Of a stretch of 44,311 nt of DNA, positions 1 to 44,311 are shown one piece after another. A model generated the notes under the pieces. The model searched no databases. It was given only the letters and a program-made list of their open reading frames with translations, and was not told the origin of the DNA. Both the position numbers and the translations under genes were made by a program. The DNA lies in NCBI GenBank assembly GCA_015068035.1, contig SVLI01000012.1, forward strand, positions 1-44,311, in the 5' to 3' direction. This DNA is from Oscillospiraceae bacterium (lineage in GTDB: Bacteria; Bacillota; Clostridia; Oscillospirales; Oscillospiraceae). Numbering within the stretch: the first letter of the stretch is position 1; every line of letters begins with the position of its first letter.

Positions 1-108
1 AGCCATTCAAAACGGATGGTTGCCCCATTTTTAACTCAAAAAAACAGGGTCAAAAGTGGTTAAACTAGGACAAAATCAGTCAAACTGCAACAGAGTGTTT
101 TATATAAG
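1..108. other. Non-coding edge, nothing recognised
   Basis: An A/T-rich stretch before the first terminator. I see no convincing reading frame, RNA or repeat. It may be the flank of a neighbour lying outside the window. Confidence 0.4.
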
Positions 109-144
109 AAAACCCCGGAAAACCTTGATTTTCCGGGGTTTTTT
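109..144 (-). terminator. Terminator of rplM-rpsI, bidirectional
   Basis: Inverted repeat AACCCCGGAAAA / TTTTCCGGGGTT (111-122 and 129-140) around a 6-nt loop, with T runs on both strands. It lies about 30 bases after the rpsI stop and could also stop transcription coming from the left. Confidence 0.9.
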
Positions 145-173
145 GAGCTTTTTGGTTGTAAAAATCCAGCTGA

Positions 174-584
174 TTATCTCTTGCTGAACTGGGGAGCACG
201 ACGTGCTGCCTTGAGACCGTACTTCTTACGCTCTTTCATGCGCGGATCGCGGGTGAGCAGGCCGGCAGCCTTCAGGGGCGCACGGTAGCTCTCGTCGACC
301 AGAAGCAGAGCGCGGGCGATGCCGTGACGGATCGCGCCGGCCTGACCGGTGACGCCGCCGCCGGTGACGGTGGCTTCGATGTCGACCTTATCCGTCGTGC
401 CGGTGCAGCCGAGGGGCTGGCGGACGATCAGCTTCAGGGTATCCAGGCCAAAGTAATCATCGATGTCACGGCCGTTGATGGTGATCTGGCCGCTGCCACC
501 GGGGAAAAGATGGACGCGCGCGACGGAGGACTTCCGACGGCCGGTGCCATACAGATAGGGCTTCTTGCTCGTATAGGTTGCCAT
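174..584 (-). CDS. rpsI: 30S ribosomal protein S9
   Basis: Small-subunit protein S9, whose C-terminal tail reaches the P-site tRNA in the decoding centre. The 136-residue product has the family's usual length. It starts [18 protein letters not shown] and ends with the basic tail RRAPQFSKR that is diagnostic for S9; internal [21 protein letters not shown] is also typical (positions about 72-92). The ATG is preceded by AAGGAGG at normal spacing. It follows rplM by 16 bases, so the two form the classic L13-S9 operon and share the promoter and leader upstream of rplM. Confidence 0.98.
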
Positions 585-600
585 TTTTGTTCCTCCTTAC

Positions 601-1029
601 TTAGTCAGCCCAAAACTCGGGCTTCTGCGCTTCGTGCTTGTGCTCCGCGCCGCGGAAGACCTTCAGGCGGCGAAGCTGCCACTTGGCGATGGAGTTCTTC
701 TGAAGCATGCCGCGAACGGCGATGCGCATGGCCAGCTCGGGCTTCTCAGCCATGAGCTTCTTATACTGGGTCTCCTTGAGACCGCCGGGATAACCGGAGT
801 GGGTGCGATAGTACTTCTGCTCCAGCTTCTTGCCGGTGAGCACAGCCTGTTCCGCATTGAGGATGATGACGAAATCGCCGCAATCGACGTGGGGCGTGTA
901 ATCGACCTTACGCTTGCCGCGAAGCAGGTCAGCCGCGATCGCTGCCGTCTTGCCGAGGGGCTTGCCGGCTGCGTCCAGCACATACCACTTACGGACGACC
1001 TCGTCCGGTTTTGCCATTGTTGTGGACAT
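601..1029 (-). CDS. rplM: 50S ribosomal protein L13
   Basis: Large-subunit assembly protein L13, first gene of the L13-S9 operon. The frame stays open upstream, but the start chosen gives MSTTMAKPDEVVRKWYVLDA because GGAGG sits 8 bases before this ATG; the product is then 142 residues, the normal L13 length. Family hallmarks are W-Y-V-x-D-A near the N-terminus, the segment KRKVDYTPHVDCGDFVIILNA, and HSGYPGG around residues 76-82. Expression is probably controlled by the structured leader at 1030-1122. Confidence 0.97.
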   Translation of the reverse strand: MSTTMAKPDEVVRKWYVLDAAGKPLGKTAAIAADLLRGKRKVDYTPHVDCGDFVIILNAEQAVLTGKKLEQKYYRTHSGYPGGLKETQYKKLMAEKPELAMRIAVRGMLQKNSIAKWQLRRLKVFRGAEHKHEAQKPEFWAD

Positions 1030-1126
1030 CTTTTCTGCCTCCATTGTATTTGAAAATAAGCTTTGACATTTTGTCAGCACGCCTGTAAAATAGCCTCACA
1101 AAAAGAAAGCGCGTACAGGCGCTTTT
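1030..1126 (-). promoter_or_regulatory. Structured leader of rplM, candidate L13 autoregulatory leader
   Basis: About 93 transcribed bases precede rplM. The 5' end can fold into AAAGCGC/GCGCTTT (1119-1125 with 1106-1112, 6-nt loop). A competing perfect 8-bp pairing joins CGCCTGTA (minus strand of 1114-1121) to TACAGGCG (minus strand of 1080-1087). A small GACA/TGTC hairpin follows at about 1064-1075. Two mutually exclusive pairings are what a feedback leader would need, and a family of L13 leaders is known in Bacillota. The pairings are seen; the regulatory role is inferred. Confidence 0.55.
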
Positions 1127-1128
1127 CT

Positions 1129-1157
1129 TTTATAACACAAGGGAAATTACATGTCAA
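1129..1157 (-). promoter_or_regulatory. Sigma-70-type promoter of rplM-rpsI
   Basis: TTGACA (minus strand of 1152-1157), 17-bp spacer, TATAAA (minus strand of 1129-1134). The predicted start near 1122 puts the leader hairpin at the very 5' end of the transcript. Confidence 0.85.
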
Positions 1158-1316
1158 CACTTATTTTTGTTATTTTTCATCCGCAAATATGATATCTCTT
1201 GTTTTCTCGTTTTTTCTCTTATTTACTCCCGAATGCTCCGTTTCAATTTTCATTTTATTTTTCAGCGGAACGGACACAGCTTCAAAAGGCCGCTTCGCGC
1301 CGGATAAGGAGGCAGC

Positions 1317-2078
1317 ATGACAAAGGAACTCAACGCGCTCACGGGCTATGTCCGGCGCTGCGTGGATGACTACGGAATGATCTCTGAGGGCGACCGTATT
1401 GCGGTCGGCGTCTCCGGCGGGAAGGACAGTTTGGCGCTTCTTTGCGCGCTGAGTCATCTGCGTGGCTACTATCCAAAAGCCTTTGATTTGGAAGCCATCA
1501 CAATCGATCTTGGCTTTGAGGGGATGGACTTTTCCCCCATCGCGGAGCTCTGCCGCCGGCTCAATGTACCCTACACGATTATCAAAACAGACATCAAGGA
1601 GGTCGTCTTTGACGTCCGACAGGAAGAGAACCCCTGCTCCCTCTGCTCCAAAATGCGCCGCGGCGCGCTCAACGACGCGATGAAAACGCATGGCTACAAC
1701 AAGCTTGCGCTCGGGCATCACTTTGATGATGCGGTGGAGACCTTTTTGATGTCCCTGCTCTTTGAGGGACGCATCAGCTGCTTCAAGCCGATGACCTGGA
1801 TGAGCCGCGCGGGCGTCTGGCAGATCCGTCCGTTGATCTACGCCGGTGAGCAGCGGATTGCATCTCTTGCGGAAAAACTTGCGCTGCCGATTGTGGAAAA
1901 CCCCTGTCCGCAGGACAAGGCCAGCAAGCGGCACGAGATCAAGGAGCTTATCCACGAGCTCTCCGCGCAGCATCCGGACATGAAGAGCAAGATTTTCGGA
2001 TCCATGCAGCGGCTCCCGCTTGACGGCTGGGGAAAACAGACGCGCGACGCGAAATCCGCATCCGCAGACAATGAATAG
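1317..2078 (+). CDS. TtcA-family tRNA-thiolating PP-loop ATPase
   Basis: Predicted ATP-dependent sulfur-transfer enzyme of the TtcA/TtuA group, which adenylates a tRNA base and replaces its oxygen with sulfur (s2C32 in TtcA itself). The 253-residue protein carries the PP-loop SGGKDS (residues about 34-39), the CxxC pair in NPCSLCSKMRRGAL that with a third cysteine (NPCPQD, about residue 199) can hold a 4Fe-4S cluster, and GHHFDDAVETFLMSL. The start follows AAGGAGG at 4-base spacing. It is divergent from rplM and convergent with nadC, so probably monocistronic. Which tRNA position is modified cannot be read from sequence. Confidence 0.88.
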   Translation: MTKELNALTGYVRRCVDDYGMISEGDRIAVGVSGGKDSLALLCALSHLRGYYPKAFDLEAITIDLGFEGMDFSPIAELCRRLNVPYTIIKTDIKEVVFDVRQEENPCSLCSKMRRGALNDAMKTHGYNKLALGHHFDDAVETFLMSLLFEGRISCFKPMTWMSRAGVWQIRPLIYAGEQRIASLAEKLALPIVENPCPQDKASKRHEIKELIHELSAQHPDMKSKIFGSMQRLPLDGWGKQTRDAKSASADNE

Positions 2079-2080
2079 AA

Positions 2081-2117
2081 AAAAGGCTGCTTCACAGCAC
2101 AAGTGAAGCAGCCTTTT
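2081..2117. terminator. Bidirectional terminator between the ttcA-like gene and nadC
   Basis: A 15-bp perfect inverted repeat, AAAAGGCTGCTTCAC / GTGAAGCAGCCTTTT, with a 7-nt loop and A/T runs at both ends. It starts just after one stop codon and lies 10 bases from the other, so it serves both convergent genes. Confidence 0.92.
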
Positions 2118-2126
2118 GATTTTTCC

Positions 2127-2957
2127 TCAGTTAAATTTCAGGCTGATGTCCGACGAACGGACGCTGTGCGTCAGCGCGCCGACAGAGATGAAGTCCACGC
2201 CCGTTTCCGCAACGGCACGAAGATCCCGCTCCCCCATGTTGCCGCTGGCCTCCGTGAGCGCACGACCCGCGATACGCTGCACCGCAATGCGCATCGTCTC
2301 GTTATCCATGTTGTCAAGCATGATGATATCCGCGCCGCTCTCGAGCGCTTCATCGACCTGTTCCAGCGTCTCCGTCTCCACCTCAATCCGCAGCGTGTGT
2401 GGCGCATTTTGCCGCACGGCGGCGATCGCTTCCCGGATTCCGCCCGCTGCACTGATGTGGTTATCCTTGATGAGAACACCGTCCGACAGATTGAAGCGGT
2501 GATTGCCTCCGCCGCCCACGCGCACAGCGTATTTTTCCAGCACGCGCAAGCCGGGCGTGGATTTGCGCGTATCCACGATGCGCGTTTTCGTGCCCGAGAC
2601 AGCGGAAACCGCCTGCGCCGTGCGTGTTGCGATGCCGCTCATGCGCTGCATCAGGTTGAGCGCCACGCGCTCCCCCGTCAGAATGCTGCGGCTGCAGCCG
2701 GAAACTTCGGCAAAACACTCTCCCTTTTTCACAAGCTCGCCATCCCGGCGCAAAGCTGTGAAACTCAGCGTCGGATCCGTCAACTCAAACACGCGCTTTG
2801 CAACGTCCAATCCGCAAAGGACTAAGTCCTCCTTGGCGAGAAAACGTCCATGCGAGACCGCCTCCGGCGGTATGCAGCTTTCGGTTGTGATATCTCCGGT
2901 GCCGACATCCTCCTGCAGCGCAGCAGCAAGGAGGGCGTCCAGTCCAAGTGTATTCAT
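2127..2957 (-). CDS. nadC: Nicotinate-nucleotide pyrophosphorylase (quinolinate phosphoribosyltransferase)
   Basis: Converts quinolinate and PRPP to nicotinate mononucleotide, the entry step into NAD. The product is 276 residues from MNTLGLDALL; the frame is open further upstream, but GGGAG ahead of this ATG and family alignment (EDVGTGDITTE directly after the start) fix it here. Hallmarks: LNLMQRMSGIAT, DTRKSTPGLR, EKYAVRVGGGGNHRFNLSD, and IKDNHI, with the acidic IMLDNMD motif later. It lies 19 bases after nadB and ends at a shared terminator, so nadB-nadC is one transcription unit. Confidence 0.97.
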   Translation of the reverse strand: MNTLGLDALLAAALQEDVGTGDITTESCIPPEAVSHGRFLAKEDLVLCGLDVAKRVFELTDPTLSFTALRRDGELVKKGECFAEVSGCSRSILTGERVALNLMQRMSGIATRTAQAVSAVSGTKTRIVDTRKSTPGLRVLEKYAVRVGGGGNHRFNLSDGVLIKDNHISAAGGIREAIAAVRQNAPHTLRIEVETETLEQVDEALESGADIIMLDNMDNETMRIAVQRIAGRALTEASGNMGERDLRAVAETGVDFISVGALTHSVRSSDISLKFN

Positions 2958-2976
2958 GGATCTTTCTCCCTTCGTG

Positions 2977-4518
2977 TCAGGAAATGCGGTAGTGCGCGCC
3001 GACGCTCTCCTTGCGCGCAAGCGCTGCGCGCAGAATGGCCTCGGCAATGCATGCAATATTGTTCGCCTCCACCAGTTCCCGGCTTCTCGGGAGCGTCGGC
3101 GGAATCAGCTTCTGCAGCTCAAGTATGCGCGCAAGGGCCTTTTCCATGCCCTCTGTCGTGCGAACAACAAAGCCGTGCTCACTCATCAAGCTGCGGATCT
3201 CCTGCCGGATCGCATCCAGATCGGGAATGGGCGCGCTTTTTTCCTCCGGAAAATCGGGCATCGTAAAGCTTGTCCCCTCACCCGCGGCGAGCCGCGCACA
3301 GATATCCTCGGCCGCGCGTCTGCCAAACACAAGGCACTCCAGCATGGAGTTGGAGGCCAACCGGTTCGCGCCGTGCACGCCGGTGCTTGCCGCTTCTCCA
3401 CAGGCATAGAGGCCCGGCACACAGGTGCGCGCATAGGTATCGGTGTGAATACCGCCGATCATATAATGCTGCACGGGGCGCACCGGGATCCAGTCCTTTG
3501 CAATATCAATACCCCAGCGCATACACTCATGATAAATCGTCGGGAAGCGGCGCGAAAGGAAATCCGTGCCCTTTTCCGTGATGTCCACAAACACATGATC
3601 CTCGCCGGAGGCGGACAGCTCCGCAATGATTCCGCGCGCAACAATGTCCCGCGGAGCAAGCTCTGCAAGCTCGTGCTGTCCCTGCATAAAGCGCTCGCCC
3701 TTTGCGTTTTTCAGCTTTCCGCCTTCACCGCGGACCGCTTCGGAGATCAGGAAAGTGCGTCCTTCCGCACCCGGCATCCAGAGCCCCGTGGGATGGAACT
3801 GGATAAACTCCATGCCGGAGGTTTCCGCGCCCGCGCGGATCGCCGCAGCGATGCCATCCCCCGTCGCGACGGAGGGATTCGTGCTCGCATCGTAGACCTG
3901 ACCGATTCCGCCCGTGGCGATGATGATGCTGCGCGTACGAATGGCCTTCCAGTTTCCGTCCGCATCAACGACTGCCGCGCCGGACACCTCGCCGTTTTCA
4001 TCCGTAAGGATGTCCACGAAGAAGCTGTGCGTCAGGAAAATCACGTTCTGACGCTTCGCCACGAGACGCGCAAGGGATTTGACCGTCTCCCTGCCCGTTG
4101 CATCGCCGCCGGCGTGGACGATCCGGTTCATGTGGTGTCCACCCTCCCGCGTGATGGCAAGGTCGCCATCGTCGTTGAGATCAAAGGGCACGCCGAGGGA
4201 GACGAGATTCATCACATCCTTGGGGCCTTCCTCGACCAGAACGCGAACTGCGTCCTCGTCACAGATCCCCGCACCGGCAACCAGCGTATCCTCCAGATGC
4301 AGCTCCGGGGCATCCTCCTTGGAGATTGCCGCGGCGATGCCGCCCTGCGCAAGATAGGAATTGGAGATCTCCACATTCTCCTTGGTGATGATACAGCAGG
4401 ACACATCCTCCTGCAGCATCAACGCTGCATATAAGCCCGCAATACCCGTGCCGACAATCAGAACATCATAACCATTGCTGTCGAGCAGCTCAGGTTTTCC
4501 GGAAAAAGCATATCGCAT
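2977..4518 (-). CDS. nadB: L-aspartate oxidase
   Basis: FAD enzyme that oxidises L-aspartate to iminoaspartate, the substrate of quinolinate synthase; in anaerobes fumarate can act as electron acceptor. The 513-residue protein begins with the FAD dinucleotide fold VLIVGTGIAGLYAAL (residues about 20-34), then SNSYLAQGGIAAA, REGGHHMNRIVHAGGDATG, and FIQFHPTGL. The C-terminal helical domain is complete. GAGGAAAG precedes the ATG. It is first in a nadB-nadC pair. The expected partner nadA (quinolinate synthase) is not in this window. Confidence 0.96.
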   Translation of the reverse strand: MRYAFSGKPELLDSNGYDVLIVGTGIAGLYAALMLQEDVSCCIITKENVEISNSYLAQGGIAAAISKEDAPELHLEDTLVAGAGICDEDAVRVLVEEGPKDVMNLVSLGVPFDLNDDGDLAITREGGHHMNRIVHAGGDATGRETVKSLARLVAKRQNVIFLTHSFFVDILTDENGEVSGAAVVDADGNWKAIRTRSIIIATGGIGQVYDASTNPSVATGDGIAAAIRAGAETSGMEFIQFHPTGLWMPGAEGRTFLISEAVRGEGGKLKNAKGERFMQGQHELAELAPRDIVARGIIAELSASGEDHVFVDITEKGTDFLSRRFPTIYHECMRWGIDIAKDWIPVRPVQHYMIGGIHTDTYARTCVPGLYACGEAASTGVHGANRLASNSMLECLVFGRRAAEDICARLAAGEGTSFTMPDFPEEKSAPIPDLDAIRQEIRSLMSEHGFVVRTTEGMEKALARILELQKLIPPTLPRSRELVEANNIACIAEAILRAALARKESVGAHYRIS

Positions 4519-4640
4519 ATTGATTCTTTCCTCATTTCGCTGCGAAAGAGCCGGCAGACTCTCTCGTTCCGCAAGCAGGAATCGGGCTCTTTCGTTCCCT
4601 TTCCCTGTGTCTGTTTCTGAAAAACTTGCTTGAATTTATA
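4519..4640. other. Upstream region of nadB, no convincing promoter
   Basis: About 120 bases between nadB and the URO-D terminator. It should hold the nadBC promoter. I could not find a good -35/-10 pair or a clear NiaR-type operator; CAGACACAGGG on the minus strand (about 4602-4612) is only suggestive. Confidence 0.3.
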
Positions 4641-4671
4641 AAAAGCGGGACGCCCGGTTTGGGCGTCCCGC
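4641..4671 (-). terminator. Terminator of the first URO-D-family gene
   Basis: An 11-bp perfect stem, GCGGGACGCCC / GGGCGTCCCGC, with a 5-nt loop, followed on the minus strand by TTTTTATAAA. It begins 16 bases after the stop codon. Confidence 0.92.
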
Positions 4672-4687
4672 CGTCGCCATGATCAGG

Positions 4688-5683
4688 TCAATGCGTCTTA
4701 TAATAATCGCGCGCGTAGTTGTAGTAAACATCGCGAACGATATCCATCTTCTCCTTATAGAGTTCCTCGGAGGGCTGACGCTGAATGTTCGCGCAGTAGT
4801 TGAAACCACCGCCCGGTGCGAAGGTGTCCACATATTCGTAGAGGGCCGCACGCAGCGTCTCAGGATCCACATCCTGTCTGCCGATCGGGCCGGTGGTATC
4901 CCATGCGCCGGCGATGATCAGCTTGTCGCCATATTTCTTCTTGATGCCGACCAGATCGTTACATACCTGCGCCGGGTTCCAGGACTTAATGCCCATCTCG
5001 AGCCAATCGTCAATGAAGATCTCGCAGTGGCCGCAGTCGTGACGGTCCAGATAGATGCCGTTTTCGAGCGCGAGATCGGCATGCTTCTTGTGGAAGGGCT
5101 TAACGAGCCGGCGATACATATCCAGAGAGAAGAAGGGCGCGAGCTTGGCCGCATCATCGTCCATGATCGTGTAAACCTCAGGCTTGGCATACTGGATCTG
5201 CTTGCGCATGACCTCCAGATAGAACTCGGAAACGTACTCAAACAGCGCGTAGACCTCTTCCGGTTCCTCGTGCATGGCGATGAGGGCACCCTCAAAGCCC
5301 ATGAAGCTCACGAGCGTGAGGAAGTAGTCGCCGCCAACCGTCTTCACCGCGAGCTTGCTGCGATCGACATTCTTGGTCAGGCTGTTGTAGTAGCCTTCCC
5401 AGTCACGGCCGGTCAGATCCGGATTCTTGATCACATCGCGCCACTTGGTGATGTCGTCGAGCAGAATCTCGCCCGGCTTGGGCATAGCGCCGTTGAGCAG
5501 GTCCGCACTGCCGACATAGGTGACGCCGTACACGGTCGTGATCGGGCCGTTCGGGCAGTTGTTCGGCGTAAGCAGCTCGTCCGGCAGCGGGGCGCTCCAG
5601 GGCTCAATGTACGGAGCCGGGATATACTCCGGAAGCTCGCCTTCCATTGTTCTCAGGTAATTCTCTTTCGGTGTGAGTGTCAT
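4688..5683 (-). CDS. URO-D/MtaA-family methyltransferase-like protein, copy 1
   Basis: Belongs to the uroporphyrinogen-decarboxylase fold superfamily, in the branch of corrinoid-dependent methyltransferases (MtaA, CmuA-like) rather than heme-pathway HemE. The 331-residue product carries RHDCGHCE around residue 233, a His/Cys cluster that fits a zinc site activating a thiol or corrinoid methyl group, and a SFMGFEGALIAMHEEPEEVY region. The start was placed at MTLTPKENYL: GGGGGAT lies 7 bases upstream and it matches the start of the paralogue at 18228-19223. It has its own promoter and terminator. No corrinoid protein lies nearby, so the substrate is unknown. Confidence 0.8.
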   Translation of the reverse strand: MTLTPKENYLRTMEGELPEYIPAPYIEPWSAPLPDELLTPNNCPNGPITTVYGVTYVGSADLLNGAMPKPGEILLDDITKWRDVIKNPDLTGRDWEGYYNSLTKNVDRSKLAVKTVGGDYFLTLVSFMGFEGALIAMHEEPEEVYALFEYVSEFYLEVMRKQIQYAKPEVYTIMDDDAAKLAPFFSLDMYRRLVKPFHKKHADLALENGIYLDRHDCGHCEIFIDDWLEMGIKSWNPAQVCNDLVGIKKKYGDKLIIAGAWDTTGPIGRQDVDPETLRAALYEYVDTFAPGGGFNYCANIQRQPSEELYKEKMDIVRDVYYNYARDYYKTH

Positions 5684-5714
5684 TTCGTTATCCCCCATAA
5701 TGTCAATGTAGTCC

Positions 5715-5733
5715 GTGCGCATATGCTGCGCAC
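5715..5733 (-). repeat. Inverted repeat in the leader of URO-D copy 1
   Basis: Perfect 7-bp arms GTGCGCA/TGCGCAC around 5 bases, located between promoter and start codon. It could form a hairpin or be an operator; function is not known. Confidence 0.4.
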
Positions 5734-5756
5734 GCTGCACTTTGTTTCCATACTAA

Positions 5757-5785
5757 ATAATACCATGCCGCGCGCGGCCTGTCAA
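5757..5785 (-). promoter_or_regulatory. Promoter of URO-D copy 1
   Basis: TTGACA (minus strand of 5780-5785), 17-bp spacer, TATTAT (minus strand of 5757-5762). The spacer contains the palindrome GCCGCGCGCGGC, a possible repressor site. No terminator separates it from rnfB, so some readthrough from rnf is possible. Confidence 0.75.
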
Positions 5786-5805
5786 TTCATCTTTCTTTTA
5801 TGATG

Positions 5806-6624
5806 TTATTCCTCGTTCTCCAGGTTCAGTCTGGCATCCCGAATCAGTTTCCGGGGGCACTTCGTCGCGCACTTTCCGCAGGATACACATTTGCTGTAAT
5901 CAATCACCGCTCGGCCGTCGATCACACGGATGGCGTCATACTCACAGGTTTTCTCGCAGATGTGGCAGGCCAGGCAGCCCAGATCGCAATAATTGCGCAA
6001 CACCCTGCCGGGGTCTTTGGATGAACAGGCCACGGTTATGTCCGCAGCATAGGGCACTTTGATGATGATTCCCTTGGGGCAGACGCTCGCGCAGGTCATG
6101 CAGCCCTTGCATTTTTCATGATCCACATGGGCAATGCCGTCTTGCAGATAAATGGCGTCAAAAGGGCAGGCTTTGACGCAGCTTCCGTAACCGAGGCAGC
6201 CGTAAGGACATCCGTTGGCGCCGCTGCCTCCGCCAAGCTGCATCGCCGCATTGCAATCCGGAATGCCGGAGTAGATGAGCTTTTTCTTCATGTGCCCGGT
6301 CGTTCCGGAGCACTTGACCTGCGCCACACAGCGCTCCGTCTCCTCGGCCTGTACGCCCATAATCTCCGCAATTTTTCCTGCAGTCGCATTGCCGCCGGGC
6401 ACGCAGGCGTTCGTTCGCGCACCGCTCGTGACGATGGCGTCGGCATAGGCATTGCAGCCTGCAAAGCCGCAACCGCCGCAATTTGCTCCGGGCAGAATCT
6501 CCGCGATCGCCTCCTGACGCGGATCCTTTTCCACTGCAAACTTTTTCGCCGCGAAAGCCAGAACCGCGCCGAAAACAACCGCGAGCGCGCCAAGGATCAG
6601 CACCGCATAGATCACCGTTGTCAT
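5806..6624 (-). CDS. rnfB: Rnf complex subunit B, multi-cluster ferredoxin-like
   Basis: Iron-sulfur subunit of the Rnf ferredoxin:NAD+ oxidoreductase; it accepts electrons from reduced ferredoxin at the cytoplasmic face. The 272-residue protein has one N-terminal membrane helix (about 5-25), the CGGCGFAGCNAYADAI cluster motif (about 49-64), and a series of 4Fe-4S motifs: CPYGCLGYGSCVKACP, CKGCMTCASVCP, CLACHICEKTCE and CVSCGKCATKCP. It is the last gene of rnfCDGEAB, 13 bases after rnfA, with its own AAGGAGG. Confidence 0.96.
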   Translation of the reverse strand: MTTVIYAVLILGALAVVFGAVLAFAAKKFAVEKDPRQEAIAEILPGANCGGCGFAGCNAYADAIVTSGARTNACVPGGNATAGKIAEIMGVQAEETERCVAQVKCSGTTGHMKKKLIYSGIPDCNAAMQLGGGSGANGCPYGCLGYGSCVKACPFDAIYLQDGIAHVDHEKCKGCMTCASVCPKGIIIKVPYAADITVACSSKDPGRVLRNYCDLGCLACHICEKTCEYDAIRVIDGRAVIDYSKCVSCGKCATKCPRKLIRDARLNLENEE

Positions 6625-6637
6625 ATCTCTCGCCTCC

Positions 6638-7222
6638 TTACCAGACCCGCAGTCCGGAAAAGCCCATGAACGCCAGCGCGATCAGACCGGCCGAGACCAG
6701 CGCGATCGGAAAACCCTCAAAAGCTTTCGGATACTCAGCAAACTCCAGCCGCTCCCGCACGCTGGCAAACAGCACAATCGCAACGAGAAAGCCGATGCCA
6801 CCGGTGATGCCGTAGACAACGCTCTCGATAAAACTATAGTTTTTCTGCACGTTGAGCAGCACAACGCCGAGCACCGCACAGTTGGTGGTAATCAGCGGCA
6901 GATAAATGCCGAGCGCCTCATAGAGGCTTGGGATTGCCTTTTGCAGAAACATCTCGACAAACTGCACCAGGCTGGCAATAATCAGCACGAACGCCAGCGT
7001 CTGCAAAAATTCCAGATGCAGCGGAACCAGAATCAGATTGACGAGATAGCAGAAAACAGAGGCCAGCGCCATCACAAAAATGACCGCAATGCCCATGCCG
7101 AGTGCGGTATCCATCTTTTTGGAAACGCCCATGAAGGGACAGATGCCCAAAAACTGCACAAGGATGAAGTTTTCAACCAGAATTGCGCCGAGCGCAATGG
7201 AGAGAATGCCGGTAAAACTCAT
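6638..7222 (-). CDS. rnfA: Rnf complex subunit A
   Basis: Integral membrane subunit of Rnf, homologous to NqrE and to RnfE, with six predicted membrane helices in 194 residues. Together RnfA and RnfE hold an intramembrane 2Fe-2S centre in characterised complexes. Hallmarks: NFILVQFLGICPFMGVSKK near the N-terminus (one candidate ligand cysteine) and LITTNCAVLGVVLLN mid-protein (the second). Its ATG overlaps the rnfE stop as ATGA, so translation is coupled. Confidence 0.96.
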   Translation of the reverse strand: MSFTGILSIALGAILVENFILVQFLGICPFMGVSKKMDTALGMGIAVIFVMALASVFCYLVNLILVPLHLEFLQTLAFVLIIASLVQFVEMFLQKAIPSLYEALGIYLPLITTNCAVLGVVLLNVQKNYSFIESVVYGITGGIGFLVAIVLFASVRERLEFAEYPKAFEGFPIALVSAGLIALAFMGFSGLRVW

Positions 7223-7866
7223 TTTACGCTCCTCTCTTTCTCCTCAGCTTTCTCCTTACCGCGCCGCAGGAAATGCTGCATCAGCGCAATCAGGAAACCG
7301 AGCGTTATAAATCCGCCAAAGGGCATGATCATCAGCATCGCGCCGTACTCCGCGGGAAAGATTCGAATGCCGTCACCGCCGTTGAGCAGTCCTGCGCCAA
7401 AGGTTCCGGCGCCGAGCAGCTCACGGATGATGCACATGGCAATCAGCACGAGCGTGTAACCCACGCCCTGAAAGATGCCGTCCAGCGCAGAGACGCCGAC
7501 GGTATTTCGGGAGGCAAAGGCCTCGGCGCGGCCGAGGATGATGCAGTTGACCACGATCAGCGGAATAAACACGCCCAGACTTTCGCTCAGCGCCGGCAGG
7601 AAAGCCTGCACACAGAGATCCACAATCGTCACAAAGCCCGCAATAATCACGACATAAGCCGCAATGCGGATCTTCTGCGGGATAACTTTTCGCAGCAGAG
7701 AGATCACAACGTTGCAGCAGGTCAGAATGACAGTTACGCAAATCCCCATGCCGATGCCGTTGAAAAGCGATGTCGTAATGGCAAGCACAGAGCACATACC
7801 CAGAAGCTGCACGAGCACGGGATTTTTTGTAACAAGCCCTTCTTTGAGCTGTTCTTTCACATTCAT
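7219..7866 (-). CDS. rnfE: Rnf complex subunit E
   Basis: Membrane subunit paralogous to RnfA, 215 residues with six predicted helices. It has the paired cysteine-containing segments NPVLVQLLGMCSVLAIT (about residues 16-32) and LIVVNCIILGRAEAFA, the usual RnfE signatures, and ends in a basic KEKAEEKERSVK tail. Start and stop overlap rnfG and rnfA by 4 bases each. Confidence 0.96.
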   Translation of the reverse strand: MNVKEQLKEGLVTKNPVLVQLLGMCSVLAITTSLFNGIGMGICVTVILTCCNVVISLLRKVIPQKIRIAAYVVIIAGFVTIVDLCVQAFLPALSESLGVFIPLIVVNCIILGRAEAFASRNTVGVSALDGIFQGVGYTLVLIAMCIIRELLGAGTFGAGLLNGGDGIRIFPAEYGAMLMIMPFGGFITLGFLIALMQHFLRRGKEKAEEKERSVK

Positions 7867-8411
7867 GCAGAGCCCTCCTTAACGGTCAGCACCGCGGCAA
7901 GCGCCGCAGAAACGCCGTCTGTAACCGCACGGGACGTGACAGTTGCGCCGGTGATTGCATCAATCTCCCCGCCATCCTTTGTGATGGCAATCGCGCCGCT
8001 CTTGCCGACAAACTGGGCGCGCCATTCCGGCGCTGCCGCCTTATCTCCAAGCCCCGCCGTCTCGGCCATATCCACGATGGCGACGCCGGAAACCGTTCCG
8101 TCCGCACCAACGCCGACCAGCATATCGATTTTGTCCTGCGATCCGGGCACGTTCAGGCGTACGACCCAGCCGCCGGCTGCCTCATACAGCTCTGTAACAC
8201 GCGCGTCGTCGCCGCTGTATTCCACGCGCCGATATTCGTCCGCAGGCAGAACCTCCTGCATGGCCGCGGCAGTCTTCTCCGCGCGGATCGTTTCAATCCT
8301 GTCTTTTGTAGCGTAGTTGGTCAGGCCGAGCAGCAGCGCCACGATCGCAGAAATCAGGAACAGCACGAGAATCAGGCGCACGCCGCTTTCGGATTTCTTC
8401 GTCTTCGTCAC
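7863..8411 (-). CDS. rnfG: Rnf complex subunit G, covalent FMN subunit
   Basis: Extracytoplasmic flavoprotein of Rnf anchored by one N-terminal helix (about residues 10-32). The FMN-binding domain ends with DAITGATVTSRAVTDGVS (about 153-170), in which the second threonine of GATVT carries FMN by a phosphoester bond in this family. At 182 residues it is of ordinary length. It overlaps rnfD and rnfE by 4 bases. Confidence 0.95.
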   Translation of the reverse strand: MTKTKKSESGVRLILVLFLISAIVALLLGLTNYATKDRIETIRAEKTAAAMQEVLPADEYRRVEYSGDDARVTELYEAAGGWVVRLNVPGSQDKIDMLVGVGADGTVSGVAIVDMAETAGLGDKAAAPEWRAQFVGKSGAIAITKDGGEIDAITGATVTSRAVTDGVSAALAAVLTVKEGSA

Positions 8412-9442
8412 GGCGCACCACCCTCTTTCTTTGCCGCTGCGGATCCGGCTTTTTCCGCTCTTCTCTGCGCGCGGGACACGCCGAAGCGGCGCGGCAGCGT
8501 GGTCTTGTCAATCAGCCAGACGCAGAGGTTCATAATCAGTATGGCGTAGCTCACGCCCTCGGAATAGGACCCGAAATAGCGGATGAACACCGTCAGCAGT
8601 CCGCAGCCGATGCCGAAGATATACTGTCCTTTCTTTGTAACAGGGCTGGTGCTGTAGTCCGTCGCCATAAAGATCGCACCGAGCATCAATCCTCCGCCGC
8701 ACAGGTGGCAGAGCATCCACTGCAGGCGGTCACAGTCCCCTTTGGGGAACACGAAGGTCAGCACCGCCACCGTGAGCAGATAGCTCAGCGGGATGCGCAA
8801 AGAAATCACCCGGCGCACGAGAAGATAGATGCCGCCGAGCAGCAGCGCCACGACGCTCACCTCCCCGAGTGAGCCGCCCGTGTGGCCGAGGAACATATCC
8901 AGAACGCTGCTTTCCGGAAGCTGGCCAAGGTGCAGGTTCGCCATGGGCGTGGCACCCGTCACGGCATCCACCGCGCGAAGATTCAAAATGCTGTTGTAGC
9001 TCAGCGGCACCATCCATGTGGTCATGGCCACCGGCCAGGAAAACAGGAAGGCACGCGCCGCAAGCGCGGGGTTGAGAAAATTCTTCCCGATGCCGCCATA
9101 GAGCTGCTTGACGATCACAATCGCGAAGAAAGCGCCGACAACAGGCAGCCACCAGGGGGCGTTGGCCGGGAGGCAGAATGCCAGCAGTATGCCGGTGACG
9201 GCAGCAGAGAGATCTCCAATGGAGCTGCTTTTCTTCATCAGCTTCCGATATGCCCACTCAAAGAACACAGCGGACACAACGGAGATCGCCACGATCATCA
9301 GCGCGCGCAGCCCAAACAGATAGACGGAAACGCAAAGCGCGGGCAGCAGCGCGATGATCACATCGAGCATGATGCTTGTTGTGTTATCCCCGGAACGGAT
9401 GTGCGGCGAGGAGGACACGGTGAGATGCTTATTTTCATTCAT
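8408..9442 (-). CDS. rnfD: Rnf complex subunit D
   Basis: Polytopic membrane subunit, homologous to NqrB, with about nine or ten helices in 344 residues. It carries a second covalent FMN on the threonine of VTGATPMANL (about residues 160-169). Conserved surroundings include FLNPALAARAFLFSWP. RnfD is generally held to form part of the ion path (Na+ or H+). The C-terminal tail is Ala/Lys-rich. It overlaps rnfC by 8 bases and rnfG by 4. Confidence 0.96.
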   Translation of the reverse strand: MNENKHLTVSSSPHIRSGDNTTSIMLDVIIALLPALCVSVYLFGLRALMIVAISVVSAVFFEWAYRKLMKKSSSIGDLSAAVTGILLAFCLPANAPWWLPVVGAFFAIVIVKQLYGGIGKNFLNPALAARAFLFSWPVAMTTWMVPLSYNSILNLRAVDAVTGATPMANLHLGQLPESSVLDMFLGHTGGSLGEVSVVALLLGGIYLLVRRVISLRIPLSYLLTVAVLTFVFPKGDCDRLQWMLCHLCGGGLMLGAIFMATDYSTSPVTKKGQYIFGIGCGLLTVFIRYFGSYSEGVSYAILIMNLCVWLIDKTTLPRRFGVSRAQRRAEKAGSAAAKKEGGAP

Positions 9443-10835
9443 TTTTCCCCGCCTCCTTTCCTGCAGCGGCCTCAGATGCTTCCGACTGCATCTTTGCTTC
9501 CTCAGCGCGCGCCTTGTCTTCGGCGGCCTTTGCCCGCAGCTTCGCCTTTCCGGTCCGGAAGGCGTGTGTCAGATGCAGTCTGCCGGGGCAGGCGTAGGTG
9601 CAGGCGCCGCATTCGATGCAATCTGTGATGCGGTATTTTTCCATCATCGCGTAATCGCTCCTGCGCTCATACATATACATGTACAGGGGCAGCAGCCGCA
9701 TCGGGCAAACCTCTGTGCAGCGGCCGCAGCGGATACAGGTCGGATCCTCGACCGTCTGATCCTCATCCTCGCAAAACGCCAGCAGCGCATTTGTGGCTTT
9801 CAGCGTGCCGACGGAGAGATCGAACATGGCGTTGCCCATCATCGGGCCGCCCATCAGCACCTTTTTCGGCGGTTTCTTAAATCCGCCCGCAAGCGAGAAC
9901 GCATGTTCCAGCGGCGTACCGATGCGGACGATGAGATTCATCGGTCTTTGCACGGCGCTGCCCGCAACGGTCACAACACGCTCCACCGCAGGATAATTCT
10001 CATACACCGCGCGGTGGACACAGTAGGCTGTGAAAACGTTGAACACGGCACAGCCAACATCCGCCGGCAGGCCGCCGGGCGGCACTTCCCTGCCCGTAAC
10101 GGTCTGGATGAGCTGCTTTTCCGCCCCCTGCGGATAGCGGCAGCGCATCGGAATAATCGTGATGCCCATTTTCTCCGGCTTTTTGCTGCGCAGCAGCGCG
10201 ATGGCGTCCGCCTTGTTTGTTTCAATGCCGACGCTCGCTTTCTCCACGCCGCAGGCGCGCATGAGCAGCTGGATGCCGGAGAGCACTTCATCCGGATGCT
10301 CCAGCATTGTGCGATGATCGCTGGTGATATAGGGCTCGCATTCCGCGCCGTTGATTACAAGCGTGTTCACCTTGCCCTTCCCGCTCATGATTTTGAAAGC
10401 AGTCGGGAATGTCGCGCCGCCCATGCCGACCAAGCCGCATTCCCGGATAATCGCCGTGATCTCCTCCCCGGAGAGTGCCGCCACTTCCGCCTCGCTTCGC
10501 GGCAGGATCGTCTCGCAGAGCGTATCCTGCCCGTCATTTTCGATCACGACGGAGTTGACCTTCGTTCCGTTTGCGTGCAGGCGCGGCTCGACGGCCACGA
10601 CTTTACCGGAAACAGACGCATGCACAGGTGCCGCAATGGGCGCATCCGTATCGCCGATTTTCTGCCCGAGCTTCACATAGTCGCCAACGGCCACCGTCGG
10701 CTGACAGGGCGTGCCGATGTGCAGGGACATGGGGATCACAACCTGCGCTGGGGGCGCCGAGGGCGTCGAGGGGCAGGCGTTTGTCGGATTTTTGTTTTCA
10801 TTCGGATGAACCCCGCCAAAGAATTTGAAGGCCAT
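9435..10835 (-). CDS. rnfC: Rnf complex subunit C, NADH-site subunit
   Basis: Peripheral subunit that reduces NAD+ (or oxidises NADH). Start chosen at MAFKFFGGVHP because GAGG lies 8 bases before it; the ATG two codons upstream is too close. The protein is 466 residues. Order: N-terminal barrel-sandwich region, NADH/FMN-binding Rossmann-like domain with GLVGMGGATFPTAFK (about 150-164) and NGAECEPYI, SLBB-type region, then two 4Fe-4S motifs CIRCGRCTEVCP and CIECGACTYACP near 360-410, and an Ala/Glu/Lys-rich tail. First gene of the rnf operon. Confidence 0.96.
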   Translation of the reverse strand: MAFKFFGGVHPNENKNPTNACPSTPSAPPAQVVIPMSLHIGTPCQPTVAVGDYVKLGQKIGDTDAPIAAPVHASVSGKVVAVEPRLHANGTKVNSVVIENDGQDTLCETILPRSEAEVAALSGEEITAIIRECGLVGMGGATFPTAFKIMSGKGKVNTLVINGAECEPYITSDHRTMLEHPDEVLSGIQLLMRACGVEKASVGIETNKADAIALLRSKKPEKMGITIIPMRCRYPQGAEKQLIQTVTGREVPPGGLPADVGCAVFNVFTAYCVHRAVYENYPAVERVVTVAGSAVQRPMNLIVRIGTPLEHAFSLAGGFKKPPKKVLMGGPMMGNAMFDLSVGTLKATNALLAFCEDEDQTVEDPTCIRCGRCTEVCPMRLLPLYMYMYERRSDYAMMEKYRITDCIECGACTYACPGRLHLTHAFRTGKAKLRAKAAEDKARAEEAKMQSEASEAAAGKEAGKNE

Positions 10836-10861
10836 CTCCATCACCTCTTTATCGCAGACAC

Positions 10862-10897
10862 GTTCCCATCGGGAACATTGGGCGCAACCTTGCGCCC
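10862..10897 (-). promoter_or_regulatory. Two tandem hairpins in the rnf leader
   Basis: The minus-strand leader holds GGGCGCAA/TTGCGCCC with a 2-bp centre (10880-10897), then GTTCCC/GGGAAC with a 3-nt loop (10862-10876), placed just before the Shine-Dalgarno of rnfC. Neither is followed by a U tract on this strand, so they are not simple terminators. Roles such as mRNA stability, a protein site or a riboregulator are conjecture. Confidence 0.5.
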
Positions 10898-10919
10898 TTT
10901 TCAATCAATGTAACAATTT

Positions 10920-10948
10920 ATTATAACACCGCTACAGCGCTTCGTCTA
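10920..10948 (-). promoter_or_regulatory. Promoter of rnfCDGEAB
   Basis: TAGACG (minus strand of 10943-10948), 17-bp spacer, TATAAT (minus strand of 10920-10925). The -10 is consensus and the -35 matches at four of six positions. Confidence 0.7.
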
Positions 10949-11019
10949 TATTTTTTCACAGGACGCGCAGGGCAAAACGCGGAAAAACAGTGCCCCGCTT
11001 TCTGCCCGCTTGCATGAAA

Positions 11020-11055
11020 AAGAAAAAACCCACCCCGAACTACGTCGGGATGGGT
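11020..11055 (-). terminator. Terminator of rpmB
   Basis: ACCCACCCCGA / TCGGGATGGGT (11028-11038 and 11045-11055, one mismatch) with a minus-strand T-rich run beyond, 22 bases after the rpmB stop. Confidence 0.88.
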
Positions 11056-11077
11056 GTTTTCTCCTTTAAGCCGAAGC

Positions 11078-11266
11078 TTACACGGCACGGGTAACCTTAT
11101 TGCTGCGCATGCATCTGGTGCACACATAGACGTGCTTGGGGGTTCCGTTCACCACGGCCTTGACACGCTTTACGTTGGGCTTCCACGTGCGGTTGGAACG
11201 TCTGTGGGAGTGGCTGACCTGAATACCGAAAGTCACGCCCTTGCCGCAAAACTCGCACTTTGCCAT
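11078..11266 (-). CDS. rpmB: 50S ribosomal protein L28, zinc-binding type
   Basis: Large-subunit protein L28 of 62 residues. The start MAKCEFCGKG follows AAGGAGG at 8 bases; longer open frame upstream is not used. It keeps both cysteine pairs, CEFC (4-7) and CTRC (about 49-52), so it is the zinc-ribbon (C+) form. Core motif GIQVSHSHRRSNRTWKPN is typical. Monocistronic with its own promoter and terminator. Zinc-free duplicates exist in some bacteria; none is in this window. Confidence 0.97.
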   Translation of the reverse strand: MAKCEFCGKGVTFGIQVSHSHRRSNRTWKPNVKRVKAVVNGTPKHVYVCTRCMRSNKVTRAV

Positions 11267-11321
11267 CTGCTGCACCTCCTTGCAAATCGAATTTACATAT
11301 TTTTGCTTATCAAGCTTACCT

Positions 11322-11350
11322 ATCATAGCAGAACGCAAAACAAAATGCAA
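11322..11350 (-). promoter_or_regulatory. Promoter of rpmB
   Basis: TTGCAT (minus strand of 11345-11350), 17-bp spacer, TATGAT (minus strand of 11322-11327), about 56 bases before the start codon. Confidence 0.7.
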
Positions 11351-11418
11351 GAAAAATTTTCGTCTTTTTTTGTTTTTTTCATTTTTCATGCATTGCGCGG
11401 TATTTTCCGCTCCTGCAC

Positions 11419-11447
11419 TTGCCAAAAATCAGAAAAGCGGTTAAAAT
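11419..11447 (+). promoter_or_regulatory. Promoter of hprK-murB-rapZ-whiA
   Basis: TTGCCA (11419-11424), 17-bp spacer, TAAAAT (11442-11447). It is divergent from the rpmB promoter and gives a leader of about 105 bases that includes a small GC hairpin near 11469-11488. Confidence 0.7.
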
Positions 11448-11559
11448 ATATGTGTTCCCCCTACCCTGTCGCCGTTATTTTGCGGCGCGGCAGCATAGAA
11501 TACCAGCGGATGCCTCGTCTTCTCTTTTCAGGCGGCGCTCCGCAATGGGAGGCACACCT

Positions 11560-12498
11560 ATGGACAAAGAATATCCCGTTAAGCTCCATGCGCTTGCACA
11601 GGAGCTGGAGCTGACGGTTGTGAACCGTCCCGAAAATTATGACAACACGCTCATTCACGTCACGGCAGTCAACCGTCCCGGTTTGCAGCTTGCCGGATAT
11701 TATGACTATTTTGACCCGCGCCGGCTGCAGATCATGGGCATCGTGGAAACCACCTATCTGATCTCGCTGCCGCAGGAGGAACGCATCAAGCGGCAGGAAG
11801 CCTTTCTCTCCCGCCGCCCCGTTGCTGTTGTCTTCTGCCACGGCATCGCGCCGCTGCGTGAATTCCTGCTGCTGGCAGAGGAATACGGCGTTCCGGTTCT
11901 GACCTCGGACGAGGACACTTCGGAAACGATGTCCAAGGCCATTGACTTTCTTATGCGGGAGCTTGCTCCGCGCATCACGCGCCACGGTGTGCTTGTTGAA
12001 GTCCACGGCGAGGGCCTGTTCATCATCGGAGACAGCGGCATCGGCAAGAGCGAAACGGCGCTTGAGCTCATCAAGCGCGGACACCGGCTCATTGCGGATG
12101 ACGCGGTGGAAATCCGGCGTGTCGATCATAACGTTCTCCTCGGCGAAGCGCCCGAACTCATTCGTTATTACATGGAGCTGCGCGGCATCGGCGTGATCGA
12201 CGTGCGGCAGATCTTCGGCGTCGGCGCCGTGAAACCCAGCAACACCATCAACCTTGTCGTCAAGCTTGAGCTTTGGAACAAAGACAAGACTTATGACCGG
12301 CTCGGCATTTTTGAGGAATACACGGACATACTCGGCGTCAAAGTTCCCATGACCACCATCCCCGTCCATCCCGGACGAAACCTCGCTGTAATCATGGAAA
12401 TTGCCGCCATGAATCACAGACAGAAGCGTATGGGCTACAACGCCGCGGTTCAACTCTCCGAAATGCACGACCGCATGATTGAACGCGGCGGCTTCTGA
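11560..12498 (+). CDS. hprK: HPr kinase/phosphorylase
   Basis: Bifunctional sensor enzyme that phosphorylates Ser46 of HPr (or removes the phosphate) and so sets carbon catabolite control. The product is 312 residues; the ATG at 11560 has GGGAGG 7 bases upstream and fits the family N-terminus, although the frame is open earlier. N-terminal domain about 1-130, then the P-loop GDSGIGKSE (about 153-161), HRLIADDAVEI, and the family signature LRGIGVIDVRQIFG. First gene of a four-gene plus-strand unit. The gene for HPr or Crh is not here. Confidence 0.97.
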   Translation: MDKEYPVKLHALAQELELTVVNRPENYDNTLIHVTAVNRPGLQLAGYYDYFDPRRLQIMGIVETTYLISLPQEERIKRQEAFLSRRPVAVVFCHGIAPLREFLLLAEEYGVPVLTSDEDTSETMSKAIDFLMRELAPRITRHGVLVEVHGEGLFIIGDSGIGKSETALELIKRGHRLIADDAVEIRRVDHNVLLGEAPELIRYYMELRGIGVIDVRQIFGVGAVKPSNTINLVVKLELWNKDKTYDRLGIFEEYTDILGVKVPMTTIPVHPGRNLAVIMEIAAMNHRQKRMGYNAAVQLSEMHDRMIERGGF

Positions 12499-12538
12499 GG
12501 ATTTTCCTGCCGATTGGGTCGGCAAGGAAGGAGCAAAT

Positions 12539-13441
12539 ATGGATAACCGACTTTCTGCGCTTCTGCGCGCCTGCCCTGACCTTCAATTCATCGAAAACGA
12601 AGCGCTCAGCCGACATTGCTCGTTCCGCATTGGCGGCCCTTGCGCGGCGCTTGTAACGCCTGCTTCGGTGCAGGAGCTTTGCTGCGTCCTGCAGACGCTG
12701 CGCGACATGGGCGAGGAGCCGTTGCTCCTCGGCAACGGCACCAATCTGCTTGTGACGGATCAGGCGCTTGACCGCATCGTCGTCAGAACGGAATCGCTCA
12801 ATGCCATCACGCGCTGCGGCGAAACCGGAATATATGCACAAGCGGGCGTTCCCCTTTCCCGTCTTGCGCTTTTTGCCGCGGAACACTGCCTGACCGGGCT
12901 GGAATTTGCCCACGGCATACCCGGCACGCTTGGCGGTGCAGCCGTCATGAACGCCGGAGCATACGGCGGCGAAATGAAAGACGTAATCGTTGAAACGGAC
13001 TGCGTGGACGAAAACGGTGCGCTTTTGACCATTCGCGGCGAAGCGCAGGCCTTTTCTTACCGTCACAGCATTTTTTCCGATAAGAACCTGATTGTTCTCG
13101 GCTGTCGGCTGGAACTTCAGCCCGGTGACGAAAGCGCCATTCGCGCACGGATGGCAGAGCTCGCTGAAAAACGCCGCACAAGCCAGCCGCTTGATAAGCC
13201 CTCCGCGGGCAGCACCTTCAAACGGCCCGAAAAGGGCTACGCAGCTGCGCTGATTGACGAAGCGGGGCTCAAGGGCTACCGCGTCGGCGATGCAGCCGTG
13301 AGCGAAAAGCACGCGGGCTTCGTGGTCAATTTGGGAAACGCCACGTTTGCAGACGTGCTTGCCGTCATGGAACACGTGCAGGAGACAGTGCACGCACGAA
13401 ACGGCATTCAACTCATGCCGGAAGTGCGGATTATACAATAG
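12539..13441 (+). CDS. murB: UDP-N-acetylenolpyruvoylglucosamine reductase
   Basis: FAD/NADPH enzyme making UDP-N-acetylmuramate for peptidoglycan. The 300-residue protein starts MDNRLSALLR after AAGGAAGGAG. Motifs in order: HCSFRIGGPC (about 25), LGNGTNLLV, GIPGTLGGAAVMNAGAYGGE (FAD and substrate region), SYRHSIF, KPSAGSTFKRP containing the proton-donor serine, and LIDEAGLKGYRVGDAAVSEKHAGF. This length and layout fit the Gram-positive MurB type. It lies 40 bases after hprK. Confidence 0.97.
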   Translation: MDNRLSALLRACPDLQFIENEALSRHCSFRIGGPCAALVTPASVQELCCVLQTLRDMGEEPLLLGNGTNLLVTDQALDRIVVRTESLNAITRCGETGIYAQAGVPLSRLALFAAEHCLTGLEFAHGIPGTLGGAAVMNAGAYGGEMKDVIVETDCVDENGALLTIRGEAQAFSYRHSIFSDKNLIVLGCRLELQPGDESAIRARMAELAEKRRTSQPLDKPSAGSTFKRPEKGYAAALIDEAGLKGYRVGDAAVSEKHAGFVVNLGNATFADVLAVMEHVQETVHARNGIQLMPEVRIIQ

Positions 13442-13460
13442 GACGCAGGGGGGTAAACAG

Positions 13461-14321
13461 ATGGAATTTTTGATCATATCCGGACTTTCGGGCGCAGGAA
13501 AGTCCCGCACAATGGACATTCTGGAGGATCTGGATTTCTATTGCGTGGACAACATGCCTGTTGCGCTGCTTTCCAAATTTGCAGAGCTTTGTCTGGCCAC
13601 GCGCGGGCGTTATGAGCGCGTGGCACTTGCAACGGACATCCGTGAGCTGGGCAGCCCTGATGAGCTGTGGCAGGCTTTGGACGGTCTGCATGCGCTCAAC
13701 TGCGAATATAAGATCCTGTTCCTGGAGGCGGACACTCCCACGATCATCAAGCGCTACAAGGAAACACGCCGCAAGCATCCCCTGGCGCCCTCCGGCGGCA
13801 GCATTGAAGACGCTGTGCTGCGCGAGATCTCCATCATGGAGGGCATGCGCAGCCGCGCTGACTATATTCTCAACACGACCAACATGACCGTCGGCATGCT
13901 GCACGCAAACATTTACAAACTCTTTGTCGGCGAGAAGGCCGGGCAGAGCCTTTCCGTCAACATCATCTCTTTCGGCTTCAAATACGGCATTCCGATTGAA
14001 TCCGACCTTTTGTTTGACGTACGTTTTCTGCCGAATCCTTACTATCTTGCGGAGCTGCGGGAGAAAAACGGTACATCTGCCGAAGTCTCCGACTTCGTGT
14101 TCAGTCAGGACAGTTCGCGCGAGTTTATGCAGCGTTTGACCGACATGATCGACTATCTCCTGCCCCAGTACATTGAAGAAGGCAAGGCCACGCTGACCAT
14201 CGGCATCGGCTGCACGGGCGGACGCCACCGCAGCGTCGCCATCACGGAGGCACTTGCAGATCATATCGAGGCCGCAGGCTACACCGTCCGGCGCATCCAC
14301 CGCGATGTGGCGAAGGGCTGA
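13461..14321 (+). CDS. rapZ: RapZ/YvcJ-family nucleotide-binding protein
   Basis: P-loop protein that binds ATP/GTP; E. coli RapZ guides small-RNA decay to control glucosamine synthesis, while the role of the Gram-positive homologue YvcJ is less defined. The product has 286 residues; the start is at MEFLIISGLSGAGKS with GGGGGG upstream, and the longer open frame is ignored. Walker A is GLSGAGKS (8-15), then LEDLDFYCVDNMP, FLEADTPTIIKRYKETRRKHPL, SFGFKYGIPIESDLLFDVRFLPNPYY (central domain), and the C-terminal IGCTGGRHRSVAI motif. Nineteen bases after murB. Confidence 0.95.
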   Translation: MEFLIISGLSGAGKSRTMDILEDLDFYCVDNMPVALLSKFAELCLATRGRYERVALATDIRELGSPDELWQALDGLHALNCEYKILFLEADTPTIIKRYKETRRKHPLAPSGGSIEDAVLREISIMEGMRSRADYILNTTNMTVGMLHANIYKLFVGEKAGQSLSVNIISFGFKYGIPIESDLLFDVRFLPNPYYLAELREKNGTSAEVSDFVFSQDSSREFMQRLTDMIDYLLPQYIEEGKATLTIGIGCTGGRHRSVAITEALADHIEAAGYTVRRIHRDVAKG

Positions 14322-14404
14322 GCGCGCAGCGCATCTGCTTTTTGATTCGGCATCAGAGAATGTAAAAGAAATGCAAAAGAGAGAACACCCCGGGAGGTGA
14401 AAAG

Positions 14405-15313
14405 ATGTCTTTTTCCGCAGATGTAAAAGCCGAGCTTTGCCGCGTGCCGCTCACCAAGAGCTGCTGTGCGCTGGCGGAAGCCTATGGCGTGCTGCTCTTC
14501 TGCGCAAGCTTTACAGCGCGTGAGCTTCGCATCATCACCGGCAGCAAAGAATTTGCCGAACGTCTTCCCCGCCTTTTCCGCAAGGCCTTTTCCATCAGTT
14601 TTGACCGCGTGGAAGATAACTCCTCCGGCAGCAAGCGCAGCTTTCTCATCACAGATACGCAGAAAATTGCAGACATTTTCTCCTGTTTTGGCTATGATGC
14701 GGGTTCTTCTCTGGCCCATCATGTGAATCTGGGCATACTAAGCGAGGAATGCTGCCGCATTTCTTTCATCCGCGGCGCTTTTCTCGCCGGCGGCAGCGTG
14801 ACGGATCCGGAGAAACGCTACCACCTGGAGTTTGCAACCGGACATCTGCAGGTCAGCCGCGAAACCTTTTCCGTTTTCCTCGAGCTCGGCTTTCAGCCGA
14901 AGGAGGTCGTGCGCAGCGGCAACTATATCAACTACTTCAAGCAGTCCGAAGTTATGGAGGATCTGCTTACAACGCTCGGCGCACCGGTCTCTGCCATGGC
15001 AATCATGGCCGCAAAGGTGGAGAAGGACATGCGCAACGACATCAACCGCAAGGTCAACTGTGACAGCGCAAACGCCGATAAAATCGTTTCTGCCGCACAG
15101 GGACAGCTGGACGCCATCCGCCGCATTGAGCGCGTACAGGGCTTGCAGGATCTTCCGGAGAAGCTCTATGAAACGGCGCTGCTGCGTGTAGCGAATCCCG
15201 AGGCCAGCCTATCCGACCTTGCCATGCTCTCTGACCCGCCGGTCACAAAATCCTGTCTCGGCCATCGGCTGCGCAAGCTTGTCGAGATCGCTTCGGCAAT
15301 GCCTGACAACTGA
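14405..15313 (+). CDS. whiA: DNA-binding protein WhiA
   Basis: WhiA couples a degenerate LAGLIDADG homing-endonuclease-like fold to a C-terminal helix-turn-helix; in Bacillus it influences division and chromosome segregation and in Streptomyces sporulation. The 302-residue product starts MSFSADVKAELCRVPL after GGGAGGTGA. Features: CCRISFIRGAFLAGGSVTDPEKRYHLEF (about 116-143) and C-terminal LSDLAMLSDPPVTKSCLGHRLRKL, the HTH. It follows rapZ after an 83-base gap; yvcK, normally between them, is absent. No terminator was seen after it, so rubrerythrin may be cotranscribed. Confidence 0.96.
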   Translation: MSFSADVKAELCRVPLTKSCCALAEAYGVLLFCASFTARELRIITGSKEFAERLPRLFRKAFSISFDRVEDNSSGSKRSFLITDTQKIADIFSCFGYDAGSSLAHHVNLGILSEECCRISFIRGAFLAGGSVTDPEKRYHLEFATGHLQVSRETFSVFLELGFQPKEVVRSGNYINYFKQSEVMEDLLTTLGAPVSAMAIMAAKVEKDMRNDINRKVNCDSANADKIVSAAQGQLDAIRRIERVQGLQDLPEKLYETALLRVANPEASLSDLAMLSDPPVTKSCLGHRLRKLVEIASAMPDN

Positions 15314-15360
15314 TGTTTTAACAATTTCAATAAACAATCTTTACACAGGAGGCAAACAAC

Positions 15361-15900
15361 ATGAAAGAACTCAAAGGCAGCAAGACCTACGAAAACCTCG
15401 CATATGCTTTCGCGGGTGAATCACAGGCTCGCAACAAGTACACCTTCTTTGCCAGCGCCGCAAAGAAAGAGGGTTACGAGCAGATCGCAGAAATTTTCAC
15501 CAAGACTGCGGACAACGAGAAAGAGCACGCCAAGATGTGGTACAAGCTGCTCATGGACGGTGTCGGCAACACCGAAACCAACCTTGAGCTCGCCGCGGAC
15601 GGCGAAAACGAGGAATGGACAGAGATGTACCGTGTCTTCGCCGAGGTCGCGGAGGAGGAAGGCTTCACGGACATCGCCCGGAGCTTCCGCATGGTCGCCG
15701 CCATCGAGAAGGAGCACGAAGAGCGTTTCCGCGCGCTGCTGAAGAACCTGAAGGAAGACCTCGTCTTCAAGCGCGGCGAGACCATGGTTTGGGTCTGCCG
15801 CAACTGCGGCCACGTTCATGTCGGCACCGAAGCGCCCGAGATCTGCCCCGTCTGTGTGCATCCGAAGGCCTATTTCGAGCTGAAGGCCGAAAATTATTAA
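15361..15900 (+). CDS. Rubrerythrin
   Basis: Non-heme iron peroxidase of anaerobes that reduces hydrogen peroxide. The 179-residue protein has the N-terminal ferritin-like diiron domain with the ExxH-type ligands ([11 protein letters not shown] at about 18-28, [11 protein letters not shown] at about 51-61, [19 protein letters not shown]) and a C-terminal rubredoxin-like domain with [10 protein letters not shown] and [13 protein letters not shown]. Strong AGGAGG upstream. It sits 47 bases after whiA and before a strong terminator. No PerR box could be recognised in the short gap. Confidence 0.95.
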
Positions 15901-15915
15901 GCACCATTTTGAATC

Positions 15916-15953
15916 AAAAGACGCTTGCCCCTTTTCGGGCAAGCGTCTTTTTT
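15916..15953 (+). terminator. Terminator after rubrerythrin
   Basis: AAAAGACGCTTGCCC / GGGCAAGCGTCTTTTTT with a 6-nt loop, 16 bases past the stop codon. It likely ends the whole hprK-to-rubrerythrin unit. Confidence 0.93.
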
Positions 15954-16089
15954 CATTTCAAAAAAGAGCGCATCTCAAGGTATACGCATTTTTACAGGCA
16001 TTCTTTTTCTGCCAAATGCCACATTTTCATAATTTCCTCCCGCGCGGCACATACTATGCGCGAACATCAATTTTGGAGGAATAAGATCC

Positions 16090-16515
16090 ATGAAAAAAAC
16101 AACTGCATGCGTTGTTGTTGCGCTGCTGCTGAGCCTGACCTTTGTCCTCACCGGCTGCGCAGGAATCACCGACACCAAGCCCACACCCTCGCCCTCCGTT
16201 GCGCCAAGCACAGAGCCTTCCCTGCTCCCGGAAATCGAGGACGAAATGATGCCCGAGGTGGAAGACGGCGTTGTGAAAGACGAGGACGGCATCATCTCCG
16301 ATGACGACACCGGCAACAACGTCAACGGCGAAACGGGAAGCGACATCATCGACAATCCGACCGGCAGCAATGCTGACGCCGGCACAAACGCCAATACCGG
16401 CGCAAACGGAAACACGGAATCCGGCACGAATAAAAATGCAGATTCCGGCATGGGCGGAAACACCGACAAAAACAGCAAGTCCATCACCGGCACGACCACG
16501 CCGAACCTTCACTAA
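16090..16515 (+). CDS. Small lipoprotein with low-complexity Asn/Gly/Thr/Asp tail
   Basis: A 141-residue secreted lipoprotein. The signal peptide MKKTTACVVVALLLSLTFVLTGC ends in lipobox LTGC with the lipidated Cys at 23. Then follow a Pro/Ser spacer (about 28-46), an acidic stretch (about 46-75) and a repetitive Asn/Gly/Thr/Ala-rich region to the end. No domain is recognisable; it may be a flexible surface tether. GGAGG precedes the ATG by 10 bases. It stands alone between two terminators. Confidence 0.75.
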   Translation: MKKTTACVVVALLLSLTFVLTGCAGITDTKPTPSPSVAPSTEPSLLPEIEDEMMPEVEDGVVKDEDGIISDDDTGNNVNGETGSDIIDNPTGSNADAGTNANTGANGNTESGTNKNADSGMGGNTDKNSKSITGTTTPNLH

Positions 16516-16541
16516 AGCGGGCAATTCATGCCATACCAAGC

Positions 16542-16578
16542 AAAAAGGGGCATCAGCGAAATCGCTGACGCCCCTTTT
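16542..16578. terminator. Bidirectional terminator, lipoprotein / nucleotidyltransferase
   Basis: AAAAAGGGGCATCAGCGA with its near-perfect complement TCGCTGACGCCCCTTTTG (one mismatch), flanked by A and T runs. It lies between two convergent genes and serves both. Confidence 0.88.
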
Positions 16579-16599
16579 GTGCATAACTATGCCCGCCGT

Positions 16600-17346
16600 T
16601 TATTCTTCAAGCAAACGGCTGATCTGCTCCAACTGCTCCGGCGTGTTGACGCCGAGAATCTCTTTTCCCAGCTCCCGGCAGCAAACGCCGACCTTTTCAC
16701 CCGCGCGAAGCAGCAGCGCGGGCACATCCGTGAGATAGTATTCGCCCTGCGCGTTGTCCGTGCGCAAGCCACCAAGCGCCTGGCGCAACTCCGCCGCGCG
16801 GAACATATACACGCCGCTGTTGAGTTCTTTAATCTCACGCTGCTCAGGTGTACAGTCCTTCTCCTCCACAATCGCGCAAAATTCTCCATTTTCCCCACGC
16901 AGAATGCGCCCGTAGGGCAGCGCTTCGTCACTCGTACCGGTGAGCATCGTGCAGGCATTGCCCTCCCGCGCATGCTGCTCCGCCAGCGCAAGATACGTCT
17001 CCTGCCGGATGAGCGGCATATCGCCGCAGCAAACGAGTACATCGCCCTCATAATCCGCCAGCGCTTCCATCGCGCAGGCCACGGCGTGTCCTGTGCCAAG
17101 CTGCTCTTCCTGCACGGCTGCGGCGCAATCCGGGAAAGCTTCCGTCACCTGCTCGCGCAGATAGCCAACCACCAGCACAATATTCTCGTGCGCGATAAAG
17201 CCCAGCGCATCCAGCACATAGGCCAGCAGCGGGCGCCCAGCAGCCAGGCGCATAACTTTGGGAATTGCATAACCGTCGCTCTGCAAGCGGGTTCCCTTGC
17301 CTGCCGCGAGGACAATCGCTTTGACAGGACGTTCCTGATTGACCAT
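16600..17346 (-). CDS. GlmU-like sugar nucleotidyltransferase lacking the acetyltransferase half
   Basis: Predicted NTP:sugar-1-phosphate nucleotidyltransferase. The sequence follows the N-terminal uridylyltransferase domain of GlmU closely: LAAGKGTRLQS (about 13-23), QLGTGHAV, CCGDMPLIR, LPYGRILR, IVEEKDC, ELNSGVYMF and NAQGEYYLTD. At 248 residues it ends where GlmU would continue into its left-handed beta-helix acetyltransferase domain, so it can make UDP-GlcNAc only from preformed GlcNAc-1-P, or acts on another sugar. The ATG with GGAGG 6 bases upstream is preferred over the in-frame TTG two codons earlier. It follows the HD gene by 21 bases. Confidence 0.85.
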   Translation of the reverse strand: MVNQERPVKAIVLAAGKGTRLQSDGYAIPKVMRLAAGRPLLAYVLDALGFIAHENIVLVVGYLREQVTEAFPDCAAAVQEEQLGTGHAVACAMEALADYEGDVLVCCGDMPLIRQETYLALAEQHAREGNACTMLTGTSDEALPYGRILRGENGEFCAIVEEKDCTPEQREIKELNSGVYMFRAAELRQALGGLRTDNAQGEYYLTDVPALLLRAGEKVGVCCRELGKEILGVNTPEQLEQISRLLEE

Positions 17347-17367
17347 TTTCAACCTCCGAAAATTTCC

Positions 17368-17910
17368 TCAGGCCTGCATGGCCGCAAGCGTCACAGCCAT
17401 CAGCTCCTGCAGCTCCATCCCGCACATCGCAGCCCCCTGCGAAATAACTTCGCGCGAGCAGCCAGCCGCGAATTTCTTATCCTTGAATTTTTTAACGACG
17501 GATTTGACCTCCATACCTTCAAAACCCGTCGGCCGCATCAGTGCCGCCGCGCCGATGAGCCCCGTCAGCTCATCCACCGCAAACAGGAGCTTTTCCATGT
17601 AGCGCTCCGGCTCGACCTGCGAGCAGATGCCGTAAGCGTGGCTGACAACGGCGTGGATAATGTCCTCGGCGATGTCGTTTTCGCGCAGAAGCTCCGGCGC
17701 TTTGACGCAGTGCTGCTCGGGATAGAGCTCAAAATCAATGTCGTGCAGAATGCCGACCGCTTTCCAGTAGTCCTCGTTGCCGGCATCGTGGGTCTTTGCC
17801 AGCTCACCGAGCACCTTGCCGACCGTCTCGGCATGCTGCAGGTGAAACGGCTCTTTATTGTATTTCTTGAGAATCTCAAACGCCTGTTCCGGCGTGGGAA
17901 TAATCGCCAT
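17368..17910 (-). CDS. HD-domain metal-dependent hydrolase
   Basis: A 180-residue stand-alone HD-superfamily protein, probably a phosphohydrolase. HD ligands are visible as HLQHAETV (about 22-29) and GILHDIDFELYPEQHC (about 51-66), with HAVVSHAYGI following. The start MAIIPTPEQAFE was chosen because GGAGGAAAG lies just upstream; the open frame extends further but is unsupported. It is probably cotranscribed with the nucleotidyltransferase. The substrate is unknown. Confidence 0.82.
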   Translation of the reverse strand: MAIIPTPEQAFEILKKYNKEPFHLQHAETVGKVLGELAKTHDAGNEDYWKAVGILHDIDFELYPEQHCVKAPELLRENDIAEDIIHAVVSHAYGICSQVEPERYMEKLLFAVDELTGLIGAAALMRPTGFEGMEVKSVVKKFKDKKFAAGCSREVISQGAAMCGMELQELMAVTLAAMQA

Positions 17911-18062
17911 AATGCTTTCCTCCGTTTTGTCTGCCGTGCGGCATGGCATTTTTTGTATTATACCGCAGCCCCCGGCAGATTGCAAGGCTCTGCACGCGGG
18001 CGAAAACCGCCGTGTTTTCGCATCAAAGCGCGCATTTGGCGCGAAATACGCCCCGGAAGCAG

Positions 18063-18093
18063 TTGACTTTCCGTTGCAATATGGTAGTATAGT
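18063..18093 (+). promoter_or_regulatory. Promoter of URO-D copy 2
   Basis: TTGACT (18063-18068) with TAGTAT (18085-18090, 16-bp spacer) or TATAGT (18088-18093, 19-bp spacer). The leader is about 130 bases long and otherwise featureless. Confidence 0.6.
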
Positions 18094-18227
18094 AAAGATC
18101 GCACCGTTCTGCGCGCGTGGGTTTTCCCTCATTTCGCGCGGGATGTGCGGATTATCCCGAAGAAAAAGGAAAGGCAAGCCGCCGCTCCTCATTCTTATAT
18201 ATTACTTACATGATGGAGGATTCCCCC

Positions 18228-19223
18228 ATGGCTTTAACACAAAAAGAAAACTATCTCCGCCTGCTCCGCGGAGAGATGCCTGAGTTCATCCCCGCATCCT
18301 ATATTGAGAGCACATCCTATGCCCTCGAAGAGGATCAGATTGCCCCCTCCGTTTGCCCGAACGGCCCGGTCAAGACCGTGTACGGCGTCACCTACGTCGG
18401 CAGCGCGGATTTGTTCAACGGCGCCCTGCCCAAGCCCGGCGAGATTCTGCTCGATGACATCACCAAGTGGCGCGATGTGATCAAAAATCCCGACAACACT
18501 TACCGTGACTGGGAAGGCTATTACAAGAAGCAGACGGACAACTTTGACCGTACGCAGAGATGCGTCCGCTCCCACGGCGGCGACTACTTCCTCACGCTCG
18601 TGAGCTTCATGGGCTTTGAAGGCGCGCTGATCGCCATGCACGAGGAGCCGGATGAGGTTTATGCGCTGTTTGACTATGTCTCCGAGCATTATCTGGAAGT
18701 CATGCGCAACCAGATCAAGTATGCGAACATCGACGTTTACACCATCATGGATGACGACGCTGCCAAGCTGGCCCCCTTCTTCTCCGTTGATATGTACCGC
18801 CGCCTGGTCAAGCCCTTCCATAAGAAGCACGCTGACCTCGCGCTTGAACACGGCATCTACCTCGACCGTCACGACTGCGGCCACTGCGAGCAGTTCATCG
18901 AGGACTGGTGGGAGATGGGCATCCGCTCCTGGAACCCGGCTCAGATCAGCAACGACCTGGTCGGCATCAAGAAGAAGTACAACAACAAGCTCGTCATCGC
19001 CGGCGGTTGGGACAACACCGGTTACCTGGGAAGCCCCGACGTTGACCCCGACGACCTGCGCCAGGGCCTGAAGGAATATGTCGACACGCTCGCTCCCGGC
19101 GGCGGCTTTGTGTTCTCCGCCGGCATCATGGGCAGAATGGACAACCCAAAGCTCAAGGAGAAGAGCGGCATTATCCGCGAGTTCTATTACGACTACGTCA
19201 AGGATTACTACAAGAATCACTAA
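18228..19223 (+). CDS. URO-D/MtaA-family methyltransferase-like protein, copy 2
   Basis: Paralogue of the gene at 4688-5683, the same length (331 residues) and alignable without large gaps. It keeps the His/Cys cluster RHDCGHCE (about residue 233), the VYGVTYVGSADLFNGALPKP block, DDITKWRDVIKNP, YTIMDDDAAKLAPFFS and HKKHADLALE. The start MALTQKENYL has GGAGG upstream. It has its own promoter and terminator. The conserved cluster suggests zinc-thiolate methyl-transfer chemistry, but there is no corrinoid protein or activator nearby. Confidence 0.8.
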   Translation: MALTQKENYLRLLRGEMPEFIPASYIESTSYALEEDQIAPSVCPNGPVKTVYGVTYVGSADLFNGALPKPGEILLDDITKWRDVIKNPDNTYRDWEGYYKKQTDNFDRTQRCVRSHGGDYFLTLVSFMGFEGALIAMHEEPDEVYALFDYVSEHYLEVMRNQIKYANIDVYTIMDDDAAKLAPFFSVDMYRRLVKPFHKKHADLALEHGIYLDRHDCGHCEQFIEDWWEMGIRSWNPAQISNDLVGIKKKYNNKLVIAGGWDNTGYLGSPDVDPDDLRQGLKEYVDTLAPGGGFVFSAGIMGRMDNPKLKEKSGIIREFYYDYVKDYYKNH

Positions 19224-19236
19224 AAAGAACAAATTG

Positions 19237-19270
19237 GCGGCAGGCACGGGTTTCGTGCCTGCCGCTTTTT
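19237..19270 (+). terminator. Terminator of URO-D copy 2
   Basis: A 12-bp perfect stem, GCGGCAGGCACG / CGTGCCTGCCGC, with a 5-nt loop followed by TTTTT. Confidence 0.94.
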
Positions 19271-19278
19271 ATAAATTA

Positions 19279-19314
19279 TAAAAAAATTCCCGGAAACTTG
19301 TGTTTCCGGGAATT
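19279..19314 (-). terminator. Terminator of the lipoprotein at 19330
   Basis: AATTCCCGGAAAC / GTTTCCGGGAATT (19285-19297 and 19302-19314) with a 4-nt loop; the minus strand continues in a T run. Confidence 0.92.
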
Positions 19315-19329
19315 TGCTTAATGCTTTTC

Positions 19330-20034
19330 TTACTTCACGGTGACACCGGTGATGTGGGTGTTCACGCCCTCATACCAGTACAGGAAGCCCTCGACGTCCA
19401 CGACATCGCCGGCCTCGAGGCCGCTGACAGTGGCGTAAACATCGGAATCGGGAGCGGTGAGGTACATCTCAACGCAGAAGCTGTAAGAAGCACCGTTGTA
19501 GCCCACGGTGACATAGATGTCATCGCCCGGCTCGCCATTCTTGAACTCGATGCCTTCAACCGTCAGGCCCTTGAAGGTGACGAACTTGTTCTGATGCTTG
19601 ATCAGATCTTCCGTGCCCAGCAGCTCGGTGGCGTCAAAAGCTTCGGCGACATAGGTGTTGCCACCTTCCACGATCTCGAAGGTCGCGTCCACAACCTCGA
19701 CCTCGCCGGCCCACTCGCCCTTGTAGCCGGTGACCTTGATCTTCGTGCCGGGAACGAGCTTCTCGTAGTCGGCCTCGGAGCAAGCCATTTCGTACAGGAA
19801 GTAGCCGCCGTCCTTATCCTGGGTGTAAACGGTTGCCTTGTTGTCCCACCAGGACTGCTTGGCCTGCACGTAGGTCTCGATCACGACTTCATCATCGATG
19901 GCAGCCGCTTCGTACTCGGCGTAGGTCATAACGCCCTCGGACTTGGCGAACTCGTCCTTCGCCTCGGTCTTACCGCAGGCGGCAAACGCCAGCACGACGG
20001 TCAGAACCAGCATGATTGCGATGATCTTTTTCAT
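19330..20034 (-). CDS. Lipoprotein with OB-fold-like domains
   Basis: A 234-residue secreted lipoprotein: signal MKKIIAIMLVLTVVLAFAAC with the lipidated Cys at 20. The mature part alternates short beta-rich blocks (VVIETYVQAKQSWWDNKATVY, PGTKIKVTGYKGEWAGEVEVV, NKFVTFKGLTVEGIE, AGDVVDVEGFLYWYEGVNTH) that look like two OB-fold domains as found in secreted nucleic-acid- or ligand-binding lipoproteins; this is a pattern judgement. AAGGAGA lies 10 bases before the ATG. Monocistronic with its own promoter and terminator. Confidence 0.75.
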   Translation of the reverse strand: MKKIIAIMLVLTVVLAFAACGKTEAKDEFAKSEGVMTYAEYEAAAIDDEVVIETYVQAKQSWWDNKATVYTQDKDGGYFLYEMACSEADYEKLVPGTKIKVTGYKGEWAGEVEVVDATFEIVEGGNTYVAEAFDATELLGTEDLIKHQNKFVTFKGLTVEGIEFKNGEPGDDIYVTVGYNGASYSFCVEMYLTAPDSDVYATVSGLEAGDVVDVEGFLYWYEGVNTHITGVTVK

Positions 20035-20101
20035 TTTCTTATGCTCTCCTTTTTACTTGTTGTTCTATGCTTAATTTTGTTTGCGCATATCCCAAGGCAG
20101 T

Positions 20102-20129
20102 ATTATACATCACTTTTCGCAGGAATCAA
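20102..20129 (-). promoter_or_regulatory. Promoter of the lipoprotein at 19330
   Basis: TTGATT (minus strand of 20124-20129), 16-bp spacer, TATAAT (minus strand of 20102-20107). Confidence 0.75.
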
Positions 20130-20312
20130 GGCCTTTTCTCTTTTTTATGTCTGAAACTTCCATTCCGGTCACGAAATTTCAATAAAAGTCGTTTAATCGC
20201 GCCCCCGTCGCTGAATCAGATTGGAAAGCCGTTCCTGTCGCCTTCCCTTTTTTATGTGCTATATCCTGCCGTGTGCGACTTCCCCCAATTTCCCTCGCCA
20301 ACACCTTCGCCG
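20130..20312. other. Intergenic, nothing recognised
   Basis: Between the lipoprotein promoter and the terminator of the oxidoreductase operon. It has open frames but no ribosome-binding site or recognisable product, and no clear RNA structure. Confidence 0.4.
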
Positions 20313-20351
20313 AAAAAAGACGCGCGACTGCCAAAACGGCATGTCGCGCGT
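20313..20351 (-). terminator. Terminator of the VOR-type operon
   Basis: Minus strand ACGCGCGACATGCC / GGCAGTCGCGCGT (one mismatch), followed by CTTTTTT, about 40 bases after the last stop codon. Confidence 0.9.
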
Positions 20352-20393
20352 TCTCTGTTTAGCGCTTACAGCGAAGCTGCAACGCCAACAGGT

Positions 20394-20924
20394 TTATTCC
20401 TTGCTGTAAAGATCCAGCGCCGCAAGATTCATCGGCAGGAACTTTTCCTTGCGGCCGGAGAACATATGGTGCATCTCCTCGCGCACCGTATCCTTGCTGA
20501 CAACGCCCGTCTCTTCAATGATCGCACCGAGAACGACCATGTTGGCAGCTTTCTCGCTGCCGAGCTGCTGCGCCATATCCACAGCGGGAACTTCCACCAC
20601 GCGGATGTCGCTTCGGCTCGGCTTCTCCGTTACGATGGAGCTGTTGACAATCAGCAGACCGCCGGGGACGACCATGGATTCAAACTTCAGCAGGCTGGGC
20701 AGATTCATGGCAACCAGCACATCCACCTCGTTGACCAGCGGGCAGGCAATCACCTTATCCGACACCACGACGGTGCAGTTGGCGGTGCCGCCGCGCATTT
20801 CGGGCCCGTAAGAGGGCAGCCAGGTGACTTCCTTCCCCTCATCCATCGCAGCCTTGGCAATCATCTGGCCGATGGCCAGCGTTCCCTGTCCGCCGCTGCC
20901 GGCAAAAAAGAGCTTACTCTTCAT
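20394..20924 (-). CDS. 2-oxoacid:ferredoxin oxidoreductase, gamma subunit
   Basis: Gamma (catalytic-interface) subunit of a four-subunit 2-oxoacid:acceptor oxidoreductase. 176 residues from MKSKLFFAGSGGQGTL; the start lies just past the beta-subunit stop, with GGAGGG upstream, and the longer frame is not supported. Motifs: FAGSGGQGTLAIGQ (about 7-20), TWLPSYGPEMRGGTANCTV (about 36-54), and C-terminal AANMVVLGAIIEETGVV. Acts with the beta, alpha and ferredoxin subunits encoded directly upstream; substrate discussed under the alpha subunit. Confidence 0.93.
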   Translation of the reverse strand: MKSKLFFAGSGGQGTLAIGQMIAKAAMDEGKEVTWLPSYGPEMRGGTANCTVVVSDKVIACPLVNEVDVLVAMNLPSLLKFESMVVPGGLLIVNSSIVTEKPSRSDIRVVEVPAVDMAQQLGSEKAANMVVLGAIIEETGVVSKDTVREEMHHMFSGRKEKFLPMNLAALDLYSKE

Positions 20925-20925
20925 C

Positions 20926-21675
20926 TCAATAGCCCTCCGGTTTTTTGAAATTCCCGACAGGGTAGTATTCCGCCATCGAAGTCTCCAGCCACTTGAGCGC
21001 ATCCACCGGGGAAAGACCCCAGTTGGTCGGGCAGGCAGAGAGGAACTCAACGAAAGTAAAGCCAAGACCCGCCTGCTGAATATCCAGCGCAGTGTGCACG
21101 GCCTTTTTCGCTTTGCGGACGTTTGCGGGGTTGTTCAGCATAACGCGCTCGACATACACGGCGCAGTCGATGGTGGAGAGCATCTCGCACATGCGAAGCG
21201 GCAGACCCGCCTGCTCCACCGTACGGCCGTCCACACAGGTGGTGGCGCGCTGGCCGATCAGCGTGGTGGGCGCCATCTGACCGCCGGTCATGCCGTAAAT
21301 GGCGTTGTTGATGAAGAAGGTGGTGAACTTCTCGCCGCGGTGCGCTGCATGGACGATCTCCGCAGTACCGATGCTGGCGAGGTCGCCATCTCCCTGATAG
21401 GTGAAGATCGGCTTGCTCAGGTCGCTGTGGACGCGGCGGATGCCGGAGGCGATCGCGGGCGCGCGGCCGTGGGTGGATTCACACATATCAACATTCATAA
21501 AGTGATGTGCGTTGATGGAGCAGCCAATCGGCACAACGCCGATGGCCTTGCCGAGCTGGCCGCGCTCCTCAAGGCACTCCATGATGATCCGGTGGGCAAT
21601 GCCGTGGGAGCAGCCGGAGCAATAGCTCGTATCCACCGGCGTCATGCCAGCCGTGGGCTGAAATACAGTTTTCAT
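20926..21675 (-). CDS. 2-oxoacid:ferredoxin oxidoreductase, beta subunit (TPP-binding)
   Basis: Thiamine-diphosphate-binding beta subunit, 249 residues. It has YCSGCSHGIAHRII near the start, then the TPP/Mg motif GDGDLASIGTAEIVHAAHRG with the closing NNAIYGMTGGQMAPTT (about 95-130). It transfers the acyl group from a 2-oxo acid to CoA with reduction of ferredoxin, or the reverse. It starts 1 base after the alpha stop, so it is translationally coupled. Confidence 0.94.
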   Translation of the reverse strand: MKTVFQPTAGMTPVDTSYCSGCSHGIAHRIIMECLEERGQLGKAIGVVPIGCSINAHHFMNVDMCESTHGRAPAIASGIRRVHSDLSKPIFTYQGDGDLASIGTAEIVHAAHRGEKFTTFFINNAIYGMTGGQMAPTTLIGQRATTCVDGRTVEQAGLPLRMCEMLSTIDCAVYVERVMLNNPANVRKAKKAVHTALDIQQAGLGFTFVEFLSACPTNWGLSPVDALKWLETSMAEYYPVGNFKKPEGY

Positions 21676-21676
21676 G

Positions 21677-22753
21677 TTACTTTACCCCCTCCAGCAGTTT
21701 CTTTGCGCGCTCGACAATCTCAAGCGAACTGGGCACGATGCCGCCCGTGCGGTTAATCAGGCCAACCGGCCAGCGGTTCATAACAGCAAGGCGAATATCA
21801 TCAATCATCTGACCCATGCTCAGCTCCGTGGAGATCACCAGCTTGGTCTTCGGGCCGATCTCGTCAAAGGCCTTCTTCGGGAAGGGCCAGAGCGAGATGG
21901 GACGGATCATACCGGCCTTGATGCCCTGCTCCTCCAGCAGCTCAATGGCCTCGGCGCAGAGGCGGGACATGGTGCCGAAAGCGACAAACACGATCTCCGC
22001 ATCCTCAAGACCCTGCGTCTTATAGCGGACCAGCTCACGCTCTGCCTCGGCATATTTATCAAAGAGATGCTCCACGTGCTCTTCCAGCACGTTCGGCTCC
22101 ATGCGCAGGGAGTAGATCACGTTGCGGCCGGGATGATTGTCCTTTCCGGTGATCGCCCAGGGCTTGAGCTCGCTGATCTTTTCAGCCGGAACGATCTCGC
22201 GCTTCTCGGGCAGTTCCACCGGCTCCATCATCTGTCCCATCATGCCATCGGCAAAGATCAGCACGGGGTTGCGGTATTTATCCGCGATTTCAAAAGCCTC
22301 ATAGATGAGATCCACGCACTCCTGAATGCCCGCCGGGGCGAACACGGGGATCTTCGCATCGCCGTTGTAGCCGCCGCGCGTGACCTGGATATAGTCAGCC
22401 TGACCGGGCTGGATGCCGCCGACGCCGGGGCCGCCGCGGCTGACGTTCAGCGCCACCAGCGGCACCTCCGCCGAGCAGATGAAGCCGAGGCCCTCCTGCA
22501 TCAGAGAAAGTCCGGGAGAGCTTGTGGAAATGAATGCGCGGCCGCCGCTTGCGGCAGCACCATAAGCCATGCTGACGGCGGCGAGCTCACTCTCCGCCTG
22601 CAGGAACTTGCCGCCCGCCTTGGGCAGCTCGTGACTCATGTACTCGGGAATTTCGTTTTGCGGGGTGATGGGATAGCCGAAGTAGCAGTTGCAGCCGGCG
22701 CGGATCGCGGCCTCGCCGAACGCTTCGTTGCCTTTCATCAAAACCTTGCTCAT
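21677..22753 (-). CDS. vorB: 2-oxoacid:ferredoxin oxidoreductase, alpha subunit, VorB-like
   Basis: Alpha subunit, 358 residues from MSKVLMKGNEAFGEAA, start set by GGAGGGAG and a 4-base ATGA overlap with the ferredoxin gene. Signature regions: GYPITPQNEIPEYMSHELP (about 26-44), FLQAESELAAVSMAYGAA, STSSPGLSLMQEGLGF, RGGPGVGGIQPGQADYIQVT and DGMMGQMMEPVELP. The last two match the form generally annotated as 3-methyl-2-oxobutanoate (branched-chain 2-oxoacid) oxidoreductase VorB, but 2-oxoglutarate (KorA) activity cannot be excluded from sequence. The neighbouring T-box-controlled acyl-CoA ligases favour branched-chain substrates (inference). Confidence 0.88.
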   Translation of the reverse strand: MSKVLMKGNEAFGEAAIRAGCNCYFGYPITPQNEIPEYMSHELPKAGGKFLQAESELAAVSMAYGAAASGGRAFISTSSPGLSLMQEGLGFICSAEVPLVALNVSRGGPGVGGIQPGQADYIQVTRGGYNGDAKIPVFAPAGIQECVDLIYEAFEIADKYRNPVLIFADGMMGQMMEPVELPEKREIVPAEKISELKPWAITGKDNHPGRNVIYSLRMEPNVLEEHVEHLFDKYAEAERELVRYKTQGLEDAEIVFVAFGTMSRLCAEAIELLEEQGIKAGMIRPISLWPFPKKAFDEIGPKTKLVISTELSMGQMIDDIRLAVMNRWPVGLINRTGGIVPSSLEIVERAKKLLEGVK

Positions 22754-22983
22754 GCTTCTTCTCCCTCCTCCAGCTCGTAGATCGAAATGCAGCAGTCCGG
22801 ACACATCGTTGCACAGCTTGCGCAGCCGATGCAGGCAGACTGGTCAGTAATACCCGCGGGGTGGTAACCCTTTGTGTTCACCGTGGCGTCCAGCGCGAGG
22901 ATCTTCTTCGGGCAGAAGTTAACGCAAAGCTCGCAGCCCTTGCACTTGTCCCGGTTGAACAGCACTTTGAAGCGTTTTTTCAT
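22750..22983 (-). CDS. 2-oxoacid:ferredoxin oxidoreductase, ferredoxin (delta) subunit
   Basis: A 77-residue 2x[4Fe-4S] ferredoxin-type subunit that carries electrons between the TPP site and external ferredoxin. Cluster motifs are CKGCELCVNFCPKKIL (about 14-29) and CIGCASCATMCPDCCI (about 51-66). Strong AAGGAGG before the ATG. It begins 35 bases after the P-loop ATPase gene and overlaps the alpha subunit start, so the order is ATPase-delta-alpha-beta-gamma. Confidence 0.94.
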   Translation of the reverse strand: MKKRFKVLFNRDKCKGCELCVNFCPKKILALDATVNTKGYHPAGITDQSACIGCASCATMCPDCCISIYELEEGEEA

Positions 22984-23018
22984 ATCCAGCTTCCTCCTTG
23001 GTCTATCTGAAACATTTA

Positions 23019-23732
23019 TTAAACCTGTTTGTCGAGATACGTATCGCGCATATACATGCCGATGGGGAACACATCGAAGTCCGCATTTTTCAGCTGCGGC
23101 GCGATGGACTCCATGCAGCAGGCACAGAGCGCGGGCACGCCGGAAAGCGTCTCCACCGCTTTTGCAAATTCCCAGCCCTCCATCACAGTCTCCGCCGTGG
23201 TATAGCGGATCAGGTGGCTGTTGGAAACAAGCCCCGTCACTTCAAGGCCACTCGCCTGCTCAATCGCCCGCAGGTGCGCCACCGCCTTCTCCGGGGTGTC
23301 CGTTCCGGGTCTGTTCTGATTCACAACGCACAGGAGCTGATACTCCCCCGGCGCAAAATACTTCTGAAACTGCCGGAGCACCATGGCGCCGCTGTTGTCC
23401 CCGCCACAGTCCACGATCACACGGCAGCCCTCGTCCTCCAGCGGTGCACGCACCGCAGCGGAGATGGTTTGCAGCTCGCTGCCGTTGCGCCCACCGAACG
23501 GATCGGAATAGCAGCGGATACCTGCCGCTTCCAGCTCTGCGCCCTGCTCCCGTGAACGGAAATAGGGGTTTTCAATATCCAAATCGCACAGCGCCAGCCG
23601 CGCCTCCGCCGCGCCAAGTCTTGCAAGCGCAAAAGCGAGGGACACGGCAAACTCCGTCTTGCCGCTGCCGAAATGCCCTGTGACGGCGATCTTGCGCGGG
23701 CCGTATTGCATTTTCTGAATAAAATCTCTCAT
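23019..23732 (-). CDS. P-loop ATPase, MinD/CooC-like, in the VOR operon
   Basis: A P-loop NTPase with Walker A GHFGSGKTE (about residues 19-27), CDLDIENPYFRSREQG in the switch region (a deviant-Walker-like DLDIENP), and VIVDCGGDNSGAMVLRQF. This resembles SIMIBI-class ATPases (MinD, ParA, CooC) used for positioning or metal/cofactor insertion. The start is uncertain: MRDFIQKMQYGP is used here (237 residues), but it lacks a good ribosome-binding site; ATGs exist 7 codons downstream and 34 codons upstream. First gene of the unit with the VOR subunits; a role in maturing or delivering a cofactor to the oxidoreductase is conjecture. Confidence 0.72.
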   Translation of the reverse strand: MRDFIQKMQYGPRKIAVTGHFGSGKTEFAVSLAFALARLGAAEARLALCDLDIENPYFRSREQGAELEAAGIRCYSDPFGGRNGSELQTISAAVRAPLEDEGCRVIVDCGGDNSGAMVLRQFQKYFAPGEYQLLCVVNQNRPGTDTPEKAVAHLRAIEQASGLEVTGLVSNSHLIRYTTAETVMEGWEFAKAVETLSGVPALCACCMESIAPQLKNADFDVFPIGMYMRDTYLDKQV

Positions 23733-23840
23733 AAAAAAACAAACCGCGGCACACCACACAGGACGAAACCGCAGAATGCATCTTTTTCTTTTGGATTTCT
23801 GCCCGTTTCGTTCGTCAGCGCCGCCATGTCGCATTGTCGC

Positions 23841-23858
23841 AATTTAGTGCGCTAAATT
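23841..23858. repeat. 18-bp palindrome at the VOR-operon transcription start
   Basis: AATTTAG-TGCG-CTAAATT, perfect 7-bp arms, lying immediately downstream of the -10 box of the minus-strand promoter, where a repressor would block initiation. The binding protein is unknown; the HTH-cupin proteins encoded divergently are candidates. Confidence 0.5.
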
Positions 23859-23865
23859 CCTTTTC

Positions 23866-23893
23866 ATTATAATCTTGCCCGGATATTTGTCAA
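23866..23893 (-). promoter_or_regulatory. Promoter of the ATPase-VOR operon
   Basis: TTGACA (minus strand of 23888-23893), 16-bp spacer, TATAAT (minus strand of 23866-23871), both consensus. It is divergent from the T-box promoter 31 bases away. Confidence 0.85.
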
Positions 23894-23923
23894 TCATTTT
23901 TCCCGCAAACGCCAAAAAAACAG

Positions 23924-23952
23924 TTGACACGGCGAAAAGCTTGTGCTTAAAT
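23924..23952 (+). promoter_or_regulatory. Promoter of T-box leader 1
   Basis: TTGACA (23924-23929), 17-bp spacer, TTAAAT (23947-23952). The predicted start, about 23959, is directly before T-box Stem I. Confidence 0.75.
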
Positions 23953-23959
23953 GTGAAAA

Positions 23960-24232
23960 AAGGCTGTGACGAAGACGGCCGGATCGCAAGTGTGTCTCCA
24001 GAGAGTCGGCGGGTGCTGTGAGCCGACGGCATCGCGATCCCATGCCCATCCCTTCCGAGCTGAAGGCCCGAACGCATTTTTATGGATGCAAGTAGACGCC
24101 TTACGTAGAGCCGCGTTAAGGCAAAGGACTTGTTGGAGTCTGAAGTGGTGTTCGAAACGAACGCAATTTGAGTGGTACCGCGGGTTAAAGTTTAGCTCGT
24201 CTCAAAGATTTTTGAGGCGGGTTTATTTTTTT
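23960..24232 (+). ncRNA. T-box riboswitch 1, specifier read as AUC (Ile)
   Basis: Complete tRNA-sensing leader. Stem I has the K-turn strand GACG (23968-23971), AG bulge AGAGAG (24000-24005) and distal stem GUCGGC/GCCGAC. The Stem II motif AGUAGA is at 24091. The T-box sequence UGGUACCGCG is at 24173-24182, and a terminator (CTCGTCTCAAA / TTTGAGGCGGG, then T run) at 24196-24232. The helix next to the K-turn is AAG (23972-23974) with CUU (24052-24054); the specifier lies one base before it, AUC at 24048-24050. The base after it is C rather than the common purine, which lowers certainty. UGGU fits a tRNA with discriminator A, as tRNA-Ile has. Confidence 0.9.
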
Positions 24233-24271
24233 CCCGCTTCGACAGATTCTCATTATGGGAGGTACATAGAA

Positions 24272-26572
24272 ATGGAAAACACCAGCACCGGCATGTTAAA
24301 AGAAGTTGCACTGCGTATCAAGTCCCTTCGTCTGGACTTCGGCTATTCTCCGGAACAGATGGCAGAGTTCACCGGCTTCCCGCTGGATGAATGCATCCTC
24401 TACGAGGACGGAAACGCCGATCTTCCTTTCAGCTTTATTCACAAGTGCGCAGAGCTCTTTGACGTTGAAATGATGGAGCTGCTCCAGGGCCGCGCGCCCC
24501 GTCTGAGCGGTTACACCGTCACCCGCCGCGGAGAAGGCCAGCTCACCGCAAGGGAACCCGGCATCACCATTCAGGCCATGGCGCCCCTTTTCAAAAACCG
24601 CAAGGCCGATCCCTACTGGGTGCGCTATGAATACTCCGAGGCGCTGCAGAGCGCGCCCATTGAGCAGGTCACCCACGCCGGCCAGGAGTTTGACATTGTC
24701 ATCGAAGGCTCTATGAAGATCAAAATCGGTGATCACACCGAAGTTCTCGCCCCCGGTGACAGTATTTTATATAACTCTTCCATCCCCCACGGCATGATCG
24801 CCGTTGGCGGAGCGGACTGCGTGTTCTGCGCGGTGGTTCTCGCGGAAGAGGACGCCGAGCTCATCTGGGAGCACGGCCGCATGGTGAATGCCGCTTCCCT
24901 GAAGCCCGCCGTTGAGGAGGCCGAACCCGCGAAGGTCTACCCCGACTATATGGAGAAGTTCATCCAAACCGAGACGAACGACAAGGGCGCCCCCGTTGCC
25001 GTCCACTTCTCCAATGCCGACAAATTCAACTTTGCCTTTGACGTTGTCGATGCCATTGCCGAGCGCGAACCGGACAGACTGGCCATGCTCCACATCGATC
25101 GCGAAAAGAATGAGCGCCGCTTCTCCTTCCTGCAAATGAAGAAGATGAGCGCCCGCGCCGCCAACTATTTCCGCGCCCTCGGCATCAAAAAGGGCGACCG
25201 CGTGATGCTGGTGCTGCGCCGCAACTGGGAGTTCTGGCCCATCATCGTGGGTCTGCACAAGCTGGGTGCCATCCCGATCCCCGCAACGGACCAGCTTGTT
25301 GAAAAGGATTTTGAATACCGCTTCAATGCAGCTTCCGTTGCCGCCGTGGTCTGCACCGCTTATGGCGGCTGCGCCGCGGAGGCAGAGCGTGCGCTGGAGC
25401 GTTGCCCCAGCGTGCACCTGAAAGTCATGGCCGGCGGCAGCCGCGAGGGCTGGCACGACTTTGACAGCGAATACGATATGTACTCCAGCCGCTTTAACCG
25501 TACAGAGGACAGTCCCTGCGGTGACGACACCATGCTCATGCTCTTCTCCTCCGGCACCTCCGGCTATCCCAAGGCCGTCGATCACAGCTTCAAATATCCG
25601 CTGGGCCACTATATCACCGCCCGCTTCTGGCACAATGTCGACCCCGACGGGCTGCACTTCACCATCTCCGAGACCGGCTGGGGCAAGGCGCTCTGGGGCA
25701 AGCTCTACGGTCAGTGGATGTGCGGCGCGGCAACCTTCGTGTACGACTTCGACCGCTTTGCAGCGGACGACATCATGCCCATGTTCGCGAAATACAACAT
25801 CACCAGCTTCTGCGCGCCTCCGACGATGTATCGCTTCTTCATCAAGGAAGACCTCAGCAAATACGACCTCAGCTCCATCAAGCACGCCACCACCGCGGGC
25901 GAGGCGCTCAATCCCGAGGTCTCCACACGGTTCTTCGAGGCCACCGGCCTCACCATCATGGAGGCTTTCGGCCAAACCGAGACCACACTCACCATCGGCA
26001 ACTTCGTGGGCACCAAGCCGAAGCTCGGTTCTATGGGCCGCGCAAACCCCATGTATCATGTCGAACTGATGACGCAGGACGGCGAGCTTGCCGAGGTCGG
26101 CGAAACCGGCGAGATCGTCATCTACACCGGCAACGGCGTGCCCTGCGGCCTGTTCAAGGGCTACTACAACGCCCCCGACGCCACCGCTGCCAACTGGCAC
26201 GACGATTATTATCACACAGGCGACCTTGCCTGGCGCGATGAGGACGGCTATTTCTATTATGTCGGACGCGCGGACGACGTGATCAAATCCAGCGGCTACC
26301 GCATCGGACCCTTCGAGATCGAAAGCGTCATCATGGAGCTGCCCTACGTTCTGGAATGCGGCGTCTGCGCCGCGCCGGATGAGATCCGCGGTCAGGTGGT
26401 CAAGGCCTGCATCACGCTCGTCAAGGGCACCGATGGCACGGCTGAGCTTGCCAAGGAGATTCAGGCCTACGTCAAGCAGCGCACCGCGCCCTATAAGTAT
26501 CCCCGCATCGTGGAATTCCGCGACAGTCTGCCCAAGACCATCAGCGGCAAAATCATCCGCAACCGGCTCTGA
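24272..26572 (+). CDS. HTH-cupin-acyl-CoA ligase fusion, Ile T-box controlled
   Basis: A 766-residue fusion. Residues about 10-72 form an XRE-type helix-turn-helix (RIKSLRLDFGYSPEQMAEFTG), about 115-192 a cupin barrel (HAGQEFDIVIEGSMKIKIGD, APGDSILYNSSIPHGM), and about 250-766 an AMP-forming acyl-CoA synthetase of the medium-chain (ACSM-like) branch: FSSGTSGYPK (425-434), MEAFGQTETT, HTGDLAWRDEDGYFYYVGR, GRADDVIKSSGYRIGP and a C-terminal catalytic lysine in TISGKIIRNRL. The HTH-cupin part is normally a stand-alone regulator. Start set by GGGAGG; the open frame upstream runs through the T-box RNA. The Ile specifier suggests 2-methylbutyrate as substrate (inference). Confidence 0.9.
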   Translation: MENTSTGMLKEVALRIKSLRLDFGYSPEQMAEFTGFPLDECILYEDGNADLPFSFIHKCAELFDVEMMELLQGRAPRLSGYTVTRRGEGQLTAREPGITIQAMAPLFKNRKADPYWVRYEYSEALQSAPIEQVTHAGQEFDIVIEGSMKIKIGDHTEVLAPGDSILYNSSIPHGMIAVGGADCVFCAVVLAEEDAELIWEHGRMVNAASLKPAVEEAEPAKVYPDYMEKFIQTETNDKGAPVAVHFSNADKFNFAFDVVDAIAEREPDRLAMLHIDREKNERRFSFLQMKKMSARAANYFRALGIKKGDRVMLVLRRNWEFWPIIVGLHKLGAIPIPATDQLVEKDFEYRFNAASVAAVVCTAYGGCAAEAERALERCPSVHLKVMAGGSREGWHDFDSEYDMYSSRFNRTEDSPCGDDTMLMLFSSGTSGYPKAVDHSFKYPLGHYITARFWHNVDPDGLHFTISETGWGKALWGKLYGQWMCGAATFVYDFDRFAADDIMPMFAKYNITSFCAPPTMYRFFIKEDLSKYDLSSIKHATTAGEALNPEVSTRFFEATGLTIMEAFGQTETTLTIGNFVGTKPKLGSMGRANPMYHVELMTQDGELAEVGETGEIVIYTGNGVPCGLFKGYYNAPDATAANWHDDYYHTGDLAWRDEDGYFYYVGRADDVIKSSGYRIGPFEIESVIMELPYVLECGVCAAPDEIRGQVVKACITLVKGTDGTAELAKEIQAYVKQRTAPYKYPRIVEFRDSLPKTISGKIIRNRL

Positions 26573-26603
26573 TTCTGACTTCCCTGTTGAATGGATTTAT
26601 GAC

Positions 26604-26646
26604 AAAAGACATCTCTCCGTTTTCATTTCGGAGAGATGTCTTTTTT
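26604..26646 (+). terminator. Terminator of ligase 1
   Basis: A perfect stem, AAAAGACATCTCTCCG / CGGAGAGATGTCTTTT, with a 9-nt loop and a T run, 32 bases after the stop codon. Confidence 0.94.
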
Positions 26647-26794
26647 GTTGCGGCAAGCCGATATCCGCCCGCTCTGCGTTTCCTATTTCAAATGTTTTTG
26701 CTTCGGATAAAGTATTTTGCAAAAACATGGAACTTTTTCCGTTTTTATTCGTCTGAATAGGAAAACGGCTTCAGGCCAAAAGGAGCATAGCGAA

Positions 26795-27487
26795 ATGAAA
26801 AAATGGATTGTATTTTTCCTGATCCTGTCCTGTTTGGCGGGGCTTGCTGCCTGTTCTGCAAACGACACGAATCTCGCCAAACCTCAGGAAGAAGAATCGC
26901 CCGAAGCCTATAAGGTTGAGATTGCCGACAATTATCCCATCCGAAACACACTCAAAAGCGCATATGCCGCGGGCGAACAGGTGACGATTAAATTGGACAC
27001 CATAACCGAACACTATTATAAAGTGTATGTAAACGGTGTGGAGCTGGCCATGGATACGGCTGCATCGGACTTGACTTACAGCTATTACAGCTTCACCATG
27101 CCGGAGGAAGACGTGCTCATCGAGATTGAGGATGTTTCCGTTGACATTCCCGGCGGCACCACATTTGTCGTGGATATTTGGGACCGGGAAGAGGAAGAAC
27201 GCCTTCCTTGCGACGAAGCTATTGAACTGTTTTGGGAGGACGACACCACCGAATACTATTTCAGCTGCATCAAAAGCCAGTATGTTATCGTGATGGACAA
27301 CACGGGCAGAACGGTGGACGTTGTAAGTGCTCTGCGCGAAGGACTCATCACGATCGCAGATCTGGATCATTACGGCATTGAATATTTTACGCAGCCGAAG
27401 GATGGCAACGGCGCAGTCGAGCAGCCCGACAACGCAGGCCCCGGCGATGTCATCGACGATGTTCAGCTCCTTGAAATACCTGCTTGA
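26795..27487 (+). CDS. Lipoprotein of unknown function between the two ligases
   Basis: A 230-residue secreted lipoprotein: MKKWIVFFLILSCLAGLAAC with the lipidated Cys at 20. After an acidic linker comes a beta-rich segment (EQVTIKLDTITEHYYKVYVNGVEL ... YYSFTMPEEDVLIEIE, about 68-118, quoted in parts) that resembles InlB-B or immunoglobulin-like surface modules, then a C-terminal domain of no known family. AAGGAG lies 10 bases before the ATG. The -35 box of the next promoter overlaps its stop codon and no terminator intervenes, so its transcripts may run into T-box leader 2. Any link to the branched-chain system is positional only. Confidence 0.75.
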   Translation: MKKWIVFFLILSCLAGLAACSANDTNLAKPQEEESPEAYKVEIADNYPIRNTLKSAYAAGEQVTIKLDTITEHYYKVYVNGVELAMDTAASDLTYSYYSFTMPEEDVLIEIEDVSVDIPGGTTFVVDIWDREEEERLPCDEAIELFWEDDTTEYYFSCIKSQYVIVMDNTGRTVDVVSALREGLITIADLDHYGIEYFTQPKDGNGAVEQPDNAGPGDVIDDVQLLEIPA

Positions 27488-27512
27488 CAAACGGACATAC
27501 TGCAGCTATAAT
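27484..27512 (+). promoter_or_regulatory. Consensus promoter of T-box leader 2
   Basis: TTGACA (27484-27489), 17-bp spacer, TATAAT (27507-27512): a perfect match to consensus. The -35 hexamer contains the TGA stop of the upstream lipoprotein. A loose repeat ATTCA/TGAAT with a 5-base spacer lies just downstream (27521-27535). Confidence 0.9.
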
Positions 27513-27518
27513 ATGCAT

Positions 27519-27801
27519 AATAATTCAATAAGTGAATAAAAGCATTGACGGAGAGGGTCGGAAGCCCAACGCTTCAGAGAGCCTGCGGCTGGTGAAAGCA
27601 GGCAGCGGCGGATTCCATTTGGCCTGTCACTCCCGAGCCGGAGCGCAGAAAGCGAAAGCAAGTAGAGCCTCCCGTGAAGCCGCGTCAGAGCCAAGGCACT
27701 TGATGGAGTGCCGAGAGAGGCGTCCGTTTGGGCGCAACCAGGGTGGTACCGCGATATAGTTTTTATGTCGTCCCCGGAAAATTTTCCGGGGACGATTTTT
27801 T
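27519..27801 (+). ncRNA. T-box riboswitch 2, specifier read as GUC (Val)
   Basis: Complete T-box leader. K-turn strand GACG (27547-27550), AG bulge AGAGAG (27576-27581), distal stem CCUGC/GCAGG with GGCUGGUGAAA between, Stem II motif AGUAGA at 27661, T-box UGGUACCGCG at 27744-27753, and a 14-bp terminator (TCGTCCCCGGAAAA / TTTTCCGGGGACGA, T run) at 27768-27801. The helix by the K-turn is GAG (27551-27553) with CUC (27630-27632); one base before it is GUC (27626-27628) followed by the expected purine A. UGGU requires discriminator A, as in tRNA-Val. Confidence 0.93.
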
Positions 27802-27843
27802 GTTTCCGGACTTCATCCCAATCAACTACAGGAGGAACAAATC

Positions 27844-30123
27844 ATGCTGAAATCAACAGGTCTGGAATTCAAAATCAACGAAATCACCGCGCGCATCCGC
27901 GAGCTGCGCGGCATTCTCGGTTACAGCCAGGCTGACATGGCCGCAAAGCTTTCCATGGACGAGGATGAATACATCTCTTATGAATCCGGCGAGGAGGAAC
28001 TGAACTTCGCGTTCCTTTACACCTGCGCGCAGGTGCTCGATGTTGACGTCACCGAGCTTATCGAGGGTGTCACGCCCCGTTTGAGTAACTACATTCTGAC
28101 CCGCAGCGGCGAGGGTCGCCGCGTGGAACAGGCGCACGGCATGACCTATTACAATCTGGCCTACAAGTTCCGTGACCGGGAGGCCGAGCCGCTTTTTGTC
28201 CACGCCGAATTCAGCGAAAGTGCCCAACTTCAGCCGATCGAGACCACCGTTCACGAAGGACAGGAGTTTGATATTGTCATCCGCGGCTATTTGAAGCTGC
28301 AGATTGGCGCGCACACCGAGATTCTCGGCCCGGGCGATACGATTTTCTATAACTCCTCCATCCCGCACGGCATGATCGCCACCAACGGCGGCGACTGTGA
28401 CTTTTACGCCATCGTGCTTGAGCCCGAGAGCGGCAGCGAGAAAAAGCCCGCCGCCGTTCCCGCCATCACTGCCACACGCCAGTCCGGCATTTCCCGCATT
28501 TGGGAGCGCTTCATCACGCCCATCGAGGATGGCAGCGGCCGTCTGAAAAGCATCAGCTTCCAGAACACGGACCGCTTCAACTTCGCCTTTGATATCGTGG
28601 ACGCGCTCGGCGAGAAGCAGCCGGATAAACTGGCCATGCTCCACATCGGACGCGATAAGCAGGAAACGCGCCTCACTTTCGGACAGATGAAGAAGATGAG
28701 CGCCCGCGCGGCCAATTATTTCCGCTCGCTCGGCATCAAAAAGGGCGACCGCGTGATGCTTGTGCTCCGCCGGAACTGGCAGTTCTGGCCCATTCTGATC
28801 GGGCTGGAAAAGCTCGGCGCCATCGCGATCCCCTCTGTGGATCAGTTGCTTGAAAAAGATTATGCCTATCGCTTTGAAGTCGCCGGCGTCACCGCCATCA
28901 TCTGCACGGCGGACGGAGACTCCACTACGCAGTGCCTCCCCGCCATTGAAAAATACGGCAAGATCAGCGTCAAGGTCACCACAAACGGCAAGGTGGACGG
29001 CTGGCATTGCTTCGACGAGGAATATGATATGTATTCCAGCCGTTTTGCCCGCACGGACGAGAGCATCTGCGGAAACGACCCCATGATGATGATCTTCACC
29101 TCCGGCTCCACCGGCTATCCCAAGCTGGCTGCCCACAACTGCAAATATCCCCTCGGCCACTTTGTCACCGCGCGCTACTGGCACTGTGTGGATCCCGACG
29201 GGCTGCACCTCACCATCTCCGACACTGGCTGGGCGAAGGCCATGTGGGGCAAGCTGTTCGGACAATGGCTTTGCGAGGCCGCCGTTTTCGTCTATGACTT
29301 CGACCGCTTCTCCGCAAACGATATTATGCCGATGTTCGCCAAATACAACATCACGACTTTCTGCGCGCCACCCACGATGTACCGTTTCTTCATCAAGGAG
29401 GATCTCAGTAAATACGACCTCAGCTCCATCAAGCATGCCTCCACCGCCGGCGAAGCCATGAACCCCGAGGTGTTTAACCGTTTCCGTGAGGCAACGGGAC
29501 TTTCCATCATGGAGGCTTTCGGCCAAACAGAGACAACCGCCGTGGTTGGCAACTTTGTCGGCATGGCACCAAGAATCGGCTCCATGGGCAAACCCAACCC
29601 GCTTTACAGGGTCGAGCTACTGACCGCCGAGGGCGAGCCTGCCCCGGACGGTGAATCCGGCGAAATCTGCATCTACGTCGGAGACGGCGCGCCCTGTGGC
29701 CTCTTCGCCGGCTACTACGAGAACGAAAAGGACACGAGCGCCGTCTGGCACGACGGTTATTATCACACCGGTGACCTTGCCTGGCGCGATGAGGACGGCT
29801 ATCTCTGGTACGTCGGCCGCGCGGATGACCTGATCAAATCCTCCGGCTACCGCATCGGGCCTTTTGAGATTGAAAGTGTCATCATGGAGCTGCCCTATGT
29901 TCTGGAATGCGGTGTCACCTCCGCGCCGGACGAAATCCGCGGTCAGGCAGTCAAGGCCTGCATTGTGCTCGTCAAAGGAAAACAGGGCTCTGAAGAGCTC
30001 AAGAAAGAGATTCAGAACTACGTCAAGAAGCGCACCGCGCCTTACAAGTATCCGCGCATCGTGGAATTCTACGAAGAACTCCCCAAAACCGCCAGCGGCA
30101 AAATCCTCCGCCGGATGCTCTGA
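27844..30123 (+). CDS. HTH-cupin-acyl-CoA ligase fusion, Val T-box controlled
   Basis: A 759-residue paralogue of the gene at 24272 with the same architecture: XRE-type HTH (about 12-65, ITARIRELRGILGYSQADMA), cupin (about 118-200, HEGQEFDIVIRGYLKLQIGA), ACSM-like AMP-forming ligase (about 240-759) with FTSGSTGYPK, MEAFGQTETT, GRADDLIKSSGYRIGP and TASGKILRRML. Long stretches are nearly identical to copy 1, so they arose by duplication; they differ most in the HTH and the segment joining cupin and ligase. AGGAGG precedes the ATG. The Val specifier suggests isobutyrate as substrate (inference). The HTH could make it autoregulatory. Confidence 0.9.
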   Translation: MLKSTGLEFKINEITARIRELRGILGYSQADMAAKLSMDEDEYISYESGEEELNFAFLYTCAQVLDVDVTELIEGVTPRLSNYILTRSGEGRRVEQAHGMTYYNLAYKFRDREAEPLFVHAEFSESAQLQPIETTVHEGQEFDIVIRGYLKLQIGAHTEILGPGDTIFYNSSIPHGMIATNGGDCDFYAIVLEPESGSEKKPAAVPAITATRQSGISRIWERFITPIEDGSGRLKSISFQNTDRFNFAFDIVDALGEKQPDKLAMLHIGRDKQETRLTFGQMKKMSARAANYFRSLGIKKGDRVMLVLRRNWQFWPILIGLEKLGAIAIPSVDQLLEKDYAYRFEVAGVTAIICTADGDSTTQCLPAIEKYGKISVKVTTNGKVDGWHCFDEEYDMYSSRFARTDESICGNDPMMMIFTSGSTGYPKLAAHNCKYPLGHFVTARYWHCVDPDGLHLTISDTGWAKAMWGKLFGQWLCEAAVFVYDFDRFSANDIMPMFAKYNITTFCAPPTMYRFFIKEDLSKYDLSSIKHASTAGEAMNPEVFNRFREATGLSIMEAFGQTETTAVVGNFVGMAPRIGSMGKPNPLYRVELLTAEGEPAPDGESGEICIYVGDGAPCGLFAGYYENEKDTSAVWHDGYYHTGDLAWRDEDGYLWYVGRADDLIKSSGYRIGPFEIESVIMELPYVLECGVTSAPDEIRGQAVKACIVLVKGKQGSEELKKEIQNYVKKRTAPYKYPRIVEFYEELPKTASGKILRRML

Positions 30124-30188
30124 TCGACGGTCCGGCAGGATTGAAATTCCCGCTTTCTTCCGCGAACTTTATATTTCATCCTCAACAC

Positions 30189-30228
30189 AAAAAAGAGAGG
30201 CGGCATCTGCATGCAGATGCCGCCTCTC
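30189..30228 (-). terminator. Terminator of the Leu T-box operon (shared convergent site)
   Basis: A 34-bp perfect palindrome starting GAGAGGCGGCATCTGC (30195-30228) with a T6 run on the minus strand. It lies about 115 bases after the oxidoreductase stop and 70 bases after the convergent ligase; on the plus strand no T tract follows. Confidence 0.9.
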
Positions 30229-30344
30229 TCCTATTCTGTCGGGACGCATTCCGACCTGTTTCGGAAAACCGGTCTTTCCGTAAATGCCGAATGCTTCGGC
30301 GCTTCTTTACAAAACCGGCAAATTACTCCCTCTGTGCTTTTGAC

Positions 30345-33300
30345 TCAGAGTTCTCCCATCTTGCGGTACTTCTCATAGCGCCGCGCAGCGTCCTCACTGC
30401 CGGCAGCGAAGAGCGTTTCCGCATTCTCCGGGAAGCTGAGGCGGAGCGAGGCATAACGGGTCTCCCCTTCCAGGAACGCCGTATAATCCAGCGTCGGCGC
30501 CTTGCTGTCAAGCTGCATAGGGTGCTCTTTCCGCGGGTCGTAGCGGTAAAGCAGCCAATAGCCGCTGTCCACCGCGCGCTTCATCTCCGCCTGCACATTC
30601 TGCATGCCGGCCTTGATGCCGTGGGCGGTGCAGGGCGTGTAGGCAATGATGACGGAGGGGCCGTCGTAAGCCTCGGCCTCTTTCAGCGCCTTGACGAGCT
30701 GATTGGGGTCTGCGCCCATGGCGACCTGCGCAACATAGACGTTTCCATAGGTCATCATGATTGCGCCCAGATCCTTCTTGCGGCTGCGCTTGCCGCTGGA
30801 GGCAAACTGCGCCACCGCGCCGATAGGCGTTGCCTTGCTGCTCTGGCCGCCGGTGTTGGAATAGACCTCCGTATCAATGACGAAGACATTGACGTTTTCG
30901 CCACTTGCGATCACATGGTCAAGGCCGCCGAAGCCGATGTCATAGGCCCAACCGTCACCGCCGTACATCCAGAAGGTCTTTTTGGCAAGCTGGTCGCGGG
31001 ATGCAAGGATTTCTTTCGCTGCCTCTCCGCCATCTGTCTCCAGCGCCGCGATCAGCGCATCAGATGCCTTGCGGCTGGCGTCAAAATCATCAAATGCGGC
31101 CAGATAATCCTCACAGGCGGTCTTCAGTTCTCCGCTTGCGGACGCTGCCAGCGCTTCGATTTTTTGCTTCACACGCGCACGCTGCTGGCGTACGGAGAGA
31201 TAGAGGCCGTAAGCAAGCTCCGCGTTGTTCTCAAAGAGGCTGTTTGTCCAGGCGGGGCCAAAGCCGCGCTCGTTTTTGGTGTAAGGGATGCCGGGCATTG
31301 CCGCGCCCCAGGCCTGCGAGCAGCCGGTGGCATTCGCCCAATAGACGCGCTCACCGAAAAGCTGCGTCATCAGCTTGGCATAGGGCGTTTCGCCGCAGCC
31401 GGCACAGGCGGCAGAGAACTCCAGCAGCGGTTGGCGGAACTGGCTGCCCTTGACCGTCCAGCGATCAAAGATTTCGCCTTTGTCCGACACGGAGAGCGCC
31501 GCGTTCCAGCGCTGCTTCTTCTCCTCAGTGAGAACGGCAGGCTTCATCTGCAGCGCGCCCGCGGGGCAGCATTGCACGCAGGAGCCGCAGCCGGTGCAGT
31601 CATAGTCGGAAACCGCCAGCATATAGTGCAGGCCCTTGGCAGCCGCATTGCCGGGGATGGTCTGCATCCCATCCGGCAGAGCCGCCTTTTCCTCGTCATT
31701 GAGCAGGAACGGCCGGATGACCGCGTGGGGGCAGACGAAGGAGCAGCGGTTGCACTGGATGCATTTGGCCGCTTCCCAGGCCGGCACGTGCACGGCGATG
31801 CCGCGCTTCTCATAAGCGGTGAGGCCCAGCTCTATGCCGCCATCCACGTAGTTATGGAAAGCGCTGACCGGCAGGTCATCGCCCTTCTGGCGGTTGACGG
31901 GAATGAGCAGATTCTTCACCACATCGGGCAAAGTTTCATCAATGGGGAAAGGATCGTTCGGAAGCGATGCCCAGGATTCCGGCACCGTCTCTTCACGGAC
32001 GCCCTGCGCGCCGGTGTCAATGGCAGCAATGTTTTTCGCCACCACCTCGTCACCCTTGGTGAAGTAGGTTCTGCGCGCAGCATCCTTCATGGCCTCAAGC
32101 GCAACTTCCGGCGCGACCATGCTTGCCACGGCGAAAAAGGCCGCCTGCAAAACGGTGTTGGTGTGGCTGCCAAGGCCAAGGCGCTCAGCAATTGCAACGG
32201 CATCAATGGTATAGAAGCGGATTTTGTTCTCCGCCAAATAGTGCTTTACGCGGTTGGGGAGCCAGGCATCCAGCTCTGCGCCGTGATAACGGCAGTTGAG
32301 CAGGAACACGCCGCCCGGCTTGACCTCCTGCACCATATCGTACTGGTCGATATAGCTCTCATTATGGCACGCGACAAAATCCGCGCGCTTCACATAATAG
32401 CTGCTGCGGATCGGCTTTTCAGAAAAGCGCAGATGGGATTTGGTAACGCCAAAGGATTTCTTGGCGTCGTACTCAAAATATGCCTGCGCGTGCAGCTTTG
32501 CCTCCGCAGAGATGATCTGCACCGTGTTCTTGTTCGCGCCGACGGTTCCGTCACCGCCGAGACCCCAGAACTTGCAGCAATAGGTCTCGTCCCCCGCCTC
32601 CGGCGTGGGAACAACGTGCAGAGACCGGTGTGTCACGTCATCCTCAATGCCGATGGTGAAGCTGCGGATGGGTTCCTCCGAAGCGAGGTTATCGAACACG
32701 GCCAGGATCTGGCTGACGTCGGTATCCTTGGAGCTCAGCCCGTAGCGGCCGCCGATGATGCGGATCATCCAGCCCGCGCCGGCACAGGCCGTGCAGACAT
32801 CCTGATAAAGCGGCTCGCCCGCACTGCCCATCTCCTTGCAGCGGTCGAGCACCGCGATGCGCTGCACCGTGGCGGGAATGGCGCGGAAAAGATAGTCCAC
32901 GGCAAAGGGGCGGAACAGATGCACCTGCACAAAGCCGGTTTTGCGGCCGTGGGCGTTGAGATAGTCCACCGCCTCGCAGATCGCGCCGGAAACGCTGCCC
33001 ATCGCGATCACGACGTCGGTGGCATCAGGCGCGCCGTAATAGTTGAACAGATGGTAGTCTCTGCCCGTGATGGCATTGATCTCACGGAAATAGCGCTCCA
33101 CCGTGTCCGGCAGGGCGTCGTAGAAGCTGTTGTTCGCCTCGCGCACCTGGAAGTAGACATCCGGATTCTGCACCGTATTGCGCAGGACGGGATGCTCCGG
33201 GTTAAGCGCCGACGCGCGGAAGCGTTCGAGTGCATCCCGGTCGAGCAGCGCGGTCAACCGGTCACGCTCCATCATCTCGGCGGTGTTGATCTCATGGGAG

Positions 33301-33827
33301 GTGCGGAATCCGTCGAAGAAATGCAGAAACGGAATCCGGCTTTCCACCGCGGCAAGGTGCGCCACACCGGCGAGGTCAAGGATTTCCTGCACGCTGGCCG
33401 TGCTCAGCATGGCAAAGCCGGTGTTGCGGCAGCTCATCACGTCGCTGTGATCGCCAAAAATGCTCATGGCGTGGGTGCCGACCGTGCGCGCGGCAACGTG
33501 CAGCACGCAGGGCAGCCGCTCGCCCGCGATGCGGTGCAGCACCGGCAGCATCAGCATAAGACCCTGACTGGAGGTGAAGCTGGTCGCGAGTGCACCGGCC
33601 TGCAGCGCACCATGCACCGCAGAGATGGCGCCGGCTTCCGACTGCATCTCCGTCAGCGTGACGGTCTGACCGAAGATATTCTTGCGGCCGTTGGCGCTCC
33701 ACACGTCCGTATGCTCCGCCATGGGGCTGGAGGGCGTGATGGGATAGATCGCCGCGATCTCGCTGAAATCATAGGCAACATGGGCCGCAGCCTCGTTGCC
33801 GTCCATTGTTACAATCTGTTTTGCCAT
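30345..33827 (-). CDS. nifJ: Pyruvate:ferredoxin oxidoreductase, single-chain type
   Basis: A 1160-residue homodimeric-type 2-oxoacid:ferredoxin oxidoreductase combining all subunits in one chain: N-terminal domain with AAIYPITPSSPMAEHTD (about 25-40) and the substrate-arginine region HVAARTVGTHAMSIFGDHSD, gamma-like domain (GLGGDGTVGANKN), a two-cluster ferredoxin insert (CIQCNRCSFVCP, CTGCGSCVQCCP, about 690-760), and the C-terminal TPP domain (CAGCGETPYAKL, GGDGWAYDIGFGGLDH, NTGGQSSKATP). Pyruvate is the expected substrate. Its place at the end of a Leu-T-box operon after a branched-chain aminotransferase suggests a function in 2-oxoacid supply. It follows ilvE by 68 bases with GAGGAAAA as ribosome-binding site. 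Confidence 0.95.
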   Translation of the reverse strand: MAKQIVTMDGNEAAAHVAYDFSEIAAIYPITPSSPMAEHTDVWSANGRKNIFGQTVTLTEMQSEAGAISAVHGALQAGALATSFTSSQGLMLMLPVLHRIAGERLPCVLHVAARTVGTHAMSIFGDHSDVMSCRNTGFAMLSTASVQEILDLAGVAHLAAVESRIPFLHFFDGFRTSHEINTAEMMERDRLTALLDRDALERFRASALNPEHPVLRNTVQNPDVYFQVREANNSFYDALPDTVERYFREINAITGRDYHLFNYYGAPDATDVVIAMGSVSGAICEAVDYLNAHGRKTGFVQVHLFRPFAVDYLFRAIPATVQRIAVLDRCKEMGSAGEPLYQDVCTACAGAGWMIRIIGGRYGLSSKDTDVSQILAVFDNLASEEPIRSFTIGIEDDVTHRSLHVVPTPEAGDETYCCKFWGLGGDGTVGANKNTVQIISAEAKLHAQAYFEYDAKKSFGVTKSHLRFSEKPIRSSYYVKRADFVACHNESYIDQYDMVQEVKPGGVFLLNCRYHGAELDAWLPNRVKHYLAENKIRFYTIDAVAIAERLGLGSHTNTVLQAAFFAVASMVAPEVALEAMKDAARRTYFTKGDEVVAKNIAAIDTGAQGVREETVPESWASLPNDPFPIDETLPDVVKNLLIPVNRQKGDDLPVSAFHNYVDGGIELGLTAYEKRGIAVHVPAWEAAKCIQCNRCSFVCPHAVIRPFLLNDEEKAALPDGMQTIPGNAAAKGLHYMLAVSDYDCTGCGSCVQCCPAGALQMKPAVLTEEKKQRWNAALSVSDKGEIFDRWTVKGSQFRQPLLEFSAACAGCGETPYAKLMTQLFGERVYWANATGCSQAWGAAMPGIPYTKNERGFGPAWTNSLFENNAELAYGLYLSVRQQRARVKQKIEALAASASGELKTACEDYLAAFDDFDASRKASDALIAALETDGGEAAKEILASRDQLAKKTFWMYGGDGWAYDIGFGGLDHVIASGENVNVFVIDTEVYSNTGGQSSKATPIGAVAQFASSGKRSRKKDLGAIMMTYGNVYVAQVAMGADPNQLVKALKEAEAYDGPSVIIAYTPCTAHGIKAGMQNVQAEMKRAVDSGYWLLYRYDPRKEHPMQLDSKAPTLDYTAFLEGETRYASLRLSFPENAETLFAAGSEDAARRYEKYRKMGEL

Positions 33828-33895
33828 TTGAATTTTCCTCTTTTATTCAGAGTCCGGTATTTGCTGAGAAACCCGGTAATTCGGTTTCTGTTTCT

Positions 33896-34960
33896 TTACA
33901 CGGGGCAGATCCAGCCGAACTTATCCTCGGCGCGGCCCCACTGGATGCCGGTGAGCTTGTCGTAAAGCTCCTGCGATGTCTCGCCGATCTTGCCGCCGCC
34001 GATCTCATAATCCACGCCCTTGTAGGACAGAACGCCCACAGGAGAGACAACCGCCGCGGTGCCGCAGCCCCAGGCCTCTTCCAGCGTTCCGTTCTGCGCG
34101 GCCTCAATCAGTTCCTCGGCGCTGATGCGGCGCTCCACGGGCTCCTTGCCCTCGGCGCGGAGCAGCTCCAGAATGCTCTTGCGGGTGATGCCGGGCAGGA
34201 TGGAGCCGTTGAGCATCGGGGTGACGATCTGGCCGTTGATTTTGAACATGACGTTCATGGCGCCGACTTCCTCAATGTATTTGCGCTCCACACCGTCAAG
34301 CCACAGCACCTGGGAATAGCCCTTCTCCTCGGCACGGTCGCCCGCGCGGACAGATGCGCCGTAGTTGCCGCCGCACTTGGCCTCGCCGGTGCCGCCGCGC
34401 ACAGCGCGGACGTCCTCGTCCTCGATCATGATCTTAACGGGCGTCAGACCGCCGGGATAATAGCTGCCGGAGGGAGACAGGATGATGAGGAAACGGACAT
34501 GGGAAGAACCGTGCACGCCGAGCTTGGCATCGTCGCCAATCATAAACGGACGGATATACAGGCTGGTGCCCTCGCTGTACGGCACCCAATCGGCATCTAT
34601 CTCGATCAGCTTTTTGAGCGCTTCGATCGCAAAATCCACATCCAGCTCGGGCAGACCCATGCGGACTGCGGAGCGGTTCATGCGCAGGAAATTCTCTCTC
34701 GGGCGGAAGAGCTGCACGCCGCCGTCTGCGCGGCGATAGGCCTTCAGGCCCTCAAAGATCTCCGCGCCGTAGTGCAAAACGGAGGACGCGGGGCTGATGG
34801 AAAGATCGCCGAACGGAACGATCTCCGCATCGTGCCAGCCAATGCCCTTATCCCAAAGCATCACAAACATATGGTCGGTAAAAACTTTCCCGAAGCCGAG
34901 CTTGCTCTCGTCCGTCGGCTTAACTGCGGGATTGCTGTTCTTCGTGATTTTGATTTCCAT
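33896..34960 (-). CDS. ilvE: Branched-chain amino acid aminotransferase
   Basis: Fold-type IV PLP enzyme interconverting Ile, Val or Leu with their 2-oxo acids, using glutamate/2-oxoglutarate. The 354-residue length and large-chain form fit the BCAT group: FTDHMFVMLWDKGIGWHDAEIVPFG near residue 27 (in parts), HYGAEIFEGLKAYRRADG, and the PLP lysine in GEAKCGGNYGAS (about residue 195), then LWLDGVERKYIEEVGAMN and the C-terminal GCGTAAVVSPVG. AAGGAGG upstream. It lies 36 bases after the TIM-ligase gene in the Leu T-box operon, which supports a branched-chain role. Confidence 0.96.
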   Translation of the reverse strand: MEIKITKNSNPAVKPTDESKLGFGKVFTDHMFVMLWDKGIGWHDAEIVPFGDLSISPASSVLHYGAEIFEGLKAYRRADGGVQLFRPRENFLRMNRSAVRMGLPELDVDFAIEALKKLIEIDADWVPYSEGTSLYIRPFMIGDDAKLGVHGSSHVRFLIILSPSGSYYPGGLTPVKIMIEDEDVRAVRGGTGEAKCGGNYGASVRAGDRAEEKGYSQVLWLDGVERKYIEEVGAMNVMFKINGQIVTPMLNGSILPGITRKSILELLRAEGKEPVERRISAEELIEAAQNGTLEEAWGCGTAAVVSPVGVLSYKGVDYEIGGGKIGETSQELYDKLTGIQWGRAEDKFGWICPV

Positions 34961-34996
34961 AGTAATTTCCTCCTTGATCTATCGTAAAATGTTTTC

Positions 34997-37477
34997 TTAT
35001 TTCTTCAGACCCAGTTTTTCCACAGCCTGCTCGCGCATCTTGTACTTCAAAACTTTTCCGGCGGCGTTCATCGGGAACGCATCCACAAAATCAATATACT
35101 TCGGAACTTTGTGGCGCGCAAGACTTGCTGTGATAAACTTACGCATTTCCGGCTCGGAAACGCTGCCCGCTTCCTTCAGAATGATGCAGGCCATGGCTTC
35201 CTCGCCGTATTTTTCATCCGGCACGCCGATCACCTGCACGTCCTTTACGCCGGGATGCGTATAGATAAACTCCTCAATCTCCTTGGGATAGAGGTTCTCG
35301 CCGCCGCGGATGATCATATCTTTGAGTCTGCCGGTGATGCGGTAGCATCCGTTCTCATCCTTGCAGGCCAGATCGCCGGAGTGGAGCCAGCCGTCCGCAT
35401 CGATGGTGTCCCGCGTGGCCTCGGGCATCTTGTAATAGCCCTTCATGGTGTTGTAGCCGCGGGCGCAGAACTCTCCGTTAACGCCGACGCCGACCTCCTC
35501 CCCCGTTTCGGGATCGATGACCTTGCACTGCACATGCGGGAAGGCATAGCCGACCGTCTCCGTGCGAAGCATCAGATCGTCCGTCCAGCTGCTCATGGTG
35601 TTACCCGGCGCGCACTCAGTCTGTCCGTAAACGCTGACGATGCCGGTCATATTCATCTCGTCCGGCTGGGCAGCTCTGCGCATCAGCTCCGGCGGGCAAC
35701 CGGAACCGGCCATGATGCCGGTGCGCATATGGGAAAAGTCCGTCTTCCGGTAATCGGGATGGTTAAACATGGCAATAAACATCGTCGGCACACCGTTAAA
35801 GCAGGTAATGTGCTCCTGATGGATGCAGGCAAGAGAGGATTTTGCAGAGAAGTACGGCATGGGGCACATCGTAGCACCATGCGTCATCGAGGCCGTCATA
35901 GAAAGGGTCATTCCGAAGCAATGGAACATCGGCACCTGAATCATCATCCGGTCCGCCGTGGAAAGCCCCATGCGGTCGCCGATGCACTTGCCGTTGTTGA
36001 CCACGTTATAGTGCGTCAGCATTACGCCTTTGGGGAAGCCGGTCGTGCCGGAGGTATACTGCATGTTGCACACATCGTCCGGCCGCACACGGGCCGCCAC
36101 GCGGGCAAGCTCTTCCTCGGGCACCATCTCGGCGCGGGCCATGGCCTCGTCAAAGGTGAGGCAGCCCGGCTGGCGGAAGCCAACCGTGATCACGTTGCGG
36201 AGGAAGGGCAGCTTTTTGCAATGGAGCGCTTTGCCGGGCTGGCTGGAGGCGATCTCCGGGCAGAGTTCATTGATGATGCCGGCATAATCGCTATCCAAAC
36301 TGCTGTCAATCATCACAAGCGTATGCGTATCGCTCTGCCGGAGCAGATATTCCGCCTCGTGAATCTTATAGGCGGTGTTCACGGTGACGAGAACCGCGCC
36401 GAGCTTGGTGGTCGCCCAGAAAGTGATGTACCACGCTGGCACATTGGTGGCCCAGATGGCAACCTTGCTGCCGGCCTTGACGCCGAGACTCATCAGCGCG
36501 CGGGCAAAATTATCCACATCCTCGCGGAACTGCTCATAGGTGCGGGTGTAATCGAGCGTAGTATATTTGAAGGCATACTGGTCGGGGAATTCCTCCACCA
36601 TGCGGTCAAGCACCTGCGGGAAGGTCAGGTTAATCAGCTCGTCCTTTTTCCAGACGTACTGTCCCGTGCCGTCGTGGTTGGGATAGAGCACGCGCTTTTT
36701 GCCCCTGGGGCTCTCAAAACGGTGCATATAGTTGACAAAGTGCGGAAAGATGATCTCATAATCCGTCAGCTCTTCCATCCACTCCGGTTTCCACTCCAGA
36801 GAAATGAAACCGTCATAGTCAACGGAAGAGAGCGCACGCATGAAATCCGCCATGGGGAGGGTACCTTCTCCGACGAGTTCAAAGCTCTCATCGTCATTGC
36901 TGTCGCGCAGATGCACATGCTTGACATAGGCGCCAAGGTTCGTGATGGTCTGCGCGGGCGTCTCGCCCTTTTCCCGATAGGGATGGTGCACGATCCAGAG
37001 CACGGCAAGCTGGTCGCAGGCAAAGTGGTTCATCAGATCGCGCAGACGCACCGTGTCGGCAAAAATGCCGGTTGTTTTGACGAGGATGGTGATCCCCCTC
37101 TCCTCCGCCACCGGGAGCAACTGCTCCAAAACAGCGGTGACGTGGGCAACATCGTCCTCTTTGGCGGCAACGGCAACATAGGGGCTGCGCAGGTCCGCCG
37201 TCAGCTCAATCAGTTCCCGGATGCGGCCAACCGTCGCCTCGTCCGCAGTGGAGAGGTCATAAGCGCTGTCCATGCAGGGAATGCTCAAGTTCTTCTCTCG
37301 AAGTGTGCGGAGCGTGGACACCACGGCGTACTTATGGAAAGGTCCGCCCTTGCCGATCAGTTCCGGTGAGCGGAAAACATCATAAAGCTCAATGCCGGAA
37401 AAGTTCATTTCCTGCGCGGCGTCCATGCATTCGCTCCAGCTCATGTCCCAGCCGCGGGTGGAAAAGGAGAGATTCAT
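34997..37477 (-). CDS. TIM-barrel / AMP-forming acyl-CoA ligase fusion
   Basis: An 826-residue two-domain protein. Residues 1-255 are a xylose-isomerase-like TIM barrel (AP-endonuclease-2/sugar-isomerase superfamily) with candidate metal-site segments FSGIELYDVF, WIVHHPY (162-167), KHVHLRDSN (186-194) and FISLEWKPEW (224-233). Residues about 280-826 are an acyl-CoA synthetase with YTSGTTGFPKG (474-484), SVYGQTECAPG, GWLHSGDLA, GRLKDMIIRGGENLYP and the lysine of NAAGKVLKYKM. This differs in type from the two HTH-cupin ligases. It overlaps the LeuA-like stop by 4 bases (ATGA). The Leu T-box suggests isovalerate or a related acid; what the barrel adds is unknown. Confidence 0.88.
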   Translation of the reverse strand: MNLSFSTRGWDMSWSECMDAAQEMNFSGIELYDVFRSPELIGKGGPFHKYAVVSTLRTLREKNLSIPCMDSAYDLSTADEATVGRIRELIELTADLRSPYVAVAAKEDDVAHVTAVLEQLLPVAEERGITILVKTTGIFADTVRLRDLMNHFACDQLAVLWIVHHPYREKGETPAQTITNLGAYVKHVHLRDSNDDESFELVGEGTLPMADFMRALSSVDYDGFISLEWKPEWMEELTDYEIIFPHFVNYMHRFESPRGKKRVLYPNHDGTGQYVWKKDELINLTFPQVLDRMVEEFPDQYAFKYTTLDYTRTYEQFREDVDNFARALMSLGVKAGSKVAIWATNVPAWYITFWATTKLGAVLVTVNTAYKIHEAEYLLRQSDTHTLVMIDSSLDSDYAGIINELCPEIASSQPGKALHCKKLPFLRNVITVGFRQPGCLTFDEAMARAEMVPEEELARVAARVRPDDVCNMQYTSGTTGFPKGVMLTHYNVVNNGKCIGDRMGLSTADRMMIQVPMFHCFGMTLSMTASMTHGATMCPMPYFSAKSSLACIHQEHITCFNGVPTMFIAMFNHPDYRKTDFSHMRTGIMAGSGCPPELMRRAAQPDEMNMTGIVSVYGQTECAPGNTMSSWTDDLMLRTETVGYAFPHVQCKVIDPETGEEVGVGVNGEFCARGYNTMKGYYKMPEATRDTIDADGWLHSGDLACKDENGCYRITGRLKDMIIRGGENLYPKEIEEFIYTHPGVKDVQVIGVPDEKYGEEAMACIILKEAGSVSEPEMRKFITASLARHKVPKYIDFVDAFPMNAAGKVLKYKMREQAVEKLGLKK

Positions 37478-38889
37478 ACCTCGCCCTCCTCATAAACAAT
37501 TTTATTCACCGCGCCGAGGTAGGCACGGATGGAAGAGCCGATCACGTCCGTGGAAATTCCGCGTCCGGAATAGATCTTTCCGCCGGAGCGCAGACGTACC
37601 ACCGTTTCGCCCATCGCTTCGCGGCCCTCGGTAACGGCCTGAATCTGGAAATCGTCCAGTTCGTAATGATGGCCGATGATCTGCTCGATAGCAAGGAAAG
37701 AGGCATCCACGGGGCCATCGCCAAGGCAAACACTCTCGAGCAGCTGCTCATTCTTGCGAAGCTGCATATGGCAGGTGGCGGAAATGGAGTTGCCGGAGGT
37801 GACCACATAATTTTCCAAACGATAGGTCGGCGGCACCTGCAGCGCCGCGGAGGCGACGATGGCATCCAGTTCGCGCGCACCGACGCTCTCTTTCTTTTCC
37901 GCAATACGGCAAAAGGCCTCATAAACCTTCGCCCCGTCCTCCTCGCTGAGATCGTAGCCCAGTTTGGCAGCCGCCTTGATCACGGCGCTGAGATCGTCAT
38001 GCACCGTGAGCTCCACATCGCCGTTGGACTCACGCACGCCGTTGTCAAAGGCGGAAGACTTGCTGCGGTTGGTTTCGCACATCCAGCGGATCTGTCCGAT
38101 GGTGCGCTGCAGCTCCGTTGTGCGCACACCGCAGCGGGCGTCAAAGCCGTCGCCCTTGGACTGCAAAATGCGCGCAAGCTTTTCCAGAGACGCGGTCATC
38201 TCCCCGCAGGCAGCAACCTTCACCTCATCAGCGCCGGCGCGGATGGCGCTCACAGCGCAGGAATCGGCCATGTAAAGCGCGTTGGAGCAGCGCACGCCGA
38301 GCCGGATATGTTCGGGAATCGCGGCGCGGATATCCGCGATAAACTGATAACACTCCTCCGGCAGCATCGTGCCCGCCGTGTCACAGATCGTGACAATGTC
38401 ACAGCCGGCCTCCACCGCCGCAGCGATGGCCTCACGCAAAAACTCCGGCTCGCTGCGGGAGGCATCCTCCGCTACAAACTCCACTTCGCAGCCGCAGGTC
38501 TTGCACAGCGCCGTCATCTCCCGGATCATTTCCAGCACGGCGGCGGGCTTTTTGCGGCAGAGATACTCCATCTGCACCGTGCTGACCGGTGCGACCACCT
38601 GCAAACGGGCGTTCTTCGCTTCGCTGAGCGCATTCCAGGTCAGTTCCACGCTCTCCGACTCAGAGAGCGTAACCGGAACGGCGAGCACGCTGCCCTTGAT
38701 GGCAGAGGCCAGCGACTTGATCAGCAGGCTGTCCGTCCGGCGGTTCTCAATCCGTCCCGCCTCGATGACAGAAACGCCGAGCTTATCCAGAAGCTTGGCC
38801 AGTTCGATCTTCTCGCGGAAGCTGAGGGAGTACCCCTCCGTTGTGCCGGAACGGTTAATCGTGATGTCGCTGATCGAGATGTTACGCAT
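37474..38889 (-). CDS. LeuA-family protein with degenerate active site and intact regulatory domain
   Basis: A 471-residue homologue of 2-isopropylmalate/citramalate synthases. Overall fold markers remain (KLGVSVIEAG, VEFVAEDASRSEPEFL, DIVTICDTAGTMLPEE), but the catalytic RDGEQ is replaced by NRSGT (residues 12-16), the metal-binding HxH motif by RCSNA (200-204), and GERAGN by unrelated residues. The C-terminal LeuA regulatory/dimerisation domain (about 356-463) is well kept: CLGDGPVDASF (388-398) and GRGISTDVIGSS (442-453). It is unlikely to be an active synthase; it may sense leucine or act on another substrate. Start MRNISISD has AAGGAG upstream. First gene behind T-box 3. Confidence 0.88.
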   Translation of the reverse strand: MRNISISDITINRSGTTEGYSLSFREKIELAKLLDKLGVSVIEAGRIENRRTDSLLIKSLASAIKGSVLAVPVTLSESESVELTWNALSEAKNARLQVVAPVSTVQMEYLCRKKPAAVLEMIREMTALCKTCGCEVEFVAEDASRSEPEFLREAIAAAVEAGCDIVTICDTAGTMLPEECYQFIADIRAAIPEHIRLGVRCSNALYMADSCAVSAIRAGADEVKVAACGEMTASLEKLARILQSKGDGFDARCGVRTTELQRTIGQIRWMCETNRSKSSAFDNGVRESNGDVELTVHDDLSAVIKAAAKLGYDLSEEDGAKVYEAFCRIAEKKESVGARELDAIVASAALQVPPTYRLENYVVTSGNSISATCHMQLRKNEQLLESVCLGDGPVDASFLAIEQIIGHHYELDDFQIQAVTEGREAMGETVVRLRSGGKIYSGRGISTDVIGSSIRAYLGAVNKIVYEEGEV

Positions 38890-38942
38890 TGTGGTTTTCT
38901 CCTTTTCTGCATTGGAATACGCATCTGCATATAGACAGTAAC

Positions 38943-39235
38943 AAAAAATCCCCAAAGCCGACTTTGCAGCTTCAGGGACGAAATGTGTTTCCGCGTTACC
39001 ACCCTGATTATTACCCCTTCGCAGGGAATAATCACTCTCGGACTCAAACAAGTCCATGGCCTGTTAACGGGGCCGACCGGGTCAAACTACTGAAAAGCGC
39101 TTTCGCGCCCCGTTCGCAAGACCTGCTCGGGAGGCAGATCACCATTGTGGCCTTCGGTATCGGCTCTCACCATGCGCCGACTCTCTGAAACGCTCCAACC
39201 ACGGCAAAACTCCGTCATCGCATTTGAAAAATATT
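38943..39235 (-). ncRNA. T-box riboswitch 3, specifier read as CUG (Leu)
   Basis: Complete T-box leader on the minus strand. K-turn strand GACG (39216-39213), AG bulge AGAGAG (39186-39181), distal stem GUCGGC/GCCGAU, Stem II AGUAG (39091-39087), Stem III GGACUUGUUUGAGUCC, T-box UGGUAACGCG (from 39001 down), and an 11-bp terminator with GU pairs followed by T6 (38943-38976). The helix by the K-turn is GAG (39212-39210) with CUC (39133-39131); one base before it the specifier is CUG (39137-39135), followed by C. UGGU fits the discriminator A of the tRNA-Leu(CAG) at 44185. It controls the LeuA-like gene and operon downstream. Confidence 0.92.
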
Positions 39236-39241
39236 GTAGTT

Positions 39242-39270
39242 ATTAAACCATTTTCACCCGGCTTTGTCAA
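39242..39270 (-). promoter_or_regulatory. Promoter of T-box leader 3
   Basis: TTGACA (minus strand of 39265-39270), 17-bp spacer, TTTAAT (minus strand of 39242-39247). Confidence 0.85.
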
Positions 39271-39424
39271 CACCTGTTTGCAGAAAAAGAGCGCCAAAAA
39301 CTTTCCGTTTTCAATTCTCTTTTTTGTAACACGCGCTCATCTGCGCTGCATAATATTCCGGGTGTATCTGAAAACTTATGCTTCAAACCGCAGAGAACCG
39401 AAAATCCACTCCGGTCTTGCGCAA
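39271..39424. other. Intergenic, nothing recognised
   Basis: Spacer between the ABC operon terminator and the T-box 3 promoter, both minus strand. No gene, RNA or repeat could be supported. Confidence 0.4.
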
Positions 39425-39466
39425 GACGAAAACCACCCGGGAAGGCGCTGCCTTCCCGGGCGGTTT
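39425..39466 (-). terminator. Terminator of the ABC importer operon
   Basis: CCCGGGAAGGC / GCCTTCCCGGG (39436-39446 and 39450-39460) with a 3-nt loop, extended by AAACC/GGTTT after a mismatch. The minus-strand tail TTTTCGTCTT is only moderately T-rich. Confidence 0.8.
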
Positions 39467-39502
39467 GAAAATTACAGTTTGTTGGAAGCCTCCGGCTTCC
39501 GT

Positions 39503-41131
39503 CTATTCTTTCTCCATCTGCTGATTCCGTTTTTTCTTCCTTGCCTTTTCGCAGAAGAACCAAACCGCAATCAGCACCCAGACACCACCGAGCGAGGCAA
39601 GCAGCACAACGGCACCAGTCGGAAGCGGGCCGAGATCCGCGCCATTTGTCACGGACATGGCTCCGTTTCTGCCGACGGAATCCAGGCGGTAGAGCGCCGT
39701 GACGTCTTCAAAGAGCGTTTCCATATAGGCCTCATCAACGTTTGCGTTTCGCCGGACAGATTTCGTCACGCTTTCGATCAGCTCACCCGAGGCATCGCGC
39801 AGCGAGGCCGAGCCGTTGAACACAGGGGTAACAAAAGTGTTCTCCGTATTGTCAAGCAAAAGCCGGGTGGCTTTGATTTTAATGTCATAGTGCTCGTCGC
39901 CGTCCTCGCCACAGCGCGCCAGATAATCCTGATATTCTTCGGTCGCTCTGGCAACTTCCGTCACCGGAACATAGCCCTCCGTTTTGGAATAGGCGATCTG
40001 CACCCCGTTCGTAAGCAGGAACTGCGCAAAGAGCCAGGAGGCCAGCACCTCCTGCGGATCGTCCTTGTTAAAGACGCACACAGAAGGTCCCTGTGAGATC
40101 ATGACCGGGTTTTCCGGGTCAAGCTGTGGGGGCGGCATCACGGCCGTTTCAAAGTCCACAATCTTGTCCTCGCTGATGTCACAAAGCGGGGCGTCCGAAC
40201 CCATCCAGGTTGCACCCGCGGTGGAGTCGATGGCGAAGATGCACTGGCCGGCATTGAGGAAATTCGCAGGGTAGCTGGAAATTTTGAATGTGGAAAACGC
40301 GCCGCTTTCCGCATGGCTCGCCACGGTGTAGAGAAACTCCTTTGTGGTATCATGGAAAAGATCAATCTGCCCGTCCTCCGTGGAATAGGGCGCGTTACTT
40401 TGGCGGAGATACTGGATCATCATGTTGTCCGTGGACTTATAGATGATGGGAATCATCACCTTCTGTCCGTTGACCTCATAAACACCGTCTTCATCCTTTT
40501 TCGTGGCGGCCTCCGCCACTTCCCACATAAAGTCCCATGTCAGCGTCTCCGGCAGCGTAAAGCCCAGTTTCTCCACAAAGGTCTTGTTTACGTAGCAGGC
40601 CTCCGTCGAGCGCATAAAGGGCATCGCATAGATGTGGTCACCGAGGCGTCCCTCCTCCAGATGGCGGGAAACGATCCCCTCTTTCTCCACGCCGTCAAAG
40701 CGCAGCGCGCTGCCGCCAAGTCCGTATTCCGGATGGTCAAACAGCGTGTCAAGCGGCACAACCGTGTTCATCCCGGTGAGATAGGTCGCGATATGGTCGG
40801 GATAGGTGATGCAGACGTTGGGCGTCGTGCCCGTGGGGATATTGGTGATGACGTCGTTATAGATTTTGCCGTAATCGGTATACAGGCGCAGTGTGACGTG
40901 GATGTTCGGATAGCAGGCCTCAAAATCCTCAATCGCTTTGTGATAAATCTCCACCTGCGTCATATTCGTGTCGTTCTTCGCCCAGAAAGTGATCTCATAC
41001 TCGCGCGATTCGTCAAAGCTCTCCGGCGCTTCAAAGGCCTTTGTCTGATTGGCGCTGTGGCAGGCCGTGAGAGACAGCAGGCAGATCGCACTCAGCAGCA
41101 GGGAAACAGCGCGGGAAAAACGCTTTTTCAT
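39503..41131 (-). CDS. ABC transporter solute-binding lipoprotein with C-terminal membrane anchor
   Basis: Extracytoplasmic binding protein of a carbohydrate-type (CUT1) importer. Signal MKKRFSRAVSLLLSAICLLSLTAC lipidated at Cys24; the body (about 45-470) has the type-1 bacterial solute-binding pattern (YEITFWAKNDTNMTQVEIY, EDFEACYPNIHVTL, FNKDDPQEVLASWLFAQFL). Unusually, a second hydrophobic helix GAVVLLASLGGVWVLIAVWFF (506-526) and a basic tail end the protein, so both ends may be membrane-tethered. The protein is longer (542 residues) than typical family members. It overlaps the upstream permease by 4 bases. The substrate is unknown. Confidence 0.88.
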   Translation of the reverse strand: MKKRFSRAVSLLLSAICLLSLTACHSANQTKAFEAPESFDESREYEITFWAKNDTNMTQVEIYHKAIEDFEACYPNIHVTLRLYTDYGKIYNDVITNIPTGTTPNVCITYPDHIATYLTGMNTVVPLDTLFDHPEYGLGGSALRFDGVEKEGIVSRHLEEGRLGDHIYAMPFMRSTEACYVNKTFVEKLGFTLPETLTWDFMWEVAEAATKKDEDGVYEVNGQKVMIPIIYKSTDNMMIQYLRQSNAPYSTEDGQIDLFHDTTKEFLYTVASHAESGAFSTFKISSYPANFLNAGQCIFAIDSTAGATWMGSDAPLCDISEDKIVDFETAVMPPPQLDPENPVMISQGPSVCVFNKDDPQEVLASWLFAQFLLTNGVQIAYSKTEGYVPVTEVARATEEYQDYLARCGEDGDEHYDIKIKATRLLLDNTENTFVTPVFNGSASLRDASGELIESVTKSVRRNANVDEAYMETLFEDVTALYRLDSVGRNGAMSVTNGADLGPLPTGAVVLLASLGGVWVLIAVWFFCEKARKKKRNQQMEKE

Positions 41132-42003
41132 CCCTTGGTTCCTCCTCTCGAGACACCCTCCATGATCTTCTTGCGGAAGATCAGGAACAGGATGATCAGC
41201 GGAACGGAGATGACCACGACCGCAGCCATCATTGCGGGAATATTCTCACGTCCGAAACCGTTTTCCCGGATAGCCTGAATACCGTTGGACACAAGAAAAT
41301 GACTCTCCTCATCCGTGATCAGGCGCGGCCAGACATAGGAGTTCCAGCACTCGATAACTTTCAGAATCACAACCGTCACAACCGTGGGGCGGCAGATCGG
41401 CAGCATGACCTTCCAAAGGTACTTCATATCCGAGGTGCCGTCCACCTTTGCCGCGTAATACAGCTCGGCCGGCACCTGCGCGAAGTTCTCCCGCAGCAGA
41501 TAGATATAAAATACCGAGGTTACGGAGGGCAAAATCAGGCCCAGGAATGTATTGCGCAGATCCCAGTTCGTGATGGTCACAAAGTTCGTGATGATGACCA
41601 GCTCATTCGGGATCATCATCAGCGCGAGAAACAGCGTGAAAACCAGATTTTTCCCGCGGAAATTCAGTCTTGCAAAGGCGTAGGCCGCCAGCACGATCAC
41701 CACAAGCATCAAAGCCGTGGTAATGACGGTGAACACGAAGGTGTTGAAGAAATAACGGCCGAGCGGGACGGCGGAAAATGCGTCCACATAGTTTTGCAGC
41801 GTCGGGTTCAGCGTAAAGAATTTCGGAACGAATTCTCCGTTATAGGCGCTGTAGCTCTTCACAGAGCTCAGCAGCATCCAGTAAAACGGGAACAGCACGA
41901 TCAGCGCCCACACACTCAGCAGCAGATAGGTCAGCGTTTTGCGCGTTCCGTTTTGCAGGCGTTCGGCACGGCGGGCACGGTTAAACTCCGCAGATTGCTC
42001 CAT
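41128..42003 (-). CDS. ABC sugar-type permease, MalG-like
   Basis: Inner-membrane permease of the CUT1 family, 291 residues with six predicted helices. The EAA loop that contacts the ATPase reads YYAAKVDGTSDMKYLWKVMLPICRP (about 194-218, given in part as AAKVDGTSD and KVMLPICRP). Start MEQSAEFNRARR after GGAGGTGGGGAG. It is third in the order ATPase-permease-permease-binding protein and is translationally coupled to the binding-protein gene. Confidence 0.93.
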   Translation of the reverse strand: MEQSAEFNRARRAERLQNGTRKTLTYLLLSVWALIVLFPFYWMLLSSVKSYSAYNGEFVPKFFTLNPTLQNYVDAFSAVPLGRYFFNTFVFTVITTALMLVVIVLAAYAFARLNFRGKNLVFTLFLALMMIPNELVIITNFVTITNWDLRNTFLGLILPSVTSVFYIYLLRENFAQVPAELYYAAKVDGTSDMKYLWKVMLPICRPTVVTVVILKVIECWNSYVWPRLITDEESHFLVSNGIQAIRENGFGRENIPAMMAAVVVISVPLIILFLIFRKKIMEGVSRGGTKG

Positions 42004-42015
42004 CTCCCCACCTCC

Positions 42016-42906
42016 TCAATTCTTTGCGCTTCTGTTCTTTACGAGCAGATTGATGCAGGTAATCGTCAGCACAATCAAAAACAGCAGAATCGCCGCTGCC
42101 GAAGCAAAGGACGGGTATCCACCGCTGTTGCCGTAAAGCATGTCATAAACATAGCCGACGATGGTGTTCATGCCGGCAGCGTTCAGGTTCGTTCCAAAGA
42201 GCGCAACGGCATCGCTGTATGCCTTGAAAGCGCCGATAAAACCCGTGATCACCAAATAGAACAGCATGGGCGAGATCATCGGCAGCGTGATCTTGCGGAA
42301 AATGCGCCCTCTGGAGGTGCCGTCCACACGCGCGGCATTATAATAGTTCCGGTCGACCGACGCCAACGCGCTCGTCAGCACCAGAATCTTGAACGGCAGA
42401 ACCACCCAGACCGTATAAAAGCACAGCACGAACATTTTGGCCCAATAGGGGCCGTCAATAAAATCCACCGCTTCGCCACCAAACCAGCCGATGAGCAGAT
42501 TGACCAGACCGTCGGAATAGGGCGTGCGCTTGAAAAGGATCATAAACACGAGGCCGACGGCCAGCGTGTTCGTCACATACGGCAGGAAATAAACGGTTTG
42601 AAACAGATCCTGCAGCTTTTTGATCGAGCTGAGCGCCACGGAAATAAGCAGCGCAAACGCGGTTGAAACCGGCACGGTGATAATCACGAGGATGAAGGTG
42701 TTTTTCAGCGCCTGCAGAAAATAGGGGTCGCGCAGCACGTAGGCAAAGTTAAAAAAGCCCACGCCCGAAAAGCTCTGGGAGGCGGAGTTGTAGCCCTGTT
42801 CAAAGGAGTACACAACCACGTCCACCAGGGGGTAGATCATAAAAACGCCAAGGAACAGGATGGCCGGCAGCAGGTACAGCCAGGCCTTTGTGTCTCTGTT
42901 TTCCAT
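42016..42906 (-). CDS. ABC sugar-type permease, MalF/UgpA-like
   Basis: Partner permease of 296 residues with six predicted helices; first helix WLYLLPAILFLGVFMIYPLV at about 9-28. The EAA loop YNAARVDGTSRGRIFRKITL (about 185-204) is canonical. GGGAGG precedes the ATG. Twelve bases separate it from both neighbours, consistent with one transcript. Confidence 0.93.
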   Translation of the reverse strand: MENRDTKAWLYLLPAILFLGVFMIYPLVDVVVYSFEQGYNSASQSFSGVGFFNFAYVLRDPYFLQALKNTFILVIITVPVSTAFALLISVALSSIKKLQDLFQTVYFLPYVTNTLAVGLVFMILFKRTPYSDGLVNLLIGWFGGEAVDFIDGPYWAKMFVLCFYTVWVVLPFKILVLTSALASVDRNYYNAARVDGTSRGRIFRKITLPMISPMLFYLVITGFIGAFKAYSDAVALFGTNLNAAGMNTIVGYVYDMLYGNSGGYPSFASAAAILLFLIVLTITCINLLVKNRSAKN

Positions 42907-42918
42907 CCTGCGCCCTCC

Positions 42919-44016
42919 CTACTTCGCGGCAAAGCGGATGCGCGCTCCGCTCTCCGGCTCGAACAGGCAGAGCTTTTGGGGCTTAATATCAAAACCGATT
43001 TCCGTCTGCGATACGTCACAGGAAACCTCCGCGCTGATAATTGCGCGCATTGTCGGGCTCTGGCAGGCGGGGTTTTCCGCAACGATGCTCTTGTCCCGGC
43101 CCATGATCTCCACGGCCTTCAGGTGGCAGCGCAGCGCGCCGCCGTCCCGCAGCAGGAAGCCCTCCGGCCGGATACCGACCGTCACTGCGCCGTCGCGCAC
43201 GCCCGGCACTTCCAGCACGCGGTTCTCCCCGATGAACAGTGCCTCCCCGCGCACTTCGCCGTCAAAGACATTGATCGGCGGCGTGCCGAGGAACTTCGCC
43301 ACAAACAGATTGACCGGGTCGTCATAGACCTCCTGCGGCTTGCCCATCTGCTGAAACACGCCGGCGTTCATCACAACGATGTGATCCGAGATGCTCATGG
43401 CCTCTTCCTGATCGTGCGTGACGAAAATGGTGGTGATGTGCGTTTCCTGTTGAATGCGGCGAATCTCCTCGCGCGTCTGCAGACGCAGGCGGGCATCGAG
43501 GTTGGACAGCGGCTCGTCCAAAAGCAGCACGCGCGGCATCTTCACCAGTGCGCGCGCGATGGCAACGCGCTGCTGCTGGCCGCCGGAGAGCTCGCTCGGC
43601 TTGCGGTCAAGCAGCATGTCGATCTGCACAAGCTTTGCCGCTTCCAGCGCTCTTTCCGTCATCTCCTGCTTGGAGAGCTTCTGCTCCCCTTTCAGGTTCT
43701 GCAGCGGGAACAGGATGTTCTGCAGCACGGTCAGATGCGGATAAAGCGCATAGTTTTGAAACACCATACCCACGCCGCGCTTTTCCGGCGGCAGGTCGGT
43801 GACATCCTCCTCGCCGAAGAAGATTTTTCCGGCACTCGGCTTCTGCAGGCCACAGAGCATGTTCAGCACGGTGCTCTTGCCGCAGCCGGAGGGGCCGAGC
43901 AGGCCGATCAGTTCACCGTCCGGAATCTCAAAATTAAAATCATTGACCGCGGTCACGCCCGGCTGCTTGTTCCGCCCGGGAAATTGCTTGGTCAGGTTCT
44001 GCAATACGACTTTCAT
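42919..44016 (-). CDS. ABC transporter ATPase, MalK/UgpC-like
   Basis: ATP-hydrolysing subunit of the importer, 365 residues from MKVVLQNLTKQFPG (AAGGA 11 bases upstream; an in-frame GTG eight codons earlier is possible). Walker A GLLGPSGCGKST (about 42-53), Q-loop MVFQNYALYPHL, signature LSGGQQQRVAIARAL (about 141-155), Walker B VLLLDEPLSNLDARLR, switch His in VTHDQEEA. The C-terminal OB/TOBE domain typical of the sugar branch runs from about 245, with PPINVFDGEV and VGIRPEG. First gene of the operon. Confidence 0.95.
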   Translation of the reverse strand: MKVVLQNLTKQFPGRNKQPGVTAVNDFNFEIPDGELIGLLGPSGCGKSTVLNMLCGLQKPSAGKIFFGEEDVTDLPPEKRGVGMVFQNYALYPHLTVLQNILFPLQNLKGEQKLSKQEMTERALEAAKLVQIDMLLDRKPSELSGGQQQRVAIARALVKMPRVLLLDEPLSNLDARLRLQTREEIRRIQQETHITTIFVTHDQEEAMSISDHIVVMNAGVFQQMGKPQEVYDDPVNLFVAKFLGTPPINVFDGEVRGEALFIGENRVLEVPGVRDGAVTVGIRPEGFLLRDGGALRCHLKAVEIMGRDKSIVAENPACQSPTMRAIISAEVSCDVSQTEIGFDIKPQKLCLFEPESGARIRFAAK

Positions 44017-44064
44017 GGCAATCGCTTCCTTTTCTTTCACGATCTCCGTTTTTTATTTTTGATA

Positions 44065-44093
44065 ATTATATTCTCTTTTTCCTTGATGCGCAA
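44065..44093 (-). promoter_or_regulatory. Promoter of the ABC importer operon
   Basis: TTGCGC (minus strand of 44088-44093), 17-bp spacer, TATAAT (minus strand of 44065-44070). Divergent from the tRNA-Leu promoter. Confidence 0.7.
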
Positions 44094-44144
44094 TACTTCT
44101 TCGCGCGCAAGCCGAACAAATCTTTCGGAAACGAAAATTTAGTA

Positions 44145-44173
44145 TTGACATTGTGCGAGCATTGTGGTATAAA
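44145..44173 (+). promoter_or_regulatory. Promoter of tRNA-Leu
   Basis: TTGACA (44145-44150), 17-bp spacer, TATAAA (44168-44173), 11 bases before the mature 5' end. Confidence 0.88.
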
Positions 44174-44184
44174 ATATGAGCAAC

Positions 44185-44272
44185 GCGCGAGTGGTGGAAT
44201 TGGCAGACTCGCTAGATTCAGGTTCTAGTGCTCACTCCGGGCGTGCGGGTTCAAGTCCCGCCTCGCGCACCA
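44185..44272 (+). tRNA. tRNA-Leu (anticodon CAG)
   Basis: Class II tRNA of 88 bases with encoded CCA. Acceptor GCGCGAG/CTCGCGC, discriminator A (44269), anticodon stem CTAGA/TCTAG with loop TTCAGGT, anticodon CAG at 44219-44221, a long variable arm as required for tRNA-Leu, and T-arm loop GTTCAAG. It reads CUG codons, the same triplet that serves as specifier in T-box 3, and its A73 suits the UGGU of that leader. Confidence 0.97.
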
Positions 44273-44276
44273 TATT

Positions 44277-44311
44277 AGCACGATGGTTTTGATACGAAAC
44301 CATCGTGCTTT
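44277..44311 (+). terminator. Terminator of tRNA-Leu, cut by the window edge
   Basis: AGCACGATGGTTT / AAACCATCGTGCTTT with a 7-nt loop directly after the tRNA. The T tract runs out of the window. Confidence 0.85.

Follow-up and report, generated by a model that had tools for sequence, protein, structure and literature searches.

T-box leaders (RF00230) are known as RNA elements with a Stem I, a specifier, a UGGU T-box and a terminator/antiterminator pair, all of which recur in the three leaders described here. For the synthesis of branched-chain amino acids from branched acids, passages in PMC7356843, PMC10658910 and PMC2812497 describe acid and amino acid pairs in rumen microbes, the first of them citing work from 1966-1971 in which isobutyrate yields valine, 2-methylbutyrate yields isoleucine and isovalerate yields leucine. 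The reductive carboxylation of rumen bacteria and methanogens, whose reactions are those we predict below, was in these passages deduced from labelling, nutrition or genome gaps; the locus examined here adds proposed genes and a tRNA control for each amino acid. Among characterised ligases, MbcS of S. aureus (NF047394) activates 2-methylbutyrate and isobutyrate, and isovalerate poorly, according to passages in PMC10026030, and the preferred substrate of Macs is 2-methylbutyrate in a passage of PMC10455477. We found no description in the open-access PMC literature of T-boxes preceding branched-acid ligases and 2-oxoacid:ferredoxin oxidoreductases, or of the system as a whole, and the terms "oxidoreductase", "ferredoxin" and "acyl" are absent from the main text of a 2008 T-box census (PMC2494555).

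The window, meaning the whole stretch of 44,311 nt that was analysed and whose coordinates are used throughout, is contig SVLI01000012.1 of the Oscillospiraceae bacterium assembly GCA_015068035.1, a draft genome that is 94.87% complete and likely derives from a gut bacterium. It contains an island with the following features:

20394..20925, minus: 2-oxoacid:ferredoxin oxidoreductase gamma subunit, start not fixed (PF01558, 139.7 bits)
20926..21675, minus: 2-oxoacid:ferredoxin oxidoreductase beta subunit with TPP domain (PorB_KorB, 93 bits, below cut-off)
21677..22750, minus: VorB-type alpha subunit, divergent from LigI (NF005507, 472.9 bits, cut-off 399)
23924..23952, plus: promoter-like site of the Ile leader, TTGACA-17-TTAAAT
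23957..24232, plus: T-box leader 1 (Ile), terminator about 24195-24232
24048..24050, plus: specifier AUC (Ile), from Rfam alignment and motif parser
24272..26572, plus: LigI, cupin and AMP-forming acyl-CoA ligase, 766 aa, predicted 2-methylbutyrate-CoA ligase
27409..30343, plus: segment with promoter, Val T-box and LigV; the close relative L009 has about 220 bp in its stead and no LigV at this place
27484..27512, plus: promoter-like site of the Val leader, TTGACA-17-TATAAT
27536..27801, plus: T-box leader 2 (Val), terminator about 27768-27801
27626..27628, plus: specifier GUC (Val), from Rfam alignment and motif parser
27844..30123, plus: LigV, HTH-cupin-AMP-forming ligase, 759 aa, predicted isobutyrate-CoA ligase
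30345..33827, minus: pyruvate:ferredoxin oxidoreductase (PFOR) family protein (TIGR02176, 1672 bits)
33896..34960, minus: branched-chain aminotransferase (NF009897, 466.9 bits, cut-off 307)
34997..37477, minus: TIM-barrel and AMP-forming acyl-CoA ligase, 826 aa, predicted isovalerate-CoA ligase
37474..38889, minus: LeuA-like protein, 471 aa
38943..39227, minus: T-box leader 3 (Leu), terminator about 38943-38979
39135..39137, minus: specifier CUG (Leu), from Rfam alignment and motif parser
39242..39270, minus: promoter-like site of the Leu leader, TTGACA-17-TTTAAT
44185-44272: tRNA-Leu(CAG)

The initial annotation had read three T-box leaders from the letters and had proposed a covariance-model search as a check. 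With RF00230, this search matched all three, at 23957-24207 (plus strand; 91.1 bits, E 4e-19), 27536-27778 (plus; 81.3 bits, E about 1.4e-16) and 38971-39227 (minus; 96.7 bits, E 1.5e-20), and these E-values exclude chance as the source of the matches. Only the Leu leader exceeds the Rfam gathering score of 93, the Ile and Val leaders lying below it; the gathering threshold was dropped as a sole criterion because it misses two of the three. Each leader is accompanied by a TTGACA-17-TATAAT-like site and a U-tailed terminator, which together with the scores of 81-97 bits mark the leaders as genuine. Predicted folds give -23.8 to -31.8 kcal/mol for the terminator segments and -11.5 to -12.3 for the antiterminators, and the two overlap in each leader, so that by these predictions they are mutually exclusive.

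Rfam's own alignment places the specifiers AUC, GUC and CUG exactly where they had first been read, in the regions AUC-C-CUUC-CGAGC, GUC-A-CUCC-CGAGC and CUG-C-CUCC-CGAGC. The helix beside the specifier covaries as described, but is four base pairs long (GAAG/CUUC in one leader, GGAG/CUCC in two) and not three. The base after a T-box specifier is usually a purine; C occupies this position in two of the three leaders, a small departure. UGGU is present in the T-box of all three, and the matching discriminator A (A73) claimed for their tRNAs was found in tRNA-Leu(CAG) of the window and in tRNA-Val(GAC) elsewhere in the genome; the genome has 42 tRNA matches, and none of the tRNAs that ARAGORN identified in the 30 loci it was run on was tRNA-Ile. 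As a control, the five other T-boxes of the same genome read GCC, GUC, UGG, UUC and UGC and precede, in this order, an alanine-aminotransferase-like gene, valS, a TrpX-like gene, pheS and cysE-cysS; specifier and gene agree in 5/5, the alanine-aminotransferase-like and TrpX-like assignments having scores under their NCBIfam cut-offs. The annotation had further placed the genes under the three leaders in one controlled island, which needs qualification: the layout is that of three separate transcription units (Ile, Val and Leu) and not of one operon, and the divergent VorB-type genes lack a T-box within the window.

LigI and LigV are 63% identical, and the N-terminal region of LigI corresponds in the alignment to the HTH region of LigV. 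Their top NCBIfam match is MbcS, at 410.9 and 403.9 bits against a cut-off of 850, which makes them relatives and not members of that family; the ligase domain is shared with MbcS, whereas in the island two cupin-fused paralogues seem to divide its two substrates. The best solved relative of LigI by far is 3etc (617.9 bits; next 343.6), which we take to be the Methanosarcina acetivorans enzyme Macs. GWGK and FGQTE motifs are common to 3etc and LigI, and the aligned chain begins at LigI residue 250, so that only the ligase part is covered. LigI and LigV are relatives of 2-methylbutyrate/isobutyrate ligases.

The ligase tree comprised 88 rows, left from 103 extracted ligases after the removal of 15, namely 14 of fewer than 550 aa (including L085_4127, which reads GUA) and one distant L056 paralogue. 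The motif parser gave wrong or no readings for a number of diverged leaders, and its labels were admitted to the tree only for the readings AUC, GUC and GUA at a score of at least 6; for the other T-box rows (L071, L072, L073, L075, L082, L083, L092, L095 and L056) the specifiers were taken from Rfam alignments, which left L035 without a reading. A single change, on one branch with a support of 99, separates 43 Ile from 25 Val rows, and none of 500 label shufflings gave a number as low. One difference is fully fixed: residue 471 is Gly in 43/43 Ile rows and Ala in 25/25 Val rows. LigI and 3etc carry Gly at this position and LigV carries Ala at its counterpart, residue 464, and the Gly/Ala prediction, written beforehand, held in 13/13 further ligases. 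Residue 439 had at first looked like a second diagnostic site and failed in the further test. The Rfam search found no T-box at L016, which has most of the island, or at L032 and L034, both with LigV, and the motif parser alone found none at L017 and several other LigV loci.

Of 50 ligase loci, 15 have a VorB homologue downstream in the same orientation as the ligase and 8 have one divergent from it, 23 in all; in the remaining 27 it is absent or beyond the fetched piece. In the Leu unit, the leader is followed by the genes for the LeuA-like protein, the TIM-barrel ligase (overlapping the former by 4 bases), the branched-chain aminotransferase and the PFOR paralogue, a second copy of which, 54-60% identical, lies on contig C13. 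Across 30 genomes, the window's included, all 26 T-boxes upstream of a LeuA-like gene read Leu (for L116, whose core is weak, on the parser's reading alone; L103, L119, L121, L125 and L127 re-read from Rfam alignments), 4/30 of these genes lack a T-box motif within 900 bases, and 30/30 are followed in the same orientation by a TIM-barrel ligase match.

With 2-isopropylmalate synthase LeuA, the LeuA-like protein shares an HMGL-like barrel and the leucine-binding/regulatory domain LeuA_dimer (PF08502, 103.5 bits). It differs from LeuA in that the canonical catalytic and metal-binding motifs, LRDGEQ (catalytic Arg and metal Asp) and HxH (metal ligands), are replaced in the window protein by INRSGT and RCSN, and leuB and leuC were not found in the genome. 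No RDG near the start and no HxH with both metal His occurs in any of 150 LeuA-like rows, where these positions are variable, while GDG of the leucine domain is invariant in 120 homologues and kept in 29/30 order loci. The protein is thus likely a leucine sensor, judging from residues lost and kept. That it is instead an active enzyme with new chemistry we consider unlikely, at perhaps one chance in a few; this would fit the 138 positions, in barrel and leucine domain together, that are at least 97% identical among 120 proteins, and the Arg kept at the catalytic position in 6/120 homologues and 8/30 order loci, but sits poorly with the variable metal sites and the constant GDG.

Searches of the draft genome found no IlvB, IlvC, IlvD, LeuB, LeuC or intact LeuA, and for IlvC only a 23.8-bit fragment. 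The single member of the aconitase family in this genome belongs with the hydratases (NF008503, 1080 bits, cut-off 641; LeuC only 65.6, cut-off 560), its sole LeuB-like match is isocitrate dehydrogenase (633 bits, cut-off 335), and its only two HMGL-like frames are the LeuA-like one and a frame of 1154 aa. Likewise, ilvB, ilvC and ilvD were not found in the one same-genus genome (90% complete). Among 147 order genomes, ilvC is present in 8/49 with a full-length ligase versus 61/98 without, in statistics that ignore kinship, and is thus missing also from 37/98 of the latter; the 49 comprise 47 at 1000 bits or more (8 with ilvC) and two full-length matches at 975-978 bits, the cut having been chosen after the list was seen. 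Since the specifier amino acid is kept per gene family in relatives and the ordinary pathway is absent from the draft genome, the earlier proposals that every leader answers to a single branched-chain amino acid and that the downstream genes supply Ile, Val and Leu are both supported.

We consider it highly probable that the island makes Ile, Val and Leu by reductive carboxylation of 2-methylbutyrate, isobutyrate and isovalerate, each branch being switched on by its uncharged tRNA. This reading builds on the observed leaders, specifiers and gene families, on the ordinary pathway genes missing from the draft genome, and on the link between specifier and ligase family seen in relatives, from which we infer the substrates, the direction of the oxidoreductases and antitermination. 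A branched acid would be activated by an AMP-forming ligase (LigI, LigV or the TIM-barrel ligase), CO2 would be added by the VorB-type 2-oxoacid:ferredoxin oxidoreductase, or possibly by the PFOR paralogue for Leu, and the aminotransferase would form the amino acid. Uncharged tRNA-Ile, -Val or -Leu would cause antitermination at the T-box of its own branch, and the LeuA-like protein, no longer catalytic, would have leucine as its ligand and the TIM-barrel ligase encoded next as its target.

The match to MbcS, which in S. aureus makes acyl-CoA starters for fatty acids (passages in PMC10026030), raises the alternative that the products of the ligases go into branched-chain fatty acids of the membrane and that the T-boxes merely report amino acid shortage. 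We think this very improbable given that Ile and Val are read separately, one per ligase family, that in 23 of 50 loci the ligase has a VorB homologue downstream or divergent from it, and that the Leu unit includes an aminotransferase in a draft genome where ilvBCD was not found. The same kinds of enzyme also act in amino acid fermentation, and the island could in principle degrade branched-chain amino acids for energy, through aminotransferase, oxidoreductase and a ligase running backwards. This is the least probable reading, as T-boxes turn genes on when amino acids are scarce, AMP-forming ligases consume ATP, and the genome searches found no alternative route to Ile, Val and Leu.

Beyond this genome, a complete synthesis of the three amino acids from branched acids may have replaced ilv/leu in numerous Clostridia of the gut. 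The charging of three tRNAs would then gate three acid-CoA ligases, a Gly/Ala switch would separate 2-methylbutyrate from isobutyrate, and a dead LeuA would serve as the leucine-sensing subunit of the isovalerate ligase, a generalisation that we advance tentatively and rate at somewhat below even chances. If it is true, leucine would be read twice, as tRNA charging by an RNA and as free leucine by a protein. Each ligase would be ambiguous if taken alone, and the specifier in its leader RNA serves as an inbuilt tag for the probable product, so that the substrates, the proposed Gly/Ala switch and the putative sensor derived from LeuA become directly testable. The island provides candidate genes and proposed controls for a rumen pathway described in the 1960s, and its genes are markers for gut bacteria that may depend on the branched acids of their neighbours.

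The initial annotation had placed three T-box leaders in this region, with AUC, GUC and CUG as their specifiers. An Rfam search with RF00230 recovered all three at the reported places (each E ≤1.4e-16, with one of the three passing the gathering score), and the Rfam alignment, made blind to the earlier reading, set the specifiers on the same triplets:

24048-24050, plus strand, AUC specifier of the Ile leader
27626-27628, plus strand, GUC specifier of the Val leader
39137-39135, minus strand, CUG specifier of the Leu leader

Upstream of every leader in the window lies a promoter-like site, TTGACA-17-(TTAAAT/TATAAT/TTTAAT), and each leader is predicted to end in a strong U-tailed terminator that overlaps an antiterminator. 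The draft genome, 94.87% complete at 1.94 Mb in 17 contigs, one of which (C5) is the window in full, has eight T-boxes in total. The five outside the window carry Ala, Val, Trp, Phe and Cys specifiers and precede alanine-aminotransferase-like, valS, TrpX-like, pheS and cysE-cysS genes, respectively, with the alanine-aminotransferase-like and TrpX-like assignments scoring under their cut-offs; since these specifiers fit their genes, the reading rule is sound in this genome. A tRNA-Leu(CAG), fitting the CUG specifier, is found at the end of the contig (44185-44272, plus strand).

The Ile leader precedes the gene for LigI and the Val leader that for LigV, two acyl-CoA ligases that are 63% identical. 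By Pfam, LigV comprises HTH, cupin and AMP-forming ligase domains, and LigI comprises cupin and ligase domains, with an N-terminus that can be aligned to the HTH part of LigV. The solved structure nearest to LigI is 3etc (617.9 bits; runner-up 343.6), presumably the acyl-CoA ligase Macs of Methanosarcina acetivorans. Macs prefers 2-methylbutyrate, according to excerpts of PMC10455477. The top NCBIfam match of both ligases, scoring below its cut-off, is MbcS, and the Staphylococcus aureus MbcS is described in part of PMC10026030 as activating both 2-methylbutyrate and isobutyrate, with poor activation of isovalerate and none detected for acetate. A set of genes for a 2-oxoacid:ferredoxin oxidoreductase is divergent from LigI and encodes its alpha subunit (VorB, with a score above cut-off) together with its beta and gamma subunits. 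The Leu leader is followed by four tightly ordered genes encoding a LeuA-like protein, a TIM-barrel/AMP-forming ligase, a branched-chain aminotransferase and a PFOR-family protein, the last being 54-60% identical to a second PFOR frame on contig C13. We infer the substrates of these enzymes, the direction of their reactions and the regulation of the island.

Two further genes have no match in Pfam or NCBIfam. One, between VorB and LigI (23019-23834, minus strand), has a product that carries the P-loop-like motif GHFGSGKTE and recurs next to the ligase in many relatives; the other, between LigI and the Val T-box (26717-27487, plus strand), is lipoprotein-like and has a 74% identical counterpart in the related locus L009.

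Portions of PMC7356843, PMC10658910 and PMC2812497 describe rumen bacteria or methanogens as forming Val, Ile or Leu from isobutyrate, 2-methylbutyrate or isovalerate, and cite, among others, work from 1966-1971. Our searches of open-access papers did not find the system in print, and in the main text of a 2008 T-box census (PMC2494555) the terms oxidoreductase, ferredoxin and acyl occur nowhere.

Searches of the draft genome for the ordinary pathway returned a 23.8-bit fragment for IlvC and no match for IlvD or IlvB; ilvB, ilvC and ilvD were also absent from the one same-genus genome. LeuC was not found, as the sole aconitase-family protein, a hydratase by its NCBIfam model, scored 65.6 bits on the LeuC model (cut-off 560), nor was LeuB, whose sole match (28 bits) is isocitrate dehydrogenase. 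Apart from the LeuA-like protein, the sole HMGL-like match was to part of a 1154-aa frame. All 14 control genomes gave matches in these searches, with LeuB above cut-off in 9/14. Across 147 genomes of the order, many of them related and all counted from drafts, ilvC occurs in 8/49 with a full-length cupin ligase vs 61/98 without (Fisher 9e-8, ignoring kinship).

The LeuA-like proteins form a large family (37474-38889, minus strand, in the window; homologues P0001-P0120; order loci L099-L128) with a leucine regulatory domain and without canonical catalytic/metal motifs. They occur in 30/147 order genomes, this one included, of which 27 have a full-length ligase and three ilvC. A same-strand TIM-barrel ligase match follows the gene in 30/30 loci (within the 1.5 kb fetched), and a T-box motif lies at most 900 bases upstream in 26/30; all 26 read Leu (CUC or CUG; 21 by motif parser, five from Rfam). 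Aligned with solved LeuA structures, the window protein has INRSGT for LRDGEQ and RCSNA for HCHND. Among the 120 homologues, the metal Asp is present in none, the first His in one and the second His in none; among the 30 order loci, the N-terminal site reads Arg-Asp in one and the second site carries His in one. None of these 150 proteins has an RDG motif near its start or both His. Arg is found at the catalytic Arg position in 6/120 homologues and 8/30 order loci, and the leucine domain retains its GDG in 120/120 and 29/30. As leuB and leuC are absent, a functional LeuA would be a dead end in this genome; our best guess, a tentative one, is that the protein may sense leucine on behalf of the ligase next to it.

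The segment with the Val promoter, T-box and LigV resembles a discrete module. At the corresponding position L009 (L009:7106-7326) lacks this cassette (27409-30343), with flanks ~94-95% identical to the window, so one branch may be missing in a close relative.

A scan of GTDB genomes yielded 55 loci; in 50 of these the relatives were at least 57% identical, and many of the titles of these 50 name gut or rumen sources. Ligase matches were present in 104/147 order genomes, from which 30 loci among the best, this genome included, were taken. With the 13 further ligases described below included, the Ile-Val-Leu triad of T-boxes was read in this genome and 11 others. When specifiers read upstream of the ligases were placed on a tree of 88 ligases, a single change separated 43 Ile-labelled from 25 Val-labelled rows (branch support 99), vs 20.5 changes on average with shuffled labels. 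Val rows carry GUC or GUA depending on their part of the tree, so that the codon differs and the amino acid is constant. The remaining 20 rows had no readable specifier: most had no T-box motif, three were cut off upstream, and L035 has a T-box whose specifier could not be read. Rfam found no T-box before LigV in L032 or L034, nor in L016, where most of the island is present; none was found in L017 by the motif parser, the only search applied there. L016 and L017 are horse-faeces genomes with the ligases, VorB, LeuA-like protein, TIM-barrel ligase and aminotransferase.

Within residues 240-766, one position alone, residue 471, is fully fixed between the ligase groups: it is Gly in 43/43 Ile rows and Ala in 37/37 Val-clade rows (25 labelled and 12 placed by the tree; the pattern also holds on labelled rows alone). 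The matching residue in 3etc is Gly. The motif GW[G/A]K directly precedes a Trp that probably corresponds to Macs Trp259, a numbering based on the Lys256-Cys298 link in 3etc. Trp259 is reported to be critical for substrate binding in part of PMC10455477. We predicted beforehand for 13 genomes that their other ligase would combine AUC with Gly, and this was true in 13/13; in 12 of these the ligase heads a tandem pair, its upstream half cut off in the original loci and its C-terminal part already fetched and not inspected before the prediction, and in the genome G125 it lies on another contig. From the specifiers one would expect Gly in ligases for 2-methylbutyrate, the larger acid, and Ala in those for isobutyrate, the smaller one. 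Residue 471, a putative pocket residue, agrees with the specifiers, and the T-box specifiers would act as labels of the ligase enzymes.
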